Source: Halobacteriales archaeon YIM A00013 (GTDB lineage: Archaea > Halobacteriota > Halobacteria > Halobacteriales > Haloarculaceae). From it: a DNA stretch of 64,000 nt. The stretch covers positions 124,001-188,000 of the forward strand of contig JAKCFM010000001.1 in the NCBI GenBank assembly GCA_025041195.1. The letters are read 5' to 3'. Made by a program: the position numbers and the translations under genes. Positions 1 to 64,000 of this stretch are shown here, in pieces. Numbering within the stretch: position 1 is the first letter of the stretch; every line of letters begins with the position of its first letter. The notes beneath the pieces were generated by a model. That model saw only the letters and a program-made list of their open reading frames with translations, had not been told where the DNA came from and ran no database searches.

Positions 1-900
1 GACGAGGCTCACGAGATCAGCCGACGTTCCGCCAAACTGTGCTTTAAACTCGTGGACGCTCGATCCAGGTCGTGAGCGGCCAAAATCGACGATCGATCTG
101 CCGGCCGAACACGCCCGCTTGATCGCTTCGAGATAGAGGAGGTGATTTGGCCGGTGCTCCCAGTGAGCAGCGAGCGAGGCTGGCGTCCAGATCGTGGTCG
201 TATCGCCGTATTCGTAACAAAAGACGCCAGCGATGGGCTGCTCTTCAAGCCAGGCGATGAGAATCGTGGCTGCGTCTCCGAGCTCGTCTCTGAACGCTGA
301 AAACAGCCCTGGTGGAAATTGTGGACTGCCAAGACGTTCCATCGTCGCGAGATAGAGCGGATAAAACGTGTCGACGGTCCCTGGCGTAACGGTCACGCCG
401 TTTGCGCGTGCGGTTCGCACACAGCGGCGAACGTCTTTGTCGAATCGTTCGTGCCACAGCGCATCGAACGACGAGGTGAGTCCGAGTCGTATCGCCGTGC
501 CCGTCTCGGTGCCACCGAATCCGGCGCTGTTGTAGCCTCGAACGGAGCTCCAGGAGGCGTCTTTGATGATCCGGGTGCCACCGCGTTCGGTGATGGCCTT
601 GAGGAATGCAACTGGATCAACCTCATCGGTGAGAAGTGGAAAGCCATACTCGGCAAACGGAACGACGATGCTTTTCCCCAGCCCATCTCGGACGGTGACG
701 CCAGGCACTAGCCCGGTGATTTTCCCGTCTGGGCTTTTGCAGACGAGATGATTCGGTTCGTAGCCGAAGGTTGCTTCGATCGCAGAGAACCACTCCGGGG
801 TGTGAAAGACGGTAGCGTTCTCGTGGTCGGCGACGAATGCGGCCCAGTCGCTGTCGGTGACTGCGATTGGTTCGAGGGCGACGGTCTCGTTTTTGCTCAT
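1..900 (-). CDS. FemAB/BioF2-like GNAT acyltransferase (C-terminus cut by window edge)
   Basis: The reading frame runs from an ATG at 900 down to base 1 without a stop, so 300 residues are visible and the C-terminus is missing. The protein looks like the double-GNAT FemAB/BioF2 family. The C-terminal part carries the family signature around DFGRSRPGSSVHEFKAQFGG, and an HTPEW motif lies near the N-terminus. Family members transfer an acyl or aminoacyl group, often in cell-envelope or exopolysaccharide synthesis. The start overlaps the stop of the upstream polysaccharide deacetylase by 4 bp (ATGA), so the two are probably translationally coupled. A deacetylase next to a FemAB protein is the arrangement seen in bacterial XrtA/PEP-CTERM exopolysaccharide loci. 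The substrate is unknown. Confidence 0.8.
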   Translation of the reverse strand, partial: MSKNETVALEPIAVTDSDWAAFVADHENATVFHTPEWFSAIEATFGYEPNHLVCKSPDGKITGLVPGVTVRDGLGKSIVVPFAEYGFPLLTDEVDPVAFLKAITERGGTRIIKDASWSSVRGYNSAGFGGTETGTAIRLGLTSSFDALWHERFDKDVRRCVRTARANGVTVTPGTVDTFYPLYLATMERLGSPQFPPGLFSAFRDELGDAATILIAWLEEQPIAGVFCYEYGDTTTIWTPASLAAHWEHRPNHLLYLEAIKRACSAGRSIVDFGRSRPGSSVHEFKAQFGGTSADLVSLV

Positions 901-1805
901 TCGGTCCTCCTCGCGTTCGTGATCGTCTGATCGTCCGCAGCCGTATCGGACCGTCCGCCCGGTTGTGCTCTGGCAACCGACGCAGCCGTCGTGAACGAAA
1001 ACGTCTCCAGAAGCGTCCTGAGCGTCGCAGAGAGCCCATCGATACCGTGAAAGCTGACAAACCGCTTGTGTAGCCCTGGTTCGTCGGTGGTGACGGCCGG
1101 GTTAAATTCCCAGGGATGGAAATAGAGCGTTGCCGGAATCCCACGGGCGTTCAGCTGTCGGATTCCTGCAACGAGCAGCCGCCTCGGGAGCAGCCGTGCG
1201 TAGAATCCACCGGCGATGGGAATCCTGAGTTTCGGGTGGGCAACGGCGAGTGGTAGCTCAACGAGCGGACTGTTGACCGTCCCTCGTTCGAATGGGCGGG
1301 CTGGATCGAGCCGGTACGGTTCGAGTGGCACTCCATTGACGCCATACATCGGTGTCCGGACCGGAAACACGCTGGAATCGTATCGATAGCCTGCCTCATG
1401 GAGCACTTCGATCGCCCACTTCGTTTTCGGTGTCACCGAGAAGTTCGGTGCTCGAAAGCCGATCGGCTGTGTTCCCGTTGCCGTCCTGATCGCCGCAGTC
1501 GATGCTGCGATCTCCTCTCGAAATGACGCTTTCGAGAGGTCGAACAGCGGTTGGTGGCTGTGACCGTGCGAGCCAATTTCGTGGCCCGCCCGATCAATAC
1601 GTGCGATCAGCTCCGGATAGCGCTCTGCCACCTGCCCAACGACGAAAAAGGTAGCCTGTACGTCATAGTCAGCCAATATTGAGAGCACGCTCTCAACAGA
1701 TTTTGTGAGATGGTCGGTTGGATCGGACACTGAATCACGAACTAGCGTGGCCGAGTACCAGTGTTCGACATCGAACGAGAGAACATTCGTGGGTGCCGAA
1801 CTCAT
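897..1805 (-). CDS. NodB-type polysaccharide deacetylase
   Basis: This 302-aa protein is of the carbohydrate esterase 4 / NodB fold. The metal-binding aspartate motif SFDVEHW is at residues 10-16 and the HxxxH metal ligands (HGHSH) at 80-84. The FRAP arginine motif is near 118, and a late YFHPWEF histidine motif near 236. The late motif and overall layout resemble the DUF3473-containing deacetylases of exopolysaccharide loci. No signal peptide is visible, so it may act on a lipid-linked or cytoplasmic-side sugar intermediate. It overlaps the glycosyltransferase upstream (4 bp) and the FemAB-like gene downstream (4 bp), forming one tightly coupled operon read on the minus strand. N-deacetylation of an acetylated amino sugar is inferred from the family. 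Confidence 0.88.
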   Translation of the reverse strand: MSSAPTNVLSFDVEHWYSATLVRDSVSDPTDHLTKSVESVLSILADYDVQATFFVVGQVAERYPELIARIDRAGHEIGSHGHSHQPLFDLSKASFREEIAASTAAIRTATGTQPIGFRAPNFSVTPKTKWAIEVLHEAGYRYDSSVFPVRTPMYGVNGVPLEPYRLDPARPFERGTVNSPLVELPLAVAHPKLRIPIAGGFYARLLPRRLLVAGIRQLNARGIPATLYFHPWEFNPAVTTDEPGLHKRFVSFHGIDGLSATLRTLLETFSFTTAASVARAQPGGRSDTAADDQTITNARRTE

Positions 1806-2911
1806 CTGACCCTCCGTGGGGTGGTGTCGGGTGGGAAGTACGTGCTGAGCGCGTGCAACACGATGGCGGTAAAGCAGGCGAACACGCCGAGTACCAGACA
1901 GATGGCCGTCAGCAGGCCGTGCCCGAACGGGAACGTTCCCGACTCGACGTAGTTCGAGACAGTCCAGTAGCCCGCCGTGAGCCCAAACACACAGAGGACG
2001 ATCCCGGGCAGTCCGAGAGCGGACAGTGGTCGTTCACGTTCGACCGTTTTCAGAATGTTTCGTATCAGGACGATCGCGTGACGAACCGGGTGGATCGTGT
2101 TGGCGTTCGAGACGGCGTAACTCATCGAGACCGAAATCTCCTCGATCTCATAGCTGTGGTGGTGAGCGTGATACAGGATATCCGTGCTCGCATCCATTCG
2201 ATTGCCGATCGATCGGTCATAAGCGAGTGAACGAATCATCTCCCGGTCGAATGCCCGGTATCCGCTCTGCGTGTCGCTCACTCGTGATTCGGAGCGAATC
2301 ACCCCCATACTCAGGTTCGTTAGACCGTTGATGATTCGTATTCCAAGTCGACGGGACCACGGCACAGAGAGGTGGTTAGAGTCCAGGAATCGACTCCCGA
2401 TCACGAACTCTGCATTCGACTGATCAAGCGCGTTCGTAAGCCGCGGAATATCGGCTGGATCGTGTTGCCCGTCGCCATCGATGAGGACGAGCTGTGACAC
2501 GCCAGCCGTCACTGCCGCTTCAAACGCCGTTTTCAGTGCGGCACCGTAGCCGAGATTCTGCCGGTGCTTGATCACGGCCGCCCCACACGATTGGGCCCGG
2601 TCCGCGGTGTCATCATCGCTTCCATCGTCGATGACGACGACCTGATCGGCATGCTCGAAAGCTCCCTTCACTACCCGCTCGATCGATTCTGCTTCGTTGT
2701 ACGCTGGAATTGCAACTAGACATTGACACTGGATGATCTCAGCCAGTGCTTCTGATTCCAGTTCTACTGGCTCATCGGATTCGGACCGCCCAGCGTCCGT
2801 CCCGATGTGCCGGACAGATGGACGAACGGCTCCGCGGTGTGGCCCGGCGGTTGCCGTTCGACTTCCGTCGATCGGTTCCTCTACGTGGGCGTCATCTACT
2901 CTGCCAGTCAT
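1802..2911 (-). CDS. Family 2 glycosyltransferase, dolichyl-phosphate-mannose-synthase-like, membrane anchored
   Basis: This 369-aa protein has an acidic, unconserved N-terminal stretch of about 65 residues, then a GT-A domain with VAIPAYNEAESI, VVIDDGSDDDT and the LIDGDGQHDP DxD region. The C-terminus holds two likely membrane helices (around ALGLPGIVLCVFGLTAGY and the last 40 residues). Such proteins make polyprenyl-phosphate-linked sugars at the cytoplasmic membrane for glycan assembly or S-layer N-glycosylation. It is the first gene of the minus-strand operon with the deacetylase and FemAB-like genes. The ATG at 2911 is the only good start; the unusually long N-terminal extension could mean that the true start lies further in. 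Confidence 0.85.
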   Translation of the reverse strand: MTGRVDDAHVEEPIDGSRTATAGPHRGAVRPSVRHIGTDAGRSESDEPVELESEALAEIIQCQCLVAIPAYNEAESIERVVKGAFEHADQVVVIDDGSDDDTADRAQSCGAAVIKHRQNLGYGAALKTAFEAAVTAGVSQLVLIDGDGQHDPADIPRLTNALDQSNAEFVIGSRFLDSNHLSVPWSRRLGIRIINGLTNLSMGVIRSESRVSDTQSGYRAFDREMIRSLAYDRSIGNRMDASTDILYHAHHHSYEIEEISVSMSYAVSNANTIHPVRHAIVLIRNILKTVERERPLSALGLPGIVLCVFGLTAGYWTVSNYVESGTFPFGHGLLTAICLVLGVFACFTAIVLHALSTYFPPDTTPRRVR

Positions 2912-3227
2912 CGATCTTCATGCGAGGGAATTATCGGTAATCGGTGGTAAATATCAAGGGGTTAGGTGTGTCAAATTCAACATTATCCTTTCCGGCCCAT
3001 CAGACTTTCTTCGTGTATGCACCAATTAGACTGTTTTAACAGAATAATAGAGGAATAACTTATTAATTATTAATTATTAATTTTATTTATAAAGTATTAA
3101 AAACAACTTGTGGAGAGAACGATTTAGCGGCAGTGAATCGAATGAACTGTCCATAACTTCCGATAGTGATATGTGGATGGGAATCGTACCTAAATAGCTA
3201 TAATCGATAATATATCTATTGGCTATC
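2912..3227. other. AT-rich intergenic region between divergent glycan genes
   Basis: This 316-bp gap separates the minus-strand glycosyltransferase operon from the plus-strand FemAB-like gene. It is far more AT-rich than its neighbours, contains the ATTAATT tandem repeat and a TATA-like stretch (near 3205-3220), and shows no coding potential. It probably carries the promoters for both directions. Confidence 0.6.
3062..3082. repeat. Three perfect tandem copies of ATTAATT
   Basis: The 7-bp unit ATTAATT repeats exactly three times (3062-3068, 3069-3075, 3076-3082) inside the AT-rich divergent promoter region. It could be a slippage-prone tract altering promoter spacing, but nothing else supports that. 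Confidence 0.8.
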
Positions 3228-4229
3228 ATGCATATTGAAATTGTCAATTTTGGCGAGTGGGAAGCTGCGTTGCCGGCTTCTGGATTCGGATGGGCGCATA
3301 CTCCAGAAGCGCTTCGTGTACTTGACGATCACACCCCCGGCTCCCTTCGTCTGTATGGTGGATTCAAGGGCGAACAGCCGATCGGGCTCTGTCCTGTGGT
3401 TGAGATTGATGGGCCGGTCGTGACGGCACAGGTGTCGCCACCGCCTGGGTTTGCGATCCCACAGCTTGGCCCCATCGTGTTTCCTGCAAGTCCGAAACAG
3501 CGCATGCAAGAACGGGTCAATCGGCGGTTCACGGAGGGGCTTTTGGAGCAACTTGGGGCATCACGACGGTCGACGATCGTCGGGTTGGCGTGTCATCCCT
3601 CCTACGGCGACCCCCGACCGTACGAATGGGCAGACTTTGATGTCTCCACCAGATTCACATACCGGCTTTCGCTCGATTCGGTCACGCTTGATCAATTGCA
3701 ACGCTCCTTCAGTCGAGAGACGCGCCGGGCGATCCGAGACGCCGATTCGTCGGGACTGCGGGTTTTTACGGGAGGAGTGAACGGCGCGCGGCGAGTGTAT
3801 AAAGCGCACGAACGGCGTCGTGACGAGCAGGGCGATGACTTTCCAGTCCGATGGTCGTATATCCGGGATCTTGTTCGGTCACTCGGTGATCGGATACGTG
3901 TTTACGTCGGCGAGGATGCAAGCGGTGACTTTCGGAGTGGACTGATCGTCGTCTACTCGAACGACGACGCCTACTGCTTGATCGGTGGGACACGATCGGA
4001 GTCGACCGGTAGTGGCATCAACGAACTCCTTCATTGGCAGGCAATCACGGATATCGTGACCGATCCTGTCCTCGATTCGATCGCCAGATACGATTTTGGC
4101 AATGGAAATCTCGAATCGCTAGCGTACTACAAAAGCCAGTACGGTGCCACTCCCGTTCCTCATTACCTCATCACTTCGGGAATGCTGATGGAAATCGCAA
4201 AATCACTGTACGAAACAATCGTTTACTGA
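3228..4229 (+). CDS. FemAB-like GNAT acyltransferase, second copy
   Basis: A 333-aa protein of the same double-GNAT class as the gene at the window start, but clearly diverged. It has a C-terminal acyltransferase region with LIGGTRSEST, GINELLHWQAI and RYDFGNGNLESLAYYKSQYG, the last corresponding to the DFG..KxxFG family signature. The ATG at 3228 is preferred over a TTG at 3219 because of its context behind a TATA-like AT tract. It stands alone on the plus strand before a secreted beta-helix protein, so it probably belongs to the same surface-glycan programme. Substrate unknown. Confidence 0.78.
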   Translation: MHIEIVNFGEWEAALPASGFGWAHTPEALRVLDDHTPGSLRLYGGFKGEQPIGLCPVVEIDGPVVTAQVSPPPGFAIPQLGPIVFPASPKQRMQERVNRRFTEGLLEQLGASRRSTIVGLACHPSYGDPRPYEWADFDVSTRFTYRLSLDSVTLDQLQRSFSRETRRAIRDADSSGLRVFTGGVNGARRVYKAHERRRDEQGDDFPVRWSYIRDLVRSLGDRIRVYVGEDASGDFRSGLIVVYSNDDAYCLIGGTRSESTGSGINELLHWQAITDIVTDPVLDSIARYDFGNGNLESLAYYKSQYGATPVPHYLITSGMLMEIAKSLYETIVY

Positions 4230-4299
4230 TGGCTACTCCGTTGCAATCGCGTATAATGAGTCAATACCCATTTCGACTGAGACAGTTAGGTGAACCAGT

Positions 4300-5601
4300 A
4301 TGACCTCACCGTCGATGTCGATAGATCGGCGGACGTATCTCGCGCTCGTTTCGGGTGCGGGCGTGTTCGCTGCCGGGTCGTTCGATACTGGTATCGGTCG
4401 GTTTGGGGTCGAACAAACTGCGCTCATGACACTCGATACTGTGTATCAGATCTCACCCAACTACTACGTTGGACCGAAGACTGAACGACCGCCTGCCTCA
4501 GAGGCCAAAGGAACGATCTGGGAGGTGACTGATCCTGATAGTAGTCGTCCAACAGAGCGAACGCTCTCCGATGGCAATCGGTGGCTGTCGATATCGGTCA
4601 CCGATGGTATTCGTGAACCGGGTGAGTTCTATCTCACGCCGGATGATGGGTTCGAGGCGATGCAGACAATCATCGATCAGCACGCTCCGAACGTGCTGAT
4701 TCGACTCGCACCAGGAACATACGAGGGGAGCGATCTCGTCGTAGAAAACGGTGTGAGCATCGTTGGCTCCGGGCCAAACGCAACCACACTCAAGCTTGCA
4801 CCCGGTGCCAACACGGATTTGCTCACGACGCCCACGCCTGCACGCCGCAATGTGATGTCCTGTTGTGTGCGTGATATCACGTTCGAGGGAAACAGCGACA
4901 CAAATGACACGGGGACGCTCGTGTACGGTGCGTTCTGGAACAGCCGGTTCCAGAACTGTTTTTTCCGGAACAGCCCCGAAAACGGCCTTTGGCTCGCCGG
5001 CTCGGAGTCCAGCACGGATGACAATTACGTCAACCAGTGTCAGTTCATCAATAATCGTGGCGACGGTATCCGCGGTGGGTCAAATCGAGAGGCACATCCT
5101 GCGGTTGGCGTTGTTCGGGTGGATACGAACTGGTTCGGCCATAACGATGGACCGGCGATCAGGGTCCGCGGCAACGCCTGGAAGATCACAAACTCGAAGC
5201 TGTATCACAATGCCAAACAGCGCGGCACGTCGATTCAGATCGACCGATCCAAATTCACGGCAGTGAGTGGCTGTGACAGTTACGTTTCTCGCCCGGATAG
5301 AGCTCACATTGCCATTCGTGCCCATTCCGGCGTCGACTGTGCTAGCATCCAGATCAAGGACAACGATTTCCGTGGTGAGTTCAAGGCCGGTGTACGGTGT
5401 GTCGCAGATGGTGACGATCTTCGGGCAATCCAGATACGTGGCAACACGATGTATACCGACGCTGGCACTCCCCGTGGCGTACTCGCTGAGGGAGACGGCG
5501 TGTATCAATCATGTGCGTTCACTGATAATATTCTCAGCAAAGAATTCGGCTCACGGATGCTCGATTTGCCTGATGGCTGGATGATTCGAGACAATCTGTG
5601 A
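4300..5601 (+). CDS. Tat-exported right-handed beta-helix protein
   Basis: This 433-aa protein starts with a twin-arginine-type signal (RRTYLALVSGAGVFAAG at about residues 9-25), so it should be exported folded. The body contains the repeating short-strand pattern of right-handed parallel beta-helices (pectate-lyase-like), for example LVVENGVSIVGSGPNATTL, runs with FRNSPENGLWL and FINNRGDGI, and IQIKDNDF and IQIRGNTMY rungs. An EAMQTIIDQ segment resembles the start of such folds. Related proteins bind, cleave or epimerise polysaccharides, but no catalytic triad can be assigned here. Its place between a FemAB-like enzyme and a multispanning membrane protein suggests a role on surface polysaccharide. 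It follows the FemAB-like gene by 70 bp. Confidence 0.82.
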   Translation: MTSPSMSIDRRTYLALVSGAGVFAAGSFDTGIGRFGVEQTALMTLDTVYQISPNYYVGPKTERPPASEAKGTIWEVTDPDSSRPTERTLSDGNRWLSISVTDGIREPGEFYLTPDDGFEAMQTIIDQHAPNVLIRLAPGTYEGSDLVVENGVSIVGSGPNATTLKLAPGANTDLLTTPTPARRNVMSCCVRDITFEGNSDTNDTGTLVYGAFWNSRFQNCFFRNSPENGLWLAGSESSTDDNYVNQCQFINNRGDGIRGGSNREAHPAVGVVRVDTNWFGHNDGPAIRVRGNAWKITNSKLYHNAKQRGTSIQIDRSKFTAVSGCDSYVSRPDRAHIAIRAHSGVDCASIQIKDNDFRGEFKAGVRCVADGDDLRAIQIRGNTMYTDAGTPRGVLAEGDGVYQSCAFTDNILSKEFGSRMLDLPDGWMIRDNL

Positions 5602-5619
5602 GTACGGTCTGATTACAGA

Positions 5620-7749
5620 TCAGGACTGGATGTGGTAGATCGTCACTCGTTCATTTTCGTAGACTACGGATGCGTTGGCGAGCTGATTCTCGTGGATGGT
5701 CGTATTGGTCGGATCGATGTAGTCGGAGTCGCTTTCGAGTGTTCGCATGGGTTTATGACTCACGTAGACGTATGCGTCGGTGGTGAGTCGCTCTCGTTCG
5801 AGCCAGATTGGTTCGATCTCGTGGACAGGAACGACTTCGCTAACGAGCAGTCCATCGCGGCTTTTGATGTGCTCCCATTCGTTGATGACGGCCACCGTGT
5901 CGCTGGGATCGGTGTGATCTTCGAGCCAGCGCGTGGCGGAGACTTCTGCGTCGGTGTAGGCCGGCCACCCGGCGTTTTCGTTCAGATTCAAGTTGTACGG
6001 TGGAACCGGCGCTCCCGTGGCGGTGAACGCGACGCCAGAGCTAAAGACGAACAGAATGGCAAGCACGACAGCAAACAGCTGATCGCCGGATTCTGGTCCC
6101 CATCGATTGTCAAGCTGTGGTCGCACGCGATGTGCAATTTCACTAATGAGTTCGATGGCTGTTCTAGCGCCAATGACGGCGAACGGGCCGAGGACGAACA
6201 GCGCGATCTGCAGCGTTCGGTCGAAGCCCATCCCGAACGTGAACACGACGGACGCACCGAGAAAGCCAAAGACGCCACATGAGAGCAAGACGTATTCGGT
6301 GGCAACGGTCTGGCGATCGAACCAGCTGTCGAGCAGCGAGCGCAGTAATCCGACGCCGATCAGCCCGACCAGCACGAAATACAGCAGTTTGTACACCACC
6401 CACACCGGCGAGCCAAAGCCGGTGGTTGCGTAGTCCGCACCGCTCCGATCGGAGGCGGGGAGGGGCAATGATTCCAGCAACACCAGTCCCGCACCGACGA
6501 CGCGTTCGAGATTGACTCCTCCGGCGGTTATCCCGTACCAGCCAATCCAGAGGGTGATGAGCGAGACAACGATCCAGGGGCGGCTCACACGCGTTGCGAT
6601 CGGCTGCTCCTCGAGCAGTTTTGTTTGATCGAGGATCATTCTGGCGAGCAGTGTGGCACCGAGAAATGCCCCAAACAGCAGACTCACGCCGTAGTGGCTT
6701 CCAACGAGTCCGAATCCCATGACGAGTCCGAGCAGGATCCGATCTCTGCGAGACAGTCCGTCGTCGAGTAAGACGACGAGCAATAGTGTCGCGTAGAGTC
6801 CCCCCAGCAGCTGTTTGTCGGGCATGTCTTTGAAAAAGCCGTAGTAGAACACCAGCGCGAACGGTGCCAGGGTTGCGATCCGGCGATCGCCGGTAGTTGC
6901 CCGGACGATATACCAGATTCCCACTGGGAGTAGTGCCACCATAATCGGCACGAGTAGTTTATACACCCAGACCAGATCGAGTCCCGTCACGGTGGCGTAG
7001 TTCGCTCCCAAAAGCGTTACCATGACCAGGGAGTTGCTCGCCGACTCCATTGTCGGGTTCCAGTGGCTTCCGAGGAGGATTTCTCGTGCGGCGTGGAACT
7101 CGAAGTGGATGTCGAATCCCCAGATGTGATTCGAGACGAGCGTCATCTGGAGCAAAACAGCCGCAGCGATCGCCCAGATTCCGTAGCCGGTGAGTCGGTC
7201 GTTGTCGGCCCACAGCAGGACCATTGGAAGCACGGCGATCACGCACAATACCACCGAAAGGAGCCACGTCGGCCCGGTGCGCGTGAGTACGCCCGCAGCG
7301 AGCACCACCATCGTGAGCAATCCAGTTCCGAGCAGTACTCGTGTGGATGGAATCTCTGGGGCGGTAAACTGGTGAATTTCTTTCTGGCGGTAGTAGTGGA
7401 TCAACAGAAACACCGCGGTGAGCAGACCGGTCGTGGTGACGATCGACAGCGGGGTGAGTGGTCGATCAATTCCCAGCCAGCCGAGCTGGTTGAGGACGAT
7501 AGCACCGGATACCATCAGTACCTGGCTTGCTGTGAGGCTATACAGTCCAACGCGTCCCAGTGGTCGGTCGTCGAGATTGAGCAGGACCAGGAGTGCGTAG
7601 CCAGGGATGACGCCCAGCGCGAGCAGTCCCAGCGGTACGCGAAACACGTCCATCCCCGGCAGGCTGCCCTCAAGGTAGATTATGAGCAACAAGAGTGGAT
7701 ACAGTACACCACACACTACTGGGAGCGAAAAGAGGATCCGACGGTCCAT
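5620..7749 (-). CDS. Large multispanning membrane protein, possible GT-C-type glycan enzyme
   Basis: This 709-aa protein has well over ten hydrophobic helices filling its first 560 residues, then a soluble C-terminal domain with WLEDHTDPSDTVAV, INEWEHIKSRDG and YVYVSHKP. That layout (many helices plus an extracytoplasmic tail) is shared by archaeal GT-C glycosyltransferases and uncharacterised surface-glycan membrane proteins. I cannot see a clear DxD or EED catalytic motif, so the enzyme call is only a suggestion. It converges with the beta-helix gene, 18 bp apart. An oligosaccharide polymerase or flippase-like role is an alternative. Confidence 0.65.
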   Translation of the reverse strand: MDRRILFSLPVVCGVLYPLLLLIIYLEGSLPGMDVFRVPLGLLALGVIPGYALLVLLNLDDRPLGRVGLYSLTASQVLMVSGAIVLNQLGWLGIDRPLTPLSIVTTTGLLTAVFLLIHYYRQKEIHQFTAPEIPSTRVLLGTGLLTMVVLAAGVLTRTGPTWLLSVVLCVIAVLPMVLLWADNDRLTGYGIWAIAAAVLLQMTLVSNHIWGFDIHFEFHAAREILLGSHWNPTMESASNSLVMVTLLGANYATVTGLDLVWVYKLLVPIMVALLPVGIWYIVRATTGDRRIATLAPFALVFYYGFFKDMPDKQLLGGLYATLLLVVLLDDGLSRRDRILLGLVMGFGLVGSHYGVSLLFGAFLGATLLARMILDQTKLLEEQPIATRVSRPWIVVSLITLWIGWYGITAGGVNLERVVGAGLVLLESLPLPASDRSGADYATTGFGSPVWVVYKLLYFVLVGLIGVGLLRSLLDSWFDRQTVATEYVLLSCGVFGFLGASVVFTFGMGFDRTLQIALFVLGPFAVIGARTAIELISEIAHRVRPQLDNRWGPESGDQLFAVVLAILFVFSSGVAFTATGAPVPPYNLNLNENAGWPAYTDAEVSATRWLEDHTDPSDTVAVINEWEHIKSRDGLLVSEVVPVHEIEPIWLERERLTTDAYVYVSHKPMRTLESDSDYIDPTNTTIHENQLANASVVYENERVTIYHIQS

Positions 7750-7866
7750 TGGTCCTCATACAGTTATGGGCGAACCGTGATAACAAACATGGGGATAGGC
7801 GAGCGTAATCGGTGATTAGGTGGCAGTTTCCAAATCAGTATCTGTTACGATTTCAAAGTTCTACAC

Positions 7867-8673
7867 ATGAATCGGCGTCTCTTTTGTCGGTCGCTTTCAG
7901 TTTGTGGCTCCGTGATTTTGACGGGTTGTTCGGCTCTGCCGTCGTTTCGACGTCGTCTCGATTCAGATTCCGTATTCGAGAGCCATCGGTTCGATGGCAC
8001 CGACCTTCTCGTGACGTTTCGAGATAGTGTCGACGTTACGTCGGCTTCAACGATCAACGGACGAACTTCAGTGGTGTATGAACGGATTGATGAGCCAGCT
8101 CGGACCGTTCGGTTTCAGGTGATTCGCCCGACTGCGCTTGAGACGGATGTCGGACTGCAGTTGCATGTGCGAGCTACAGTTGGCGAGAAGACGGCGTCAA
8201 AACGAATTCCGTGCCACGTTCACGGACACATCCACAACTGCGAAATTCTGTCAGACGGTCGTGTTCGATTCGATCTCGAAAACCAGGCCATAGCGCCGTT
8301 GCTCGTCCGATTTATTTCCGTCTATGGTGACGTGCCCAATCCGGCGGTCGATCCAACAAGTGACTCGTTCGAATGGTCGGAGCTTCCTGCTACGCCGGGG
8401 GTGGTCGGTGTCGAATCGGATCGTCCAGTAAGTCCGATGCGGTCCGATCTGGTCATCGAAGCGGGCAAGGTGAGAACGTTCGAGACGACGTATGCACCGT
8501 TTGCCGTCCCTGGTGGGGCTGGATGTGAAAGCAAGGAACGCTATGGATCGATAGCGGTCGTTCATGGGAATGAGAGCACTGCAGCGTACGATTTGCAGTA
8601 TCGGCTGGGTGGTATGCCAACGGAGGTGGATGGTGCAACCGTTTGCCCGGAAGCGAGCACGATTGAGCAGTGA
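7867..8673 (+). CDS. Probable Tat lipoprotein of unknown function
   Basis: This 268-aa protein begins MNRRLFCRSLSVCGSVILTG followed by Cys21. It has a twin arginine at 3-4 and a lipobox (LTGC), the typical haloarchaeal Tat-lipoprotein signal. The mature part is beta-rich with no recognised motif. A late unpaired Cys lies in GGAGCESKERYG and another near VCPEAS. It lies downstream of, and divergent to, the large membrane protein (start at 7749). It is probably anchored on the outer face of the membrane. Function unknown. Confidence 0.7.
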   Translation: MNRRLFCRSLSVCGSVILTGCSALPSFRRRLDSDSVFESHRFDGTDLLVTFRDSVDVTSASTINGRTSVVYERIDEPARTVRFQVIRPTALETDVGLQLHVRATVGEKTASKRIPCHVHGHIHNCEILSDGRVRFDLENQAIAPLLVRFISVYGDVPNPAVDPTSDSFEWSELPATPGVVGVESDRPVSPMRSDLVIEAGKVRTFETTYAPFAVPGGAGCESKERYGSIAVVHGNESTAAYDLQYRLGGMPTEVDGATVCPEASTIEQ

Positions 8674-8735
8674 GTGATCAGTAAATTTTCTTTGTCTGGA
8701 AGGGAAGCTGATGAATCACCTCCCCTTCAAACATC

Positions 8736-9263
8736 CTATTCGGTCGTAATCCGCGCCACGGCAGCATGCTGATCCGCGAGCCCCGTCGGACAGCCGAGAC
8801 TGCGATAGCGACCATATGAGTCGAGCAGCTCGATCAATCCGTCCGCAGCACTCGCACAGCCGGGTCGGTCGATCCGTTCGAGTGGTGATTTCGGATCCGT
8901 TGCTGGGAAGGTCAATTGGTGAATCTCCCCATCACGCGTCTCGTGGTAGCGGACTTTTGCACCTGTATCGAAGGTTGCCGCGACGACGGTTTCGCCCGTT
9001 GCGCGATAGCGCGTGATTCGCTCAATCCCAGGCAAATGCTCGTAGCTCGTTCGTTCACTCGCCAGATCAGCCATTGTCAGAATCTGCTCGATTCGCGTTG
9101 CGTGTGGACAGCCGGTCGATTGACACGGCCGACACCAGGTTCCCTGACCGATATCCACCACGTGATAGAGCTCAGCTTCTGAGAGCTCATCTCGTGAATC
9201 AACCGTCGAGAGGTTCACACAGTTGCGATCCTCGTCGCGAAACAGAAACAGCGGCAGTGTCAT
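8736..9263 (-). CDS. Hypothetical protein with CxxC-rich centre
   Basis: About 175 residues from an ATG at 9263. An ATG at 9368 is in frame, but the added residues are basic and look non-coding. The protein has a central cysteine cluster WCRPCQSTGCPH, which could bind a metal or form a thiol centre, preceded by YHVVDIGQGT and followed by a domain with ITRYRATGETVVAATFDTG. Another Cys pair lies near the C-terminus (GCASAADGL, LGCPTGLAD). I do not recognise the family. It is transcribed towards the lipoprotein gene and is not obviously part of an operon. Confidence 0.6.
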   Translation of the reverse strand: MTLPLFLFRDEDRNCVNLSTVDSRDELSEAELYHVVDIGQGTWCRPCQSTGCPHATRIEQILTMADLASERTSYEHLPGIERITRYRATGETVVAATFDTGAKVRYHETRDGEIHQLTFPATDPKSPLERIDRPGCASAADGLIELLDSYGRYRSLGCPTGLADQHAAVARITTE

Positions 9264-9709
9264 CGTCGTCCCCACAGCGGACAGCCAAGATGGTGATCGC
9301 GGTGGCCACGAAGGTGTCGTCGACAAACGACGCAGCTGTGGCTGTAGTAGTTCATAGAGCCGGTACAATTACGTGCGTCTGTGTTCTCCCATTGCATGGG
9401 TGATCAGCTCGTTGAGAGCCCAGCGTCGGGTGGTTCCAGCACCCGGCGCATTCAACACGAATGCGCAACATCCGTATGCTATCGCTGTGCCCTCGTGTTG
9501 CTATGCCTTCCCGATCGGTTATAAAGTTATTTAGGAATAATTGTGAATGACTGTTTGAGCAATAGGTTTCGCTCGTGAACGAGCATACGACCGCGCACTG
9601 AGCGAACTGACCGTTCCACCCTCCGAGTCAGAGAGGTGCCCCGCACCACGCTGATCGGTACCGACATTCATTAAGTATTTATTACAATTGCGGTGTGGTA
9701 GTTTGCTGT
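9264..9709. other. Divergent intergenic region with two abutting hairpins
   Basis: A 446-bp non-coding stretch between divergent genes. It holds two adjacent perfect inverted repeats (listed separately) and, near 9520-9540 and 9670-9690, AT-rich TATA-like tracts suited to the promoter of the downstream methyltransferase. Nothing else is recognisable. Confidence 0.6.
9427..9466. repeat. Two abutting perfect stem-loops
   Basis: The first hairpin pairs CGGGTG (9427-9432) with CACCCG (9440-9445) around a 7-nt loop. The second begins at the next base and pairs GCGCATTC (9446-9453) with GAATGCGC (9459-9466) around AACAC. Neither is followed by a T tract, so a simple terminator is unlikely. A structured RNA or a protein-binding site is possible. 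Confidence 0.7.
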
Positions 9710-10426
9710 ATGGCAACACCATTTCCTCGCGCGCTGGCTGACGAGGTTGCCGGCGACCGTGACGCACCGCTGTACGAATGCTGGGGCGCAGATCGATCCG
9801 AACACGAACAGCTCGAATCGCTCTATCTCCAGCCGTTCACCCCCGACGAGCCCGAGGACGACTGGCTATGCGAGCACGTCTCCTCCGGACCGCTGCTGGA
9901 CGTTGGCGCAGGTGCTGGTCGTCATACGCTCTTTTTCCAGGACCACTTTGCGACGGTCGCTATCGAGCCGGATGCGCCGCTGGTCACCGCCATGCGCGAG
10001 CGTGGCGTCCACGACGCCCGCCAGGTGGATATGTTCGACCTGCCCAGCGCGTTCGACCGCGATCAGTTCGCCACTGCACTTGTAATCGGAACGCAGGTGA
10101 ACCTCACCGCATCGATAGACGGTTTGCGCGCGTTTCTGGGTGACCTGGCACGGATCACCACCGAGAACGCGACTGCCATTCTTGATTCGTTCGACCCAAC
10201 GCACCCAGACGTAACGGAACTGCCTGGCTACCGAGCGGATCCGACGCCGGGGCTTGCTCACCGAACCATCCAGTTCGAATACGAAACCGAACGGGGGAAA
10301 CCACTGCTGTTCCGGCTGTTCAATCCCGACCGGTTTGCAGAAGCCACGATCGGTACGGATTGGAGTGTCCACGACCGATTCCAGGCGGAGTCGCCTTATT
10401 ACCGAATTGCACTAACGAAGCAGTGA
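9710..10426 (+). CDS. Class I SAM-dependent methyltransferase
   Basis: This 238-aa protein has the Rossmann motif I LLDVGAGAGRHTLFF at about residues 62-76 and an acidic motif II (VAIEPDAPLVTAM) after it. A DMFDLP segment corresponds to motif III, and a C-terminal lobe includes TIQFEYETERGKPLLFRLF. The substrate class cannot be told; the nearest general type is the small-molecule Methyltransf_25/11 group. The ATG at 9710 is chosen over an upstream in-frame GTG because it sits just behind an AT-rich promoter-like stretch. It appears monocistronic. Confidence 0.82.
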   Translation: MATPFPRALADEVAGDRDAPLYECWGADRSEHEQLESLYLQPFTPDEPEDDWLCEHVSSGPLLDVGAGAGRHTLFFQDHFATVAIEPDAPLVTAMRERGVHDARQVDMFDLPSAFDRDQFATALVIGTQVNLTASIDGLRAFLGDLARITTENATAILDSFDPTHPDVTELPGYRADPTPGLAHRTIQFEYETERGKPLLFRLFNPDRFAEATIGTDWSVHDRFQAESPYYRIALTKQ

Positions 10427-10554
10427 TCACAAGGAGATTCCGATGTTGGCGGGAGCCAGTTGGGGCGGTTCCCCATCTACTTCATTCTCACCAATAGAAT
10501 CCAAATGAAGGACAAATCGGGAGGGAATGTTCGCGGTGCTGTTCCAGAGTATCG

Positions 10555-10715
10555 CACCGCGAGCGGAGCGAGCGGCCTTTTTTGGTCCAGATTTTTTGCT
10601 TGAGTGGTGCACGGAGTGCACCCGAAATCAAAAAAGGTGGAGTGTAGCGAGCGGCATTTTTTCATCAACGTTTTTTGCGTAAGTGGTTCGCGTAGCGAAC
10701 CCGAGCGGAAAAAAG
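10555..10715. repeat. Two tandem modules of T-tract, hairpin and A-tract
   Basis: Two related modules about 79 bp apart each contain a T6 tract, a 7-bp hairpin with a 3-nt loop and an A6 tract. The hairpins are GGTGCAC-GGA-GTGCACC at 10606-10622 and GGTTCGC-GTA-GCGAACC at 10685-10701. They lie in the 295-bp gap between convergent genes (10426 and 10722). The stem sequences differ while the geometry is kept, which points to a conserved structure. Convergent terminators or a degenerate non-coding repeat are both possible. Confidence 0.7.
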
Positions 10716-10721
10716 GTTGGT

Positions 10722-11528
10722 TTACAGCTCGATCCGTTCGAGTAAGTCGTCTTCGCGGGTGTTCACCGCCACGATTCGAATGAACTCCTCAATGCGCGAA
10801 TCATCGAGTTTTGCCTTTAGCAGTTCGTCCACCTGATAGACGCCGGCGGCGTCGGACATGGTGATCTCGACGAGTACCGGCTGTGTTTCACCCTTTCGCA
10901 ACGCCACGTTGGTGATTGCTTGACTTGAGAGGGTGTCAATCCCGCGACCACCGCGTTCGTACGGCATGCGCGAGCGGCCGCGTTCCATATCCAGCGCGTC
11001 AGCGACGCGAACCACGCCAGCCTCGCGCGTCAACGGCTGTTCTGGCGTGTGATGACAGATGATCGCGTGGAGTATCTCACTCTTCACGCGCACATGATCT
11101 CCAATGTCGTAAAACTCCGGCAGGATGCGATCAAGTATGTCGGCCGCGATCGGGATGGAGTAGTACGGATGACGATGCCGATGGACGACGTGGCCGACGT
11201 CGTGGAGGATCGCTGCCAGAGCGATGATCACCGGCTCGTCGGCTTCTTCGAGTCCTTGCTCGCGCGCGCCGTTGAACCCGATGCCACCCGCCTTGAGCAG
11301 ATTGAACAGCGACAGCGCCCGATTTTTCACGATGTTCACGTGCGTGGCGCCGTGATCGTTGTAGCCTTTGCGCGCAACTGGATTGACGTTCTGTGCTTCC
11401 AGATACGCAGTAATCTCTGTGTCGTCCTCGACGTATCTGAGGATTTCATTGACCCGGTGTGATGGAAACGCGTGCTCACCGTTAGGGTTGTACGTGTGAC
11501 CGCCATCATCCAGCAGATCGTCGTCCAT
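10722..11528 (-). CDS. HD-domain metal-dependent phosphohydrolase
   Basis: This 268-aa protein has an N-terminal DHGATHVNIVKNRAL histidine motif (near residue 60) and the HD pair in ILHDVGHVVHRHRHPYYS. Further ligands sit in HAIICHHTPEQPLTREA, and the DALDMERGRSRMPYE stretch is typical of HD-superfamily phosphohydrolases. A C-terminal part rich in acidic residues may mediate oligomerisation. The likely activity is hydrolysis of a nucleotide or cyclic-nucleotide phosphate; the exact substrate is unknown. It is followed on the same strand by nothing close and lies 50 bp from the peroxiredoxin gene upstream. Confidence 0.85.
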   Translation of the reverse strand: MDDDLLDDGGHTYNPNGEHAFPSHRVNEILRYVEDDTEITAYLEAQNVNPVARKGYNDHGATHVNIVKNRALSLFNLLKAGGIGFNGAREQGLEEADEPVIIALAAILHDVGHVVHRHRHPYYSIPIAADILDRILPEFYDIGDHVRVKSEILHAIICHHTPEQPLTREAGVVRVADALDMERGRSRMPYERGGRGIDTLSSQAITNVALRKGETQPVLVEITMSDAAGVYQVDELLKAKLDDSRIEEFIRIVAVNTREDDLLERIEL

Positions 11529-11578
11529 ACTACCGGCTGCGTTGCGTGAGCAAATAAAATATCGCGGAGGGAGTGCCC

Positions 11579-12055
11579 CTAGTTGGCGACGCTGACGGCT
11601 TCGATAACTTCCTCGTACTCCGGTTCGACGCCGGGATCATCGCTGACCCACGTGAACGAGATGTCGCCATCGGAGTCAATAACGAAGACGGCGCGTTTTG
11701 CCACGTTGTAGACGCCCAGCGCGTCGAAATCCATTGCGACGTCGTACTCTTCGATCAGCGATTTTTCGGCGTCGCTGATGAGATCGAAATCGATTCCGAG
11801 CTCGTCGCGGAACGCGTTGAGCGCGAACGGTGAATCGACGCTGACACCGTACAGCGTCGCGCCATGCTCGGAGAGTTCTCCGAGCCGGTCATCGAACGTG
11901 GACATTTCGTGCGAGCAAACGCTGGTGAACGCGCCTGGGAAAAACGCCAGCACGAGTGGATCATCGGAGAGCTCCTCAGAGAGCGTGAACGAATCGACGT
12001 CGCCATTTGCAAGCGGTGCCGTAAAATCGGGTGCCGTATCGCCAGTTGCAGGCAT
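11579..12055 (-). CDS. Peroxiredoxin (AhpC/TSA, AhpE-like)
   Basis: This 158-aa thioredoxin-fold protein carries the peroxidatic site PGAFTSVCSHE at about residues 40-50: Pro, Thr and the peroxidatic Cys of PxxxTxxC are all present. No second conserved cysteine is visible, so it behaves like a 1-Cys enzyme needing an external thiol. It should reduce hydrogen peroxide or organic peroxides in the cytoplasm. The ATG at 12055 is preferred to a GTG one codon earlier. It is transcribed away from tatA, with a shared 118-bp promoter region. Confidence 0.9.
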   Translation of the reverse strand: MPATGDTAPDFTAPLANGDVDSFTLSEELSDDPLVLAFFPGAFTSVCSHEMSTFDDRLGELSEHGATLYGVSVDSPFALNAFRDELGIDFDLISDAEKSLIEEYDVAMDFDALGVYNVAKRAVFVIDSDGDISFTWVSDDPGVEPEYEEVIEAVSVAN

Positions 12056-12173
12056 CACTAACCGCTAAAACTGACAACAGTAAATACCTCTCGTCGTCGA
12101 ATCTGTAAGTATGGGTGGCTAAAGAAGCCGAGCAAAAGGCCTATAGTTCGGAATTCACAATTCTGTAGTAGTG

Positions 12174-12635
12174 ATGCCAACCAGCTTAGTACCCCTGTTC
12201 CCGGGGCTCCCCGGCGGGCCGGAGATGATCGTCATCCTGCTGATCGTCGTCCTGCTGTTCGGGGCTAACAAGCTTCCGAAACTCGCGCGCTCCAGCGGGC
12301 AGGCGATGGGTGAGTTCAAGAAAGGTCGAGAGGAGATCGAGGACGAACTCAGCGAGATGCGTGGCGGCAACAATGACTCCGACACAAACGACTCCTTCGA
12401 TTCGGACGATGACGAGGAGTTCGAATCCGAGGACTCGTTCGGAAGCCAGGGCGGCTTCGAGCAGGCCAACACTGGCCAGCGTGGCGGTAGCAATCAGCCC
12501 GGCGGTAACCAGCCAAATCGCGGCGGCAATCAACCAGGCCGTGGCGGAAACCAGCAAGACCGCGGTGGCGGCCAGCAGAACTCTGGTGGCGGCTGGGGGA
12601 ACACCGACACCAATCGAGAACGCTCCCGCCGATAA
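12174..12635 (+). CDS. tatA: Twin-arginine translocase subunit TatA/TatE with repetitive tail
   Basis: This 153-aa protein has a single N-terminal membrane helix (MIVILLIVVLLFGANKLPKL), the FGxxKLP hinge and an amphipathic helix (ARSSGQAMGEFKKGREEI), all hallmarks of TatA. A long acidic segment follows, then a Gly/Asn/Gln-rich tail with repeated NQPGRGG and NQQDRGG-type units from about residue 100. TatA forms the variable pore for folded proteins; haloarchaea send most secreted proteins this way, including several predicted exports in this window. A GTG one codon upstream is an alternative start. The repetitive tail is unusual in length for TatA. Confidence 0.9.
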   Translation: MPTSLVPLFPGLPGGPEMIVILLIVVLLFGANKLPKLARSSGQAMGEFKKGREEIEDELSEMRGGNNDSDTNDSFDSDDDEEFESEDSFGSQGGFEQANTGQRGGSNQPGGNQPNRGGNQPGRGGNQQDRGGGQQNSGGGWGNTDTNRERSRR

Positions 12636-12716
12636 CCCGCTGTGCCCTCTGGAGAATTGGGAACGCTGCAATTTTTCCGCAATCGTTTTCATCTGTACTT
12701 GAATGTATTCAGTGTA

Positions 12717-12789
12717 GGGCGTGTGGCCTAGCGGACAGGGCGAGAGGTTCCTAACCTCTCGATCGCGGGTTCGAATCCCGTCACGCCCG
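12717..12789 (+). tRNA. tRNA-Arg (anticodon CCT)
   Basis: A full 73-nt cloverleaf can be folded by hand. Acceptor GGGCGTG pairs with CACGCCC. The D-stem is GCCT/GGGC and the anticodon stem AGAGG/CCTCT holds loop TTCCTAA. The T-arm GCGGG/CCCGT carries TTCGAAT, and the discriminator is G. The anticodon CCT reads AGG arginine codons. No intron and no encoded CCA are present. The restriction-modification genes begin 250 bp downstream, so the tRNA may mark an integration point, although no integrase or repeated tRNA end was found. Confidence 0.95.
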
Positions 12790-12987
12790 TGTATTTTAGA
12801 AGTAGAGTGTGGGGTTCGAATGAGGGAGGTCGCGCGGAGCGGAGCGAGTGAAGTTACAGGGATTATTCGTCTTCTTCCAGCCCCTCGGCCCGGCAATCGT
12901 TTCGATACCGATACGGCTGTCGGAGACGGGAAGTACGAGAACGACACGTGCGGAGCCGAAAAGGTCGGTGATCGTTTCGGTGATGAG

Positions 12988-12999
12988 ACACTCGAGTGT
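12988..12999. promoter_or_regulatory. 12-bp palindrome containing CTCGAG in the methyltransferase promoter
   Basis: ACACTCGAGTGT is a perfect palindrome centred on CTCGAG, the sequence recognised by XhoI/PaeR7I-type systems. It abuts a TATA-like stretch (TTATATACATTTAAATA starting at 12999) about 40 bp before the methyltransferase ATG. Methylation at this site could feed back on expression of the modification gene. This is inference from position and sequence. Confidence 0.5.
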
Positions 13000-13041
13000 T
13001 ATATACATTTAAATAGTAAAGGGGGGAAGCAGAGGTAAGAG

Positions 13042-14415
13042 ATGAAGGGGCACGTCCCGACACCGTCGGATCTCGCCGACAAGATGGTTGCCGAACTGTT
13101 CGATGGACACCCGCCTGACGGCGGAGACCGGATCCTCTTCCCGGGGACGGGAGATGGCCCGTTCGTAGCCGCAGTGGAGCGGTACTGCGAGGGACACGAC
13201 CTTTCCGTCCCTGAGGGTGTGGCCATCGACCGTAACCCGGAGTTGCTCGCCGAGGCCGAGGAGCAGAATGGGAATGTCCCTGTCGAGTTCCTTGAAAAGG
13301 ACTTTCTCGCGGTTGATGCCAGCGACTTCGGACAGTTCAACTACGTGATCGGCAACCCTCCTTACGTTCCCATCGAAGGACTCAGTGAGGAGGAGAAGGC
13401 GCGGTACAAGCACGAGTTTCGCACCGCCGAGCAACGATTCGACCTCTATATGTTGTTCTTTGAGCGGTCGCTCGACCTTCTCGCTGACGATGGCCGACTC
13501 GTGTTTATCACTCCCGAGAAGTTCGAGTACACCCACACGACTGGTGAACTTCGCCGGCTGATGACCCAGTACCAGGTCGAGCGTATCGAACACGTCCCAG
13601 AGGACTCATTCGCTGGGCACGTCACCTACCCGACAATCACGACCATCCACGACCGCGACGGTGAAGAGACACACATCGTCCGTCGGGACGGAACCGTGGA
13701 CACGGTAGAGTTGCCGGGAGACGGGTCAAGTTGGGCGAGCACGGTTCGCGCCGGCGACACCGATGCCTACGACTACGACACCGGCGTCACGCTTGGCGAT
13801 GTGACAAAGCGGATTTCGTGTGGGTTGGCCACCGGGCGCGACTCGATCTACGTACAGTCTGCGGGGGAAGTGCCGGAGCAGTTCGTTGAAGAGGGCTGGT
13901 CGTACCGGACGACCAGCGGGAAGCAGCTCACCGTGAACGATGGGCCGGATTCGGGAGATGTGATCATCTGCCCGTACGACGAACACGGGAACCTCGTTGC
14001 CGAGGACGAACTGGGGGTGTTCGGTGACTGGGCCGAGCTACATCGCGAAGAACTGGAGAGTCGGTCGTGCGTCGAGAAGGGGAAGGTGTGGTACTCGTGG
14101 CACGAAAACCCACCGATGGATGATATCTACGGCGTGGAAAAGATCCTCGCCAAAGACGTGTGCGACCCGCCAGAATTTTGGGCAGAGCGCACGGGTGCCG
14201 TTATCCCTCGCCACTCCGTCTATTACATTATCCCTGAAAATCCCGATGATCTCGATACGCTCCTCGAGTATCTGAATAGCCCCAAGGCGCGGGCGTGGCT
14301 GGAAGCGAACGCACAGAAGGCGCACAACGACTACTACCGGATGCAGTCGAAACTCCTGAAAAAACTCCCCGTCCCCGAGACGTTCGGCGAGAAAAAGCAA
14401 ATGAAGCTCATATAG
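13042..14415 (+). CDS. Gamma-class N6-adenine DNA methyltransferase of a type II restriction system
   Basis: This 457-aa protein has the SAM-binding motif LFPGTGDGPF near the N-terminus and the catalytic NPPY tetrad in YVIGNPPYVPIEG at about residue 110. The order (FxGxG before NPPY) matches gamma-class N6-adenine methyltransferases of the TaqI/PaeR7I type. The C-terminal half should be the target-recognition domain. It faces a convergent XhoI/PaeR7I-like endonuclease gene, so it probably protects CTCGAG. A good purine-rich ribosome site (AGAGGTAAGAG) precedes the ATG. Confidence 0.9.
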   Translation: MKGHVPTPSDLADKMVAELFDGHPPDGGDRILFPGTGDGPFVAAVERYCEGHDLSVPEGVAIDRNPELLAEAEEQNGNVPVEFLEKDFLAVDASDFGQFNYVIGNPPYVPIEGLSEEEKARYKHEFRTAEQRFDLYMLFFERSLDLLADDGRLVFITPEKFEYTHTTGELRRLMTQYQVERIEHVPEDSFAGHVTYPTITTIHDRDGEETHIVRRDGTVDTVELPGDGSSWASTVRAGDTDAYDYDTGVTLGDVTKRISCGLATGRDSIYVQSAGEVPEQFVEEGWSYRTTSGKQLTVNDGPDSGDVIICPYDEHGNLVAEDELGVFGDWAELHREELESRSCVEKGKVWYSWHENPPMDDIYGVEKILAKDVCDPPEFWAERTGAVIPRHSVYYIIPENPDDLDTLLEYLNSPKARAWLEANAQKAHNDYYRMQSKLLKKLPVPETFGEKKQMKLI

Positions 14416-14681
14416 ATGCTTCGGAAAAATCCTCTATAGGGATCAGCAGAGTAGGAATTAGTTTACTCCGTCGTGTGGATTTCGTGTATCTCATTTCCCC
14501 CGTGAGACTCTCCGACCATCAGTGATGATTCCCATCTGGCTCTCATTCCACATGCTATATTACCGTTTAATTAACAACCTGTACACAGTTCGCGCGTATC
14601 CTCGTAGTAACGCTTCGGGACGGCAAAGAGCCTCTCTCTCGGGTAGATCAGCGAAACGGAAGCAGACGACGTTCTTTTGAG

Positions 14682-15425
14682 TCAGTCGTTGACGTTGAGC
14701 TTGGTCTGTCTGTTGTCGATCTGCATCTCAACGTGCGCAACGAGGTCATCAAGAAACTGCTGGAACGACAGGTCCGGGTTCGGTTCCTCGAACCCGCCAT
14801 CAATTCCTTCGTCTTCGCCCGACGTGAGGAAGGCAGTTGCGTTTACGACATCTTGTCGTACCAGACGCTCGCAGAGCAGTCTGGCACGATCGATATAGGA
14901 CGCGTCGCGGTAGTCGTCGTCGACGTTGATGTTCGGTTCGTGTACTCGGACGGAACTGCTGGAGTCTTCGGTGTCAGCCATCAGAATAAGGTACCCAATC
15001 CACGGTGGCTTCGGCTGTTCGATGACACCGTTTTCGTACGCCATGTGGACGTCGATGTTGTTGCCGATGGCTTCCTCGACGCGATTGTTGAGGTTGTTGC
15101 CGAATGAGCTGGCGATGGATTTCAGTTCGATCGCAGCGAGCACCTTACCATCGTAGACGACGGCGATGTCCCATCGCTTCGTCGCGCGGAAGTATCCGGG
15201 GAGTGTGGCGTCGTGATCGTGGCAGATGTCTTCCCGCGGGAGACCGGCTTCGACGAGTGCGTCCTCGATAAGACCGGCGAAGCCGTCCATCTGTGCCCCA
15301 CCGAGTACCTGTGCGCGACGACCGCGGGCGGTGTTCTCGGAGTCTTTCTGGTCGTCTTCCTGATCGGAGAGCGTTTCCCAGTACCACTCTACGGCGTCTG
15401 ATACCTCATTCCTAATATCTACCAT
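14682..15425 (-). CDS. XhoI/PaeR7I-type restriction endonuclease
   Basis: The ATG at 15425 gives 247 residues, close to the length of XhoI and PaeR7I; in-frame sequence upstream of it looks non-coding. Conserved blocks include RAQVLGGAQMDGFAGLIEDA and GYFRATKRWDIAVVYDGKVL with AAIELKSIASSFGNNLNNR. The D...ExK pattern (WDIAVVYDG...IELKS) is the PD-(D/E)xK nuclease core, and FGNNLNNRVEEAIGN is typical of this family. It should cut DNA at CTCGAG unless methylated. It is convergent with the methyltransferase, with 266 bp between the two stops. At least eight CTCGAG sites are visible in this window. Confidence 0.88.
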   Translation of the reverse strand: MVDIRNEVSDAVEWYWETLSDQEDDQKDSENTARGRRAQVLGGAQMDGFAGLIEDALVEAGLPREDICHDHDATLPGYFRATKRWDIAVVYDGKVLAAIELKSIASSFGNNLNNRVEEAIGNNIDVHMAYENGVIEQPKPPWIGYLILMADTEDSSSSVRVHEPNINVDDDYRDASYIDRARLLCERLVRQDVVNATAFLTSGEDEGIDGGFEEPNPDLSFQQFLDDLVAHVEMQIDNRQTKLNVND

Positions 15426-15523
15426 ACGACTACGGGGCAATGCATCATGTGTAAATCTATCGTACCTGCCGCCTTCGACAAACGTTGGCTGTGGCACGAG
15501 TGCGGGGATCAACGCCTGGGTAG

Positions 15524-15727
15524 CTACCCATTACGATTGCCGAATTCGTTGAGCAGCTTCGAACGTCTGACATCGGCCGCCTCGGCCTGTGGGATCGTCG
15601 TGTAGTGCGCCTCCAGTGTGTCGGGCTCTCCATTAGCTGTCTCGACTTGACTTGCGTATCCACCGCTTCGCGCAAGCACCACGAGATGGAGCTCTGAACC
15701 GATCACCACGTAAGCCATCCCTACCAT
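15524..15727 (-). CDS. Small hypothetical protein
   Basis: A 67-residue frame from an ATG at 15727 (a second in-frame ATG lies at 15718). It lies in the gap between the endonuclease start and the HMG-CoA synthase start, divergent to the latter by 61 bp. The sequence (AYVVIGSELHLVVLARSGG, then LEAHYTTIPQAEAADVRRSK) has reasonable haloarchaeal composition but no motif I recognise. The divergent promoter position supports a real gene; the short length keeps confidence modest. Confidence 0.45.
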   Translation of the reverse strand: MVGMAYVVIGSELHLVVLARSGGYASQVETANGEPDTLEAHYTTIPQAEAADVRRSKLLNEFGNRNG

Positions 15728-15788
15728 ATCGACGATTGTCGAATTCTCCGTCGTCAAACACTTATAGGAGAATTGCTTTGTTGCCACT

Positions 15789-17129
15789 ATGGTAACTGTC
15801 GGGATCGATGCACTCGAAATACACACCGGTAAGCTCGCCCTAGACCTGGGAGAGACGTTTGCCCCAGCGCAGGGGGAAGATCCGGACAAGTATCGGAAAG
15901 GGCTCGGACTGTACTCCAGTTCGTTCCCGGACGCCCACGAAGACATCGTCACGATGGGTGCGAACGCGGCCTACCGCCTGCTCAAACGTAAAGGACTGGA
16001 GCCAGCGGATATCGGCCGCATCGATGTCGCAACCGAAAGCGCGTTCGATAACTCAAAGCCGGTCTCGACGTACATCGCCGGCTGTCTTGAGCAGGTGTTC
16101 GACTCGAACTTCCACCACGCGAACAAGGGCGAGCGAAAATTCGCGTGCATAGCCGGCACGCAGAGCCTTGACGATGCGTACAACTGGATCCGTGCTGGTC
16201 GCAATCGCGGCCGCTCTGCGCTGGTGATCGCAACCGACACGGCGCTGTACGCTCGTGGCGACGCCGGTGAGGCTACACAGGGAGCCGGTGCGGTGGCCAT
16301 GCTGATCAGCGAAGACCCATCGCTTCTCGAACTCAGCCCAGAACAGGGCTTTGGCAGTGCCGACGAAACCGACTTTCTCAAGCCAAATCAGCAGTTCCCG
16401 AGCGTCGATGGCAAACGCTCCGTGCAGGTGTATCTCGCCCGCATGCGTGAGGCCCTCTCTGATTTCGAATCCGTCAGCGGATCGATGCACCCGGACGATT
16501 TCGCATACGTGCCGTTCCACACCCCATTCCCCGGGATGGTCCGCAAAGCAGCGCTGCTTGGCTACCGACACATTATCCGCGAGACGCCGATCGAAGCGGA
16601 GCTGGCGAGCGAAATCGGCCGCCAGCCACGCCCTGAAGCGTTCGATGACGAATCGACGTATCTCGAAGCCGTCCGAGAGTACACCGACGAACTCAAAACG
16701 ACCGACCGCTACCAGCAGTGGTACGAAGCCGCGATCGAACCGACGCTCTCAATCTCTCGATCGGTCGGCAACTGGTACACCGGTTCGGTCCACATCGCAC
16801 GAGCGAGCGCACTGAAACACGCAGCCGAAACTGATCGCCAGCTCACCGGCAAACGACTGCTCGTTGCCTCCTACGGCAGCGGTGCGCAGGCCGAAATACA
16901 CGCCGAAACGGTCCAAAGTGGCTGGCAAGAAGAGATCGAGTCACTCACGATCGACGAGCAACTCGACAAGCGCCACGATATCTCGTTCGAGGAGTACGAA
17001 CGCATCCACGACGTTCACAACCACGACCTGAGTGCCTCCGACGTGGACTCATTCACCGAACCAGCCGACGAATTCATCTTCGACGGCTGGGGTGAAATGG
17101 GCGAACGACAGTACACCTACGCGGAGTAA
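15789..17129 (+). CDS. hmgB: Hydroxymethylglutaryl-CoA synthase
   Basis: This 446-aa thiolase-superfamily enzyme condenses acetyl-CoA and acetoacetyl-CoA to HMG-CoA, the committed entry to the mevalonate pathway that feeds archaeal isoprenoid lipids. It starts VTVGIDALEIHTGKLALDL and has the catalytic Cys in RKFACIAGTQSL (near residue 117), the histidine motif FVPFHTPFPGMVRK-like YVPFHTPFPGMVRK, and the SVGNWYTGSVHIA motif. Length and motifs match the archaeal/eukaryotic-type enzyme. It stands alone between the restriction island and glutamate dehydrogenase, with which it converges 4 bp apart. Confidence 0.95.
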   Translation: MVTVGIDALEIHTGKLALDLGETFAPAQGEDPDKYRKGLGLYSSSFPDAHEDIVTMGANAAYRLLKRKGLEPADIGRIDVATESAFDNSKPVSTYIAGCLEQVFDSNFHHANKGERKFACIAGTQSLDDAYNWIRAGRNRGRSALVIATDTALYARGDAGEATQGAGAVAMLISEDPSLLELSPEQGFGSADETDFLKPNQQFPSVDGKRSVQVYLARMREALSDFESVSGSMHPDDFAYVPFHTPFPGMVRKAALLGYRHIIRETPIEAELASEIGRQPRPEAFDDESTYLEAVREYTDELKTTDRYQQWYEAAIEPTLSISRSVGNWYTGSVHIARASALKHAAETDRQLTGKRLLVASYGSGAQAEIHAETVQSGWQEEIESLTIDEQLDKRHDISFEEYERIHDVHNHDLSASDVDSFTEPADEFIFDGWGEMGERQYTYAE

Positions 17130-17133
17130 TCGT

Positions 17134-18396
17134 TCACGGCCAGCTTCCGGCCTGTTCGAACGCGCTGGCGACGCGCTCTATGGCGACTGCATAGGCCGCG
17201 ATTCTGAATGTGGGAAGATTTCGCTCTTCATATGCTGTGACCAGTCCATCAAACGCTTCGGTGATCACTCGCTCTAGCTCCTCGTTCACGCGCTCTTCAG
17301 TCCAGTAGAACCGTTGTCGGTTTTGCACCCACTCGAAATACGACACCGTCACACCACCGGCGTTCGTCAGAATGTCCGGAAGCACCAGCACGTCACGCTC
17401 TGCGAGCACATCATCAGCATCTGGCGTGACTGGCCCGTTTGCAGCTTCGGCGATCACATCGGCCTGCACATCGGATGCGATCGTCGTGTCGATCGCGTTT
17501 TCCAGCGCAGCAGGGACGAGCAGATCGACATCCATCGTCAACAGCTCTTCGTTCGAATACTCCTCGACGGCGCCACCATAGCCGCTGACGCTCCCGGTTT
17601 CGTGTTTGAACTCCTTGACGGCGGTTGCATCCAGCCCATCGGGGCTATAAATTGCCCCACTGGAATCCGAGACGGCGACGATCGTCGCACCGAGCTCGTC
17701 TTCGAGCAGCTGTGCGGCAATCGATCCAGCATTACCGTAGCCCTGCACGGCAACCGTCGCATTCTCGATCTCGCGACCAAGATACGAAAACGCCTCCCGT
17801 GCCGTGAGCATCGTCGACCGGCCTGTGGCGGCAACCCGGCCTGCACTCCCACCACTGTCGATTGCCTTTCCGGTCACAACGCCGGGCTCGGTTGTCCCTT
17901 CGAGGGACTCGTAGGTGTCTTTGATCCAGTTCATCTCTCGCTGCCCGGTGTTTACATCCGGAGCGGGAATGTCCTGGTCCTCGCCAATGAGGGGTCTGAG
18001 CTCCGTGGCAAACGACCGCGTAATCCGCTCTAGCTCGCTCTCCGAGTACTCCCGGGGATCGATGACGATCCCACCCTTACCGCCACCGTATGGGATATCA
18101 ACGATAGCACATTTGTACACCATCCAGCCTGAGAGGGCTTTGACTTCATCGCGGGAAACGTCGGGATGGTACCGAATCCCGCCCTTGTACGGCCCGCGGT
18201 CGCCGTTGAACTGTGATCGAAACGCCGTGAACACCTCCAACCCCCCGTCGTCCATCTCCACCGTCAAATTCGTTTCGAGGACGCGCTCTGGACGCTTCAG
18301 ACGAGCGATCACGTCGTCGTCCAGCGTCGGCAGATACGCCGCAGCGTCGTCGACCTGCTCCTGTAGGTGGAAAAACGGGTTCGCGGAATCTGACAT
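17134..18396 (-). CDS. gdhB: Glutamate dehydrogenase
   Basis: This 420-aa Glu/Leu/Phe/Val dehydrogenase has the glutamate-binding K-rich block [11 protein letters not shown] and the catalytic-lysine motif [30 protein letters not shown] follows, and a C-terminal Rossmann fold has [14 protein letters not shown]. It interconverts glutamate with 2-oxoglutarate and ammonia. Which coenzyme it uses cannot be read here; haloarchaea carry several paralogues. It is followed on the same strand, upstream, by a CitE-like lyase gene about 118 bp away, so the two may be linked in carbon-nitrogen metabolism. Confidence 0.95.
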
Positions 18397-18514
18397 ACTA
18401 CCACCTCACGGAGTCGGCTGTTAAATGGTTCGAAAAACAGAGGTGCCGAATTGGCCCACACAGTCTGTCTCTCCTCACAAAACAACCACATTCGGATGTT
18501 GCAAGTATCGGTTC

Positions 18515-19348
18515 TTAGGATGTCTCGTCGGAAATTTCAGCGCGATTGAGGATGGTTTTTGCCTGTTCGATCAGTGGACCGTCTATCATTTCGTCGTTTA
18601 CTCGGAAGACACCGTCGTGGGTTTTGGCAGCCTCGACAACGGTGGTTGCCCATTCAATCTCCGATTGCTCGGGGGTGAACGCCTCGTTGATCGGTTCGAC
18701 CTGCGCAGGATGAATGGCCATTTTTCCGTCGTAGCCCAGCGTCCTGGCGGTACTCGTGGCTGCTCGGAGGCCAGCAGTGTCTTCGAAATCAGTGTAAACC
18801 GTATCGATCGCCGTGACGTTTGCGGCGCTTGCCGCGAGAACGACTCGCTGGCGTGCATACTGGAGCTCTGTGCCAGCCGCCGTTCTGGTAGCACCGAGAT
18901 CGGCGGCCAGATCCTCGCCACCAAACGCGATCGCAGTGGTTGGCGGTGCATCTGCAATCTCACTCGCATTGAGGACTCCCCGGGCCGTCTCACAGAGTGC
19001 GATAATCGGACAGTCCAGACCGTTCGTGGTGAGCGTCTCTGCGAGCGATTCAACGGCCGTTGCTGACGCAGCTTTCGGGAGCATTATCAGCTCCGGCGAC
19101 AGCTCTGCCGTCGAAAGGATTTCACAGTCGGCCGCAGGATCACGGCTGACTCGCACGCAGATCTCCGGATCGGGATCGAACGACGGATCATCAAACACGG
19201 ATTTCACCGTCGTTCGAGCCGCGGGCGTCTCCGCAGGGCCGACGGCGTCTTCTAGATCGAAAACGACGATGTCGGCACTCGTGTTGGTGGCCTTATACAG
19301 CAGTTCTCGCTGATCGCCCGGTGCAAATAGGATGCTCCGTCGTGCCAT
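18515..19348 (-). CDS. CitE/HpcH-type malyl-CoA lyase-like protein
   Basis: This 277-aa TIM-barrel protein of the HpcH/HpaI aldolase / citrate lyase beta family starts with the diagnostic RRSILFAPGDQRELLYKA. The motifs DIVVFDLEDAVGP, LMLPKAASA-like LIMLPKAASA, IIALCETARGVLN and the metal-binding IAFGGEDLAADLG follow, and GYDGKMAIHPAQVEPIN closes the barrel. No other citrate lyase subunits are nearby, so it is more likely a malyl-CoA or beta-methylmalyl-CoA lyase or a related acyl-CoA lyase/thioesterase. The ATG at 19348 (MARRSI) is chosen over an upstream extension. Confidence 0.85.
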   Translation of the reverse strand: MARRSILFAPGDQRELLYKATNTSADIVVFDLEDAVGPAETPAARTTVKSVFDDPSFDPDPEICVRVSRDPAADCEILSTAELSPELIMLPKAASATAVESLAETLTTNGLDCPIIALCETARGVLNASEIADAPPTTAIAFGGEDLAADLGATRTAAGTELQYARQRVVLAASAANVTAIDTVYTDFEDTAGLRAATSTARTLGYDGKMAIHPAQVEPINEAFTPEQSEIEWATTVVEAAKTHDGVFRVNDEMIDGPLIEQAKTILNRAEISDETS

Positions 19349-19483
19349 AGTGGTCGTTTGTCGGCTGTGTTTGAATCGGCAGCGATCGAGATGGGGGGTG
19401 TGTGTCACCGTATCAATAGACCTACAAACGAGGCGACCAAGTAGTAGATCCAGACGGTCCCCACAACCATCTGGAGATCACAC

Positions 19484-20269
19484 ATGACGGATTCGAAATC
19501 GGCTGCTGTGATGCATATTACCGCTGCGATCTGTTTGATACTGCTCGGCCTCGCGTCGAGCTCGATCGCGGTAGCAACGGTCACGTCTGCTGGAGCCGGC
19601 CCTGCAGATCACTCGATGGCACACTGTGTGCTTCCCGGGGGAGAGGGGCCAAATTCGCAGGCGTCGATCGTCGACCGGCCAGATCTCCTCTCGATGTTCT
19701 CTCCCGTACAGCCAACGCTGTTTGTGCCTGGTGGTGACGCTGGCGACGGCGTGGCACCACCGCTGTGGGCGGTGGTGTTGCGGTATAGCCGACATGATAA
19801 CTCCGACCCGCTCGAACACGACGTTCGCGAACGCATCTTCCAGTCAATCGAACGCTCGCCAGGAACGTATATCACGGAACTGAGCGACGAACTCACCGTG
19901 ACGCGCTCAACCGTTCGATATCACGTGCGAATACTTGAGGACGAACGACTGGTGGCGACTGAGCAAACGGACGGCAAACACCGGCTGTATCCCAGGAATT
20001 CCACGGAAAACCCCGAACTCGCGGCCGCGTTGAACGATGACGCCTCGGCGCGAGTGCTCAGATCCGTTGCGCGCATGGAACCCGTCGACGTTTCGTCGTT
20101 GGCCAGGGCGATCGATCGGTCGCCCGGGACGATCTCGTACCATCTCGACCGACTCGATGAGGCGGGACTCATCGAACGCGAACGCGTTGGCAACGCCGTC
20201 CATACGCGACTGGCTGAAGAAATCGATCTTGAGACCACTGGCGCATCGATGGCGCTCAACGCAGACTAG
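19484..20269 (+). CDS. Membrane-anchored protein with two winged-helix domains
   Basis: This 261-aa protein has an N-terminal hydrophobic segment (residues about 10-33, VMHITAAICLILLGLASSSI) that may be a signal or anchor. A low-complexity linker follows, then two consecutive winged-helix domains: RIFQSIERSPGTYITELSDELTV with STVRYHVRILEDERLV, and VLRSVARMEPVDVSSLARAI with GTISYHLDRLDEAGLIERE. It resembles haloarchaeal MarR/ArsR-like regulators that carry signal-like N-termini. If truly anchored, its DNA-binding half must be on the cytoplasmic side. Its stop overlaps the convergent zinc-ribbon gene by 4 bp. Confidence 0.78.
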   Translation: MTDSKSAAVMHITAAICLILLGLASSSIAVATVTSAGAGPADHSMAHCVLPGGEGPNSQASIVDRPDLLSMFSPVQPTLFVPGGDAGDGVAPPLWAVVLRYSRHDNSDPLEHDVRERIFQSIERSPGTYITELSDELTVTRSTVRYHVRILEDERLVATEQTDGKHRLYPRNSTENPELAAALNDDASARVLRSVARMEPVDVSSLARAIDRSPGTISYHLDRLDEAGLIERERVGNAVHTRLAEEIDLETTGASMALNAD

Positions 20270-20439
20270 TTCCAGGATTTACACGATTCACAGACGGGAC
20301 CGTTTTTGCTTACCCATCGGCGCGAGACTGTCGTTTCACAGAGAGCACACGGGCTGGGATCTGGACGAAACTCCAGCGTTACTGACGGCGTCGTACTCAT
20401 CTCATCCCCTGTGAATGAGTCGAGCGAGCGATCTGCCAT
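20266..20439 (-). CDS. Small zinc-ribbon protein
   Basis: A 57-aa protein beginning ADRSLDSFTGDE. It contains one compact zinc ribbon: CALC...VCESCKSWN, that is CxxC, 16 residues, then CxxC at the extreme C-terminus, with a VSRRWVSKNG basic stretch between. Small proteins of exactly this build (acidic DRSLDxF start, C-terminal CxxCKxW) recur in haloarchaea. It is read convergently with the winged-helix gene, and their stop codons overlap within CTAG. Confidence 0.75.
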   Translation of the reverse strand: MADRSLDSFTGDEMSTTPSVTLEFRPDPSPCALCETTVSRRWVSKNGPVCESCKSWN

Positions 20440-20515
20440 GATTGGGCAATCGGTGGACATCCACAAAGCGATGGCGGAAAGACACGCACAAATACGCGCA
20501 ATCCAAGAATAGCGT

Positions 20516-20728
20516 ATGACAGCGATTCTTCCAGAATTGATTGCAAGTATTCCGGAGATGGCCCAGGCGTTCGCCGAACTGTTCGGTGCAAGCGCGCCAC
20601 AGGCGGCGTTGATGGCCGTTGGCGGTGTTCTCGTGGGTGTTTCCGTTCTCGTGTTTGGCTATATAACGCTCGGTGCGGTGTCGTCGATGTTGCTCCCGAC
20701 ACCTGGCCGCGGCCGAACACATCAGTGA
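20516..20728 (+). CDS. Small membrane protein
   Basis: This 70-aa protein has one clear membrane helix (LMAVGGVLVGVSVLVFGYI) after an amphipathic N-terminal segment rich in Ala and Glu, and a short basic C-terminus. No family recognised. Its 3' end overlaps the convergent F420-dependent oxidoreductase gene by 7 bp. Confidence 0.6.
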   Translation: MTAILPELIASIPEMAQAFAELFGASAPQAALMAVGGVLVGVSVLVFGYITLGAVSSMLLPTPGRGRTHQ

Positions 20729-21702
20729 TCGAGCCGGTCGCCGAGCGCGCCGGCGAGTAGTTCGACAGCCTCGTCAGGATCGGGACCGAGCGGCGCTGCA
20801 ATGACGATACTGTCGGTGATGTCGGTGAGTGTATCGAGCTGCTCGCGGACGACGGGGGGCGTCCCAGCGACAGCAAACGCCTCGATCATGGCTGGCGTCA
20901 CGAGTTCGAAGGCCTCACTGAAGGCGCCGCGTTCGATTGCCGTTCCAATCGCCTCGGCAGTGGACTGATTGAGATCGTGTCGTTCAAGTACTGGCGCTGG
21001 TGCGCCGGCGGTGATGAACGCGACCGGTGGGCGTACAGCGGTGGCTGCCCGCTCTGCATCCCGAGCGATCGAAACGGGGACATAGGCGGCGAAATCGAAC
21101 GGGGAATGTGTGGCTGGTCGCTCTTTGCGTCCGATTTCGACCTGTTTCTGTGCCCAGCGTAGATCGTCCGGATGTGCGCCGTTGAACAGTAACCCATCCG
21201 CGTGTTTTGCCGCCATTCGACACATGTGCGGGCCCTCCCCCCCGACGTACACCGGCGGAGAACTGGCTTCGTAGTTCAATCCGGCGTTGTCGGCTGTAAA
21301 ACTCCCGTTGTGGTTGACTCGCTCGCCATTCCAGAGCTTTCGTGCCGTCGTAAGTGTCTCCAGAACCGGTCGCAGTCCCCGCTCGTCGGCCAGGCCAAGA
21401 TTTGCAAGCGTCGATCGATCACCGGGGCCGATGCCGAAGACGGCACGACCGTCGCTTGCTTCCGAGAGCGTCGCCATCGAAGAGGCGAGTCGAACTGGGT
21501 GGATCTCAAGCGGATTGATGACGCCCGGACCGAGTCTGATCGTCTCCGTACTCTCTGCGAGCTGTCCGAGCAATACGAACGGATCCCTGTTGTTGTAATG
21601 ACAGCTTGTGAACACCGTATCGAAGCCCGCCCGTTCTGCAGCGACGCCACGGTCTCGGAGAGTCGCTACCGGCTCCTCCGGCGTGAGTTCAATTCCGATC
21701 AT
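20722..21702 (-). CDS. mer: F420-dependent LLM-class oxidoreductase, Mer-like
   Basis: This 326-aa luciferase-like monooxygenase-fold protein has MIGIELTPEEPVATL, DTVFTSCHYNNRDPFVLLG, IRLGPGVINPLEIHPVRLAS and GIGPGDRSTLANLG, and PPVYVGGEGPHMCRMAAKHA follows. These match 5,10-methylene-tetrahydromethanopterin reductase and its haloarchaeal homologues, which bind coenzyme F420. Haloarchaea are not methanogens, so it may work in one-carbon metabolism with a folate-type cofactor or on another substrate. Its start overlaps the cofE stop by 4 bp; pairing with a coenzyme F420 ligase supports F420 use. Confidence 0.85.
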   Translation of the reverse strand: MIGIELTPEEPVATLRDRGVAAERAGFDTVFTSCHYNNRDPFVLLGQLAESTETIRLGPGVINPLEIHPVRLASSMATLSEASDGRAVFGIGPGDRSTLANLGLADERGLRPVLETLTTARKLWNGERVNHNGSFTADNAGLNYEASSPPVYVGGEGPHMCRMAAKHADGLLFNGAHPDDLRWAQKQVEIGRKERPATHSPFDFAAYVPVSIARDAERAATAVRPPVAFITAGAPAPVLERHDLNQSTAEAIGTAIERGAFSEAFELVTPAMIEAFAVAGTPPVVREQLDTLTDITDSIVIAAPLGPDPDEAVELLAGALGDRLDH

Positions 21703-22451
21703 GGCTGATACTCCCACTGGCTGAGTGCCTGCCCGACGAGATCGGATTCAGAATCGCGAAACAGCTCGTTACTGCCGTCGTGGTCACCAAATTCGAACGA
21801 TTCGATGATGACCACCGGCGTGCCGCCATCACCTTCGCCGCTCAACAGATTCGCCGTCGCGGCGAGTTCGTCCACGATCGATTCAACGGTTACCTCGAGT
21901 TCGTGGCCGTTTCTGTCGGTTTCGCCTCGCCAGTCCCGGCTGGCTGGGAGCCCGGCCCAGCCGATTGCCACGCCGCGCTGGCCGTGACGGAACGGCCGGC
22001 CACAGGTGTCAGTGATAATCACCGGTGCATTGAGCGCGTCTGCTAATCGGCGGGCGCTGGCCATCGGATCGTCGGGCAACAACAACAGATCGTGATTCGG
22101 AACGTTCGAGCGGTCGATTCCAGCGTTTACCGTCACGTGGCCAAACTGCGTTCGAGTGAGCAAAAACGGTGCTGTGGTGAGTAGCTCACTCGATTCATCG
22201 AGGACGACCTGTGCGAATCGGGGATCTTTTGGCTCATCAGCGATCGTCGCCAGCCGGTCAGCGATTGCTTGTGCACGCTCACCTGCCGTGACTGATTCGA
22301 GATCGATGAACCGGTTTTCTGCTTTCGAGACGATCGTGCTCGCGACACAGACCACGTCATCCTCGGCTATCTCGGCCTCCTGGGAAAGTACTGCCCCGAG
22401 CGACTCGCCGGGATGGATCTCCCCGAGCCCTTCCACTGTCCGGACGTTCAT
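21699..22451 (-). CDS. cofE: Coenzyme F420-0:L-glutamate ligase
   Basis: This 250-aa protein adds gamma-linked glutamates to F420-0 using GTP, the last steps of coenzyme F420 synthesis. Motifs include DDVVCVASTIVSKAENRFID, VTVNAGIDRSNVPNHDLLLL, VIITDTCGRPFRHGQRGVAI-like IITDTCGRPFRHGQRGVAIG, and WAGLPASRDWRGETDRNG, all characteristic of CofE/FbiB N-terminal domains. The ATG at 22451 (MNVRTVEG) follows the family start. It is the upstream partner of the Mer-like gene in a two-gene operon. Confidence 0.93.
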   Translation of the reverse strand: MNVRTVEGLGEIHPGESLGAVLSQEAEIAEDDVVCVASTIVSKAENRFIDLESVTAGERAQAIADRLATIADEPKDPRFAQVVLDESSELLTTAPFLLTRTQFGHVTVNAGIDRSNVPNHDLLLLPDDPMASARRLADALNAPVIITDTCGRPFRHGQRGVAIGWAGLPASRDWRGETDRNGHELEVTVESIVDELAATANLLSGEGDGGTPVVIIESFEFGDHDGSNELFRDSESDLVGQALSQWEYQP

Positions 22452-22509
22452 GTCACTCCGAACGGTTGGCGGGGCTAAAAATAACCCAGGTAGCGGAGAT
22501 TGGCGCCGA

Positions 22510-23001
22510 TCACTGTGTCCCTTTTGTGCTGATCGAACACGAGCCATCCTCGACGGTCGCCACCATAACCGTTGTGGCGCTTGCCGGTGAGGCACCAGTC
22601 GCACTGCCTGGATTCAGTAGCCGATTGCCGTCTACGGTTCGGTCGTGGACCTGGTGAGTGTGTCCAGAGACCCCAACTGTCGGTCCGTCAGCGTGTTCGG
22701 CGACGGTCTCAGCAACCCGCTCGTCGTACGTTTCCAGCGGTCCCGTGCCGTGGGTGACGACAAAGCGAACGCCAGCAAGATCAACCGTCGCCACCTCGGG
22801 GAGATCCAGTTCGCCGTCCATATTTCCAGCGACCGCTGTCAGCTCGGTTGCGAGGCGCGCAACCGTTTCGTAGGCAGCTGGTGTCTCAAAATCGCCGGCG
22901 TGGATGACGTGATCGGCTCGTTCGAGTGATTCAACCACCCAGTCGGGGAGTTCCCTGGCTCGTGACGGAATGTGGGTGTCACTGAGCAGCAGTACACGCA
23001 T
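22510..23001 (-). CDS. YfcE/MJ0936-type metallophosphoesterase
   Basis: This 163-aa calcineurin-like phosphoesterase has all metal motifs: LLLSDTHIPS, VIHAGDFET, AVAGNMDGEL, VVTHGTG and VGVSGHTHQVHD. Such small enzymes hydrolyse phosphodiesters or phosphomonoesters in vitro with manganese or nickel. The physiological substrate is unknown. It lies 58 bp upstream of cofE on the same strand and could be co-transcribed. The ATG at 23001 matches the family start (MRVLLLSDTH). Confidence 0.9.
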   Translation of the reverse strand: MRVLLLSDTHIPSRARELPDWVVESLERADHVIHAGDFETPAAYETVARLATELTAVAGNMDGELDLPEVATVDLAGVRFVVTHGTGPLETYDERVAETVAEHADGPTVGVSGHTHQVHDRTVDGNRLLNPGSATGASPASATTVMVATVEDGSCSISTKGTQ

Positions 23002-23074
23002 ACTACGACGAAAATATGTTGCAAATGAGATAGCTGTTCCGGTCACTCATGGCCATTCGGGTGGAAAGACGTCT

Positions 23075-24211
23075 GTGTCCCCACCAGTCGTCGTTTGTCT
23101 CGTTCGGAATCAGTCCTCGATCCTTCGGGTACACTCGCTGTCGGATGACACCACGCCGTGGGGGTCGATCGCAGCCGTCGGAACGACCGACCCGGAAGTG
23201 GTGTTTGACGCGTTCCCCGACATTGCCGACAGCGTGCGTCTCGTTCGACAGGGTGACCCTTGCGATGTCGATCGTGGGCCAACGGGTGGTCCTGCCACGC
23301 TGCATCCCTATCTCTACGACAGTCCCCACCGGGAGCCATTGGCCGATGGCGTCGCCGAGTGGATTTCTCCGGTAGTCGCTCGTCGGTCACAGGCCACCAG
23401 GTGGGTCTGGAACGCGTACGAACGCGTTTGGCCAACGCCCGAGACGATCGCGGCGGATGAAACCCACGGCGCGTCGTATCTCTCCTGCCGTGCGCTTGAG
23501 GTTCTCCGCGACCGGGCTGGTTCGGGTGCAGATTGGGATTCGCTCGAACCGATTGCCAGACGACTCCGAGCCGTGCGGCCGTCGATGGCTGTTGTCACAA
23601 ATCGCATCGATCGCGTGATGTCGTCGAATGGCTCGGTGACAGCGAGTATCCACGATGAAATCGAACGGGCACACTCGCTCATCGATCGAGCCGCGGCGAC
23701 CGCGAGTGCGCATATCGAGGCCGAGGCGATCTTGACGATTTCTCGATCTGGAACCGTCAGATCCTGTCTGGAACGCTGTGATGGATCGATATTCGTGCTC
23801 GAATCACGCCCCGGCGGTGAGGGGTCCGCGGTCGCGGCGGCCCTCGATGGGACCAACCTTCCGGATGCGGCCGCAGCACACGCGCTCGCAACGTCGATCG
23901 ATGCAGTGGTTGTCGGTGCAGACACCGTCTATCCTGACGGATCGATCGAAAACAAACTCGGTACGCGGGGCGTCGCAATCGCTGCCTCGTACGAGTCCGT
24001 CCCCGTGTACGTGATTGCAACCAGCGATAAGATCACATCGTCATCGCCACCTACCGGAAATGCATCCCTCACACTCGAGACTGTCCCCCCGTTCGATCAC
24101 ACCCCCGCAGATTGCGTTCGGATTCTCACTGAATCTGGCGAACAATCCCCGGCAGAGATCAAATCAATTGCTGACCGACAGGCCGATCGCGCGACGTGGC
24201 TCGAAGACTGA
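23075..24211 (+). CDS. eIF2B-alpha-like protein with N-terminal NUDIX-like region
   Basis: The last ~240 residues match the IF-2B/MtnA superfamily: RALEVLRDRAGSGADW, IHDEIERAHSLIDRAA and ILTISRSGTVRSCLE lead into DAVVVGADTVYPDGSIENKLG and GVAIAASYESVPVYVIATSDKI. That group includes ribose-1,5-bisphosphate isomerase and methylthioribose-1-phosphate isomerase as well as eIF2B subunits. The first ~120 residues (SPPVVVCLVRNQSSILRVHS ... ) look like a degenerate NUDIX fold without an intact box. I chose a GTG start at 23075; the frame is open further upstream but that would overlap the divergent phosphoesterase start. An isomerase role in nucleotide salvage is possible but not shown. Confidence 0.7.
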   Translation: MSPPVVVCLVRNQSSILRVHSLSDDTTPWGSIAAVGTTDPEVVFDAFPDIADSVRLVRQGDPCDVDRGPTGGPATLHPYLYDSPHREPLADGVAEWISPVVARRSQATRWVWNAYERVWPTPETIAADETHGASYLSCRALEVLRDRAGSGADWDSLEPIARRLRAVRPSMAVVTNRIDRVMSSNGSVTASIHDEIERAHSLIDRAAATASAHIEAEAILTISRSGTVRSCLERCDGSIFVLESRPGGEGSAVAAALDGTNLPDAAAAHALATSIDAVVVGADTVYPDGSIENKLGTRGVAIAASYESVPVYVIATSDKITSSSPPTGNASLTLETVPPFDHTPADCVRILTESGEQSPAEIKSIADRQADRATWLED

Positions 24212-24282
24212 GGCAGGCAGCTTCCAACGACGTTCACGCTATTCGACAACACTTACGTCCATTGTTCAAATATCCTCTAGCA

Positions 24283-26073
24283 ATGGCTGTTCCACTCGGC
24301 TCGCAACTGCGCCGAAGCTATCGACGAGTGGTTCGCGATTACCGGGCTGATCCGTATTTACGGTACATTCTGCTCGGTGCACTGTTGCTCAGTGGGTTTT
24401 TCTTCTGGCATCTGATCCCGAACTTCGCCACGCGAGACGAGCGCGACCGGATTTTCGACGTGCTCTACTGGTATGGCTCCGTCATCGAGACGCCGACGAT
24501 CGAATCGGCTCGCGCGGGCGTCGTCTGGGGTCGAGTCCCGTTCGGCCCAACGTTCTATCTGTACGGACTGTTGTTTCTCCCGATCGTCGCGATCGTCGTG
24601 CTGACGGGCAATGAATCGATACTGACGGCGTTTGCCAGCCCGGATCCGTATTTCATCTGGCATTCGACCTGGAGCGCAACGCCTGAATGGTTCTGGATGG
24701 TGACGATCGGAATCGTTCGCCTCTCGTCAGTGGCATTTTCGGTCGGGATCGTCTATCTGGGCTATCGAATCGGGACGACCGTTCGGGATCGCCCAACTGG
24801 TCGGCTCGCAGCCATCTTTCTCACGCTCACCCTTGGCATTCTGATGCTCGCACACGAGGGTGGCGAGGACATTCCGGCACTGTTTTTCTATCTGTTGAGC
24901 ACCTACTGTGCGATCTGGTACGTCTCCACAGGCGATCGTGATTCGTTCATCGCGGCGTCCGTCGCTGGTGGGCTGGCCATCGGGTTCAAGCTCACAACCG
25001 CACCGGTCGTGGGTGTCATCGGCCTCGCGTTTTTCCTCCGTGGAGTCAATCGGGACGGAGACGTTCGGGAGATTGCCAGACCAGGACTGCTTCTCTCAGG
25101 TGCGCTCCTTGGCTGTCTCACCATCGTTGCAAGCTATCCAGATGTGTTCGCCGTTGGACCGGAGCCGCTGGTCAAACGGATTCTGCACGGTGCCTCCGTT
25201 GGCCCGAGTCGTGACTTCGGACCGACTGCCGAACGCTGGTGGTGGTATGGCCGTGCGCTGTTCAATGGCCAGGGACTCGTGCTGTCGATTGCCAGTCTGA
25301 GCGCGCTCGTGGCGTTACCGTTCAGCTGGCGGGATCGATCGTTCGAAACGCTCTCTAGCGCCATCGTCGTCGCAGGAGCCGTGGGATCATTGCTACTGTT
25401 TGCTGATTGGCATGATTTCCGGATGCACCATCTCGTGCCGGCGATGGCGCTGCTCGCGATCGTGCTGGCAATTGCACTCGCGCGCCTTCGATCGAGAGCG
25501 CCGGCGGTGGGGCGGGTTATTCTCGCCGTTCTCGTGCTAACAAGTGGTGTCTACGCCACGGCTGGCGTGCTGGGCTACGGCTCACAACCTCGTGGCGAGG
25601 CTGCCGACTGGCTCGCTGTGAATGCTGACGAGAACGAGACGGTAGAGCTCTACCGTCACGACTGGCAGGAGGCGGGGCTTGCCCTCGACACGTCGGTTTC
25701 GAGTCCTAACGGTCGGGGAACGTACGGCACTGATCGAACGAGTGGTTGTCCAACGTACATTCAACTGGGCTATCGAGATCTGTACTATCTCGATTCGGAT
25801 ACGTTCCGGAAAGACGATCCCGAGCGCAGTCAGTACATTCGAGCGCTTCTTTCGAATCGAACGCAGTATCGGACCGTTGCGACGTTCGGTGAACGACCAC
25901 CCGTGGCCGAGATTGCGCCGTCGAATCCGAACTCCGTTCGCGATCTCATTCGTGTGGGGTTGACGCCGCTGGTTGCCCAGTATGGTGATGAACAGGAGGT
26001 TGGCACAGAGCAGTATATCGTGATTCTCAAGCGCCAGGGCTCGTGTCCATCGGTCTGGAATCCGCCGTTCTGA
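24283..26073 (+). CDS. Polytopic membrane glycosyltransferase candidate (GT-C-like)
   Basis: This 596-aa protein has about ten membrane helices, then an extracytoplasmic C-terminal domain of about 130 residues (from PRGEAADWLAVNADENETV). An acidic loop after the first helix (PNFATRDERDRIFDVLYWYG) and a second with LAHEGGEDIPALFFYLLSTY sit where GT-C enzymes of the PMT/ArnT type keep catalytic acidic residues. The helices LSLAIGFKLTTAPVVG-like AIGFKLTTAPVVGVIGLAFF also fit. It probably transfers a sugar from a polyprenyl carrier. It follows the eIF2B-like gene by 71 bp. The ATG at 24283 is preferred over earlier in-frame codons inside the upstream gene. Confidence 0.7.
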   Translation: MAVPLGSQLRRSYRRVVRDYRADPYLRYILLGALLLSGFFFWHLIPNFATRDERDRIFDVLYWYGSVIETPTIESARAGVVWGRVPFGPTFYLYGLLFLPIVAIVVLTGNESILTAFASPDPYFIWHSTWSATPEWFWMVTIGIVRLSSVAFSVGIVYLGYRIGTTVRDRPTGRLAAIFLTLTLGILMLAHEGGEDIPALFFYLLSTYCAIWYVSTGDRDSFIAASVAGGLAIGFKLTTAPVVGVIGLAFFLRGVNRDGDVREIARPGLLLSGALLGCLTIVASYPDVFAVGPEPLVKRILHGASVGPSRDFGPTAERWWWYGRALFNGQGLVLSIASLSALVALPFSWRDRSFETLSSAIVVAGAVGSLLLFADWHDFRMHHLVPAMALLAIVLAIALARLRSRAPAVGRVILAVLVLTSGVYATAGVLGYGSQPRGEAADWLAVNADENETVELYRHDWQEAGLALDTSVSSPNGRGTYGTDRTSGCPTYIQLGYRDLYYLDSDTFRKDDPERSQYIRALLSNRTQYRTVATFGERPPVAEIAPSNPNSVRDLIRVGLTPLVAQYGDEQEVGTEQYIVILKRQGSCPSVWNPPF

Positions 26074-26221
26074 GTGTAGCTGCGGTCGGAGGATTTACGG
26101 CTCCTCGCGGCCTGGAGTCGATAGGAAGTGGGGTCGAACACCCTGGTGGCAATGACGAGGTGTTACCCCCGCTGAGCCCCTTGTGATGAGGGAATACAAC
26201 GACCGAGCCACCGAAATTTTG

Positions 26222-26250
26222 ACAGTACTGTACACGTAGTCGAACAGTAC
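26222..26250. promoter_or_regulatory. Palindrome and inverted half-site just before a start codon
   Basis: ACAGTACTGT (26222-26231) is a perfect 10-bp palindrome, and ACAGTAC recurs at 26244-26250, touching the ATG at 26251. This looks like an operator for the dehydrogenase gene. The remaining part of the 177-bp gap upstream shows no gene. Confidence 0.4.
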
Positions 26251-27168
26251 ATGGAGCTTGCCGTCCACGAATCGATATCGTTCAGTGTCCCACCAGATCG
26301 ACTCGCGGCTCAGCTTGAACGGCGTGGTCACGAGACGAAATGCATTGGTTCGGGCGAATCGGTCACCTCATACGATGGCGTGGTGACGTTCGACCACGAG
26401 GAGACATTGTACGACGCACCCTGGGTGCACTGCGTTCGAGCCGGCTACGATGAATTTCCGCGTGAATCCTACGCTGACAGCTCAACGATACTAACACACA
26501 GTCCCGGCATTCACGCGACAACAGTCGGCGACACTGTGCTGGGGTTCATGCTCCAGTTCGCCAGAAATCTTCACACCTATCGCGATCTCCAGCATGACGG
26601 AGCGTGGGCTCCCCAGTCCTACGACGATTCGTTCACGCTTGATGGCGAACGAATCACGATCGTCGGGCTCGGCACGCTGGGTCGGGGAGTGCTCCGGCGG
26701 GCAGACCGACTTGGCATGCACATTGATGGCGTTCGCCGGCGTCCACAGCCAGTTGAGGGTGTCGAGACGATCTATCCGCCAGCAGAGATTGAGGCGGCCG
26801 TCGCAGAGTCACGGTTTGTCGTCCTGTGTGTCCCACTCACGGATGACACCCGGGAGTTGATCGATGCGTCGGTGTTTTCGGCGATGGCAGAGGACGCCTA
26901 TCTGATTAACGTGGCGCGTGGCGACGTCGTTGCACAAGACGCCCTTCTCACTGCGCTCGAAACCGGACAGCTCGCGGGTGCAGCCATCGATGCACACTCA
27001 CAAGAGCCGCTCCCGGCCGACGACCCGCTGTGGTCGTTCGAGAACGTGATCATCACGCCGCATGCGGCCTCGCTCTCTGAGACGTATCCTGAGGAAATCG
27101 CTCGGCTGGCTGATCGAACGGCCCAACGAATCGCGGCCGGCAAGGAGCCGTTCGATCGCGTGGCCTGA
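26251..27168 (+). CDS. D-isomer-specific 2-hydroxyacid dehydrogenase
   Basis: This 305-aa protein has the NAD-binding Rossmann motif IVGLGTLGRGVLRRADRLGM, the substrate region VVLCVPLTDDTRELID, the catalytic Arg and Glu blocks (INVARGDVVAQDALL, AIDAHSQEPLPADDPLW) and the catalytic His in ENVIITPHAAS. The family reduces 2-keto acids or oxidises D-2-hydroxyacids; phosphoglycerate dehydrogenase, glyoxylate reductase and D-lactate dehydrogenase all belong to it, and the exact substrate cannot be read. No ACT domain is present, which argues against a full-length SerA. A palindromic site abuts the start. Confidence 0.88.
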   Translation: MELAVHESISFSVPPDRLAAQLERRGHETKCIGSGESVTSYDGVVTFDHEETLYDAPWVHCVRAGYDEFPRESYADSSTILTHSPGIHATTVGDTVLGFMLQFARNLHTYRDLQHDGAWAPQSYDDSFTLDGERITIVGLGTLGRGVLRRADRLGMHIDGVRRRPQPVEGVETIYPPAEIEAAVAESRFVVLCVPLTDDTRELIDASVFSAMAEDAYLINVARGDVVAQDALLTALETGQLAGAAIDAHSQEPLPADDPLWSFENVIITPHAASLSETYPEEIARLADRTAQRIAAGKEPFDRVA

Positions 27169-27205
27169 CCCCAGGACTATTTGTCGTGCTGTTCAACAAT
27201 CAAGC

Positions 27206-27535
27206 ATGCTCGACAGTTCGATTGCTATCGAACCCACCGACGGCGTGACGTTCGTCCTGACAGTCCACAATACTGGCGACGATCCCGTTGAGATCACGTT
27301 TCCAGACGCCTGTCTCGCAGAATTTGTCGTGTCGTCGGACGACGAGGAACAATGGCGATACAGCGATGGACGTATGTTCGCACAGATGGTCCAGACGCAA
27401 ACGATTGCGCCCGAGGATGCGCTGACGGTCCGCGCCACCTGGGACGCACCCACTCCGGGTGCCTACACCGTGCGGTCGTGGCTCACTGGTGATGTCGACT
27501 GCAGCGCAGCATCGGAATTTCGCGTGCCGGCCTGA
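27206..27535 (+). CDS. BsuPI-like domain protein
   Basis: A 109-aa, all-beta, acidic protein with FVLTVHNTGDDPVEITFPDA, QTQTIAPEDALTVRATWDAP and GAYTVRSWLTGDVDC. This pattern (immunoglobulin-like fold, NxGxxPV and PGxYTVxxWLTG) matches the BsuPI intracellular proteinase inhibitor family found in haloarchaea. No signal peptide. It ends one base before the stop of the convergent epimerase gene. An inhibitory role is only suggested by the family name. Confidence 0.75.
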   Translation: MLDSSIAIEPTDGVTFVLTVHNTGDDPVEITFPDACLAEFVVSSDDEEQWRYSDGRMFAQMVQTQTIAPEDALTVRATWDAPTPGAYTVRSWLTGDVDCSAASEFRVPA

Positions 27536-27536
27536 C

Positions 27537-28466
27537 TCAGAGCTCCGCAAGGAGCTCGCGGGCGACGCGACGAACTGATTCATCGGAAGAGAGTTCGTTT
27601 TTCCAGCCCAGCTCCAGCAGCTTATCGATCGGCAACAGGACGGTAGAAACGTCACCTTCCCAGCCGCGTTCGCCGCCAGTGTAGCTGTACTCTGGGTCGA
27701 GACCCATCTCATCGCTCACGATGTCGGCGATGGTGTCGACGTCCGTCGTTGTCTGTGTGGCGAGATTGAAGGTGTTGACCGGCTCATCAGCGTGTTCGAC
27801 GACATAACACATCGCATCGACGCATTCGGTGACGTGCATGTAGGATTTCGTCTGTTTTCCGTTGCCAAGGATCGTCAGTGACTCCGGATCGTCATCGAGC
27901 TTCTCGACGAAATCGGGCACCACACCGGCACCAAAGCGTGGGCCGACGATGTTGGCAAAGCGGAACGTCCAGACGGTGAAGTCGTGTGTGTTGCCATACA
28001 CGGAGAGGAGCGCCTCTTCACCGAGCTTGGTTGCCCCGTAGACGCTGATCGGTTCGAGCGGGCCGTACGATTCTGGCGTTGGCTCCCCGGCTTCGCCGTA
28101 CACGGTGCACGAGGAGGTAAAGGCAATATTGCTCACGCCAACCTCGTCCATTCGTTCGAGGATAGTGTGTGTCATCGAGCTGTTGGCCTCGAACTGCTGG
28201 CGTGGGTTGTCGGTGTCGACGTATTTGTCGGCCGCTGCGAGGTGGAACACGATATCGATCTCGTCGGTGATGATGTCGGCGACGACGGCTTCGTTCGACA
28301 GGTCGCCCTCAACGAATGTCGCCCCTTCGGGGACGGACTCGCGCACACCGTTCGAGAGGTCATCAACAGCGATAACGTCGTTATCTGTGGCAAGCTGTTC
28401 GACCAGCTGTGAGCCGATCAGCCCAGCACCGCCAGTAACGACGATCTGTTTGCCGGTGAGTTCCAT
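27537..28466 (-). CDS. NAD-dependent sugar nucleotide epimerase/dehydratase (GalE-like)
   Basis: This 309-aa extended short-chain dehydrogenase starts with the NAD-binding VVTGGAGLIGSQLVEQL. It has DIVFHLAAADKYVD, a catalytic Ser-Tyr-Lys set in FTSSCTVYGEAGEPTPES and VYGATKLGEEALL, and FRFANIVGPRFGAGVVPDF. It probably epimerises UDP-glucose or a related nucleotide sugar for surface glycans. The ATG at 28466 is chosen; upstream in-frame sequence overlaps the divergent trm56 promoter. It converges with the BsuPI-like gene. Confidence 0.88.
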   Translation of the reverse strand: MELTGKQIVVTGGAGLIGSQLVEQLATDNDVIAVDDLSNGVRESVPEGATFVEGDLSNEAVVADIITDEIDIVFHLAAADKYVDTDNPRQQFEANSSMTHTILERMDEVGVSNIAFTSSCTVYGEAGEPTPESYGPLEPISVYGATKLGEEALLSVYGNTHDFTVWTFRFANIVGPRFGAGVVPDFVEKLDDDPESLTILGNGKQTKSYMHVTECVDAMCYVVEHADEPVNTFNLATQTTTDVDTIADIVSDEMGLDPEYSYTGGERGWEGDVSTVLLPIDKLLELGWKNELSSDESVRRVARELLAEL

Positions 28467-28547
28467 ATCGGGTGTGGTGGCGATCGGCGTAAGTGTATTC
28501 CGATCGCTGGTGCAGAAGGTGTTTGGTCGCCCACGACAACGGTCTGT

Positions 28548-29087
28548 ATGGAAGATCGTACAGTCAGCGTGTTGCGGCTGGGTCATCGCCCCGGCCGCGA
28601 CGATCGCATGACCACCCACGTGGGGTTGACTGCGCGCGCGCTGGGCGCCGATCGGGTCTATCTTTCACCCAGTGCGTCGCATTCAGAGCGGACGATCACC
28701 GACATTACCGACCGGTTCGGCGGTCCGTTTGCGGTGGAGCTGACCGACGAACCACGACGCATTCTCAACGAGTTCGATGGGACGATCGTTCATCTGACGA
28801 TGTATGGGCTCCCAGTACAGACCGTTGAAGCGGAGATTCGCGACCCCGGCGACGATCTGCTCTGTGTCGTCGGCTCACAGAAGGTTTCGTTCGACGTGTA
28901 TGAGCGTGCCGATTACAACGTCGCCGTGACGAATCAGCCACATTCGGAGGTTGCGGGGCTTGCCGTGTTTTTAGATCGGCTGTTTGAAGGCGATGAACTC
29001 GATCGGGAGTGGGTCGATGCCGACCGGCAGGTCATCCCGAAGGAGACGGGCAAGAAGGTGGTGCCCACAGAGTCGCTCGATGAGTGA
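28548..29087 (+). CDS. trm56: tRNA (cytidine(56)-2'-O)-methyltransferase aTrm56
   Basis: This 179-aa SPOUT methyltransferase has the N-terminal VLRLGHRPGRDDRMTTHVGL, typical of archaeal Trm56. HLTMYGLPVQ and the knotted SAM-binding region VVGSQKVSFDVYERADYNV with AVTNQPHSEVAGLAVFLDRL complete the family pattern. It methylates the ribose of C56 in the T-loop of tRNA, stabilising the D/T-loop contact. Its stop codon overlaps the start of the cupin/zinc gene (TGATG), so both are translationally coupled. Confidence 0.95.
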   Translation: MEDRTVSVLRLGHRPGRDDRMTTHVGLTARALGADRVYLSPSASHSERTITDITDRFGGPFAVELTDEPRRILNEFDGTIVHLTMYGLPVQTVEAEIRDPGDDLLCVVGSQKVSFDVYERADYNVAVTNQPHSEVAGLAVFLDRLFEGDELDREWVDADRQVIPKETGKKVVPTESLDE

Positions 29088-29662
29088 TGGAACGGAGTGG
29101 GCTCAAGCAGCTGGCTGCTGATTCGCGCTCCGGTGGCGAGCGGTATTCGCTCGGCGATTCGCTGGGGACGGAGGCCTGTGCGATAAACTGGTATGTGATC
29201 GAGGCGGGGGAAGAGCTCCCCGGGGGCGTTCACGCTCACGGCGATCAGGAAGAGCTGTTTGTGGTGCGTTCGGGAACGGCAACGTTCGAGACGTTCGACG
29301 GGCGCGTTTCCGTTGGTGCTGACGAGGCGATTCGATTCGAGCGGGATGAGTTTCATCACGGGTACAATGCTGGGCCGTCGACGCTGGAGCTAGTGGCAAT
29401 TGGTGCACCGAAAGACACCAGCGAGATTTTTGTGCCGTTTGCGTGTGCCGACTGTGGTCACCAGTGGCTGCAATTGGAGACTGACGGGCGGATTACCTTC
29501 GAGTGTAACGGCTGTGGAACGACGAAAACGCCGCTGTTGCGCTGTCCAGCGTGTGAAACAGGTGGGCTCTCGTGCCGGCTTGATGCGGACTGTGCGCCGA
29601 TCGTTCGGTGTGATGAGTGTGGAGAGACGTTCGATCGTTCGAATTTCGATTTGGGGTTCTAG
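29087..29662 (+). CDS. Cupin domain plus zinc-ribbon protein
   Basis: A 191-aa two-domain protein. Residues about 30-110 form a cupin with the metal-binding motif GGVHAHGDQEELFVV and a second box around EFHHGYNAGPSTL. The C-terminal 80 residues hold three zinc-binding pairs: CADCGHQW with ECNGCG, RCPACE, and RCDECGETFD. The start at 29087 overlaps the trm56 stop by one base. Coupling to an RNA modification enzyme and the rubredoxin-like knuckles suggest an RNA-related or sensing role, but that is speculation. A shortened copy of its 3' end lies about 500 bp downstream at 30153-30248. Confidence 0.85.
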   Translation: MERSGLKQLAADSRSGGERYSLGDSLGTEACAINWYVIEAGEELPGGVHAHGDQEELFVVRSGTATFETFDGRVSVGADEAIRFERDEFHHGYNAGPSTLELVAIGAPKDTSEIFVPFACADCGHQWLQLETDGRITFECNGCGTTKTPLLRCPACETGGLSCRLDADCAPIVRCDECGETFDRSNFDLGF

Positions 29663-29675
29663 AATACTGGACTGT

Positions 29676-29879
29676 TTATTCATAAGCAGTGATCAATAAG
29701 ACGATAAGGAAACAACCGGCTGCAATGAGAAAGAGTAACGAATCGCTCCCGGCTATCTCACCGGACCGTAGCACATTTCGCAAGCCGATATACCCATTCA
29801 CAACAAATGCGATAGCGATCGCAAGAATTCCAAGCGCATCTTTTGGATTCTCAGCAACGATGTATTTCTTTCCATCCAC
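29676..29879 (-). CDS. Small two-helix membrane protein
   Basis: A 67-aa frame with two hydrophobic segments (ALGILAIAIAFVVNGYIGL and SLLFLIAAGCFLIVLLITAYE) behind a short charged start MDGKKYIVAENPKD. The sequence is AT-richer than the core genes and marks the beginning of the accessory region. Function unknown. It converges with the cupin gene. Confidence 0.55.
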   Translation of the reverse strand: MDGKKYIVAENPKDALGILAIAIAFVVNGYIGLRNVLRSGEIAGSDSLLFLIAAGCFLIVLLITAYE

Positions 29880-29970
29880 TATACATCAACTAGCAATTTT
29901 AATATAATAAGAGATTAGGATATAATTGGGCACTAGAACAAACAGCACCGAGTCTTTCTGGATTGCTAGG

Positions 29971-30106
29971 GTGAACGTTCTACAGCTCCGTGACTTGGAA
30001 GGTTGAGCTGTTGGTGTTCATCTGAGGTCCGAGAATGGTGACAAACAATGGTTCTATCATGACCAATCCGAGTCAATCGTTGAAGATCCCCTCAAAAATA
30101 TCTCAT
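29971..30106 (+). pseudogene. Dead fragment of the 43996-type zinc protein
   Basis: Read in one frame, this stretch gives VLQLRDLEG, a TGA stop, AVGVHLRSENGDKQWF, YHDQSESIVEDPLKNIS. It aligns without gaps to the C-terminal third of the proteins at 43996-44355 (QLRDPLQDRAVGVHLRANDG...) and 63688-64000 (DPMENRSVGVHL...GDILKEIS). The stop replaces the conserved Arg (CGA to TGA), and no N-terminal part is found upstream. It is therefore an old remnant. Its last residues (LKNIS) resemble the 63-kb copy more than the 44-kb copy. Confidence 0.75.
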
Positions 30107-30152
30107 GGAGGAATCGATATTCCTGAATCGTCGTGTACCCTTTATATATCAG

Positions 30153-30248
30153 ACTGAAATCGTAGCAATCGGCGCACCGAAAGACACCAGCGAGATTTTT
30201 ATGTCGCTTGCGTGTGCCGATCGTTCGAATTTCGACTTGGAGTTTTAG
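30153..30248 (+). pseudogene. Internally deleted copy of the cupin/zinc gene 3' end
   Basis: The frame EIVAIGAPKDTSEIFMSLAC continues ADRSNFDLEF and stops. It matches the intact gene at 29389-29662 on both sides, but the roughly 180 bp encoding the zinc pairs are missing. The junction joins GTGTGCCGA directly to TCGTTCGAATTTC, and short CGA/CGATCG homologies at the ends suggest slippage or recombination between small repeats. It has no start codon context and should be inactive. Confidence 0.8.
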
Positions 30249-30315
30249 CGAGAGATGGAAAATAATAGAATATTGGAGGGATGGCGTGTTTGAGCTACGT
30301 CTCAATATCTGGATT

Positions 30316-31152
30316 TCATGTGCAGCTGTACACTGAAATTTCGTCTTGTGCAGTCCAATTTCGGGGGACTCGGAGACCAGTGACGTCTAGCATCCCGATA
30401 CCGATTTTAAAGTTAAACTGGGTTATGATATCTCTTGCCTGTTTCCATGTGTGAACGTAATCTGCATAGGCGACTGGAGCAGGGCTTTCTGGACCATTGT
30501 GTTGTACCTCGATAGATATGCTCCCTGTAACATGGCTACTGCTCCGTTCTTCCATCTGTTTTCTATCATTAACTTTGAAAATAACGCCTTCGGGCTTTGT
30601 ATCTTTCCCGTATGAAAATTCGAACCCTTTGGCTGAATTTGGGACCATTTGCAATTCAGAGGGATTGTAGGTGATAGAGACTCCATCTTCTGGTGCAGAA
30701 AGGGCACCTTGCCACTCGTCAATCGGCCGCACGTCGAACCCCCAACTGAGGGTTATCCCGATAGCGTTCCCACCGCGTACACAGTAGCCACCAAGTCCCA
30801 TATAACTAGCATCCGGACCTCCTGGAGGGTTGTAAATATCCTGGGGAGAGGGTTCACTCGTGGTTTGTGGTTTCGTACGAATGCTTCGCTGTGAACCTGG
30901 GACTGTTCCCCCATCTTCTGATTCCGTTGGATCTACTGCTATCACTGATAATGAGAATGGTAATTCATACTCTGCTGCGATTTCGTATGCTCTGGTAAAT
31001 TTGCCATTACGGAGCGCTTTCTCTATTGTGGTTTCAATTTTGGGATTTGTTTCTTGGTTTTCTCGATATTGTGCTGTTGTGACTCCTGACGGGAGGGGCA
31101 ATGCTGCTGCACACATTGCTCCCTTCATAAGAGACCTCCTCGAAATTTTCAT
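30316..31152 (-). CDS. Tat-exported protein of unknown function
   Basis: A 278-aa protein from ATG 31152 with the twin-arginine signal KISRRSLMKGAMCAAALPLP. The mature part includes FTRAYEIAAEYELPFSLSVI and a segment with YNPPGGPDASYMGLGGYCV. Later, IGITLSWGFDVRPIDEW and a long beta-rich C-terminal half appear. Two late Cys residues (YCVRGG and YSCT) could pair. I do not recognise the family. Codon use is AT-richer than core neighbours, suggesting transfer. It stands alone before a small membrane protein gene on the same strand. Confidence 0.65.
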   Translation of the reverse strand: MKISRRSLMKGAMCAAALPLPSGVTTAQYRENQETNPKIETTIEKALRNGKFTRAYEIAAEYELPFSLSVIAVDPTESEDGGTVPGSQRSIRTKPQTTSEPSPQDIYNPPGGPDASYMGLGGYCVRGGNAIGITLSWGFDVRPIDEWQGALSAPEDGVSITYNPSELQMVPNSAKGFEFSYGKDTKPEGVIFKVNDRKQMEERSSSHVTGSISIEVQHNGPESPAPVAYADYVHTWKQARDIITQFNFKIGIGMLDVTGLRVPRNWTAQDEISVYSCT

Positions 31153-31347
31153 ACTCTGCGACCACAAATATTAATATATATGGCAACTATATAAAATTAT
31201 CTTACACTATATTAAAATACAGAATAGAAGTGATTTCACTTTATAATTTTATGGTTTCATATCTGGTGGTCCTGTAGAGATTATCTCTTCTGTGATAATT
31301 AAGGGTGGGTGAAAATAAAAATTCGGAAATGTCGCTGCCCCCTGCTC

Positions 31348-31677
31348 TTAAGCGGCTAATCTCCCCGATCTATTTTGAAACTTATAAATGAAAATTGACA
31401 TACAGCAAATGACAACACCAAGGATAAACACGCCAGTAGCTATTTCTCCAGGAGCGAGAACGTGTTCTTGCTGTCCGGTTACAAGAATATATCCTTGCGC
31501 TAGCTGGGCTTGAATGGAGGTCACAAAGAAGAATCCAGCAGCACTAATAGTTCCAACAATGACACTCCAACGGAGCTGTGCGTTCCGAGGAAGGTTGAGA
31601 CGGCTTGTGTCAATATAGACGAGACCCACAGCCAACAGCACAACGATGGGGGAAAGGGAGAGTGGATTGATGCTCAT
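31348..31677 (-). CDS. Small membrane protein, three helices
   Basis: This 109-aa protein has three hydrophobic segments (SPIVVLLAVGLVYI, SVIVGTISAAGFFFVTSI and IATGVFILGVVICCMSIFIY) and a short positively charged C-terminus. No motif recognised. It lies 195 bp upstream of the Tat-exported protein on the same strand, so they could share an operon, but spacing is loose. Confidence 0.6.
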   Translation of the reverse strand: MSINPLSLSPIVVLLAVGLVYIDTSRLNLPRNAQLRWSVIVGTISAAGFFFVTSIQAQLAQGYILVTGQQEHVLAPGEIATGVFILGVVICCMSIFIYKFQNRSGRLAA

Positions 31678-31832
31678 GTGTACACTATGCGACTAAAACA
31701 ATATTACTATGTCTGTTAGGTTTTGAGAATATCAAAACAACCAGAGGAAAAATTGGTGGTGAGTTGACTAATCACGGAAGTAGAACATTTGAGTGCTCGC
31801 TCGCAAGTTGCCACCGATTTTGTTTGCTTCTC

Positions 31833-32141
31833 TCACTCAGCCAATCCTTGTCCCACACCGAGCGCGACGCCGAGCGTAAGCACGGTGCCAAACGCCCCAG
31901 CGACGAGCGTTCCGGTGGCGGTTCCTAGTCCAGGCACTCCATAGTCAGTGAACAGTCCAGCAACGATCACCGTCGCGTGATCGCTCGCTCCAGTGAGTTC
32001 GGCGGCGTGTTCGAGTGGTTCGATGTAGCCAACGGCTCCGGCACCGATCGCAAACAGCGGCGACACAGCCACCAACAGGGCAAGTCCACCGATCGCTTTG
32101 ATCATCCAGTCGCGATCGATCTGCGAACCCTGCACGTTCAT
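31833..32141 (-). CDS. CbiN-like / PDGLE-type accessory membrane protein
   Basis: This 102-aa protein has two membrane helices (IKAIGGLALLVAVSPLFAIGA and LVAGAFGTVLTLGVALGVGQ) around an extracytoplasmic loop. That topology and its 4-bp overlap with cbiM are those of the CbiN or PDGLE accessory component of cobalt/nickel ECF transporters. The PDGLE-like element appears as GYIEPLEHAAELTG. It helps load the CbiM core with metal. No CbiQ or CbiO gene follows. Confidence 0.8.
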   Translation of the reverse strand: MNVQGSQIDRDWMIKAIGGLALLVAVSPLFAIGAGAVGYIEPLEHAAELTGASDHATVIVAGLFTDYGVPGLGTATGTLVAGAFGTVLTLGVALGVGQGLAE

Positions 32142-32776
32142 GCCTGTGCCCCCTGTCGATTCGCGTCACTTGCCGGCGATCCAGTCGTCTCTAACAGCCA
32201 CACGCCGAGCAGCGTCAGTAGCCCTTCACCGACGCCGAGCAGCGCGTGACCGCCACCCATGACGACGACCGTCGTCACCAGCTCGTAGCCAAATGCGGGG
32301 CTGAGTCCCAGTTCGATCCCAGCAGCGAGTGCCGCAAGCGTGATTGAGCCCCAGCCGGCGGCGACGATAGCGGTCGGCCGGTGGTAGCCAGCGAGCAGCT
32401 GATAGATCGCATAGCCACCAAGCGTCTCAACGATCGCCATGTTGAACACGTTCGCACCCAGCGCGAGCACGCCGCCATCACCGAAGACGAACGCCTGAAT
32501 GGCGAGCACGATCGACACCGACACGATCCCGAGCCGTGGGCCGAGGACGATCGCCGCCAGCGCACCACCGACGAAATGCGCACTGACGGGCGTGGGAAGC
32601 GGCCAGTTGAGCAACTGCGCCGCGAAAATCCCCGCGGTAACGATGGCAAACAGCTGGATGCGCGCCGTCGAAAGCGTGCCACGAAGTCTGTGTAAACACG
32701 TTCCGACGACGAGACTCGAAACGACTAGCAACGCGCCAACCATCCATGGATGTAAAAATCCGTCTGGTGTGTGCAT
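32138..32776 (-). CDS. cbiM: CbiM, core membrane component of a cobalt/nickel ECF transporter
   Basis: This 212-aa membrane protein begins with the metal-binding N-terminus MHTPDGFLHP (His2 is a known ligand in the family) and has six or seven helices. It includes the second-His motif NWPLPTPVSAHFVGGALAAI and FGDGGVLALGANVFNMAI. It takes up Co or Ni, usually for cobalamin or metalloenzymes, together with CbiN/PDGLE, CbiQ (EcfT) and CbiO (EcfA). The last two are absent next to it: after the overlapping accessory gene the sequence turns into an AT-rich accessory region. It may depend on ECF parts encoded elsewhere. Confidence 0.92.
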   Translation of the reverse strand: MHTPDGFLHPWMVGALLVVSSLVVGTCLHRLRGTLSTARIQLFAIVTAGIFAAQLLNWPLPTPVSAHFVGGALAAIVLGPRLGIVSVSIVLAIQAFVFGDGGVLALGANVFNMAIVETLGGYAIYQLLAGYHRPTAIVAAGWGSITLAALAAGIELGLSPAFGYELVTTVVVMGGGHALLGVGEGLLTLLGVWLLETTGSPASDANRQGAQA

Positions 32777-33215
32777 ACGTCTGATCTGTTCGTGATCACT
32801 AATAAACGCTCGTCCGCGACTGACGCTTCACCTTCATACCGGTCTCCGCAAGAGAAATGATATGAAAAATCACGACGCAATTTCGACCCATGTCATGGTT
32901 TCCCTCGATGAGGTTCTGGAGCAGGCAACGTGGTTCGTCGGGGAGTTCGTAGGCTGGGAACCGATCGTTCACCGTCTCAGCGTCCAAAAACCACCGTTCG
33001 ATGTCATATCCGGAGAGAATGACAGAATGGCCATCTACAACTCGTCTTCCGGGACCAGACTGATCTACTCCCTGTTGGGCTATTTAATGGAATTGGATAT
33101 ATGATGTTACGTTTGGAAACTCCCGAAACGATCCCATCTGTTGATCTCTTGGAATAAGTGCAATAATATCATAGATATCGGCAGGATTTTTCACTCTTAA
33201 ACTTTATCATTGTCT
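32777..33215. other. Gap upstream of cbiM holding a gene fragment
   Basis: A 439-bp stretch between the divergent cbiM and kinase genes. It contains a probable minus-strand gene fragment (32799-33083), an AT-rich end with TATA-like sequence before 33216, and no intact gene. Confidence 0.5.
32799..33083 (-). pseudogene. Possible fragment of an unknown gene
   Basis: An open minus-strand frame of 95 codons reads VVDGHSVILSGYDIERWFLD ... ELPDEPRCLLQNLIEGNHDM ... Composition fits haloarchaeal coding sequence better than the overlapping plus-strand frame. There is no ATG or GTG near its upper end, which opens directly after a TAA. A TTG at 32987 would give 62 residues. It is most likely a truncated gene. 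No family recognised. Confidence 0.35.
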
Positions 33216-34265
33216 ATGATTATCCGTAGTGACCGGCTCGATACCCTCACAGCTGCTTGCGATGGTATCAGCTCACGAGATCATCTCACGGCAGCGTCGC
33301 AGTCGTCACGCGGTTTCACGTTTTTTGTGAATTCGGAATCCACCGACGATACGCCAACGTACGTGCTCAAACTCGCAAAGATTGGCGACGACGATTCCGA
33401 GGTGAGCGAAATTTATCGCACAGCCCTCCCTTCTGACGCAACTGCTGTTCGGAAGCTTGCGGTTGAAGCGAGTGTACTACTGCAACTTTCAGCGACGGCT
33501 GTGCCAGTTCCTGCAGTATGTAATCGCGTTACTGACCCAGGCGGTGAGTTTCCACGCTATATTTTGATGGAATATGTCGACGGGATCGTGTTAGTGGAAT
33601 TGGGTGACTTACTGTCCACAACACAGAAATATGATATAATCGAACAGCTTGGTCGGTATCTCGCAGTTGTTCACGAGACTTTTTCGTTCGATCGATTCGG
33701 GGAGTTGGAAGTGATCAATGGTGAGTTGCGGGTTGCAGACGGGGCTAATCGTTGGGTAGATCTGTTCGATATTGAGATAGCGCAAGCGATCAAGCGCCTA
33801 GAGCAGACACCGCTTGCAGATTTGGCGCGACCGGCCCGAGAGTGGTACAACGATCGACGGGGCGAATTAGCCCACGAATTCAATTCAACGGCGATTCACG
33901 AAGATCCCAACCCACTGAATATTCTCATAGAGAATAATTCGACGCCAACAATCAGTGCGATTGTCGATTGGGAAGATATCATGGCCGGACCACCGGAACT
34001 GCAAATTACAATAGCCACCATCATGCTTGATCGACAGCTTGGAGATCTTGAGAGGCCCACGATCAGGCGTAGACTTTTGACCGGCTATGAAGCAGTTCGG
34101 GATCTTCCAACAGGCCATGAACAGCGTGTTGCGCTGTATACATTGAGACAGTGGCTCCAGTCATTCAGCAATCTTCAGCCCGGTCTTGATACCACTGAGG
34201 GACGTGGGGCGGCCGTCGAACGGCATGCACGATCCGTGTTCGAGGAGCTCGTAGGAACCCCTTGA
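33216..34265 (+). CDS. Aminoglycoside-phosphotransferase-family kinase
   Basis: This 349-aa protein of the APH/choline-kinase fold has an N-lobe with TYVLKLAKIG (candidate ATP-binding Lys), EASVLLQLSATAVPVPAV and the hinge FPRYILMEYVDGIVL. The catalytic loop is IHEDPNPLNILIEN (HxDxxxxN, with Glu in the second position) and the metal motif IVDWEDIMAGPPELQI. Such enzymes phosphorylate small molecules; antibiotic resistance is only one use. Downstream genes (NUDIX, SDR, nucleotidase-type phosphatase) suggest small-molecule or nucleotide metabolism. The ATG at 33216 is preferred to a TTG two codons earlier. Confidence 0.85.
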   Translation: MIIRSDRLDTLTAACDGISSRDHLTAASQSSRGFTFFVNSESTDDTPTYVLKLAKIGDDDSEVSEIYRTALPSDATAVRKLAVEASVLLQLSATAVPVPAVCNRVTDPGGEFPRYILMEYVDGIVLVELGDLLSTTQKYDIIEQLGRYLAVVHETFSFDRFGELEVINGELRVADGANRWVDLFDIEIAQAIKRLEQTPLADLARPAREWYNDRRGELAHEFNSTAIHEDPNPLNILIENNSTPTISAIVDWEDIMAGPPELQITIATIMLDRQLGDLERPTIRRRLLTGYEAVRDLPTGHEQRVALYTLRQWLQSFSNLQPGLDTTEGRGAAVERHARSVFEELVGTP

Positions 34266-35080
34266 TAGAACAGTTCGTTACGGCATATTCGGCGCTTGAC
34301 CGCCGGGAAATGTCCAGCGCGAACCCTCTCGCTGCGGCAGCCTCAGAAAGTGACGCGCAAGGATTGTCTTCCGGGTGAAGATCCGCTCTGAATACGTGGA
34401 GTGCGCCTATCTTGAATCCCCCAGCCGGGGTTCTGGCATGCCGTAGAAGCTCCACCTGTCAGTTACATCCATCACGCACACCGGTAACGACGAGAATATT
34501 GAAAACTGATAGTGGATCGTAGACGATCCATTTTATAAGCGATGACCGTAGTACTCAGCTATTGTTCTATAGTGTACTCAATCCGAATAATCGGAGAGCT
34601 CTTCGAGACTCCATCGAGTTGCATACTCATCGACTGTCGTTCGAATCTTTTTCCCGCTTCAATGGCCCGTTTTAATCCCCCAATTGTAGCCTCGTTCCGT
34701 TGAGGAATATATGCTATATACCGGAATCAGCGTTGAGGCGTTTCCTCAACATTCGAAACTGGCCGATGGAACTCCTGGCTGAGTCCAGCTGTGAGACCTC
34801 TATCGACGGAAAACTCCACCTCTGTTACGAACGAACTGTGTGAGGAAGCCAAAAACAGGACGGTGTCTGCGACCTCTTCGGGCCAATAGGATGGTACTTC
34901 TTCTCATTCACTATGCAGATCTTGAGGATGTGTACGACGTATCCGCGGCCCAAGATTCATGATAATGCAACTGTGATATCGGTGAAATTCTGAGACGACC
35001 AAGTGAATAGATTATGAAAACACCACTACTTTGATGTGTATAATAAAAGAACCTATTACGAGTGGGGTGGAGTAACTATC
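34266..35080. other. Intergenic region with rearranged remnants
   Basis: 815 bp without an intact gene. 34266-34500 contains short open stretches that I cannot assign. The minus strand at about 34575-34720 reads AYIPQRNEATIGGLKRAIEA and more before a stop, which looks like a gene end. 34702-34940 is the fused SDR/phosphatase remnant listed separately. The last 100 bp before the NUDIX gene are AT-rich and promoter-like. Confidence 0.5.
34702..34940. pseudogene. Deleted duplicate joining an SDR gene end to a phosphatase gene start
   Basis: 34702-34890 is a near copy of 37076-37252, the 3' end of the minus-strand SDR gene and the bases after it (minus-strand translation ends GLTAGLSQEFHRPVSNVEET, as in the intact gene). 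At CTCTTCGGGCCA it switches directly to ATAGGATGGTACTTC..., a copy of 38080-38120, the start of the plus-strand phosphatase gene (translation VLLLIHYADLEDVYD). About 830 bp, most of the SDR gene and the divergent promoter, are missing. Several substitutions show the event is not very recent. Confidence 0.85.
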
Positions 35081-35620
35081 ATGACTTCTTTCAGAGCCAC
35101 ATTCTGTCCAGATTGTGGTAGCAAGCTCGGCACACAATGGCTTGAACACAAAGAACGACCCTATTGTGAGTCCTGTGATCGGATTATTTTCCAGCGGCCG
35201 ATTCCATGCGCTGACGTTGCGGTCATTGATGGCGGTTACGTCCTTCTTATCAAACGGACCAACCCACCTCATGCTGGAAAATGGGCATTACCTGGTGGCG
35301 TTCTTGAAGCTGGCGAGCCACCGGCAGTCGGTGCTACCCGCGAACTCGAAGAAGAAACGGGGCTTTCCGTCACTCCAGCAGACCTGACAATCATTGGTGG
35401 CTATACAGCGACTGCGCCTCAGGGATGGTACAATGCTGGTTATATCTATGCTGTCCTATACGACAATGTAAGCGGTGAACCATCATCTGGTGGTGATGCA
35501 AAGGAGACACGCTTCTGGAATCTTGATGAACTCCAGTCGTCTGAGCAGGAACTCCGTCCCGAGCCAGATGATGAATCACATATTAAGAAATCGGTCAATG
35601 AACTTTACGAGGATCGATAA
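35081..35620 (+). CDS. NUDIX hydrolase with N-terminal zinc ribbon
   Basis: This 179-aa protein begins with a zinc ribbon (FCPDCGSKLG ... PYCESCDRIIF), as in NADH pyrophosphatase-type and related NUDIX proteins. A complete NUDIX box follows, from GGVLEAGEPPAVGATRELEE into ETGL, at about residues 68-92. A C-terminal WNLDELQSSEQELRP segment completes the fold. It should hydrolyse a nucleoside diphosphate derivative; the substrate is open. Both zinc pairs and the REUxEE residues are intact. It is in the AT-rich island and is preceded by a promoter-like AT stretch. Confidence 0.9.
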   Translation: MTSFRATFCPDCGSKLGTQWLEHKERPYCESCDRIIFQRPIPCADVAVIDGGYVLLIKRTNPPHAGKWALPGGVLEAGEPPAVGATRELEEETGLSVTPADLTIIGGYTATAPQGWYNAGYIYAVLYDNVSGEPSSGGDAKETRFWNLDELQSSEQELRPEPDDESHIKKSVNELYEDR

Positions 35621-35800
35621 TATTCTCTACAGATTAGAATAAAATATAATACCAACAGTTATCACACTTCACATAGGTTTGTATATCTAATGCCGGACAG
35701 ATCTGCGTTCTGTATCCGACCGGGGGCATCGCTCACATCGATCCTTCTTAATATTCCATGTTTCACACATTTTTCGAATGGCTCTCGTCCCATCATACTC

Positions 35801-37036
35801 ATGGATTCATACGATTACGAGCGGTTGCGTGCACGAGCAGTGGGAGAAAAGGGCGACCAAAAGGACCACTATCTCGTGATGGCGTTTGACGAGCTCCAAC
35901 GGCAAGGAATCGTGCATTTCATCGACTATGCAGCATTCTATTCGAACCACATCCAACAGCAGTATCTCCGCCAAAACCGAGCTTTGTTAGAGAATCTTTC
36001 CAAAGAAGTCCACCAGCAGGCGGCGCTAACGGGTATCGAGGAATGGACCAGATACGCTCGAGGTTCCTACCAGGAATCGTTTCGGACCGGGCTTGGCGAA
36101 GATGTAGACTCGTTCACCGATCTCCGACAACAGGAACAGAATCTTCGGCAGAATATCGAACGGGGAACTAGTGATCCTGTCCGATGGAATGAGAAATTAC
36201 TCAACAAAGCAGTTGCTGCGCTCGCGGTTCGAGAGGCAGCAGATGACGCGTTAGATTGTGGCGTCGACCGTGTCGTTGCTGGCTCTGAGCATCAGATCCT
36301 CCAAGATTTTCTCGATACGTGTCAATCAAATCGAAGTGGGTCGAAGTACGATAAGGGAGCTAACTCCCATTTGGAGCGTCTGAGTCCTTCTACCCGGATA
36401 GCTGGGATAGATCCAACACTAGCTTCCCAGACCCGCACAACGCTCAATACCGTTGGCGAAATTGCTGTCACCATCACCGGAGTCCAACACGATGATTGGA
36501 TCGTCCTTGGTCCGACGTTCGCACTACCACAATACTACGATCTCTTCGAGGATTTCGAGCAGATTCAACGGGAAATCCGGCGAGACATTGATGTTGAAAC
36601 GCTCGCAGCAGAGACGAAAACCGTTCTCGCCACGCTCGAACAGGAGACAGATGAGTTACTCTCGCCAACGAGGTTCCAATATGAAGTTGGCTGGGTTGCA
36701 GAACAGACAGAACTGTTCGATAACGATTCTCAACAGTCGCTTTCCGATCTGGTTGAGTACACACTCGGCCTGTCGAACTACTCGCGTGAGCTACGAGCAA
36801 TGGCCGATCGAGGAGATCTCTCACAGGCTGCAATTTTCCTTGGAGCCAGTATGGCTAGCAATCCGATCGTTCGAAACCAAAATACCGATATCCACCGTCG
36901 TGCACTGGAACTCACGCACCGGCTTGCTCCATCGTCAATCGATGGGCAAGCGATCGAACCATTTCGCCAAGAGCGAAGTGCCAAGACATGGAACGACCAC
37001 ACTGACTGGTATGAGACAATGGATCGAGTTCGTTGA
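35801..37036 (+). CDS. Unknown 411-aa protein, helical, accessory region
   Basis: From ATG 35801 the protein reads MDSYDYERLRARAVGEKGDQ and is rich in Gln, Glu and Leu, with long predicted helices (QNRALLENLSKEVHQQAALT, DLRQQEQNLRQNIERG, DVETLAAETKTVLATLEQET). An in-frame ATG at 35690 would add 37 residues that look unlike the rest. The C-terminal third contains DLVEYTLGLSNYSRELRAMA and AIFLGASMASNPIVRNQN. No catalytic motif is evident. It lies between the NUDIX and SDR genes; a structural or nucleic-acid-related role is possible but unproven. Confidence 0.65.
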   Translation: MDSYDYERLRARAVGEKGDQKDHYLVMAFDELQRQGIVHFIDYAAFYSNHIQQQYLRQNRALLENLSKEVHQQAALTGIEEWTRYARGSYQESFRTGLGEDVDSFTDLRQQEQNLRQNIERGTSDPVRWNEKLLNKAVAALAVREAADDALDCGVDRVVAGSEHQILQDFLDTCQSNRSGSKYDKGANSHLERLSPSTRIAGIDPTLASQTRTTLNTVGEIAVTITGVQHDDWIVLGPTFALPQYYDLFEDFEQIQREIRRDIDVETLAAETKTVLATLEQETDELLSPTRFQYEVGWVAEQTELFDNDSQQSLSDLVEYTLGLSNYSRELRAMADRGDLSQAAIFLGASMASNPIVRNQNTDIHRRALELTHRLAPSSIDGQAIEPFRQERSAKTWNDHTDWYETMDRVR

Positions 37037-37098
37037 CACCGTCCTATCAATATCATGACTTTCATCCGAGTCGTATCGAGGAACACTATATACCCGGA

Positions 37099-37932
37099 TC
37101 AGCGTTGAGGCGTTTCCTCAACATTCGAAACTGGCCGATGGAACTCCTGGCTGAGTCCAGCTGTGAGACCACCATCGACGGGAAACTCCACCCCTGTTAC
37201 GAACGAGCTGTGTGAGGAGGCCAAAAACAAGACGGTGTCGGCGACCTCTTCGGGCCAGCCAAAGCGCCCAAGCGGGTACTCATTGAGAAGTTCCTGGTGG
37301 GTCTCTGTTGGTGGATTGTTCATACGCTCCTGACGCTGTTTGGTCATAATCGTCCCCAATGAGATGACGTTCGATCTGATGTCGTGTGGCCCATAGTGGA
37401 CAGCAATCAGGCGTGAGAGGGCGTACAGCCCGGCTTTTGCGGCGGAATAGGCGCTCGCGCCAATGCCAGTGAGTGCATTCGCAGTGCTTACATGTACGAT
37501 TGATCCGCCGCCATCCGCTGCCATTGGCGGAATAACCTCGCGTGAGCAGAGATACGGCCCGGTAAGGTTTACTCCGAGGCTTTTTTCCCACGTCGTTGTA
37601 TCCACCGTATGCACCCTCCCGTCCTCACCGAACGACCCCCCAGCGTTGTTGACGAGGATATCGATGCCGTCTAACTCATCGAGCGTGCCGTCGACCAACG
37701 CACGCACGTCAGATTCATCTGTCACATCGCACTCGATTGGATAGACATTTCCTGGACCCTCATCGACCATTCCGTTGATTTCCGCTGCGGCGGTCTCGAT
37801 TCGGTCGGTCGAACGCGAGCATATCACTGTCTGTGCTCCTTCAGTCGCAAATAGATGGGCGATCACTTTTCCAATTCCCCGAGATGCACCTGTTATGATG
37901 GCTGTTTGTCCAGTGAGCGAATACTGCTTCAT
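37099..37932 (-). CDS. Short-chain dehydrogenase/reductase
   Basis: A 277-aa classical SDR. The cofactor motif TGASRGIGKVIAHLFA is at about residues 15-30 and DILVNNAGGSFGE near 90. The catalytic Ser is in IVHVSTANALTGIG, the Tyr/Lys pair in SAYSAAKAGLYAL, and the terminus has SSHSSFVTGVEFPVDGGLT. It should oxidise or reduce an alcohol/ketone with NAD(P). A truncated duplicate of its 3' end lies at 34702-34890. It is divergent to the phosphatase gene with a 151-bp AT-rich promoter region. Confidence 0.9.
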   Translation of the reverse strand: MKQYSLTGQTAIITGASRGIGKVIAHLFATEGAQTVICSRSTDRIETAAAEINGMVDEGPGNVYPIECDVTDESDVRALVDGTLDELDGIDILVNNAGGSFGEDGRVHTVDTTTWEKSLGVNLTGPYLCSREVIPPMAADGGGSIVHVSTANALTGIGASAYSAAKAGLYALSRLIAVHYGPHDIRSNVISLGTIMTKQRQERMNNPPTETHQELLNEYPLGRFGWPEEVADTVLFLASSHSSFVTGVEFPVDGGLTAGLSQEFHRPVSNVEETPQR

Positions 37933-38083
37933 ACCATGTACTACATAGTTCTGTCCCTAATAGGTCACTATTCTTAAAAAGATAGTATTACAGTACGTTA
38001 TTTTGTCTATCACATACCTAGTGCCACTCGTCAGATGGAAGGGTGGTAAACTAAAGCAATGTCTCCCAATCCCCACAGATAGG

Positions 38084-39460
38084 ATGGTACTTCGTCTCAT
38101 TCACTATGCAGATCTTGAGGACGTGTACGATGAGCCCGAGCACATTGGTCGGATCGCTGGCCTGATCAAACTGTTACGGGACGAACAGACAGTGATCATC
38201 GGTGCGGGCGATAATATAGCGCCGGGAGGTCTTAGTTTGACAACGAACTGCCAGCACACGCTCCCGTTCTTTACTGCCGCGGATGCCGCCGTTGAGACGC
38301 TGGGAAACCACGACTTCGATTATGGGAGAGAGACGCTCTTATCGGTGATTCGCAATACCCCTCAGACGTGGCTCTGTTCGAACGCCTACGATGGTGATGC
38401 TCTGTTCGGTGGCGACGTTGGCGTCGCTCCATCGACGATCCTTGAACGGGATGATCATCGGATCGGCCTATTCGGGCTGGCTAATCCCAAGACCGACACT
38501 CGATCGCCTGGAGCGCGATCGGTGTCGTTCACTGACCCGATTCAAGCGGCCACCGAAGCCATTGAGACACTCACGGACCAAAACATCGATCACGTTCTTT
38601 GTGTATCTCACCTCGGTGAACGGGACGGACACACAGATGAGATCGATCTCGCCCGAGCAGTAGATGTCGACGTGATCCTCGGCGGAGATCTGGACGATCA
38701 TCCTCGGACCGACTGGGTCAGTGATACGCTCGTGGTGCGGACTTCTGGTAAAGGCGTAGATCTGAGCGAGGTAGTTTACGATGGAGCATGGACGGCTACC
38801 CTTCATTCGGTCGCCGAAGCGCCGGTCGATCGATGCGTCGAACGGCAGTACCGTGATCTCCGTACGAGAGAGGGATTGGATCAGGTTGTTGGGACTGTTG
38901 ATACTCCGATTATCTGTTCATTAGAAACGCTATTTCAGGGAGAATCCCGTCTCGGGAACTTCATCACCGACGCCTATCGGTGGGTGACCGACGCGATGGT
39001 GGCCCTCCAACACAGTGCTGGAATTCAAGGAGTAACGCTTCAAGATACGGTGACAGTTGGTGATCTCATCCGCCTTGCTCCCTTCGATATGTCGGTGGTT
39101 CGGACCAAGATCTCTGGAGCAACACTCCGCGATATCATTGCTAGTGGTGGTGATCGCGTCTATCCAACCTATCCGGAGTTCTGGCACCTCCATTTGAGCG
39201 GTGGCACGGCAACGTTCGATTACAACGAGCGAGTGCTGACTGAGGTGACCGTCGATGGCGAACCGATCGATCCAACAGCCAGCTATAGCGTCGCTGCACC
39301 GGAGAACCTCCTTCGGTCACACGGTGTGTCACTTCCATCGGGCATACCGTGCTATGGTCTCCAGTATGAGACACTCGTCACTTACGCGCAGGAGATAGGT
39401 ATCGCTCCACAGCTTGAAGGCCGAATTACACGCCATGGCCTTGAAGAGACACATTCATGA
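38084..39460 (+). CDS. 5'-nucleotidase / UshA-type metallophosphatase
   Basis: This 458-aa protein has an N-terminal calcineurin-like domain: LIHYADLEDVYD (in place of the usual DxHG/D), IIGAGDNIAPGG, TLGNHDFDYGRE, VLCVSHLGERDGH and VILGGDLDDHPR. A C-terminal 5'-nucleotidase domain includes ESRLGNFITDAYRW, VTVGDLIRLAPFDMSVV and YSVAAPENLLR. No signal peptide is present, so it probably acts inside the cell on nucleotides or nucleotide sugars. The first metal motif is atypical: YADLED instead of DTHD/H. The ATG at 38084 follows a promoter-like region; the frame is open upstream. Confidence 0.82.
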   Translation: MVLRLIHYADLEDVYDEPEHIGRIAGLIKLLRDEQTVIIGAGDNIAPGGLSLTTNCQHTLPFFTAADAAVETLGNHDFDYGRETLLSVIRNTPQTWLCSNAYDGDALFGGDVGVAPSTILERDDHRIGLFGLANPKTDTRSPGARSVSFTDPIQAATEAIETLTDQNIDHVLCVSHLGERDGHTDEIDLARAVDVDVILGGDLDDHPRTDWVSDTLVVRTSGKGVDLSEVVYDGAWTATLHSVAEAPVDRCVERQYRDLRTREGLDQVVGTVDTPIICSLETLFQGESRLGNFITDAYRWVTDAMVALQHSAGIQGVTLQDTVTVGDLIRLAPFDMSVVRTKISGATLRDIIASGGDRVYPTYPEFWHLHLSGGTATFDYNERVLTEVTVDGEPIDPTASYSVAAPENLLRSHGVSLPSGIPCYGLQYETLVTYAQEIGIAPQLEGRITRHGLEETHS

Positions 39461-39520
39461 TTTACATTCCACCACGATTTCTTATAAGAAGTTCTTCTCC
39501 TTTTGATGTGTTCGAACGTG

Positions 39521-40984
39521 CTACTCGGTGAATCCGAACTGCGGCTCGTTCAACCAGGCGGTTAGATCCTCTACCGATGCCGTCGGCCCAAGGAGGGTTG
39601 TTGCAGCTGTTTTACACGCTGTTGGCAAACACTTCGCTATCTGCGTCGTTGAAGGAATAGAAACATTGAATACTGAGCTTTCAGCAAGTGGAGTCCCCTG
39701 AATGACTTGCTCTATGGCTGCTTCTCGTTGGGCACGGAGATTATCAAGCCCACTTTCGACACCGAATACAGATAGAAACTGTCGACGGAACAACGCCCGT
39801 CGTACAGCAAGAAAACTGCTCTCATTGTCAACATTTGGATTCAGCGAGTACCATGCTCGTTCGAGCGTGAACGTTCGGTCGACACGTTTGAGACGAACCA
39901 CTTCGATGACATGTCCTCGCAGTCGCTCGCACATGAAATCAACGTACATGGATCGTGTCTCATCATCGGCAACGATCGAGTCGTATGGTGTTGCGGTCGG
40001 TGGGCAGTCATGATAAAAGTCGGCTGCAGTAATCTCTTCGAGTGAGCGCCCGGCTCGTAGCTCCCCGATAATGTATGCAAGCCAGAGATCACAGTACTGT
40101 TCCCCGACCGGTGACCGGAGCTTTGCTTCCAACTGATCGAGATCGACATGGTGATCTTTCAGGAACTGCCAGAGTGTCGCTTCGGTGCCTCGTTGGGCCG
40201 CTACACGGGACTTAACAGCCCGTTGGATGGTCGGGTCAGTCGTCGTATAGTCTTCAGCTAGCATCCCAAGTAGCTCAACGGTGAATCGACTTGGTATCGC
40301 GTACAACGCTGCGAATCGCTCAAGGAATCCTGAATCGGTCCATGTACGTTTTTCGGCACCGACGAGAATCGACCGCACGTATAGTTCGAACTCCTTCCAC
40401 AGTGCTGTGTCGGGATCCAGCAGACACTGAACGTGCTCATGTTCATGCCGGCGAATCTTCTCTTTCAGAAGTGCTGTTGCCCGAGCAGCGGTTGGCTCGT
40501 CGAACGATTCGTACAATTCTGGCACGAGAAGATCACGCTTGAGAGCAGCGAGACTCTCGGAATCAACAGTGACCTGGCTTTGGATTACATCGATGAATGA
40601 CCGCTCGTCGATGTCGGTGAGGAGTACCGATCTAGATAACGAATCCACACTCATGGTCACCTGTCCATGCATCCCTAGCGCAGTACGAACATGGACATCG
40701 GGGACAGTCCCCCGAACGGTCGGCTCACCATCAGGAACAAACGTCAGCATAGAGGTAGGTGATGGAGAAGATGTATGAGTTCCAGCCGATTGACTCACAG
40801 CTACACCAGCTATCTCAAGGGATAGCTCAATAGCGAAAATCGGTGCTTCAGTCCGGATCAAGCCTTCTATTTGACTGATCTGGTTGTTTCGAATCTGAGA
40901 GACATTATCGTGGGACGAGCCAAACATTGGGCCGAGTTCGATCGTAATAGGTTGAGACAACTGCTGTCGATTGTCTGTTGGCAT
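39521..40984 (-). CDS. Unknown 487-aa protein with an HEHEH motif
   Basis: From ATG 40984 the protein reads MPTDNRQQLSQPITIELGPM. Residues 180-184 are HEHEH, which satisfies the HExxH zinc-peptidase pattern, followed at about 197-200 by KEFE, where gluzincins place a third ligand (Glu). The region after it (ELYVRSILVGAEKRTWTDSG) is helical. The C-terminal half shows DFYHDCPPTATPYDSIVADD and FALYAIPSRFTVELLGMLAE. I know no named family for it. A metallopeptidase is one reading; an accidental motif is the other. It is immediately downstream of a winged-helix regulator gene, 20 bp apart, so both form an operon. Confidence 0.6.
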   Translation of the reverse strand: MPTDNRQQLSQPITIELGPMFGSSHDNVSQIRNNQISQIEGLIRTEAPIFAIELSLEIAGVAVSQSAGTHTSSPSPTSMLTFVPDGEPTVRGTVPDVHVRTALGMHGQVTMSVDSLSRSVLLTDIDERSFIDVIQSQVTVDSESLAALKRDLLVPELYESFDEPTAARATALLKEKIRRHEHEHVQCLLDPDTALWKEFELYVRSILVGAEKRTWTDSGFLERFAALYAIPSRFTVELLGMLAEDYTTTDPTIQRAVKSRVAAQRGTEATLWQFLKDHHVDLDQLEAKLRSPVGEQYCDLWLAYIIGELRAGRSLEEITAADFYHDCPPTATPYDSIVADDETRSMYVDFMCERLRGHVIEVVRLKRVDRTFTLERAWYSLNPNVDNESSFLAVRRALFRRQFLSVFGVESGLDNLRAQREAAIEQVIQGTPLAESSVFNVSIPSTTQIAKCLPTACKTAATTLLGPTASVEDLTAWLNEPQFGFTE

Positions 40985-41004
40985 GAGTTGCTTACGACGG
41001 AATT

Positions 41005-42144
41005 CTACGACTGGCCGTCCTCTCGTTGATCTGCTTGTCGGCTTACTCCGGAAAGCAGAGACCATGGGCTCACCGTATCGAGGGACAACTCCGCCCCTTC
41101 CAATGGATGAAGTTCGTCCCCCATCTGCAACGTCCAATATGGGATTAATTCCGCATCAGTGCCATGCTCTTCAAGTAAGTGGGAGGCTCGTTCTACCAGT
41201 TCTTTCGGCGTCATCGAATTAAGTGGCAGCACGGCTGTAGATTGTGTTTCTGTTTGCTCTGTCACTTCCTCTGTGTCGGAAACCAGCCAGTATGCCGGAA
41301 TCAGGACGGGCGTTTTCTCTGCATCGGTCGACGCAGCGGTGTGCGGTTTGCTCCCTCCCGTAAACTGCCGCGGATCGATCTGATTAGCGACCCTGTCAGT
41401 GACGGTGGTAGCAGCCGGAGCAGACGATGGTTGTGAGTCTGTCCGGGCTGCATCATCTGACTGAGCGTTCTCAATGTGTGTATCCCGATCGTCCGGTTCC
41501 TCAAGCAGATCCACGATCCGGTGCAACAGACAGGCGTGTTCTTGTCCTTTCTCCGTGAGTGTGCAGTTGTCGCCATTGAATTCGATCGCATCTGCATTAT
41601 CAAATCGCCGCAAGATCGTGCGAACCTGCTCGGTGGTAGTACTTTCACCTCGTTCGCTATGTCGCTGAGAAACATTGTTAACAATTACCTTGACTGAGAC
41701 TGAACGCGGAGTACCAAGGAGATCAACGATACCACTCCGATCACGAAGTGCCTCAAGGGTGAAAATGGGTGTTGCAGTACGAGAATCGCAGAGTGGCGTG
41801 AGACAGTCTGCAACCTGCTCTACATCCGTGTCGGTCTGCCAGTCAATTGTTGCCAGATCAACACCAAATCGATCAAACATCCCATCGAACAGTCCGATCA
41901 TCGTTCTGCCAGTATCCGTTCCGGTGTAGCGTTGTCGGCCCTTCATAACCAGTGGGAGTGGGAGCTCTTCGAGAGAAAGCAAGTACTTCGAAACAGTGGA
42001 TCGCGCGCTCCCGATCATCTCCGCGATATCGCCCTGTGTTTGGGGATCCTCATCGACAACGATTAGCAACGTCGCAAGCGTCCGTGGAGTTAACGTCTGC
42101 AGGATCTCACCGGCTTGAGCGAGCAGGTCAGTCGGTGGATCCAT
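41005..42144 (-). CDS. Winged-helix regulator with long C-terminal extension
   Basis: This 379-aa protein has an N-terminal MarR-like winged-helix domain: LTPRTLATLLIVVDEDPQTQ, GDIAEMIGSARSTVSKYLLS and a wing around MKGRQRYTGTDTGRTMIGLF. A second wHTH-like segment follows with STTTEQVRTILRRFDNADAI and EFNGDNCTLTEKGQEHACLL. A polar linker (about 230-280) leads to a C-terminal segment with LIPAYWLVSDTEEV and SMTPKELVERASHLLEEHG. It is probably the local regulator. It is divergent to the TFB gene, and the intergenic region carries an 8-bp inverted repeat. Confidence 0.7.
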   Translation of the reverse strand: MDPPTDLLAQAGEILQTLTPRTLATLLIVVDEDPQTQGDIAEMIGSARSTVSKYLLSLEELPLPLVMKGRQRYTGTDTGRTMIGLFDGMFDRFGVDLATIDWQTDTDVEQVADCLTPLCDSRTATPIFTLEALRDRSGIVDLLGTPRSVSVKVIVNNVSQRHSERGESTTTEQVRTILRRFDNADAIEFNGDNCTLTEKGQEHACLLHRIVDLLEEPDDRDTHIENAQSDDAARTDSQPSSAPAATTVTDRVANQIDPRQFTGGSKPHTAASTDAEKTPVLIPAYWLVSDTEEVTEQTETQSTAVLPLNSMTPKELVERASHLLEEHGTDAELIPYWTLQMGDELHPLEGAELSLDTVSPWSLLSGVSRQADQREDGQS

Positions 42145-42464
42145 TGTGGAATTTGGCTGTGGCACACTCGAAAAATGTTATCCTCAATTGTAACTGTTTC
42201 TATTGCATGGATGATAGAGTTACAGTTCTCTTACTGTTCCAATCCCACTGTAACCAAACGATATCACACTAATCCAGTACCACTAACCGTCTTCCAGCAC
42301 CATCGTTATCACATCATTGTTCCAAATACGCCATCATAGCTAGAACATTTTTATAGTTGTAGCTAACATAGATATGGTAAGTACATGGTTGGTCGAGAAC
42401 CAATGGATTGCAAGCCTCTGTCTAGTGCCACGCAAGCAGTGTGGTGGAGATGGGAAGTCATAAG
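42145..42464. other. Divergent promoter region between the regulator and TFB genes
   Basis: 320 bp, AT-rich, with the inverted repeat described separately and a TATA-like element (TTTTTATAG near 42345-42355). No coding potential. Confidence 0.6.
42190..42254. promoter_or_regulatory. Operator-like repeats of an ACTGTAAC motif
   Basis: GTTACAGT (42219-42226) and ACTGTAAC (42247-42254) form a perfect 8-bp inverted repeat with 20 bp between. A related GTAACTGTTTC (42190-42200) and TTACTGTTCC (42231-42240) repeat nearby. The cluster lies between two divergent regulator genes and is a good candidate for autoregulation. Confidence 0.5.
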
Positions 42465-43400
42465 ATGGAGTCTCCAATGAACGCTCGTACTTCCCCCGTA
42501 CAGGATGTATCAACGTGTCCTGACTGTGATGGAGCTATCACATCCGGTACGGCCTCTGATGAAGTCGTCTGTGATACGTGTGGGCTCGTTGTTACCGAGG
42601 ATCGTCTTGATCGTGGCCCAGAGTGGCGCTCGTTCAGCTTCGAAGAAAACCAACAAAAATCCCGCGTCGGCCCGCCAACGGATCGGTCACTCCACGATCG
42701 TGGCCTGTCGACCACGATCAGCTGGGCTGACAAGGACGCGAACGGGAACGTGCTACCGGCGCAGAAGCGCCGGCAGATGAACCGGCTTCGAACGTGGCAT
42801 CACCGCTCTCAAACGCCTGACTCAAAGCACCAATACCGCAGACAGGCACTCGGAGAGATCGACCGTATGGGGTCAGCGCTCGGTCTTCCAACGGATGTCC
42901 GCAAGACAGCTGGAGACATCTTCCGGCAGGCACACCAGACCGGAATCGTGGTTGGTCGATCGATTGAGGCAGTGGCAGCAGCTGGGCTGCACATCGCCGC
43001 CGCAATAACTAGCCTCCATCGAACGCTCGACGAGATCGCCCACGTTGCGAGAGTCAACCGGACAGCCATCGCACGGGCGAAGCGGGCGATCAACACCGAA
43101 TTCAATCTCGCAATCGAACCCAGTCATCCATCGACATTTCTGGAGCGGTTCGGATCGGAACTCGATCTGAAAGAAAAATCCATCCAGAAAGCACGGGCGG
43201 TGCTTGAATCAGCTCCTGAGGAGTATCTCGGCTCAGGAGCCAGCCCCGTCACCATTGCGGCCTCTGCACTCTACCTGGGTGACAGACTCACTGGCGGACC
43301 AGCAGTCACCCAGAAGGAAGTCGGAGACTGCTGTGATATCTACGATAGGGTGATCCAGGACCACTACCCACTGCTCAAAGAGTTCTACGAGGTGCGCTGA
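42465..43400 (+). CDS. tfb: Transcription initiation factor TFB
   Basis: This 311-aa TFB has an N-terminal zinc ribbon (CPDC at 18-21, CDTC at 36-39), a B-reader/linker region (GPEWRSFSFEENQQKSRVG, then TTISWADKDANGNVLPAQKR) and two cyclin-like repeats. The repeats are around EIDRMGSALGLPTDVRKTAG and ERFGSELDLKEKSIQKARAV. It recruits RNA polymerase with TBP and the BRE. Haloarchaea use several TFBs as alternative sigma-like factors. The exact start is uncertain: in-frame ATGs lie at 42450, 42465 and 42477 and a GTG at 42441. Three small genes follow in overlap, an unusual setting for a TFB. Confidence 0.9.
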   Translation: MESPMNARTSPVQDVSTCPDCDGAITSGTASDEVVCDTCGLVVTEDRLDRGPEWRSFSFEENQQKSRVGPPTDRSLHDRGLSTTISWADKDANGNVLPAQKRRQMNRLRTWHHRSQTPDSKHQYRRQALGEIDRMGSALGLPTDVRKTAGDIFRQAHQTGIVVGRSIEAVAAAGLHIAAAITSLHRTLDEIAHVARVNRTAIARAKRAINTEFNLAIEPSHPSTFLERFGSELDLKEKSIQKARAVLESAPEEYLGSGASPVTIAASALYLGDRLTGGPAVTQKEVGDCCDIYDRVIQDHYPLLKEFYEVR

Positions 43401-43402
43401 AC

Positions 43403-43777
43403 ATGGCTGCGTACACAGGATTCACCGATCTAAACGCACCGAAGCGAGATCTACTAACCGTCCTTTCGCACGGAGAGCCGGTGAAAGAGGCGGAAATTGG
43501 GACCAATCTCGAAGAAGAGACAGGGAAAGTTGTGAGCTACGCTCGCATCTACGACCAGCTCAAAGCGCTCGAAGAACGGGGATTCGTCGTCCAACGAACG
43601 GGCGACTGGGTCACCTATCAGATCACACCGCTCGGCCGAGCTGTCGTACAGGAATACTACAATTTACTTTGGGATTTTCTTGGTGAACCCGATCAGAAGG
43701 GTAGCGAGTTCGGTCTTGTGTATTCCGGTGGCGGAGCATGCCGATCGATTCCACCAGGAGGATCAGACGATGACTAA
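43403..43777 (+). CDS. PadR-like winged-helix regulator
   Basis: This 124-aa protein has a PadR-type wHTH: LLTVLSHGEPVKEAEIGTNL, RIYDQLKALEERGFVVQRTG and the wing DWVTYQITPLGRAVVQEYY. A short polar C-terminal tail (GGGACRSIPPGGSDDD) follows. It starts 2 bp after the TFB stop and its end overlaps the next gene by 8 bp, so it belongs to the TFB operon. It could regulate the operon or act with the TFB on accessory promoters. Confidence 0.82.
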   Translation: MAAYTGFTDLNAPKRDLLTVLSHGEPVKEAEIGTNLEEETGKVVSYARIYDQLKALEERGFVVQRTGDWVTYQITPLGRAVVQEYYNLLWDFLGEPDQKGSEFGLVYSGGGACRSIPPGGSDDD

Positions 43778-44006
43778 CCACAGCAACACAACGCAATTCG
43801 ACGAAACGCATCGCTGTCGAACGATTACGACCGACCATCGGATGGTTAGAACCTGCGAGTCAGTGTTTGGCGCTGCAGTCTGTCCCCACAACGGCTGCCG
43901 GACACCGCTCCATGGAGATTCATCCGAGTTTGTAAACACACCCTTTCGCTGTCTTGGATGCAACTGGATCGTCGTCATTGACAAGGAGGCCATCGATGGC
44001 CTGTGA
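43770..44006 (+). CDS. Small four-cysteine zinc protein
   Basis: A 78-aa protein, start overlapping the PadR-like gene by 8 bp and its end overlapping the next gene by 11 bp. Two cysteine groups, AVCPHNGC and RCLGC, and an extra Cys in VRTCESVFG could hold one zinc. Recurrent small zinc proteins in haloarchaea often lie in such overlapping operons. Function unknown; a role tied to the TFB is inferred from position only. Confidence 0.7.
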   Translation: MTNHSNTTQFDETHRCRTITTDHRMVRTCESVFGAAVCPHNGCRTPLHGDSSEFVNTPFRCLGCNWIVVIDKEAIDGL

Positions 44007-44355
44007 GCACGAGCCCCTACGCATCAGCATCGTCGAAACCTCCGGCACAACGGTCGAAATCGAGGCCGAGTGTCGTCACTGTGGGACACAACTATGGACA
44101 GCAGCAGAATTGATGGCCGTCGGTAACTACTCCGTCGGAGATCAATTTGAAGGTCCAGAGGGACGCCGCTGGACGATCCTCAATCCTAGGACACCAGGTC
44201 AGGCTGGATCAGCAGGATTAAAAATCGAACAGCTCCGTGATCCGCTCCAGGATCGGGCTGTCGGTGTCCATCTGAGAGCGAACGACGGCGATGAGCAGTG
44301 GTTTCAGCAAGCTCAATTTGAGTCCATCGTTGGTGACATCCTGGTGGAACTCTGA
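43996..44355 (+). CDS. Zinc protein of a repeated accessory family (intact copy)
   Basis: A 119-aa protein starting MACEHEPLRISIVETSGTT. Cys3/His5 with CRHC near residue 31 could bind one metal. The conserved core is VEIEAECRHCGTQLW, then GDQFEGPEGRRWTILN, GLKIEQLRDP and VGVHLRANDGDEQWF with FESIVGDIL at the end. The same core recurs in the gene at the right edge of the window (63688-64000) and in the fragment at 29971-30106. It overlaps its upstream neighbour and is followed at once by a broken zinc-ribbon reading frame. Unknown function. Confidence 0.75.
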   Translation: MACEHEPLRISIVETSGTTVEIEAECRHCGTQLWTAAELMAVGNYSVGDQFEGPEGRRWTILNPRTPGQAGSAGLKIEQLRDPLQDRAVGVHLRANDGDEQWFQQAQFESIVGDILVEL

Positions 44356-44631
44356 CGAGTCCGAACTGTGATCACCAGTTCGAGGTGGAGGATGTCCTCA
44401 AAATTCGACAACGCGGCCCTCAAACAACTGAAGCCTCGTGTCGGCGGTCTCAACCATGTTTCCCAGGGCGATTCCACAAGAACGTATCCACCGTCCGCCA
44501 CAACCCAAGGGTCGAGCGTTCGTTACCGTCCAAGACGGCTTAGGATCGGACAACTGCGCCTCGAAGGCGGCGTCTGCTATCAGTTTCGAGAGATACCAGA
44601 CGGTACCGTCAAGGAACTGCACGGCGACTGA
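44355..44631 (+). pseudogene. Zinc-ribbon companion gene, broken by two frameshifts
   Basis: Three frames in sequence reproduce one protein. The first gives PNCDHQFEVEDVLKIRQRGP and QTTEASCRR. About position 44440 it passes to STMFPRAIPQERIHRPPQPK with GRAFVTVQDG. From about 44530 a third frame gives RIGQLRLEGGVCYQFREIPD and a stop at 44629-44631. The order and wording match the frame at 63238-63690 (CPDCEYPFNLTDALRIRQRG ... MFHQSIPPNLIDRPPQPQGR ... ). Each shift equals one missing base. No ATG or GTG opens the first part, and the frame begins inside the stop region of the upstream gene. Confidence 0.75.
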
Positions 44632-44711
44632 TAGTTGTCTTCCGCGATTCTTCTTGAAATTATTGATAAAAAATAAATCATATTTATGTGCAGTCGGAGC
44701 TAACAGAGAGC

Positions 44712-45402
44712 ATGTTCGAGCCAGTGGCATGCGCTCCCGATCTACCAAGCGAGTCAAAGGACTTGCTAAGCGACTTTCTGAGCCGATTTAGCGATACGGA
44801 GGTCATGGATTCCATGCCGGCATTGGTTTTCGTTGATGTGTTGGCTGGAGAAAAACCAGCGATGATTTTCCAGCCCAACGAGAATCAATTTCCCAACCAT
44901 CGCTTTGCGCCACACCAGGGGCTTGCTGATCTCTGTGATCAGCTTGGATTACACGTGTCGTTCCGTGCTGGCACGAATTTCGTTTTTGTTGCTGCCAGTC
45001 GTGGACGCCTTGATCTCGTCCCAACCAATGGCCGTCGCAAACGGTCACGAGGATGGGCCAAGCGCCTTGGCGTGATCCTCGGTTATCCTCCGTCAGCGGT
45101 GCAGACCTTCATGAATCAGGACCAGCCATGGACAGAACCAGCCATGGACAGAACCAGCTGATCACGTTCGGGATGGCCATTTCACACCCGAAGAGATTGC
45201 TGATGTGGGGTTTGTTCCATATCGTATGGATGATTCCGTGCAAGGCTACGAACGGGCGATTCGACGCGGTCAGCGCGCACGTGCAAGGTATGAAAAGCTC
45301 GCGGAGGAATGGGACTTGCCGCAGCTCGCCGAATGTGTCGAACAGCAGCGCGAAAAATTTGTTGAGAATGCGACTCCCAAAGTCGTACCTGCAGATGACT
45401 AA
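44712..45402 (+). pseudogene. Unknown gene split by a 16-bp tandem duplication
   Basis: The first part reads MFEPVACAPDLPSESKDLLS ... RGWAKRLGVILGYPPSAVQT and stops at 45159-45161. With one copy of the repeat AGCCATGGACAGAACC removed, the frame continues as QPWTEPADHVRDGHFTPEEI and then ADVGFVPYRMDDSVQGYERA to a TAA at 45400-45402, giving 224 residues. The duplication (45124-45139, 45140-45155) therefore causes the break. The C-terminal helical part (ARARYEKLAEEWDLPQLAEC) looks well preserved. As it stands, only a 149-aa product ending MDRTS can be made. Family unknown. Confidence 0.8.
45124..45155. repeat. Perfect 16-bp tandem duplication
   Basis: AGCCATGGACAGAACC occurs twice in direct succession inside the gene at 44712-45402. 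16 is not a multiple of three, so the second copy shifts the frame by one. Precise loss of one copy would restore a single reading frame. Confidence 0.95.
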
Positions 45403-45548
45403 CCGTAGACGAACTGATTACAGCCCTCACTACGAGGGTTGCCATTCTCTCCAGGATCAATCTCCACGGTCCGTCCACAGTTTTGACAGGAAACTTTTTC
45501 CCATATTCCCAAAAATTGGCTGATAGGTAATAAATCATAGGTGAAACG
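45399..45548 (-). pseudogene. Possible small zinc-finger fragment
   Basis: A minus-strand frame of 50 codons reads LGIWEKVSCQNCGRTVEIDP and GENGNPRSEGCNQFVYG before a TAG. Its CxxC and final Cys look like part of a zinc ribbon, but no start codon is available (the frame opens after a TAA). It may be a degenerate gene. Its stop overlaps the end of the split gene. Confidence 0.3.
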
Positions 45549-45960
45549 TTAGTGGACTCATATAGGTGAAAATGAAAATGATATATTCTGATTACAGCCC
45601 GAGTTCGGACATGAGATAGACACCGAAAAAGGCGGTAAAGACAGGCAAATGTCCTATCTGTGGGAAGCAAATACCTTTGGGGCCATCCATTTACCGCTAG
45701 ATCGAATCCAGATATAGTTACAAATCTATAATATATAAACTATTAGTAAATAAATTCACAGAAAGTTTGATTAGGTTTAACAGCCATCATACAGATGGCA
45801 GCGAGCCATTACCTTTGCACCTGTGGTAACACAGGTGCCGCTTCAAGATACACCGAGTAATAATTTTCATGGGCAGTTACTTCCTTCATTTCTTCGAAAA
45901 CTATACTCGAATTGATGCGTTTTTCACAACGAATTAGTGGTGTGGGGGGCCACGGGCTGT
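45403..45960. other. AT-rich tail of the accessory region
   Basis: 558 bp without an intact gene. It holds the zinc-finger fragment above, a short plus-strand frame ending KTGKCPICGKQIPLGPSIYR that also lacks a start, a hairpin at 45817-45838 and an AT-rich tract near 45720-45770. It seems to be the boundary between the accessory region and the core ABC exporter genes. Confidence 0.5.
45817..45838. repeat. 8-bp perfect hairpin
   Basis: GCACCTGT (45817-45824) pairs with ACAGGTGC (45831-45838) around GGTAAC. There is no following T tract. It lies about 120 bp upstream of the ABC transporter start, near the island boundary. Confidence 0.6.
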
Positions 45961-46953
45961 ATGGCAGCGATCTCCGCAACCGATGTCGAGCTGGTGTACG
46001 CTGATGGCACCCGCGCCGTCAGGGGAGTGTCACTCGAAATTCCGGAGGGTGAGTTCTTTGGCTTTCTCGGTGCCAACGGTGCGGGCAAAACGACGATGAT
46101 CAAAACGCTGGTGACGTTATTGCGTCCCACCAGCGGGACGATCACCGTCAACGGCTACGATGTCACCGACCAACCACGAGCGGTCCGCAGTTCAATCGGT
46201 TATATGGCACAGGAGACTAGCATCGACGAAGAGTTGACCGCACGAGAGAACATTCGATTCGCGTGTGATGCCTACGGCGTTCGGTCGGCTGATCGCTCCG
46301 AGCGAATCGACACACTGCTCGATCTCGTCGATCTCCAGGAAGAAGCCGATGCGCTCGCAAAGAGCTTCTCAGGAGGGATGAAAAAACGCCTCGACGTGGC
46401 GACCGCGCTGGTCCACCAGCCCCCGGTGGTGTTTCTGGACGAACCGACGACGGGCCTCGATCCGGAGGCCAGAAACCGCCTCTGGGACTACTTCCGGACG
46501 ATCAACGATGACGGCACGACCGTCTTTCTGACAACGCAGTATCTTGAGGAGGCAGACCAGCTCTGCGATCGAATCTCGGTCATCCGCGATGGCACTATTG
46601 TCGCGGATGGCTCACCAGCAGCGCTGAAATCGGCGGTTGGCGGCGACGTGATTGACATCACCCTCGCAGAACCGACGCCGGAAACGATCCAGCGCGCCAG
46701 GGCGACAATCGACGCGATCGAAGAGACGGACCTCTCGGTCGAACCGACCGAATCGGGGATCGCTGTCACTGCTTCGAACGCGCACGCACTCGGCCCTGAG
46801 CTGATCACGACGCTGGCAGAATCGTTCGAAATCGCCGGCTTTCAGACCAGATCTCCGACGCTCGACGACGTCTTTCTCGCGCTCACTGATGAATCGAACG
46901 ACCACGGTGACACGAACAGCGACGCGCGATTGGACCTGGAGGCCGACCAATGA
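45961..46953 (+). CDS. ABC transporter ATP-binding protein, DrrA-like
   Basis: This 330-aa ATPase has Walker A FLGANGAGKTTMIKTL, Q-loop YMAQETSIDEELT, signature KSFSGGMKKRLDVATAL and Walker B VVFLDEPTTGLDPEARN, then an H-loop (FLTTQYLEEADQL). A C-terminal extension of about 90 residues is as in daunorubicin-resistance DrrA proteins. It powers the ABC-2 permease encoded next, with a 4-bp overlap. Export of a lipid, drug or glycan is possible. The ATG at 45961 is chosen over a GTG at 45937. Confidence 0.93.
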   Translation: MAAISATDVELVYADGTRAVRGVSLEIPEGEFFGFLGANGAGKTTMIKTLVTLLRPTSGTITVNGYDVTDQPRAVRSSIGYMAQETSIDEELTARENIRFACDAYGVRSADRSERIDTLLDLVDLQEEADALAKSFSGGMKKRLDVATALVHQPPVVFLDEPTTGLDPEARNRLWDYFRTINDDGTTVFLTTQYLEEADQLCDRISVIRDGTIVADGSPAALKSAVGGDVIDITLAEPTPETIQRARATIDAIEETDLSVEPTESGIAVTASNAHALGPELITTLAESFEIAGFQTRSPTLDDVFLALTDESNDHGDTNSDARLDLEADQ

Positions 46954-47831
46954 GCACCCCGCCCGCTGGAACTCGAAACCGATTCGTCGTGGACTGCTGG
47001 ATCAACCTTGAGCGATGGCTCCGAAAAACCGTCCGAAATCCCTTCGTCGTGGTCTCTTCGCTGTTGAATCCGATCATCTTTCTCTGGCTGTTTACGGCCG
47101 TGTTCGGCTCGGTCACGGGCGACGCACTGACGAGCACACTCGGCGGGAACGTCAATTACATCACGTATCTCGTCCCAGCGATCGTCATCCAGACCGCCCT
47201 GATTGCCGCATCATCATCCGGGATTGGGCTGGTTGACGACATCGAGAGCGGAATGTTCGAGAAGGTGCTCGTCAGTCCGATGCGCCGATCGGCCGTCTTC
47301 CTCGGCAAAGCCCTCTCGGAGGTGTTGCGAATCGTCGTCCAGGTGACGATCGTGCTGGGGCTTGGCTACGTGTTGCTCTGGGCCGACACCGGCGGTGCGG
47401 TGGGAACGTACGTTGCGACTGGCTGGCTGGGCGTAGTTGGCATCTTTTTCATCAGCATCTGCTTTGCCGTCTGGTTTACGGCGCTGTCGAATCTGATGGC
47501 GCTGTGGACGCGTGATCAGGAGTCGACGATCATTGGCGCGAATTTGGTCCAGCTGCCGTTGCTGTTCGTTTCGAGCGCATTCTTGCCGCTTGCGGTGTTG
47601 CCGGGCTGGATTCAGACCGTCGCTCGCTTCAACCCGGTCACCTACGGGGTAGACGCGGTGCGGGCGCTCATGCTCGGCCAGGATCTGCTCACCGTCCTTT
47701 CAATCAACTGGTTCGGCGGCGTCTGGAACACGCTCGTGCCGGCGCTGGGCGTGCTCATCGGCCTCGATCTGGTGCTGGGTGGAATTGCTGTCTGGTCACT
47801 GAATCGCGCGACGAGCGCCGACGTGGAATAA
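46950..47831 (+). CDS. ABC-2 type permease, DrrB-like
   Basis: This 293-aa membrane protein has six helices and the ABC-2 signature region MFEKVLVSPMRRSAVFLGKA after the second helix, with LPLLFVSSAFLPLAVLPGWI and FNPVTYGVDAVRALMLG further on. It forms the membrane part of the exporter with the overlapping ATPase gene. The substrate is unknown. Confidence 0.92.
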   Translation: MSTPPAGTRNRFVVDCWINLERWLRKTVRNPFVVVSSLLNPIIFLWLFTAVFGSVTGDALTSTLGGNVNYITYLVPAIVIQTALIAASSSGIGLVDDIESGMFEKVLVSPMRRSAVFLGKALSEVLRIVVQVTIVLGLGYVLLWADTGGAVGTYVATGWLGVVGIFFISICFAVWFTALSNLMALWTRDQESTIIGANLVQLPLLFVSSAFLPLAVLPGWIQTVARFNPVTYGVDAVRALMLGQDLLTVLSINWFGGVWNTLVPALGVLIGLDLVLGGIAVWSLNRATSADVE

Positions 47832-47835
47832 CCAC

Positions 47836-48555
47836 TCAGCCGATCGTCTGATAGAGCGCAGCGAAGAGAATGGCGTTGTACAGCCCGTGGACGAACGCGG
47901 GAACGACGAGCGTTTCGGTGTACTCATAGAGCGATCCGAGCAAGAGTCCAAGGACGAACGTGGTGAGAATGTAGCTCCCCACGCCGGCCGGACTGTTCGC
48001 GATGATCGCAGGGATGTGCATCAACCCGAACAGCAGACTCGCCAGTACAATCGCCGCTGTTGCTCCGAACGATTCACGGAGTCGACCCTGGACGCAGCCT
48101 CGAAACAGGAGCTCCTCGGATGGACCGATGAGAAAGAACGCAATCGGAATGAGCGCGAGCAACAGCTGGGGATTGCTCCGAGCGATCCGTTCGATCTGGT
48201 TCGTTCCCCCGGGGACGCCCAGTTCCATGAACAACCAGCCGAGCAGCTGTGCGAGCCCGAGTAGGGCGACCGTTCCGAGAACGATGAGACCGAGGTGTCG
48301 TATCGTTGGCCGACGAACCTTGAGCGAAACGCCACTGTAGCGACTGTACGCGACTGCCACGCCGATAAACACGACTGCCTGTGTGAGAAACTGCAAGACA
48401 TAGCTCGGCGCGCTGGTGAGGCCGATCTCGGCAACCCACAGCGCGCCGACCACCACCAGACCAACAACGTTCGTGAGAATCCACGTCACCACGATCAACC
48501 CGATAACGGCACCGAGTGCGCGGAGCAACTCTCCGTTCGAGCGATTACGCTGCAT
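47836..48555 (-). CDS. CPBP-family intramembrane metalloprotease
   Basis: This 239-aa membrane protein has about seven helices and the CPBP/Abi motifs: EELLFRGCVQGRLRE (EExxxR), FGLMHIP (FxxxH) and a final FVHGLYNAILF. Members cleave within membranes or act in prenylated-peptide processing and stress signalling. It converges with the ABC-2 permease 4 bp apart, so it is a neighbour but not in the same operon. Confidence 0.9.
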   Translation of the reverse strand: MQRNRSNGELLRALGAVIGLIVVTWILTNVVGLVVVGALWVAEIGLTSAPSYVLQFLTQAVVFIGVAVAYSRYSGVSLKVRRPTIRHLGLIVLGTVALLGLAQLLGWLFMELGVPGGTNQIERIARSNPQLLLALIPIAFFLIGPSEELLFRGCVQGRLRESFGATAAIVLASLLFGLMHIPAIIANSPAGVGSYILTTFVLGLLLGSLYEYTETLVVPAFVHGLYNAILFAALYQTIG

Positions 48556-48667
48556 GTCCGACGAGATTCGCCTGCCAGGTGAATATCTCCACCGGTGGTC
48601 TGGCCCAGGCTAATCGCCGAGATCCCGTTCGTCTTGGAGGTGCATACTTACCAGTAGAGCGTTAAGT

Positions 48668-49297
48668 ATGGGTATGACCTTCACCGATCGGACGGACGCC
48701 GGCACCCAGCTCGCTCGGGCGCTCAAAGCGCAATCGATCGACGGTGATGTCGTCTGTGCGATTCCCCGGGGTGGGCTTCCGCTCGGCCGTCAGGTGGCGG
48801 ATTCACTCGAACGGCCGCTTGATGTGGTGGTGGCCACAAAAATCGGCGCGCCTCACAATCCCGAATACGCGATTGGAGCGGTGGCAAGCGATGGGAGCCT
48901 CTGGCTGAACGACGAGGCGATCGAATCACTCGGTGTCGATGATGCGTATATCGATTCGAAGACCGAAGAGCTGGCTGGGGCTGCGCGTGAGAAGGCACGG
49001 CGGTATCGCGGCACGGAGGTGCCACGATCGTTTACCGGGAAGTCTGTGGTTCTCGTTGATGATGGGATCGCAACCGGGGCGACGGTTCGTGCGTGTCTCA
49101 AACGGCTCGTCAACGACGACGTCTCGCGGGTTACACTCGCCGTTCCGGTCGGTTCGCCCCGGTCGATCGCTGCAATCGAGGCCGACTTTGAGGCCGTCGT
49201 CTGTCTCGAAACTCCCGACTCCTTCAGGGCTGTCGGCCAGTTTTACGACCAGTTCGAGCAGGTAAGCGACGAACGGGCGATGTCCTATCTGGACTAG
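48668..49297 (+). CDS. Phosphoribosyltransferase-domain protein
   Basis: This 209-aa type I PRTase has the PRPP-binding loop VVLVDDGIATGATVRACLK at about residues 119-137 and an N-terminal VCAIPRGGLPLGRQVADSL. The NPEYAIGAVASDGSLWLNDE stretch is typical of the broad erythromycin-esterase-linked/ComF-like PRTase group seen in archaea. It could act in nucleotide salvage or be a regulator. An alternative ATG lies two codons in (48674). Its 3' end overlaps the convergent rtcB gene by 4 bp. Confidence 0.85.
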   Translation: MGMTFTDRTDAGTQLARALKAQSIDGDVVCAIPRGGLPLGRQVADSLERPLDVVVATKIGAPHNPEYAIGAVASDGSLWLNDEAIESLGVDDAYIDSKTEELAGAAREKARRYRGTEVPRSFTGKSVVLVDDGIATGATVRACLKRLVNDDVSRVTLAVPVGSPRSIAAIEADFEAVVCLETPDSFRAVGQFYDQFEQVSDERAMSYLD

Positions 49298-50754
49298 CCC
49301 TTCACGTTGCAGACGGGAAACAGCCGGGCCACTGGCGTTCCGATCCCCAGTGACTCGGACACCGCCACCACGTCGTCAATATCTTTGTAGACGCCTGGCG
49401 CCTCCTCTGCGATCGTCGCGCCGCTATCAGCCTTGACGAACACCTGATTTTCCTGTTCGAGCTCGTCTTGCACGTCGCCGCCCCAGTACTCCTGTTTGGC
49501 CTGCGTGCGACTCATGATCCGCCCGGCACCGTGGGCGGTCGAGCCGAACGTCTGGAGTGAACCACCAGCGCTGCCACAGAGGACGTAGCTTCCGGTGCCC
49601 ATGCTGCCAGGGATCAACACCGGTTGGCCGACGGACTGATAGGCAGCTGGGATTTCGTCTCGACCGGCCGGGAATGCACGCGTCGAGCCCTTCCGGTGAA
49701 CGAACAGCTCCCGTTCTTCGCCATCGACCGTGTGGGGCTCGAGTTTCGCGCTGTTGTGTGCCACATCGTACAACAGCTCAATCTCCATCGCTTCCCAACT
49801 CCGCTCGAAGACGGATTCGAACACGCGCCGGGTTTCGTGCGCAATCACCTGTCGGTTCACCCACGCGAAGTTGATTGCCGCACACATCGCCCCGTAATAC
49901 TCGCGCGCGAGTCGGCTGTCGGCCGGTGCGGCTGCTAGCTCGTCGTCAGGCAACTGCTCAAGGAGATCGGCGTGTTCGGTTTCGATCGCCTCCAGGTAAT
50001 CAGTGCAGACCTGGTGGCCGAGCCCTCGACTACCGGTGTGAATCAACACGACGATCTGGTCGGTTGTCAGCCCAAACTGCTCGGCAATCGACGGATCGAA
50101 CACGTCGGTCACTCGCTGGACCTCCAGGAAATGATTGCCACTGCCAAGACTCCCGACCTGCTTTTTCCCCCGGTTTGTAGCGGTCTGAGAGACTGCGGAT
50201 GGATCGGCATCTTCGCGCCGACCGTGATCTTCACAGTGAGCCAGATCAGCGTCCACGCCGTAGCCTTCGTCGATTGCCCACTCGACACCCCGCTCAAGCA
50301 CCGCCTCGATATCGACCGCACCAGCGTCGATCACGCCACCACTCCCAAGCCCGCACGGAATCGCCTCGAACAACGAGTCGACGAGCTCGCGCTCGTTGCC
50401 CTGTAGATCATCATACGTGAGATTCGTCCGCAGCAATCGAACGCCACAGTTGATGTCGTAGCCGACGGCGCCCGGCGAAATACAGCCCTGTTCGGCGTCG
50501 ATGGCAGCCACACCACCGACTGGAAAGCCATACCCCTGATGGCCGTCGGGCATGCACAGGGCGTGGGTCTGTATGCCGGGGAGCTCAGTCGTGTTTCGCA
50601 GTTGCTGTAGCGTCCGGTCGTCGCTGATCTCATCGAGCAACGACTCGTTTGCCAGCACGCGCGCCGGCACGTTCATCGAGCCCGTCTGCGGAAGCTCCCA
50701 GACGTGCTCTCGCACCTGTTCGAGCGTGAATTCGCCTGTTTCGTAGGTGCGCAT
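49294..50754 (-). CDS. rtcB: RNA-splicing ligase RtcB
   Basis: This 486-aa protein is the archaeal tRNA ligase, which joins 2',3'-cyclic phosphate and 5'-OH ends using GTP and manganese after tRNA intron removal. Typical motifs are seen: MPDGHQGYGFPVGGVAA, GAVGYDINCGVRLL (with the Cys/Asp metal ligands), GSLGSGNHFLEVQ, HTGSRGLGHQVC and PGSMGTGSYVLCG. It also has AHGAGRIMSRTQAK with the guanylated His. The length is normal and no intein is present. It stands alone. Confidence 0.97.
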   Translation of the reverse strand: MRTYETGEFTLEQVREHVWELPQTGSMNVPARVLANESLLDEISDDRTLQQLRNTTELPGIQTHALCMPDGHQGYGFPVGGVAAIDAEQGCISPGAVGYDINCGVRLLRTNLTYDDLQGNERELVDSLFEAIPCGLGSGGVIDAGAVDIEAVLERGVEWAIDEGYGVDADLAHCEDHGRREDADPSAVSQTATNRGKKQVGSLGSGNHFLEVQRVTDVFDPSIAEQFGLTTDQIVVLIHTGSRGLGHQVCTDYLEAIETEHADLLEQLPDDELAAAPADSRLAREYYGAMCAAINFAWVNRQVIAHETRRVFESVFERSWEAMEIELLYDVAHNSAKLEPHTVDGEERELFVHRKGSTRAFPAGRDEIPAAYQSVGQPVLIPGSMGTGSYVLCGSAGGSLQTFGSTAHGAGRIMSRTQAKQEYWGGDVQDELEQENQVFVKADSGATIAEEAPGVYKDIDDVVAVSESLGIGTPVARLFPVCNVKG

Positions 50755-50832
50755 TGGTGATCAGTTCACCTAGGCGTCCCATGCCAATATATCACAGGGT
50801 GCGTCTGCGAAGACGACGATGGCGCTCCCCGA

Positions 50833-51702
50833 TCACAACCACTCCGTGCACGTCTCGCACAGCCACTCCAGGAGGGCAGACACCGCAGCTGGGCCCGACA
50901 CCTGAAAATCAGCAAGCGTTTCTGCAGCACCGACATGCACCCCGATTCCAGCCCTCCTGGTGACGCTAAAGGCGTCCTCGTCGGTCGTGTCGTCTCCAAT
51001 GAACAAGGGAAACACACTGGCCGTTTCCTCGTCGATGAACTGACTGAGTGCCCTGCCTTTGTCCCAGTCGATCGGGGGTCGTAACTCGATCACGTTGTGG
51101 CCGGTCGTTAGTCTGAGCGTCCCGTCGCCGGTAGTGGCATCGCTGACGACCTGGTCGATGAGTTGACACAGCTGGTCGGGTTCGTAGTTGTCCGTATCGA
51201 CAGAGCGGTAATGGATCGATGCGGTAATGCCCTTGTTCTCGATCTGCACGCCGTCGATTGAGGCCAGCTCTCGCGCAAGCATTCCACAGACCCGTCCGAT
51301 CGTTGACCGCACCGAATCCGGCGAGTTGAGCGGTGAATTCGCATCCATCTCAAGGCCGTGATTGCCCGCATACCGAATGCCATCGACATCGACACGCGAC
51401 CGTAGATCTGCGAGCTCACGACCACTGATCACCGCAACGGTGAACTTCGGGTGAGCAACAAGTCGTTCGAGCAACTCGCGATTGCCCCGCCGCAGTGTGG
51501 CACGGGTGGGATCGTCAACGTGTGGGGCGAGCGTTCCATCAAAATCCAGCCCAACTAACAGCCGCTCAGCACCACTCGTTTCGAGACAGTGGCGAAATCG
51601 CTCTTTTCGGTTGCACAACAACGGAGCTGGCGTTGGCGTGGGAGCTGGCGTGCGGTTCGTTTGCGTCGCATCGGCAACACTGTCGTTCGTGGAGTTTGTC
51701 AT
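50833..51702 (-). CDS. otsB: Trehalose-6-phosphate phosphatase
   Basis: This 289-aa HAD-superfamily phosphatase has the nucleophile motif LVGLDFDGTLAPHVDDP, motif II VAVISGRELADL, a long YAGNHGLEMD segment and motif IV FPLFIGDDTTDEDAF. It removes phosphate from trehalose-6-phosphate made by the gene just upstream (28 bp gap, same strand), giving the osmolyte trehalose. The first 35 residues are a low-complexity leader. Confidence 0.92.
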   Translation of the reverse strand: MTNSTNDSVADATQTNRTPAPTPTPAPLLCNRKERFRHCLETSGAERLLVGLDFDGTLAPHVDDPTRATLRRGNRELLERLVAHPKFTVAVISGRELADLRSRVDVDGIRYAGNHGLEMDANSPLNSPDSVRSTIGRVCGMLARELASIDGVQIENKGITASIHYRSVDTDNYEPDQLCQLIDQVVSDATTGDGTLRLTTGHNVIELRPPIDWDKGRALSQFIDEETASVFPLFIGDDTTDEDAFSVTRRAGIGVHVGAAETLADFQVSGPAAVSALLEWLCETCTEWL

Positions 51703-51730
51703 TTGAGTGAATGTCTCTTTGTCGGTGCGG

Positions 51731-53284
51731 TCAGGTTTTGTCGGATTTACAGTCAGAGACGGTCGAGAACACGTCTTCGAGCCAGGCGGTGAGATCGTTT
51801 TCGTGGACGCTTCGTCTGAGCCGGCGACAGCGGTGTCGCCGTTCTGCTTCTGGCATCGTCAGCGCCCGCTCAATGGCGTCAGCCTGTCCCGAAATGTCGT
51901 AGGGGTTGATCGAGAGAACGGCATCGCCGAGCTGCTCGTGCGAGCCGGCAAGTTCGCTCAGGATCAACACGCCATCATCATCGACCTGCGCGGCAACATA
52001 CTCCTGGGCAACGAGATTCATCCCGTCTCGAAGCGGTGTGACGAGTGCCACATCGCTGTATCGGTACAACCCGGAGAGCTGCTCTCGCGAGAGTGCCGCG
52101 TCGATCAACACGACGGGCTGCCACTCGTCGGTTCCAAAGCGCTCGTTGATTCGCGCGCTGATCTCGCGGACGGTCTGCTGGAGCTGCTGATACGCCTCGA
52201 TCTGTGAACGGCTCTCAGAGCCCTTCTGAACGTAGGTGAATCTGCCACGCCACCGTGGACGCTCCTCCCACAACCGTTCGAGCGATCGGAGTCGCTCGGG
52301 AATTCCCTTGGTGTAATCGAGGCGGTCAACGCCAAGAACGAGCCGAACGTCCGGATCGATTCCCCAGTCCGCCTTGAACGTCCGCCACGCCGATTCGGCA
52401 ACGTTCAAACTCCGGCGCTTGATCCGTTCTGCGTCGACACCCATCGGATACGCACGAACAGCAGTCGTCCGCCCGTTGTAGGTGATCTCACCGGCCGCAA
52501 CGTCGACCGAGCTGTCTTCTAACAGCTCAGAGACGCAGTTACAGAAGTTCCGACAGTACTCCGATACGTGAAACCCGATGAGATCGTTGCCGAGCAGCCC
52601 CTTCAGGAGTGCCCGCGCCTGCGGACAGATCCGAAACACCGGCACGGTGGGCCACGGAATGTGCCAGAAGTGTAATAAAAACTGCTCGTCGCCACACTGC
52701 TCGCGAACCATTCCCGGAGCACACGCGAGGTGGTAATCCTGGAACCAGATCACACTCTCGGACGTCGTGTGTTCGACGATTGTTTCGGCAAACGTCTCGT
52801 TGACCGCCCGATAGCGCCGATACTGCTGGATATCGAACTGCGTATTCTCCAGTGAAACGTGACAGAGCGGCCACAATGCCTGGTTGCTGTAGCCATAATA
52901 ATACGCAGCAACGTCCGCTTCGGAGAGCCACACCCGTTGGAGCGTGTACGTTGGCTCTTCGGGTGGCACACGAACCTGTCCGTCGCTATTAGAGACCGTT
53001 CGGTCTGCATCGCCATCACCCCACGCGATCCAGGTGCCGTTCAACCGCTGCATCACTGGATCGAGCCCTGCGGTCAGGCCACCCGTTGGCCGATCGACAG
53101 CTACGGATTTCTCGCCATCCGCTGTCGATTCGAATCGGTGACGATACGGCTGTCGATTCGAAACGACGATGACGGATTCCGCCTCTAACGAGGACGTGAT
53201 CGTTTCGTCTTGTTCTGGTACGTCGGCTTCCTGGGAATGGCGCTGTCCCAGCCCGCTGATTGAAGACCACCAGTCGTTAGACAT
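51731..53284 (-). CDS. otsA: Trehalose-6-phosphate synthase
   Basis: A 517-aa GT20 enzyme that joins a nucleotide-activated glucose and glucose-6-phosphate. Motifs: VVSNRQPYRHR, GGLTAGLDPVMQ, IWFQDYHLACAPGM, FWHIPWPTVPVF, GVDRLDYTKGIPER and LVTPLRDGMNLVAQEYVA. It is first in the otsA-otsB pair and divergent to a GH15 gene. Trehalose is a known compatible solute in some haloarchaea growing at moderate salt, so induction by low salt or osmotic shift is plausible but not visible in the sequence. Confidence 0.94.
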   Translation of the reverse strand: MSNDWWSSISGLGQRHSQEADVPEQDETITSSLEAESVIVVSNRQPYRHRFESTADGEKSVAVDRPTGGLTAGLDPVMQRLNGTWIAWGDGDADRTVSNSDGQVRVPPEEPTYTLQRVWLSEADVAAYYYGYSNQALWPLCHVSLENTQFDIQQYRRYRAVNETFAETIVEHTTSESVIWFQDYHLACAPGMVREQCGDEQFLLHFWHIPWPTVPVFRICPQARALLKGLLGNDLIGFHVSEYCRNFCNCVSELLEDSSVDVAAGEITYNGRTTAVRAYPMGVDAERIKRRSLNVAESAWRTFKADWGIDPDVRLVLGVDRLDYTKGIPERLRSLERLWEERPRWRGRFTYVQKGSESRSQIEAYQQLQQTVREISARINERFGTDEWQPVVLIDAALSREQLSGLYRYSDVALVTPLRDGMNLVAQEYVAAQVDDDGVLILSELAGSHEQLGDAVLSINPYDISGQADAIERALTMPEAERRHRCRRLRRSVHENDLTAWLEDVFSTVSDCKSDKT

Positions 53285-53499
53285 GTTGTTGAGGGTGAAT
53301 CACTTTACTCGCCGGCCAACTACACTCTGGTCGGCCTTTTGTATACCGCTGATCCGCCGGTCGTGAGAAACGTTCGTCATCCTCTCCCTAATAATTATTT
53401 GGCTATCGAATCATAAATTAGTATTGGATTTCTGTACGAAACGTCTCGACGGGCGGTTTCCACCTGAGACTTAACCCAAGCGCGGTCGAACACCGTGCT

Positions 53500-55347
53500 A
53501 TGTCGAATGGTGGCGTTCACCAGCCGCTCGAACGCTACGGAATTATTGGTAATCTCGAGACCTGCGCGCTGATCTCTGCGACGGGGTCGATCGACTGGTG
53601 GTGTGTCCCGACGCTGGGGGCTGAAAGCGTCTTCGCCCGATTGCTTGATGTGGACGCTGGTGGCTGCTGTCGGGTTCAGCCAACGACCTCGTTCGACGCC
53701 GAGCAGTCGTATTGCGGGCGAACGAACGTGCTTGCAACGACGTTTCGGACGGCCGACGCCGAGGCGACGGTGACGGATTTCATGCCGGTCGCTGGCAGCA
53801 CTGACGCCGGACCAACGGCGATCTATCGACGGCTTTCCTGCGACCGCGGCGGATTGGCGCTCTCCATCGAGATTACGCCTCGATTCGATTACGCCCGGGC
53901 AACGGTGTCGATGCAGCCGACGAGCGGCGGGGTGATCGCCAGGGCTGATGACACCGATCTGTTCGTCCGGACGGAGTATGGGCTGTCGATCGAGTCGGCT
54001 GCCGACGGGAGCGACATGGCGACCGGAACGATCAGACTAGCGCCCGGCGAAACGAGCTGGCTTGTCCTGCAGTACAACCGGCGTGATCCGTTACCGGACG
54101 CAGCGTGCGAAGCAGAACTCGGGGCGACGCTCGATTTTTGGCGGGACTGGTCCCACGAGTGCACGCATCCGAACCGCTGTCTGTTTGCTGGCCCGCACCA
54201 CGAGATGTCCGTCCGGTCAACGCTGGCACTGAAACTGCTGAGCAACTGGCGCACTGGCGCGCTGGCTGCGGCCGCGACAACATCCATCCCTGAAGTGGTC
54301 GGAGGGACGCGCAACTGGGACTACCGATTCAGCTGGATCAGGGATTCGGCATTCACGATTCAGGCGTTGTACGAGCTCGGACACGTTCGCGAGGCCAGAC
54401 GTGTGTATGACCGCTGTCTCGCACAGTGTCACGCGGCCGAAGAACCCCGGCACAGCCAGCCACTGTTTGGACTCACAGAACGTGAGGAGACGACCGAGCG
54501 GACGCTCGAACACTTTTCCGGCTATCGCGGCTCCACACCGGTCCGGATCGGGAATGCGGCGGCCACACAGCTCCAGCACGACATGTACGGTGAGCTGTTG
54601 TTGTCGATCCACCGTGCGTATCGCTATGGTGAACCGATCTCCGAGGCCACCTGGGAGATGATCCGTGGGGTGGTTAATCGCGTCTGTGCCGTCTGGGAGC
54701 AGCCGGATCACGGAATCTGGGAGATTCGAACGGCCCCCAGACAGTACGTCCACTCGAAGGTGCTCTGCTGGGCTGCCATCGACCGCGGGATTAAAATTGC
54801 CGCTGATGGGGGCTTCGATGCACCCATCAGTCGCTGGGGGCGAATCCGTGATCGGATTCACACGACGGTCATCGATCGCGGCTTCGACGAGGACCGGAAC
54901 AGTTTCGTTCAGTCGTTTGACGACAGCTCGCGTCTCGACGCCGCCACGTTACGGATTCCGCTGGTTGGCTTTCTTGATGCGACCGACGGACGCGTCGTCG
55001 GAACGATCAACGCGATCGAGCAATCGCTCACCACCGAGGAGGGGCTGGTGTATCGGTATCGAGGTGGTGATGGGATCGAATCGACCGATCATCCGTTCAT
55101 CGTCTGTACGTTCTGGCTCGTCGACTGTCTGGTGCTCAGAGGAGAAATCGAGCGGGCACGACAGCTGTATGAGACCGTCCTGGACCATGCGAGCCCGCTC
55201 GGACTGCTCGCAGAAGAGATCGACCCAGAAAGCGGAACGCTTCGGGGGAATCTCCCGCTCGCGTTGAGCCACGTGGGGCTGATCAACGCAGCGCTCTATC
55301 TCCGCTATGCAGACGGTGAAGCCGGCATTCGCCCGCCGGGTGTTTAG
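53500..55347 (+). CDS. Glycoside hydrolase family 15 enzyme (glucoamylase/trehalase-like)
   Basis: A 615-aa protein. The N-terminal beta domain starts LERYGIIGNLETCALISATG and has SIDWWCVP. The (alpha/alpha)6 barrel carries GGTRNWDYRFSWIRDSAFTI, with the catalytic-acid region near HSKVLCWAAIDRGIKIA and the catalytic Glu in LLAEEIDPESGTLRGNLPLA. The family covers glucoamylases and trehalases. Its position facing otsA argues for trehalase activity that balances synthesis, but glucoamylase or another alpha-glucoside hydrolase is equally possible. No signal peptide, so cytoplasmic. Confidence 0.9.
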   Translation: MSNGGVHQPLERYGIIGNLETCALISATGSIDWWCVPTLGAESVFARLLDVDAGGCCRVQPTTSFDAEQSYCGRTNVLATTFRTADAEATVTDFMPVAGSTDAGPTAIYRRLSCDRGGLALSIEITPRFDYARATVSMQPTSGGVIARADDTDLFVRTEYGLSIESAADGSDMATGTIRLAPGETSWLVLQYNRRDPLPDAACEAELGATLDFWRDWSHECTHPNRCLFAGPHHEMSVRSTLALKLLSNWRTGALAAAATTSIPEVVGGTRNWDYRFSWIRDSAFTIQALYELGHVREARRVYDRCLAQCHAAEEPRHSQPLFGLTEREETTERTLEHFSGYRGSTPVRIGNAAATQLQHDMYGELLLSIHRAYRYGEPISEATWEMIRGVVNRVCAVWEQPDHGIWEIRTAPRQYVHSKVLCWAAIDRGIKIAADGGFDAPISRWGRIRDRIHTTVIDRGFDEDRNSFVQSFDDSSRLDAATLRIPLVGFLDATDGRVVGTINAIEQSLTTEEGLVYRYRGGDGIESTDHPFIVCTFWLVDCLVLRGEIERARQLYETVLDHASPLGLLAEEIDPESGTLRGNLPLALSHVGLINAALYLRYADGEAGIRPPGV

Positions 55348-55458
55348 GGAAGGCGCAGTGTGGCTGGCTGTGGGAGTAACAGTGGAAACGACCCCCTGCC
55401 TGTGCCAGCAGCAGCCCGACGAGACAGAATTTTATCGTCACCCCGACTACCAACAGCC

Positions 55459-56202
55459 GTGCAGATCGTCGGCTATCGAGCCTCGTCGGGCACGCTCATG
55501 CTCGCACAGGATGGCGAGCCACAGCCACTCGCGCTCACGCCGGGCACCGAACTGTCGTACGCACTCGGCGAGCGCCACTGTGCTGGCGTGCTGACGGCAG
55601 ACCGCCACCGATTCTGTGAGAACACGGACGCACCGTACTGTCAATTACACGATCAGACCTGGATCTGTGCCCGCTGTACCGGGACGTGTTTGAAAGACGA
55701 AATGGACTGTACGGTTCCGCATGCGGTGTATCTCGCGGCATTTGCGCCCACGACGTTCAAGGTCGGCGTGACAAAGCGCGATCGGCTCACGACACGGCTC
55801 AAAGAACAGGGCGCAGATCGGGCGGCGCATCTCGAAACGGTTGCAGACGGCCGCATTGCCCGACAGCACGAAGCCGATCTGGCAACCGAACTCACCGATC
55901 GTGTTCGGATTGATACGAAGATCGCCGGGCTCAACCGATCCGTCGACGCTTCGGCGTGGTCGTCGGTGCTGGATCGCCATTCACCGATTGAAACGTTCTC
56001 GTTCGAGTACGGCCTCGAACTTGAGCGCCCACCGGTTCGTGAAACCATCCTGAGTGGGACGGTTCGTGGACGAAAGGGCCGGCTCGTGGTGCTTGACCGG
56101 GAAACAGAAACGTACGTCGTCGATTGTCGATCGCTGGTTGGCTATGAGCTCACCCGTGGCCGTCCAGATCGGCCACTCCAGCGATCGATCGGCTCGTTCT
56201 AA
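55459..56202 (+). CDS. DUF2797 protein
   Basis: This 247-aa protein (GTG start at 55459) has zinc-like cysteine clusters FCENTDAPYCQLHDQTWICA and RCTGTCLKDEMDC in its first half. A GIY-YIG-like stretch follows (VYLAAFAPTTFKVGVTKRDR and LTTRLKEQGA). That combination defines DUF2797, a haloarchaeal and bacterial family of unknown function; the KVGVT motif recalls GIY-YIG nucleases. Its stop overlaps the convergent glycine-rich gene by 4 bp. Confidence 0.85.
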   Translation: MQIVGYRASSGTLMLAQDGEPQPLALTPGTELSYALGERHCAGVLTADRHRFCENTDAPYCQLHDQTWICARCTGTCLKDEMDCTVPHAVYLAAFAPTTFKVGVTKRDRLTTRLKEQGADRAAHLETVADGRIARQHEADLATELTDRVRIDTKIAGLNRSVDASAWSSVLDRHSPIETFSFEYGLELERPPVRETILSGTVRGRKGRLVVLDRETETYVVDCRSLVGYELTRGRPDRPLQRSIGSF

Positions 56203-56612
56203 TCTTCGAGGGCGTCTGCGATACGTTCTAGCTCACGGCGGGCGTCGTGGACCTCATCGCGAAGCTTTCGGAGCTCGCGGACCATCTCTTCGTTACTCTC
56301 GCCACCACCAGCACGGCCGCCTGGGCCACCACCCATGCCACCCATGCCGCCGGGACCGCCACCGCCGCCCATCATCCCGCCCATCATTTGTGCGAATGGG
56401 TTGCCACCGCCACCACCACCCATGCCGCCGGGTGCGCCGCCGCCGCCGAACGGATCGTCTGGGCGCTCGTCGCCGTCGGATTCGCTCTCGCGACGCTCGC
56501 GAATCTCTTCGACGCGCTCGCGGAACGATTTTTCCTCCTCGGACGACTGATCTGCGTCGTCGTCGGCCGGTGTAGATTCGTTTGACTCCTCAGATTCGTC
56601 GTTCTCGGACAT
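56199..56612 (-). CDS. Acidic protein with a Gly/Met-rich middle and coiled-coil end
   Basis: This 137-aa protein has an acidic N-terminus (DESEESNESTPADDDAD), a Gly/Met-rich low-complexity centre (about residues 52-105, with GGMGGGGGG and MMGGMMGGGG) and a final helix (EEMVRELRKLRDEVHDARRE) likely to form a coiled coil. It resembles small haloarchaeal proteins with repetitive glycine tracts and no known function. It may be an oligomerising or phase-separating scaffold; that is only a guess. Confidence 0.7.
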   Translation of the reverse strand: MSENDESEESNESTPADDDADQSSEEEKSFRERVEEIRERRESESDGDERPDDPFGGGGAPGGMGGGGGGNPFAQMMGGMMGGGGGPGGMGGMGGGPGGRAGGGESNEEMVRELRKLRDEVHDARRELERIADALED

Positions 56613-56711
56613 AATCGCAGTTTTCGCCCGCCTCACAAAAGCGTGGTGTCTCGATTGCGTGACAGGCTGAGAGCGGGGGCTTTTTACCCGAGCAACACCC
56701 CTCACAGCACA

Positions 56712-56927
56712 ATGAGCGAAACGGTAGCAGCCGAGTCGGACAAACGAACTGGGATCGCAATGATCTTTGGCGTGCTCGGTCTCGTCGGCGCGCTGGTGAT
56801 GCTTGCGATGGGATTCCAGCACGAGCAGCTGTTGGCAGCGTGGGGCTTTGCAGGCGCAATGGTCGCTGGCCTGCTCTCAGTCACGGCCATTCACCTGTCC
56901 GGATCGTCCGAAATCATTAATCCATAG
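56712..56927 (+). CDS. Small membrane protein, two helices
   Basis: A 71-aa protein with two hydrophobic segments (IAMIFGVLGLVGALVMLAMGF and AAWGFAGAMVAGLLSVTAIHL) after a short acidic start. It is the sort of conserved small membrane protein seen in haloarchaea. It precedes the winged-helix gene by 18 bp, and the genes to 57629 are likely one unit. Confidence 0.75.
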   Translation: MSETVAAESDKRTGIAMIFGVLGLVGALVMLAMGFQHEQLLAAWGFAGAMVAGLLSVTAIHLSGSSEIINP

Positions 56928-56945
56928 AGCACATAGGTACTTCCC

Positions 56946-57170
56946 ATGGCCACCCTCACCGACGAGGATCAACGCATCCTCGATTATCTCCACGAGAGCG
57001 TCGAGTCCGGCAAACGCTATTTCAGGGCCAAGCGTATTGCCGAACAGCTCGGACTCTCATCGAAGCAGGTTGGGGCACGGCTCCCACGGTTGGCCGATTC
57101 GGCCGAAGAAGTCGAAATCGAAAAATGGGGCCGTGCTCGCTCGACGACCTGGCGTGTGACACCAGAGTAG
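56946..57170 (+). CDS. Small winged-helix protein, DUF7123-like
   Basis: A 74-aa protein. TDEDQRILDYLHESVESGKR is followed by RIAEQLGLSSKQVGARLPRL and EVEIEKWGRARSTTWRVT. Helix-turn-helix and a short wing fill the whole sequence. This is a widespread haloarchaeal small protein, probably DNA-binding, with no defined target. It follows the membrane protein gene closely. Confidence 0.75.
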   Translation: MATLTDEDQRILDYLHESVESGKRYFRAKRIAEQLGLSSKQVGARLPRLADSAEEVEIEKWGRARSTTWRVTPE

Positions 57171-57203
57171 GTGTGCTTTTTGCTCGGGTCCCGAAGGGCA
57201 CAT

Positions 57204-57629
57204 ATGACCGTGGAACTCTCACAGACGATTGAAATTGCAGCTGCACCAGAGGCTGTCTGGCGATTTATTGCCGATCCCGAAAAGCGCGCACAGGCAATTA
57301 GCGTCGTTCGGGAGTACGAAACGATCGGTCCACAAAAAGCCATCTGGCACGTCGAACTTCCGATTCCGCTCATTCGTCAGACCATTCCGATCACCACCAC
57401 AGAGACCGATCGCGAGCCACCCGACTACGTCAGATTCACGGGTCGGTCCTCGGCGGTAACGGTGATTGGTGAACACGAACTCGAACCAACGCCGACGGGT
57501 ACGACGCTCACGAACACGTTTTCTGTGACGGGGAAGCTCCCCGGTGTCGAACGATTTTTCAGACGGAATTTGGACCAAGAGCTCTCCAACATCGAAACGG
57601 CACTCCACGACGAACTGAACCGCTGCTGA
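57204..57629 (+). CDS. SRPBCC/CoxG-like domain protein
   Basis: A 141-aa START-like protein. TIEIAAAPEAVWRFIADPEK is the typical beginning, followed by beta strands and the final helix FFRRNLDQELSNIETALHDE. Such folds bind hydrophobic ligands. It follows the winged-helix gene by 33 bp. Function unknown. Confidence 0.85.
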   Translation: MTVELSQTIEIAAAPEAVWRFIADPEKRAQAISVVREYETIGPQKAIWHVELPIPLIRQTIPITTTETDREPPDYVRFTGRSSAVTVIGEHELEPTPTGTTLTNTFSVTGKLPGVERFFRRNLDQELSNIETALHDELNRC

Positions 57630-57765
57630 GTTGGACGCATCCGAATGTAGCGAGGAGAACATTTATAGCGTGCCGAAATGTTACGGTAACTGCCGGCACG
57701 GCGCTTTTCTCGTCGGACCGGCGCAATCCGCTCGTCACCGTCGCCTCCTCACCCCTCGGTTTTCC

Positions 57766-59301
57766 TCAGTTGTCGGTTGTGATGTCTGCCGAGAGTCCCT
57801 GCGCCATTTCGATATCTTTCGAGTTGTTGAGCGTCCAGGCGGTACGCTCGGTGACGGCTTCGATCACTTCACGCGCGCTCGGGTAGCCGTTGCCCGACTT
57901 CTTCACGCCACCAAACGGGAGATGGACTTCGGCACCGATACACGGGAGATTACCGTATGAGAGCCCAACTTCTGCGTGATCGCGGTAGTAGTTGATCTGG
58001 CGGTAATCCTCTGAGATGATCGCGCCGGCAAGCCCGTACGGGGTGTCGTTTTGGATCTCGACGCCGCGTTCGATGTCGCCGGAGTATTTCAGCAGTGCGA
58101 CGTGTGGGGCGAACACCTCTTCACGGATCGAGCGCAGCTCCCCCGCATCATCGTAGTCGATTTCGTAGACGAACGGCCCGACCCAGTTCCCGTCCTCGTG
58201 GCCATCGGGAATCTCTGCAGGGTCGAGTTCAGCGCGGTCGACGAGGACGGTTGCGCCCTCATCGCGTGCGAGCTGGTTGTACTCGACAAATCGCTCGACT
58301 TGGCGCTCTTCGATCAGCGGTCCCATGAACGTGTCTTCCGCAAGCGGATTGCCAACGGCCACGTTTTCGGCGAGCTCAACGTAGCGCGATTTAAACTCGT
58401 CGTAAACGTCTTCGTGGACGATCAGCCGCTCGCTCGAAACACAGCGCTGACCGGTCGTCTTGAACGATGACATCACGGCGCTGTGGACGGCAATGTCAAG
58501 ATCTGCCTTCTCGGTGACGAGCACGGCGTTTTTCCCGCCCATCTCACAGGCACACGTGGTTCCGGGTTGTTGTGCGACTTTTCCGGCTATCTCGTGGCCA
58601 ACCTCTGCGCTGCCGGTGAACAACACGGAATCGATCGCTGCGGAATCGACGATCTCCGCGCCAGCATCGCCAAAGCCCTGGACCATGTTGAACACGCCGT
58701 CCGGGATCCCCGCTGCGTCGAACATCTCGGCGATAACCTGCCCACAGAGCGGCGTCTGCTCCGCTGGCTTCCAGACCACGGTGTTCCCCTCGACGAGCGC
58801 AACGGCCATATGCCAGAACGGAATGGCGACCGGGAAGTTCCAGGGCGTGATACAGCCGATCGTTCCGACCGGCTTGCGACGCATGTAGGCGTCTTTCGAT
58901 GGAATCTCACTCGGGACAACGTCGCCGTGTGGGTGGCGGGCGTCGCCGGCAGCCCATTCGACCATGTGGGCGGCCTCGACCACGTCAGCACGCCCCTCCG
59001 AGATCTCTTTCCCACACTCTTTGGTGACGATCTCGCCGAGCTCGTCCGTTCGCTCTTTCAGCTCGTGGTAGATCTCCCAGAGATATTCCGCCCGACGAAT
59101 GTGTGAGAGATTGCGCCACTCCTCGAACGCCGCGTTCGCGCTCTCGATCGCGCGCTCAATGTCGGCTGTCGTTCCCCGTTCAAAGGTGCCGAGCGTCTCC
59201 CCTGTCGCCGGATTCTCCGACGTGAACGACTCGTCTCCCGTCCCAGAGACGAACTCACCGTTGATGTACTGCTGGTGTACAACCGTTGACTCTCGACTCA
59301 T
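57766..59301 (-). CDS. Aldehyde dehydrogenase (NAD(P)-dependent)
   Basis: This 511-aa enzyme has ITPWNFPVAIPFWHM, KPAEQTPLCG, the catalytic Glu in CEMGGKNAVLV (near 262) and the catalytic Cys in FKTTGQRCVSSER (near 297). The C-terminal HLPFGGVKKSGNG completes the family pattern. It oxidises an aldehyde to the acid; the substrate (succinate semialdehyde, betaine aldehyde or another) cannot be read from sequence alone. It stands alone, 136 bp from the convergent SRPBCC gene. Confidence 0.92.
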   Translation of the reverse strand: MSRESTVVHQQYINGEFVSGTGDESFTSENPATGETLGTFERGTTADIERAIESANAAFEEWRNLSHIRRAEYLWEIYHELKERTDELGEIVTKECGKEISEGRADVVEAAHMVEWAAGDARHPHGDVVPSEIPSKDAYMRRKPVGTIGCITPWNFPVAIPFWHMAVALVEGNTVVWKPAEQTPLCGQVIAEMFDAAGIPDGVFNMVQGFGDAGAEIVDSAAIDSVLFTGSAEVGHEIAGKVAQQPGTTCACEMGGKNAVLVTEKADLDIAVHSAVMSSFKTTGQRCVSSERLIVHEDVYDEFKSRYVELAENVAVGNPLAEDTFMGPLIEERQVERFVEYNQLARDEGATVLVDRAELDPAEIPDGHEDGNWVGPFVYEIDYDDAGELRSIREEVFAPHVALLKYSGDIERGVEIQNDTPYGLAGAIISEDYRQINYYRDHAEVGLSYGNLPCIGAEVHLPFGGVKKSGNGYPSAREVIEAVTERTAWTLNNSKDIEMAQGLSADITTDN

Positions 59302-59358
59302 GTGGCAATACTTGCACTAGGCGGGATAAAAACCAACCGACTGTGTGTCTCTGTCCCG

Positions 59359-59991
59359 TTAGTTCTCCTCGGACTGCATTCTGACGAATCTGACGGCACC
59401 GCCACTTGACCGTGTCAGTGTTCCGTCCGCTCGTTTTCGGGCGATAATGAGTTCCTGAGCTGTCGATCCGACGGGAGCCACGATCGTCCCACCGGTGGTG
59501 ACCTGTTCGATGATCGCGTCGGGAATTTCGGTGGTAGCACACGTGAGATACGCTGCGTCGTAGGGGGCGTGTTCGGGCCAGCCTTCGTGGCCATCACCGT
59601 GTTTCACTCGCACGTCGTAGTCAAGCCCGTCAAAGCGTCGCTGGGCGGCCGTTGCGAGCGGTGCGATCAGTTCCACGCTTGAGACTGGTCCGTCGACGAG
59701 GGTGGCCACGACTGCCGCGTGATAGCCACATCCCGTACCAATTTCAAGGACGCGATCGTCGGGAGCGAGTCCGAGCGCGTCGGTCATAATAGCCACCATA
59801 TGCGGTGCGCTGATCGTCTGGTCGTGCCCGATCGGGAGCGGTCGATCGTGATAGGCGTGGTCTTGCTGGTCGTCGGGGACGAACTCGTGTCGTGGAACCG
59901 ATCGGAGCGCCGAAAGGACGGCCTCGCTGTCGATTCGGCCGCTGCGTTCGAGGCCATCGACGAGCCGATTGCGAGCCGCGTCGTGTGTCAT
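59359..59991 (-). CDS. pcm: Protein-L-isoaspartate O-methyltransferase
   Basis: This 210-aa protein repairs isoaspartyl residues in aged proteins with SAM. The family start MTHDAARNRLVDGL, FVPDDQQDHAYHDRPLPIGH with QTISAPHMVAIM, and motif I VLEIGTGCGYHAAVVA are all present. It follows the zinc-finger gene on the minus strand with a 6-bp gap, suggesting one operon. Confidence 0.94.
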   Translation of the reverse strand: MTHDAARNRLVDGLERSGRIDSEAVLSALRSVPRHEFVPDDQQDHAYHDRPLPIGHDQTISAPHMVAIMTDALGLAPDDRVLEIGTGCGYHAAVVATLVDGPVSSVELIAPLATAAQRRFDGLDYDVRVKHGDGHEGWPEHAPYDAAYLTCATTEIPDAIIEQVTTGGTIVAPVGSTAQELIIARKRADGTLTRSSGGAVRFVRMQSEEN

Positions 59992-59997
59992 GGGTAG

Positions 59998-60648
59998 TTA
60001 CCAGGCAGACCAGGCCGAAGAGGTTTCATCGTCGGCGTAGATGCGCAGCACGTCCTTTGCATACGCGCTGTCACCGCTGAAATCGAGTTGATCGTGGTCG
60101 TAGCCCGTTGTGTCGTCTCGCAGTTTGATTGATTTGATCGTGAACTCCTCGTCGGCCATTGACCGGGTGCTTCCAACCGCAAACTCCTCGTCACCGGGAA
60201 CGAGCACCTCAAAGCTCCTGGTGTCCTCGTGACGGCCGTCATTGGGGTTGACGGTAACGTTCACGGAGACGTTGTCGACCGCGCGTGTCCAGATCGTCGA
60301 GACCGCATCCGCCTGCGCTTTCTCTTCTCTACCGTCAGGGAGCTCCAGGGAGGTGATTCGCACGGTCATCAGCGCCATCTCGCTGTCGACGACGAACTCC
60401 TCGCCGACGGCGATCGTCTCGGAGGGCGGTGCTTCGACGCGCGCATGGAATGATTCGCCATCCTGTGAGACGATCACATCGCACTCTATCGTTGGCTCGC
60501 GTTCGATCGTCGTTTTGTGGACGTGATCGCAGTCCGTACACCGGACGGTTGGTTGTCCGCCTGGTGAGAGCACCTCGTGGGCGGTCTCGTGTTCCGGAGA
60601 ACAGGCCGGACACGTCGCTGGGACGTGACTCGGCGTCGTATCGCTCAT
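59998..60648 (-). CDS. HVO_0476-family zinc-finger protein
   Basis: This 216-aa protein has an N-terminal zinc ribbon (CPACSPEHE ... VRCTDCDHVHKTTI) followed by all-beta segments containing FVVDSEMALMTVRITSLELP and a late DEEFTIKSIKLRDD. It matches the haloarchaeal HVO_0476 family, which accompanies pcm genes. The role is unknown; zinc-ribbon plus OB/beta domains suggest a nucleic-acid or ribosome-related function. The two genes are 6 bp apart. Confidence 0.85.
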   Translation of the reverse strand: MSDTTPSHVPATCPACSPEHETAHEVLSPGGQPTVRCTDCDHVHKTTIEREPTIECDVIVSQDGESFHARVEAPPSETIAVGEEFVVDSEMALMTVRITSLELPDGREEKAQADAVSTIWTRAVDNVSVNVTVNPNDGRHEDTRSFEVLVPGDEEFAVGSTRSMADEEFTIKSIKLRDDTTGYDHDQLDFSGDSAYAKDVLRIYADDETSSAWSAW

Positions 60649-60701
60649 ATCACGACTACTGGCTGGGAGCGTATAGGCGGTTCGGCACGGCTGTGGCCCG
60701 A

Positions 60702-61658
60702 CTACTCGTCCGCCGCCGGTAATGAGAGTGTCTCGCCGTCCACCGTCACGGTGGGGTCGGTGATGATCCCATCGAGATGCAACGGCGCGCTCACGTCGCC
60801 ACCGATGGATGCATCGTCGCCAATGGCGATGTGGACCGTTTGCGCTGCCTTTTCGTCGAGCAACACTGAGCCCACCAGCTCAGTGACAGCGACGTTCGTG
60901 CCGATCCCGAGCTCTGCGAGGTTGTACGCCGCCTGGCCAACCTCCTCGGCCGCGGTTTCGATCTGCTTGCGGATTTCTGGATCCTCAATCTCGGTCACCT
61001 GTCCGTTTTCGACGGTGAACGCGAGCGTCTGGTCGTCTTCGAGCAGTCCGTGGGGCATCATCGTGCCGTCAACGACAAACGTGCCGGTGGCCGAGACGGG
61101 GCTGACGAACGCTTCGCCGGCCGGCAAGTTCGACATTTCGCCCGCCGTGTGGACGATGCCCGTGTCCTGTTGGAACTGTCGTTCGCCGATCTCGAACGTG
61201 ATGTCGGTGCCAGCGGGCGCCGTGACTCGAATGGTCTCAGCATCACAGACCGCGTCGTAGACGTCCTGCGTGTGGCGCTCGATTGCAGCGTAATCAACAT
61301 CTAGCCCGGTGGTGAACACTCGTTCGGTGATTCCTGGGAGCGTTGCGACGCGGGCTCCGGCTTCGTTGGCGTCCGAACGCGCACGGGTGTGGCTCAGACT
61401 TTTCGTCGTCGGTGCAAGAACCACATCGGCCGCCGCCATCGCCGCAGCGACGGGTGCTGGTGGCTCTTCGCCGTGCTGGTCGCCGGGGGGATACCGGACG
61501 ATCGAGGTGTCCGCAGAGATCGTTCGGGCAACGTTGTAGAGTGCTTCGCCGATCCGTTGGGTCCCATCATCGGCGACAATCACACACCGCTCGTCGGCCG
61601 TCAGTCCCAAACACTGGGTGACGGCGGTTTCTGCGGCCGTTTGCAGTTCGCTGGTCAT
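60702..61658 (-). CDS. M29-like aminopeptidase
   Basis: A 318-aa protein of the thermophilic aminopeptidase (M29) type. It has ERCVIVADDGTQRIGEALYN, VLAPTTKSLSHTRARSDANE, RVATLPGITERVF, NLPAGEAFVSPV with FVVDG, and a terminal LHLDGIITDPTVTVDGE. The Glu/His metal ligands typical of the family sit in GEMSNLPAGEAF, and in LGIGTNV with IHIAIGD-like VHIAIGDD. It should release N-terminal amino acids. It stands 144 bp from the divergent gap gene. Confidence 0.82.
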   Translation of the reverse strand: MTSELQTAAETAVTQCLGLTADERCVIVADDGTQRIGEALYNVARTISADTSIVRYPPGDQHGEEPPAPVAAAMAAADVVLAPTTKSLSHTRARSDANEAGARVATLPGITERVFTTGLDVDYAAIERHTQDVYDAVCDAETIRVTAPAGTDITFEIGERQFQQDTGIVHTAGEMSNLPAGEAFVSPVSATGTFVVDGTMMPHGLLEDDQTLAFTVENGQVTEIEDPEIRKQIETAAEEVGQAAYNLAELGIGTNVAVTELVGSVLLDEKAAQTVHIAIGDDASIGGDVSAPLHLDGIITDPTVTVDGETLSLPAADE

Positions 61659-61803
61659 GATCTACCCTGGGTGGAGCTCGAAAAAGCGTTTGTCCTTCCA
61701 GTCTGTCTGCTCAGTTGAGAACTCACTCAGAAACGAGTAAACGGCAGATAGAGCGCTCGACAACCTCGAAACGTTTACCCACGTCGGTAGAGCACACTCA
61801 GAC

Positions 61804-62817
61804 ATGATCAGCGTCGGAGTGAATGGCTACGGCACGATCGGCAAACGGGTTGCGGATGCTGTCGTCGCGCAACCGGATATGGAGCTCGTCGGCGTCGCAA
61901 AGACGCGACCGAATTTCGAGGCAGAAACCGCGGTCAAAAACGGTTATCCCCTCTATGCGGCCATCGAAGAGCGGATCGAGAAATTCGACGACGCCGGCAT
62001 TGAGCTTGCCGGCACTGTTGACGAGCTGGTCGCAGCCAGCGACGTGGTCGTTGATGCCTGTCCGTCCGGGATTGGTGCCGAGAACAAATCGCTGTATGCA
62101 GAACACGACACGCCTGCGCTCTATCAGGGCGGCGAGGACGCCGATCTCGTTGATGTGAGTTTCAATGCGCGGTCGAACTACGACGCCGCGATCGGCGCGG
62201 ACCACGTTCGGGTTGTGTCCTGTAACACGACGGGGCTTTCCCGACTGCTCGCGCCGCTGGAGTCGGCGTATGGCGTTGAAAAGGCGCGCGTGACGCTCGT
62301 GCGCCGTGGTGGCGACCCGGGACAGACCGGCCGCGGGCCGATCAACGACATTCTACCGAATCCCGTGACGCTGCCGTCTCACCACGGACCGGATGTCAAC
62401 ACGATCTTCCCCGAGCTCGACATCGACACCCTGGGGATGAAAGTGCCGGCCACGCTGATGCACACCCACAGCGTCAACGTCACGCTTGAGACGGTGCCGG
62501 ACGAGGCGGACGTGCGGGAGCTTTTGGCGGACGAATCCCGGCTGTTTTGCATCAAGCCGTCGATGGCGATTGATGGCTCGGGCAAGCTAAAGGAGTATGC
62601 CCACGACGTGGGGCGTCCGCGTGGCGATCTCTGGGAGAACTGCATCTGGGAGGAGTCGATCAGTATCGAGGGCGACGACCTCTACTGCTTCCAGGCGATC
62701 CACCAGGAGAGCGACGTCGTTCCGGAGAACATCGATGCGATCCGTGCGGTCACCGGCGCAGCCGATGCAGACGAGAGCATCGCGCGGACGAACGAAGCGA
62801 TGGGAATGGGGTTGTAA
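61804..62817 (+). CDS. gapB: Archaeal type II glyceraldehyde-3-phosphate dehydrogenase
   Basis: This 337-aa enzyme has the nucleotide-binding [17 protein letters not shown], the conserved [14 protein letters not shown], the catalytic Cys in [15 protein letters not shown] (near residue 140), the [13 protein letters not shown] phosphate-binding segment and HSVNVTLE later. It interconverts glyceraldehyde-3-phosphate and 1,3-bisphosphoglycerate, using NADP or NAD, and is mainly gluconeogenic in haloarchaea. The class is archaea-specific. It ends the core part of the window. Confidence 0.95.
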
Positions 62818-63237
62818 GGCCTCAATCGCTGGCCAACTTCTTCTCAGCACGTGCTCGTTTCAGTGATCCACGCTCTAAGATCGTTGATGACGGTTTCTGT
62901 GACGTTCCCACCGAAATAGCAAATTAGATCAGAGTAAGCGAAGCCAACAACGAACCTTCCCTAAATTCTCTGTTGCCTTAGTCCATATTCTAATCGGTGG
63001 ATGGAATCCCACAGCCAATCACGAGCGACCAAACGGCGTCAGACCTGCGCTAATGAGTTAATACGAAAAAATTCATAGCGGGCACAATTGCGTGTGACAC
63101 CCCTGCAGTGCACGAGGCCAGCGCATCCCTCGTGCAATTAATCCATGAACCACATGTGGTATAAATCTTATGAACTTATTTTATTAATTTTATATTTTAG
63201 ATGAAACTATTTGCTAAAGGGCTATCACTGACGTTGC
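62818..63237. other. AT-rich intergenic region, gene fragments unclear
   Basis: 420 bp after gapB. The minus strand has a short frame (GRFVVGFAYSDLICYFGGNV with TETVINDLRAWIT) opening after a TAG, possibly the end of a lost gene. A hairpin sits at 63110-63135, and the last 80 bp are strongly AT-rich. No intact gene is seen. Confidence 0.5.
63110..63135. repeat. 8-bp inverted repeat
   Basis: GCACGAGG (63110-63117) pairs with CCTCGTGC (63128-63135) across 10 bases, and the flanking T and A can add a ninth pair. It precedes the AT-rich stretch next to the second zinc cassette. A boundary mark or terminator is possible. Confidence 0.6.
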
Positions 63238-63690
63238 TCAGTTGAGGAGCACCGCCGCTAAATGCGGTCGCTGGAGTCTGAATCCAGCCACTGTGTACTG
63301 TGATAGTAGAACTTCTTCACGATGAAGTCTCTCCTCAATGGATTCAATGGGTTGACCCCTGAGCTGGGCCTCAAACGACTCTATCAGATTATCATCAGCG
63401 ATTACCTGCTCAAGGGTTCCACCCTTACTCTCACTAAATTGATATATAATACTATCTTCAAACAGCAGTCGTCCTGTGGTATTTCCGTCTTCTTTGATGA
63501 TCGACCGACCTTGCGGCTGAGGTGGGCGATCAATTAAATTTGGAGGTATTGACTGGTGGAACATGACCCGACACCGACGACACGATACCTCTGTTGTATG
63601 AGGTCCACGCTGTCGGATTCTGAGGGCATCCGTTAGATTAAACGGGTATTCGCAATCCGGGCAGACAAAACCTAGTGGGGGAACTATTCA
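63238..63690 (-). CDS. Zinc-ribbon companion frame (second copy), no visible start codon
   Basis: One open frame of 150 codons runs on from the TGA stop of the upstream gene (63688-63690): FVCPDCEYPFNLTDALRIRQ, RGPHTTEVSCRRC, then RVMFHQSIPPNLIDRPPQPQ and GRSIIKEDGNTTGRLLFEDS to a stop at 63238. The two CxxC pairs (CPDC, CRRC) form a zinc ribbon. There is no ATG, GTG or TTG before the CPDC pair; the first ATG (at 63564) comes after the whole ribbon. Either translation enters by stop-codon readthrough or reinitiation, or the gene is damaged. The same protein is encoded, with frameshifts, at 44355-44631. Confidence 0.6.
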
Positions 63691-64000
63691 TGAAATCTCC
63701 TTCAGGATATCTCCAATTATATACTCAAATTGGTCGTTTCGAAACCACTGCTCGTCTCCGATTGTGGATTTCAGATGTACACCAACTGAACGATTCTCCA
63801 TTGGATCATAAAGCTGATCGATTTTGAGCCCTGCCTTTCTAGCCGGTCCTGGTGTTCTGTTATTGAGGATTGTCCACCTGTACCCTTCAGATCCTTTAAA
63901 TCTATCACCGATCGCATAATTTACAACAGGCATCAACTCCACTGATCCCCAGAGCTGTTTTCCGCAATTTCCACATTCAGCCTCGATTTCAACCACCGAT
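63688..64000 (-). CDS. Zinc protein of the repeated family, partial (window edge)
   Basis: Visible residues begin SVVEIEAECGNCGKQLWGSV and end FEYIIGDILKEIS. The core GDRFKGSEGYRWTILNNRTP and SVGVHLKSTIGDEQWF matches the intact gene at 43996-44355, though clearly diverged. About 18 N-terminal residues lie beyond the window. One CxxC (CGNC) remains visible. It directly precedes the start-less zinc-ribbon frame, the same order as at 44 kb. Confidence 0.8.
   Translation of the reverse strand, partial: SVVEIEAECGNCGKQLWGSVELMPVVNYAIGDRFKGSEGYRWTILNNRTPGPARKAGLKIDQLYDPMENRSVGVHLKSTIGDEQWFRNDQFEYIIGDILKEIS

Follow-up and report, generated by a model that had tools for sequence, protein, structure and literature searches.

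A perfect 16-bp tandem duplication splits one member of a multi-copy haloarchaeal gene family, probably as a young loss-of-function allele

A haloarchaeal gene was found to be split between two reading frames by a perfect 16-bp tandem duplication, whereas its orthologue in a sister species carries the repeat once and is intact. The gene lies in a 64-kb stretch of DNA, hereafter the window, which corresponds to positions 124001-188000 of contig C1 of a 3.73-Mb genome in three contigs (G000:C1:124001-188000). Very probably, the split gene represents an ordinary young loss-of-function (pseudogene) allele, i.e. a frameshift specific to this lineage that affects a single member of a haloarchaeal family which is multi-copy and restricted to its genus. 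Coordinates of the features are summarized in Table 1.

Table 1. Features of the split gene, in positions of the window
Feature	Position	Strand	Basis
Tandem array, 16-bp unit, two full copies and a third ACCAGC	45121..45158	+	TRF, offset identity
First copy of AGCCATGGACAGAACC	45124..45139	+	exact match
Second copy of AGCCATGGACAGAACC	45140..45155	+	exact match; orthologous site L017:6413-6428 has one copy
N-terminal frame cut to 149 aa, then TGA	44712..45161	+	ORF; 97% identity to the orthologue (intact, 224 aa) over its residues 1-142
Orphaned C-terminal frame, 86 codons and TAA	45142..45402	+	ORF; 94% identical to the orthologue

The 16-mer AGCCATGGACAGAACC stands as two perfect adjacent copies at 45124-45155, either of which can be regarded as the insertion, depending on the choice of counting. 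Identity at an offset of 16 spanned 22 bases, which defines an array at 45121-45158 that reads ACCAGCCATGGACAGAACCAGCCATGGACAGAACCAGC; the corresponding TRF row was 45117-45158. Both copies were the sole matches to the 16-mer in the window even when 2 mismatches were allowed (chance mean: 0.04). Tandem duplications were counted in the window, in a 79-kb stretch of the relative and in the family loci. No second perfect tandem duplication with a unit of at least 10 bp was present in the window, and a Markov simulation of 30 x 64 kb with the same dinucleotide make-up yielded 2 such duplications in total and zero with a unit of at least 14 bp. Since the window holds no other such duplication and the simulations gave none at a unit of at least 14 bp, the array is attributable to a real duplication event, not to a chance match.

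The frame opened by ATG 44712 comprises 149 codons and stops at TGA 45159-45161, and a second frame is open from the repeat through to TAA 45400-45402; because 16 mod 3 = 1, one added copy shifts the frame by +1. No further lesion relative to the orthologue was observed in the orphaned C-terminal frame (45142-45402). Its start codons were late internal ones only, for instance GTG 45205. Two ATGs inside the repeat (45128 and 45144) were considered as new starts for the C-terminal part and rejected, both being out of its frame.

The nearest relative among the genomes compared was the sister species Actinarchaeum halophilum YIM 93972 (CP071306.1; L017), which is among the haloarchaea described with hyphae and spores (PMC10067837). 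In its syntenic orthologue (91% DNA identity across 8.5 kb), the 16-mer occurs once and the frame runs uninterrupted for exactly 224 aa. Alignment of the window with A. halophilum left a single 16-bp gap in the gene, exactly at the duplication, and this gap was the sole indel >6 bp in the ~45 kb of the window that could be aligned. Among 53 comparable ORFs, one was split between frames, namely the gene with the 16-bp duplication. The locus thus combines a perfect tandem duplication that breaks the frame of an ORF with an intact one-copy form of that ORF. The first-pass annotation, made from the window alone, had described a perfect 16-bp tandem duplication that splits the gene at 44712-45402 and leaves a 149-aa product, and had deduced that the one-copy form would be a continuous frame of 224 codons; the two confirmed copies and the length of the A. 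halophilum orthologue bear out this description.

Other differences between the two genomes were also recorded. Stretches 34491-42606, 12849-15696, 29922-31831 and 32943-34312 of the window were without counterpart in the syntenic A. halophilum region; these stretches, the largest of about 8 kb, are either insertions in the window or deletions in A. halophilum. The segment at 63570-63994 showed a diverged (65%) inverted match to A. halophilum sequence equivalent to ~44.05-44.45 kb of the window, and may represent a paralogue of a small ORF (43954-44355). In addition, an imperfect tandem repeat with 1.9 copies of a 79-bp unit was observed at 10567-10717 of the window.

The one-copy allele reads CAGG-ACCAGC-CATGGACAGA-ACCAGC-TGATC, in which the ACCAGC hexamers are spaced exactly 16 bp; a 6-bp direct repeat of this sort is what replication slippage or microhomology-mediated duplication usually acts on. 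From this footprint, we infer that the hexamers of the one-copy ancestor mispaired during replication or repair, by which either of the two processes would have added exactly 16 bp; the added bases would have shortened the 224-aa protein to 149 aa, with its four C-terminal helices gone. Direct repeats of at least 6 bp at spacings of 10-25 occurred at about 5.8 per kb in the relative's sequence, indicating that the hexamer pair is not special. Through the same kind of slip, chance loss of one copy could restore the gene. Haloarchaea studied so far are described as polyploid (PMC4056108), so that one-copy and two-copy alleles could coexist in a cell.

Comparison of the window with the orthologue gave 4 synonymous and 4 nonsynonymous differences in the N-terminal part, and 10 synonymous and 6 nonsynonymous differences in the C-terminal part (C-terminal part: pN = 0.030, pS = 0.172, Fisher p = 0.0004). 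As pN was below pS and no second lesion was present, the C-terminal part was constrained by purifying selection during most of the time since the two lineages diverged. Judged from these sequences, the break is young compared with the divergence from A. halophilum, because the orphaned 3' half is still undecayed, in agreement with the well-kept C-terminal sequence and young break initially proposed. If the duplication were as old as the species split, with 4.5% divergence in each lineage, the probability of observing no difference between the 16-bp copies would be about 0.24; hence their perfect identity is weak evidence of youth, and the selection pattern carries more weight. Purifying selection on the C-terminal part would also be expected if the gene were still used via switching or via separate translation of this part, although most of the signal predates the break under the loss and continued-use readings alike. 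The intact orthologue, the single disabling lesion and the little downstream decay are the features of a recent pseudogene allele.

At least 24 full-length family members were found in genomes of the genus, and all 24 aligned homologues (24/24) run through the junction; further loci raised the number of distinct uninterrupted members to about 35. The first-pass annotation had pointed out that a broken gene would be contradicted by homologues all ending where the 149-aa product ends, and 0 of the about 35 distinct homologues end there. Three of the eight invariant residues of the family (G181, W195 and L200) are located in the severed C-terminal part. When the intact orthologue was modelled with AlphaFold2 (mean pLDDT 85.6, pTM 0.85), the break fell in the loop that separates helix 127-135 from four helices predicted with good confidence (143-215). 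Loss of function through the frameshift is likely, since the homologues are open through the junction, and invariant residues as well as predicted helices are severed.

Across the loci compared (contigs C1, C2 and C3 of the window's genome; L002-L016 and L071), about ten family members were counted in the window's genome, the majority on contig C3 (256 kb), and a number of further genomes within the genus showed comparable expansions. Outside the genus, weak partial matches were found only in five genomes of one other genus (392 genomes of the order sampled). Family fossils broken by internal stops, with no duplication involved, were found in three genomes: a member near 11 kb of C3 in the window's own genome is decayed with three internal stops (L058, G000:C3:10400-12000), those of G004:C21 and G005:C3 have several stops, and one near 174 kb of G005:C2 has one internal stop. 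The family is of the birth-and-death type and of dispensable appearance, and copy loss is commonplace in it.

Searches with the family protein gave little indication of its function. No model of Pfam or NCBIfam reached its cut-off. DUF3793 (PF12672) was rejected, with 14-16 bits against a gathering cut-off of 25.1 and a match confined to residues 115-137, i.e. 23 residues round an LGYP motif. No convincing match was obtained in PHROGs, no relative in a PDB sequence search (best E = 0.064, over a 34-residue stretch), no family relative in a single-protein scan of a viral collection, and nothing significant for the predicted fold by Foldseek. The best VIA-align row was 2guk of P. gingivalis (Z = 8.6, rmsd = 2.6, 100 residues of the N-terminal part only), which is near the warning level of the tool and is itself a protein of unknown function. 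Among the neighbour genes of family members, none was consistently recurrent so as to point to a function.

The first-pass annotation had also raised the possibility of a phase-variation switch, in which the copy number of the 16-bp unit sets the frame. Such a toggle would be reversible, in the manner of pneumococcal capsule genes. This idea draws on a perfect duplication within an ORF, whose length is not a multiple of 3 and which is flanked by microhomology, and on two precedents, namely the spontaneous tandem sequence duplications in Streptococcus pneumoniae capsule genes (type 3 locus, cap8E and tts; Waite et al. 2001, 2003, as cited in PMC4022640) and the fungal microhomology-mediated tandem duplications, with fission yeast ssp1 as an example (review: PMC13207564). 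Both precedents show that such short duplications are able to revert. Like the capsule gene duplications, the present one is short and perfect, breaks the frame of an ORF and could be reversed by losing one copy; however, switching of the capsule genes was observed in culture, whereas the archaeal gene is known from one genome state. As in ssp1, a short direct microhomology of the one-copy allele bounds the duplication and a premature stop results, but here the host is an archaeon. The gene also resembles simple-sequence contingency loci in that the unit is not a multiple of 3 and copy number sets the frame, but differs from them in having no multi-copy tract and no conservation of the repeat in relatives.

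Several observations argue against such a switch. Each genome shows one copy state only (two copies in the window, one in A. halophilum). A contingency locus would be expected to retain its repeat tract at the corresponding position in related genomes, but here no relative keeps the repeat, and distant relatives have short, unrelated direct repeats at the site. None of 50 family gene stretches (28 kb) contained a perfect tandem duplication of at least 8 bp, where the window's own gene was represented by two separate pieces so that its array was not spanned. Hexamer pairs of this sort are common (about 6 per kb), and paralogues were lost through ordinary stops. Reversion at ≤ about 1e-5 is far below that of typical contingency loci, and reversibility, which is common to any such duplication, is not evidence for a switch. 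For a pneumococcal duplication of 9 bp, reversion is put at such a frequency (≤ about 1e-5; PMC4022640). With one copy state per genome, no repeat kept in relatives and paralogues dead by ordinary mutation, we consider a switch very improbable, and marginally more so its specific form, archaeal phase variation in which microhomology-mediated tandem duplication reversibly toggles the frame of one paralogue from a genus-specific family, in haloarchaea related to hypha- and spore-forming strains.

An assembly or sequencing artefact, with a true sequence that is one-copy and a gene that is intact, is likewise very improbable. The one-copy state of the sister species and the lack of any other split gene in the window are what such an artefact would predict, but the remaining window genes are unbroken in an otherwise good assembly, and a 16-bp duplication with exact slippage microhomology would be typical of real mutations, not of read errors. 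Separate translation of two parts acting together, with the C-terminal part made from an internal start (e.g. GTG 45205), fits a C-terminal frame that is open and, compared with the orthologue, shows purifying selection, but has hardly any probability, as there is no start of this frame near the break, the 45205 start would drop helices 143-148 and 154-162, the family has no known split homologue and the selection signal is mostly older than the break.

As such a young allele, inactivated by an ordinary mutation, the gene would be a clean case of microhomology-mediated tandem duplication inactivating a haloarchaeal gene, caught ahead of decay, and the two hypothetical proteins annotated at this locus would correspond to a single broken gene. 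If cultures showed the allele to revert, it would be an example, rare among archaea, of phase variation based on duplication. More attention than the break may be merited by the family, which is lineage-specific and reaches up to about ten copies in a genome, in a genus that includes hypha- and spore-forming strains.
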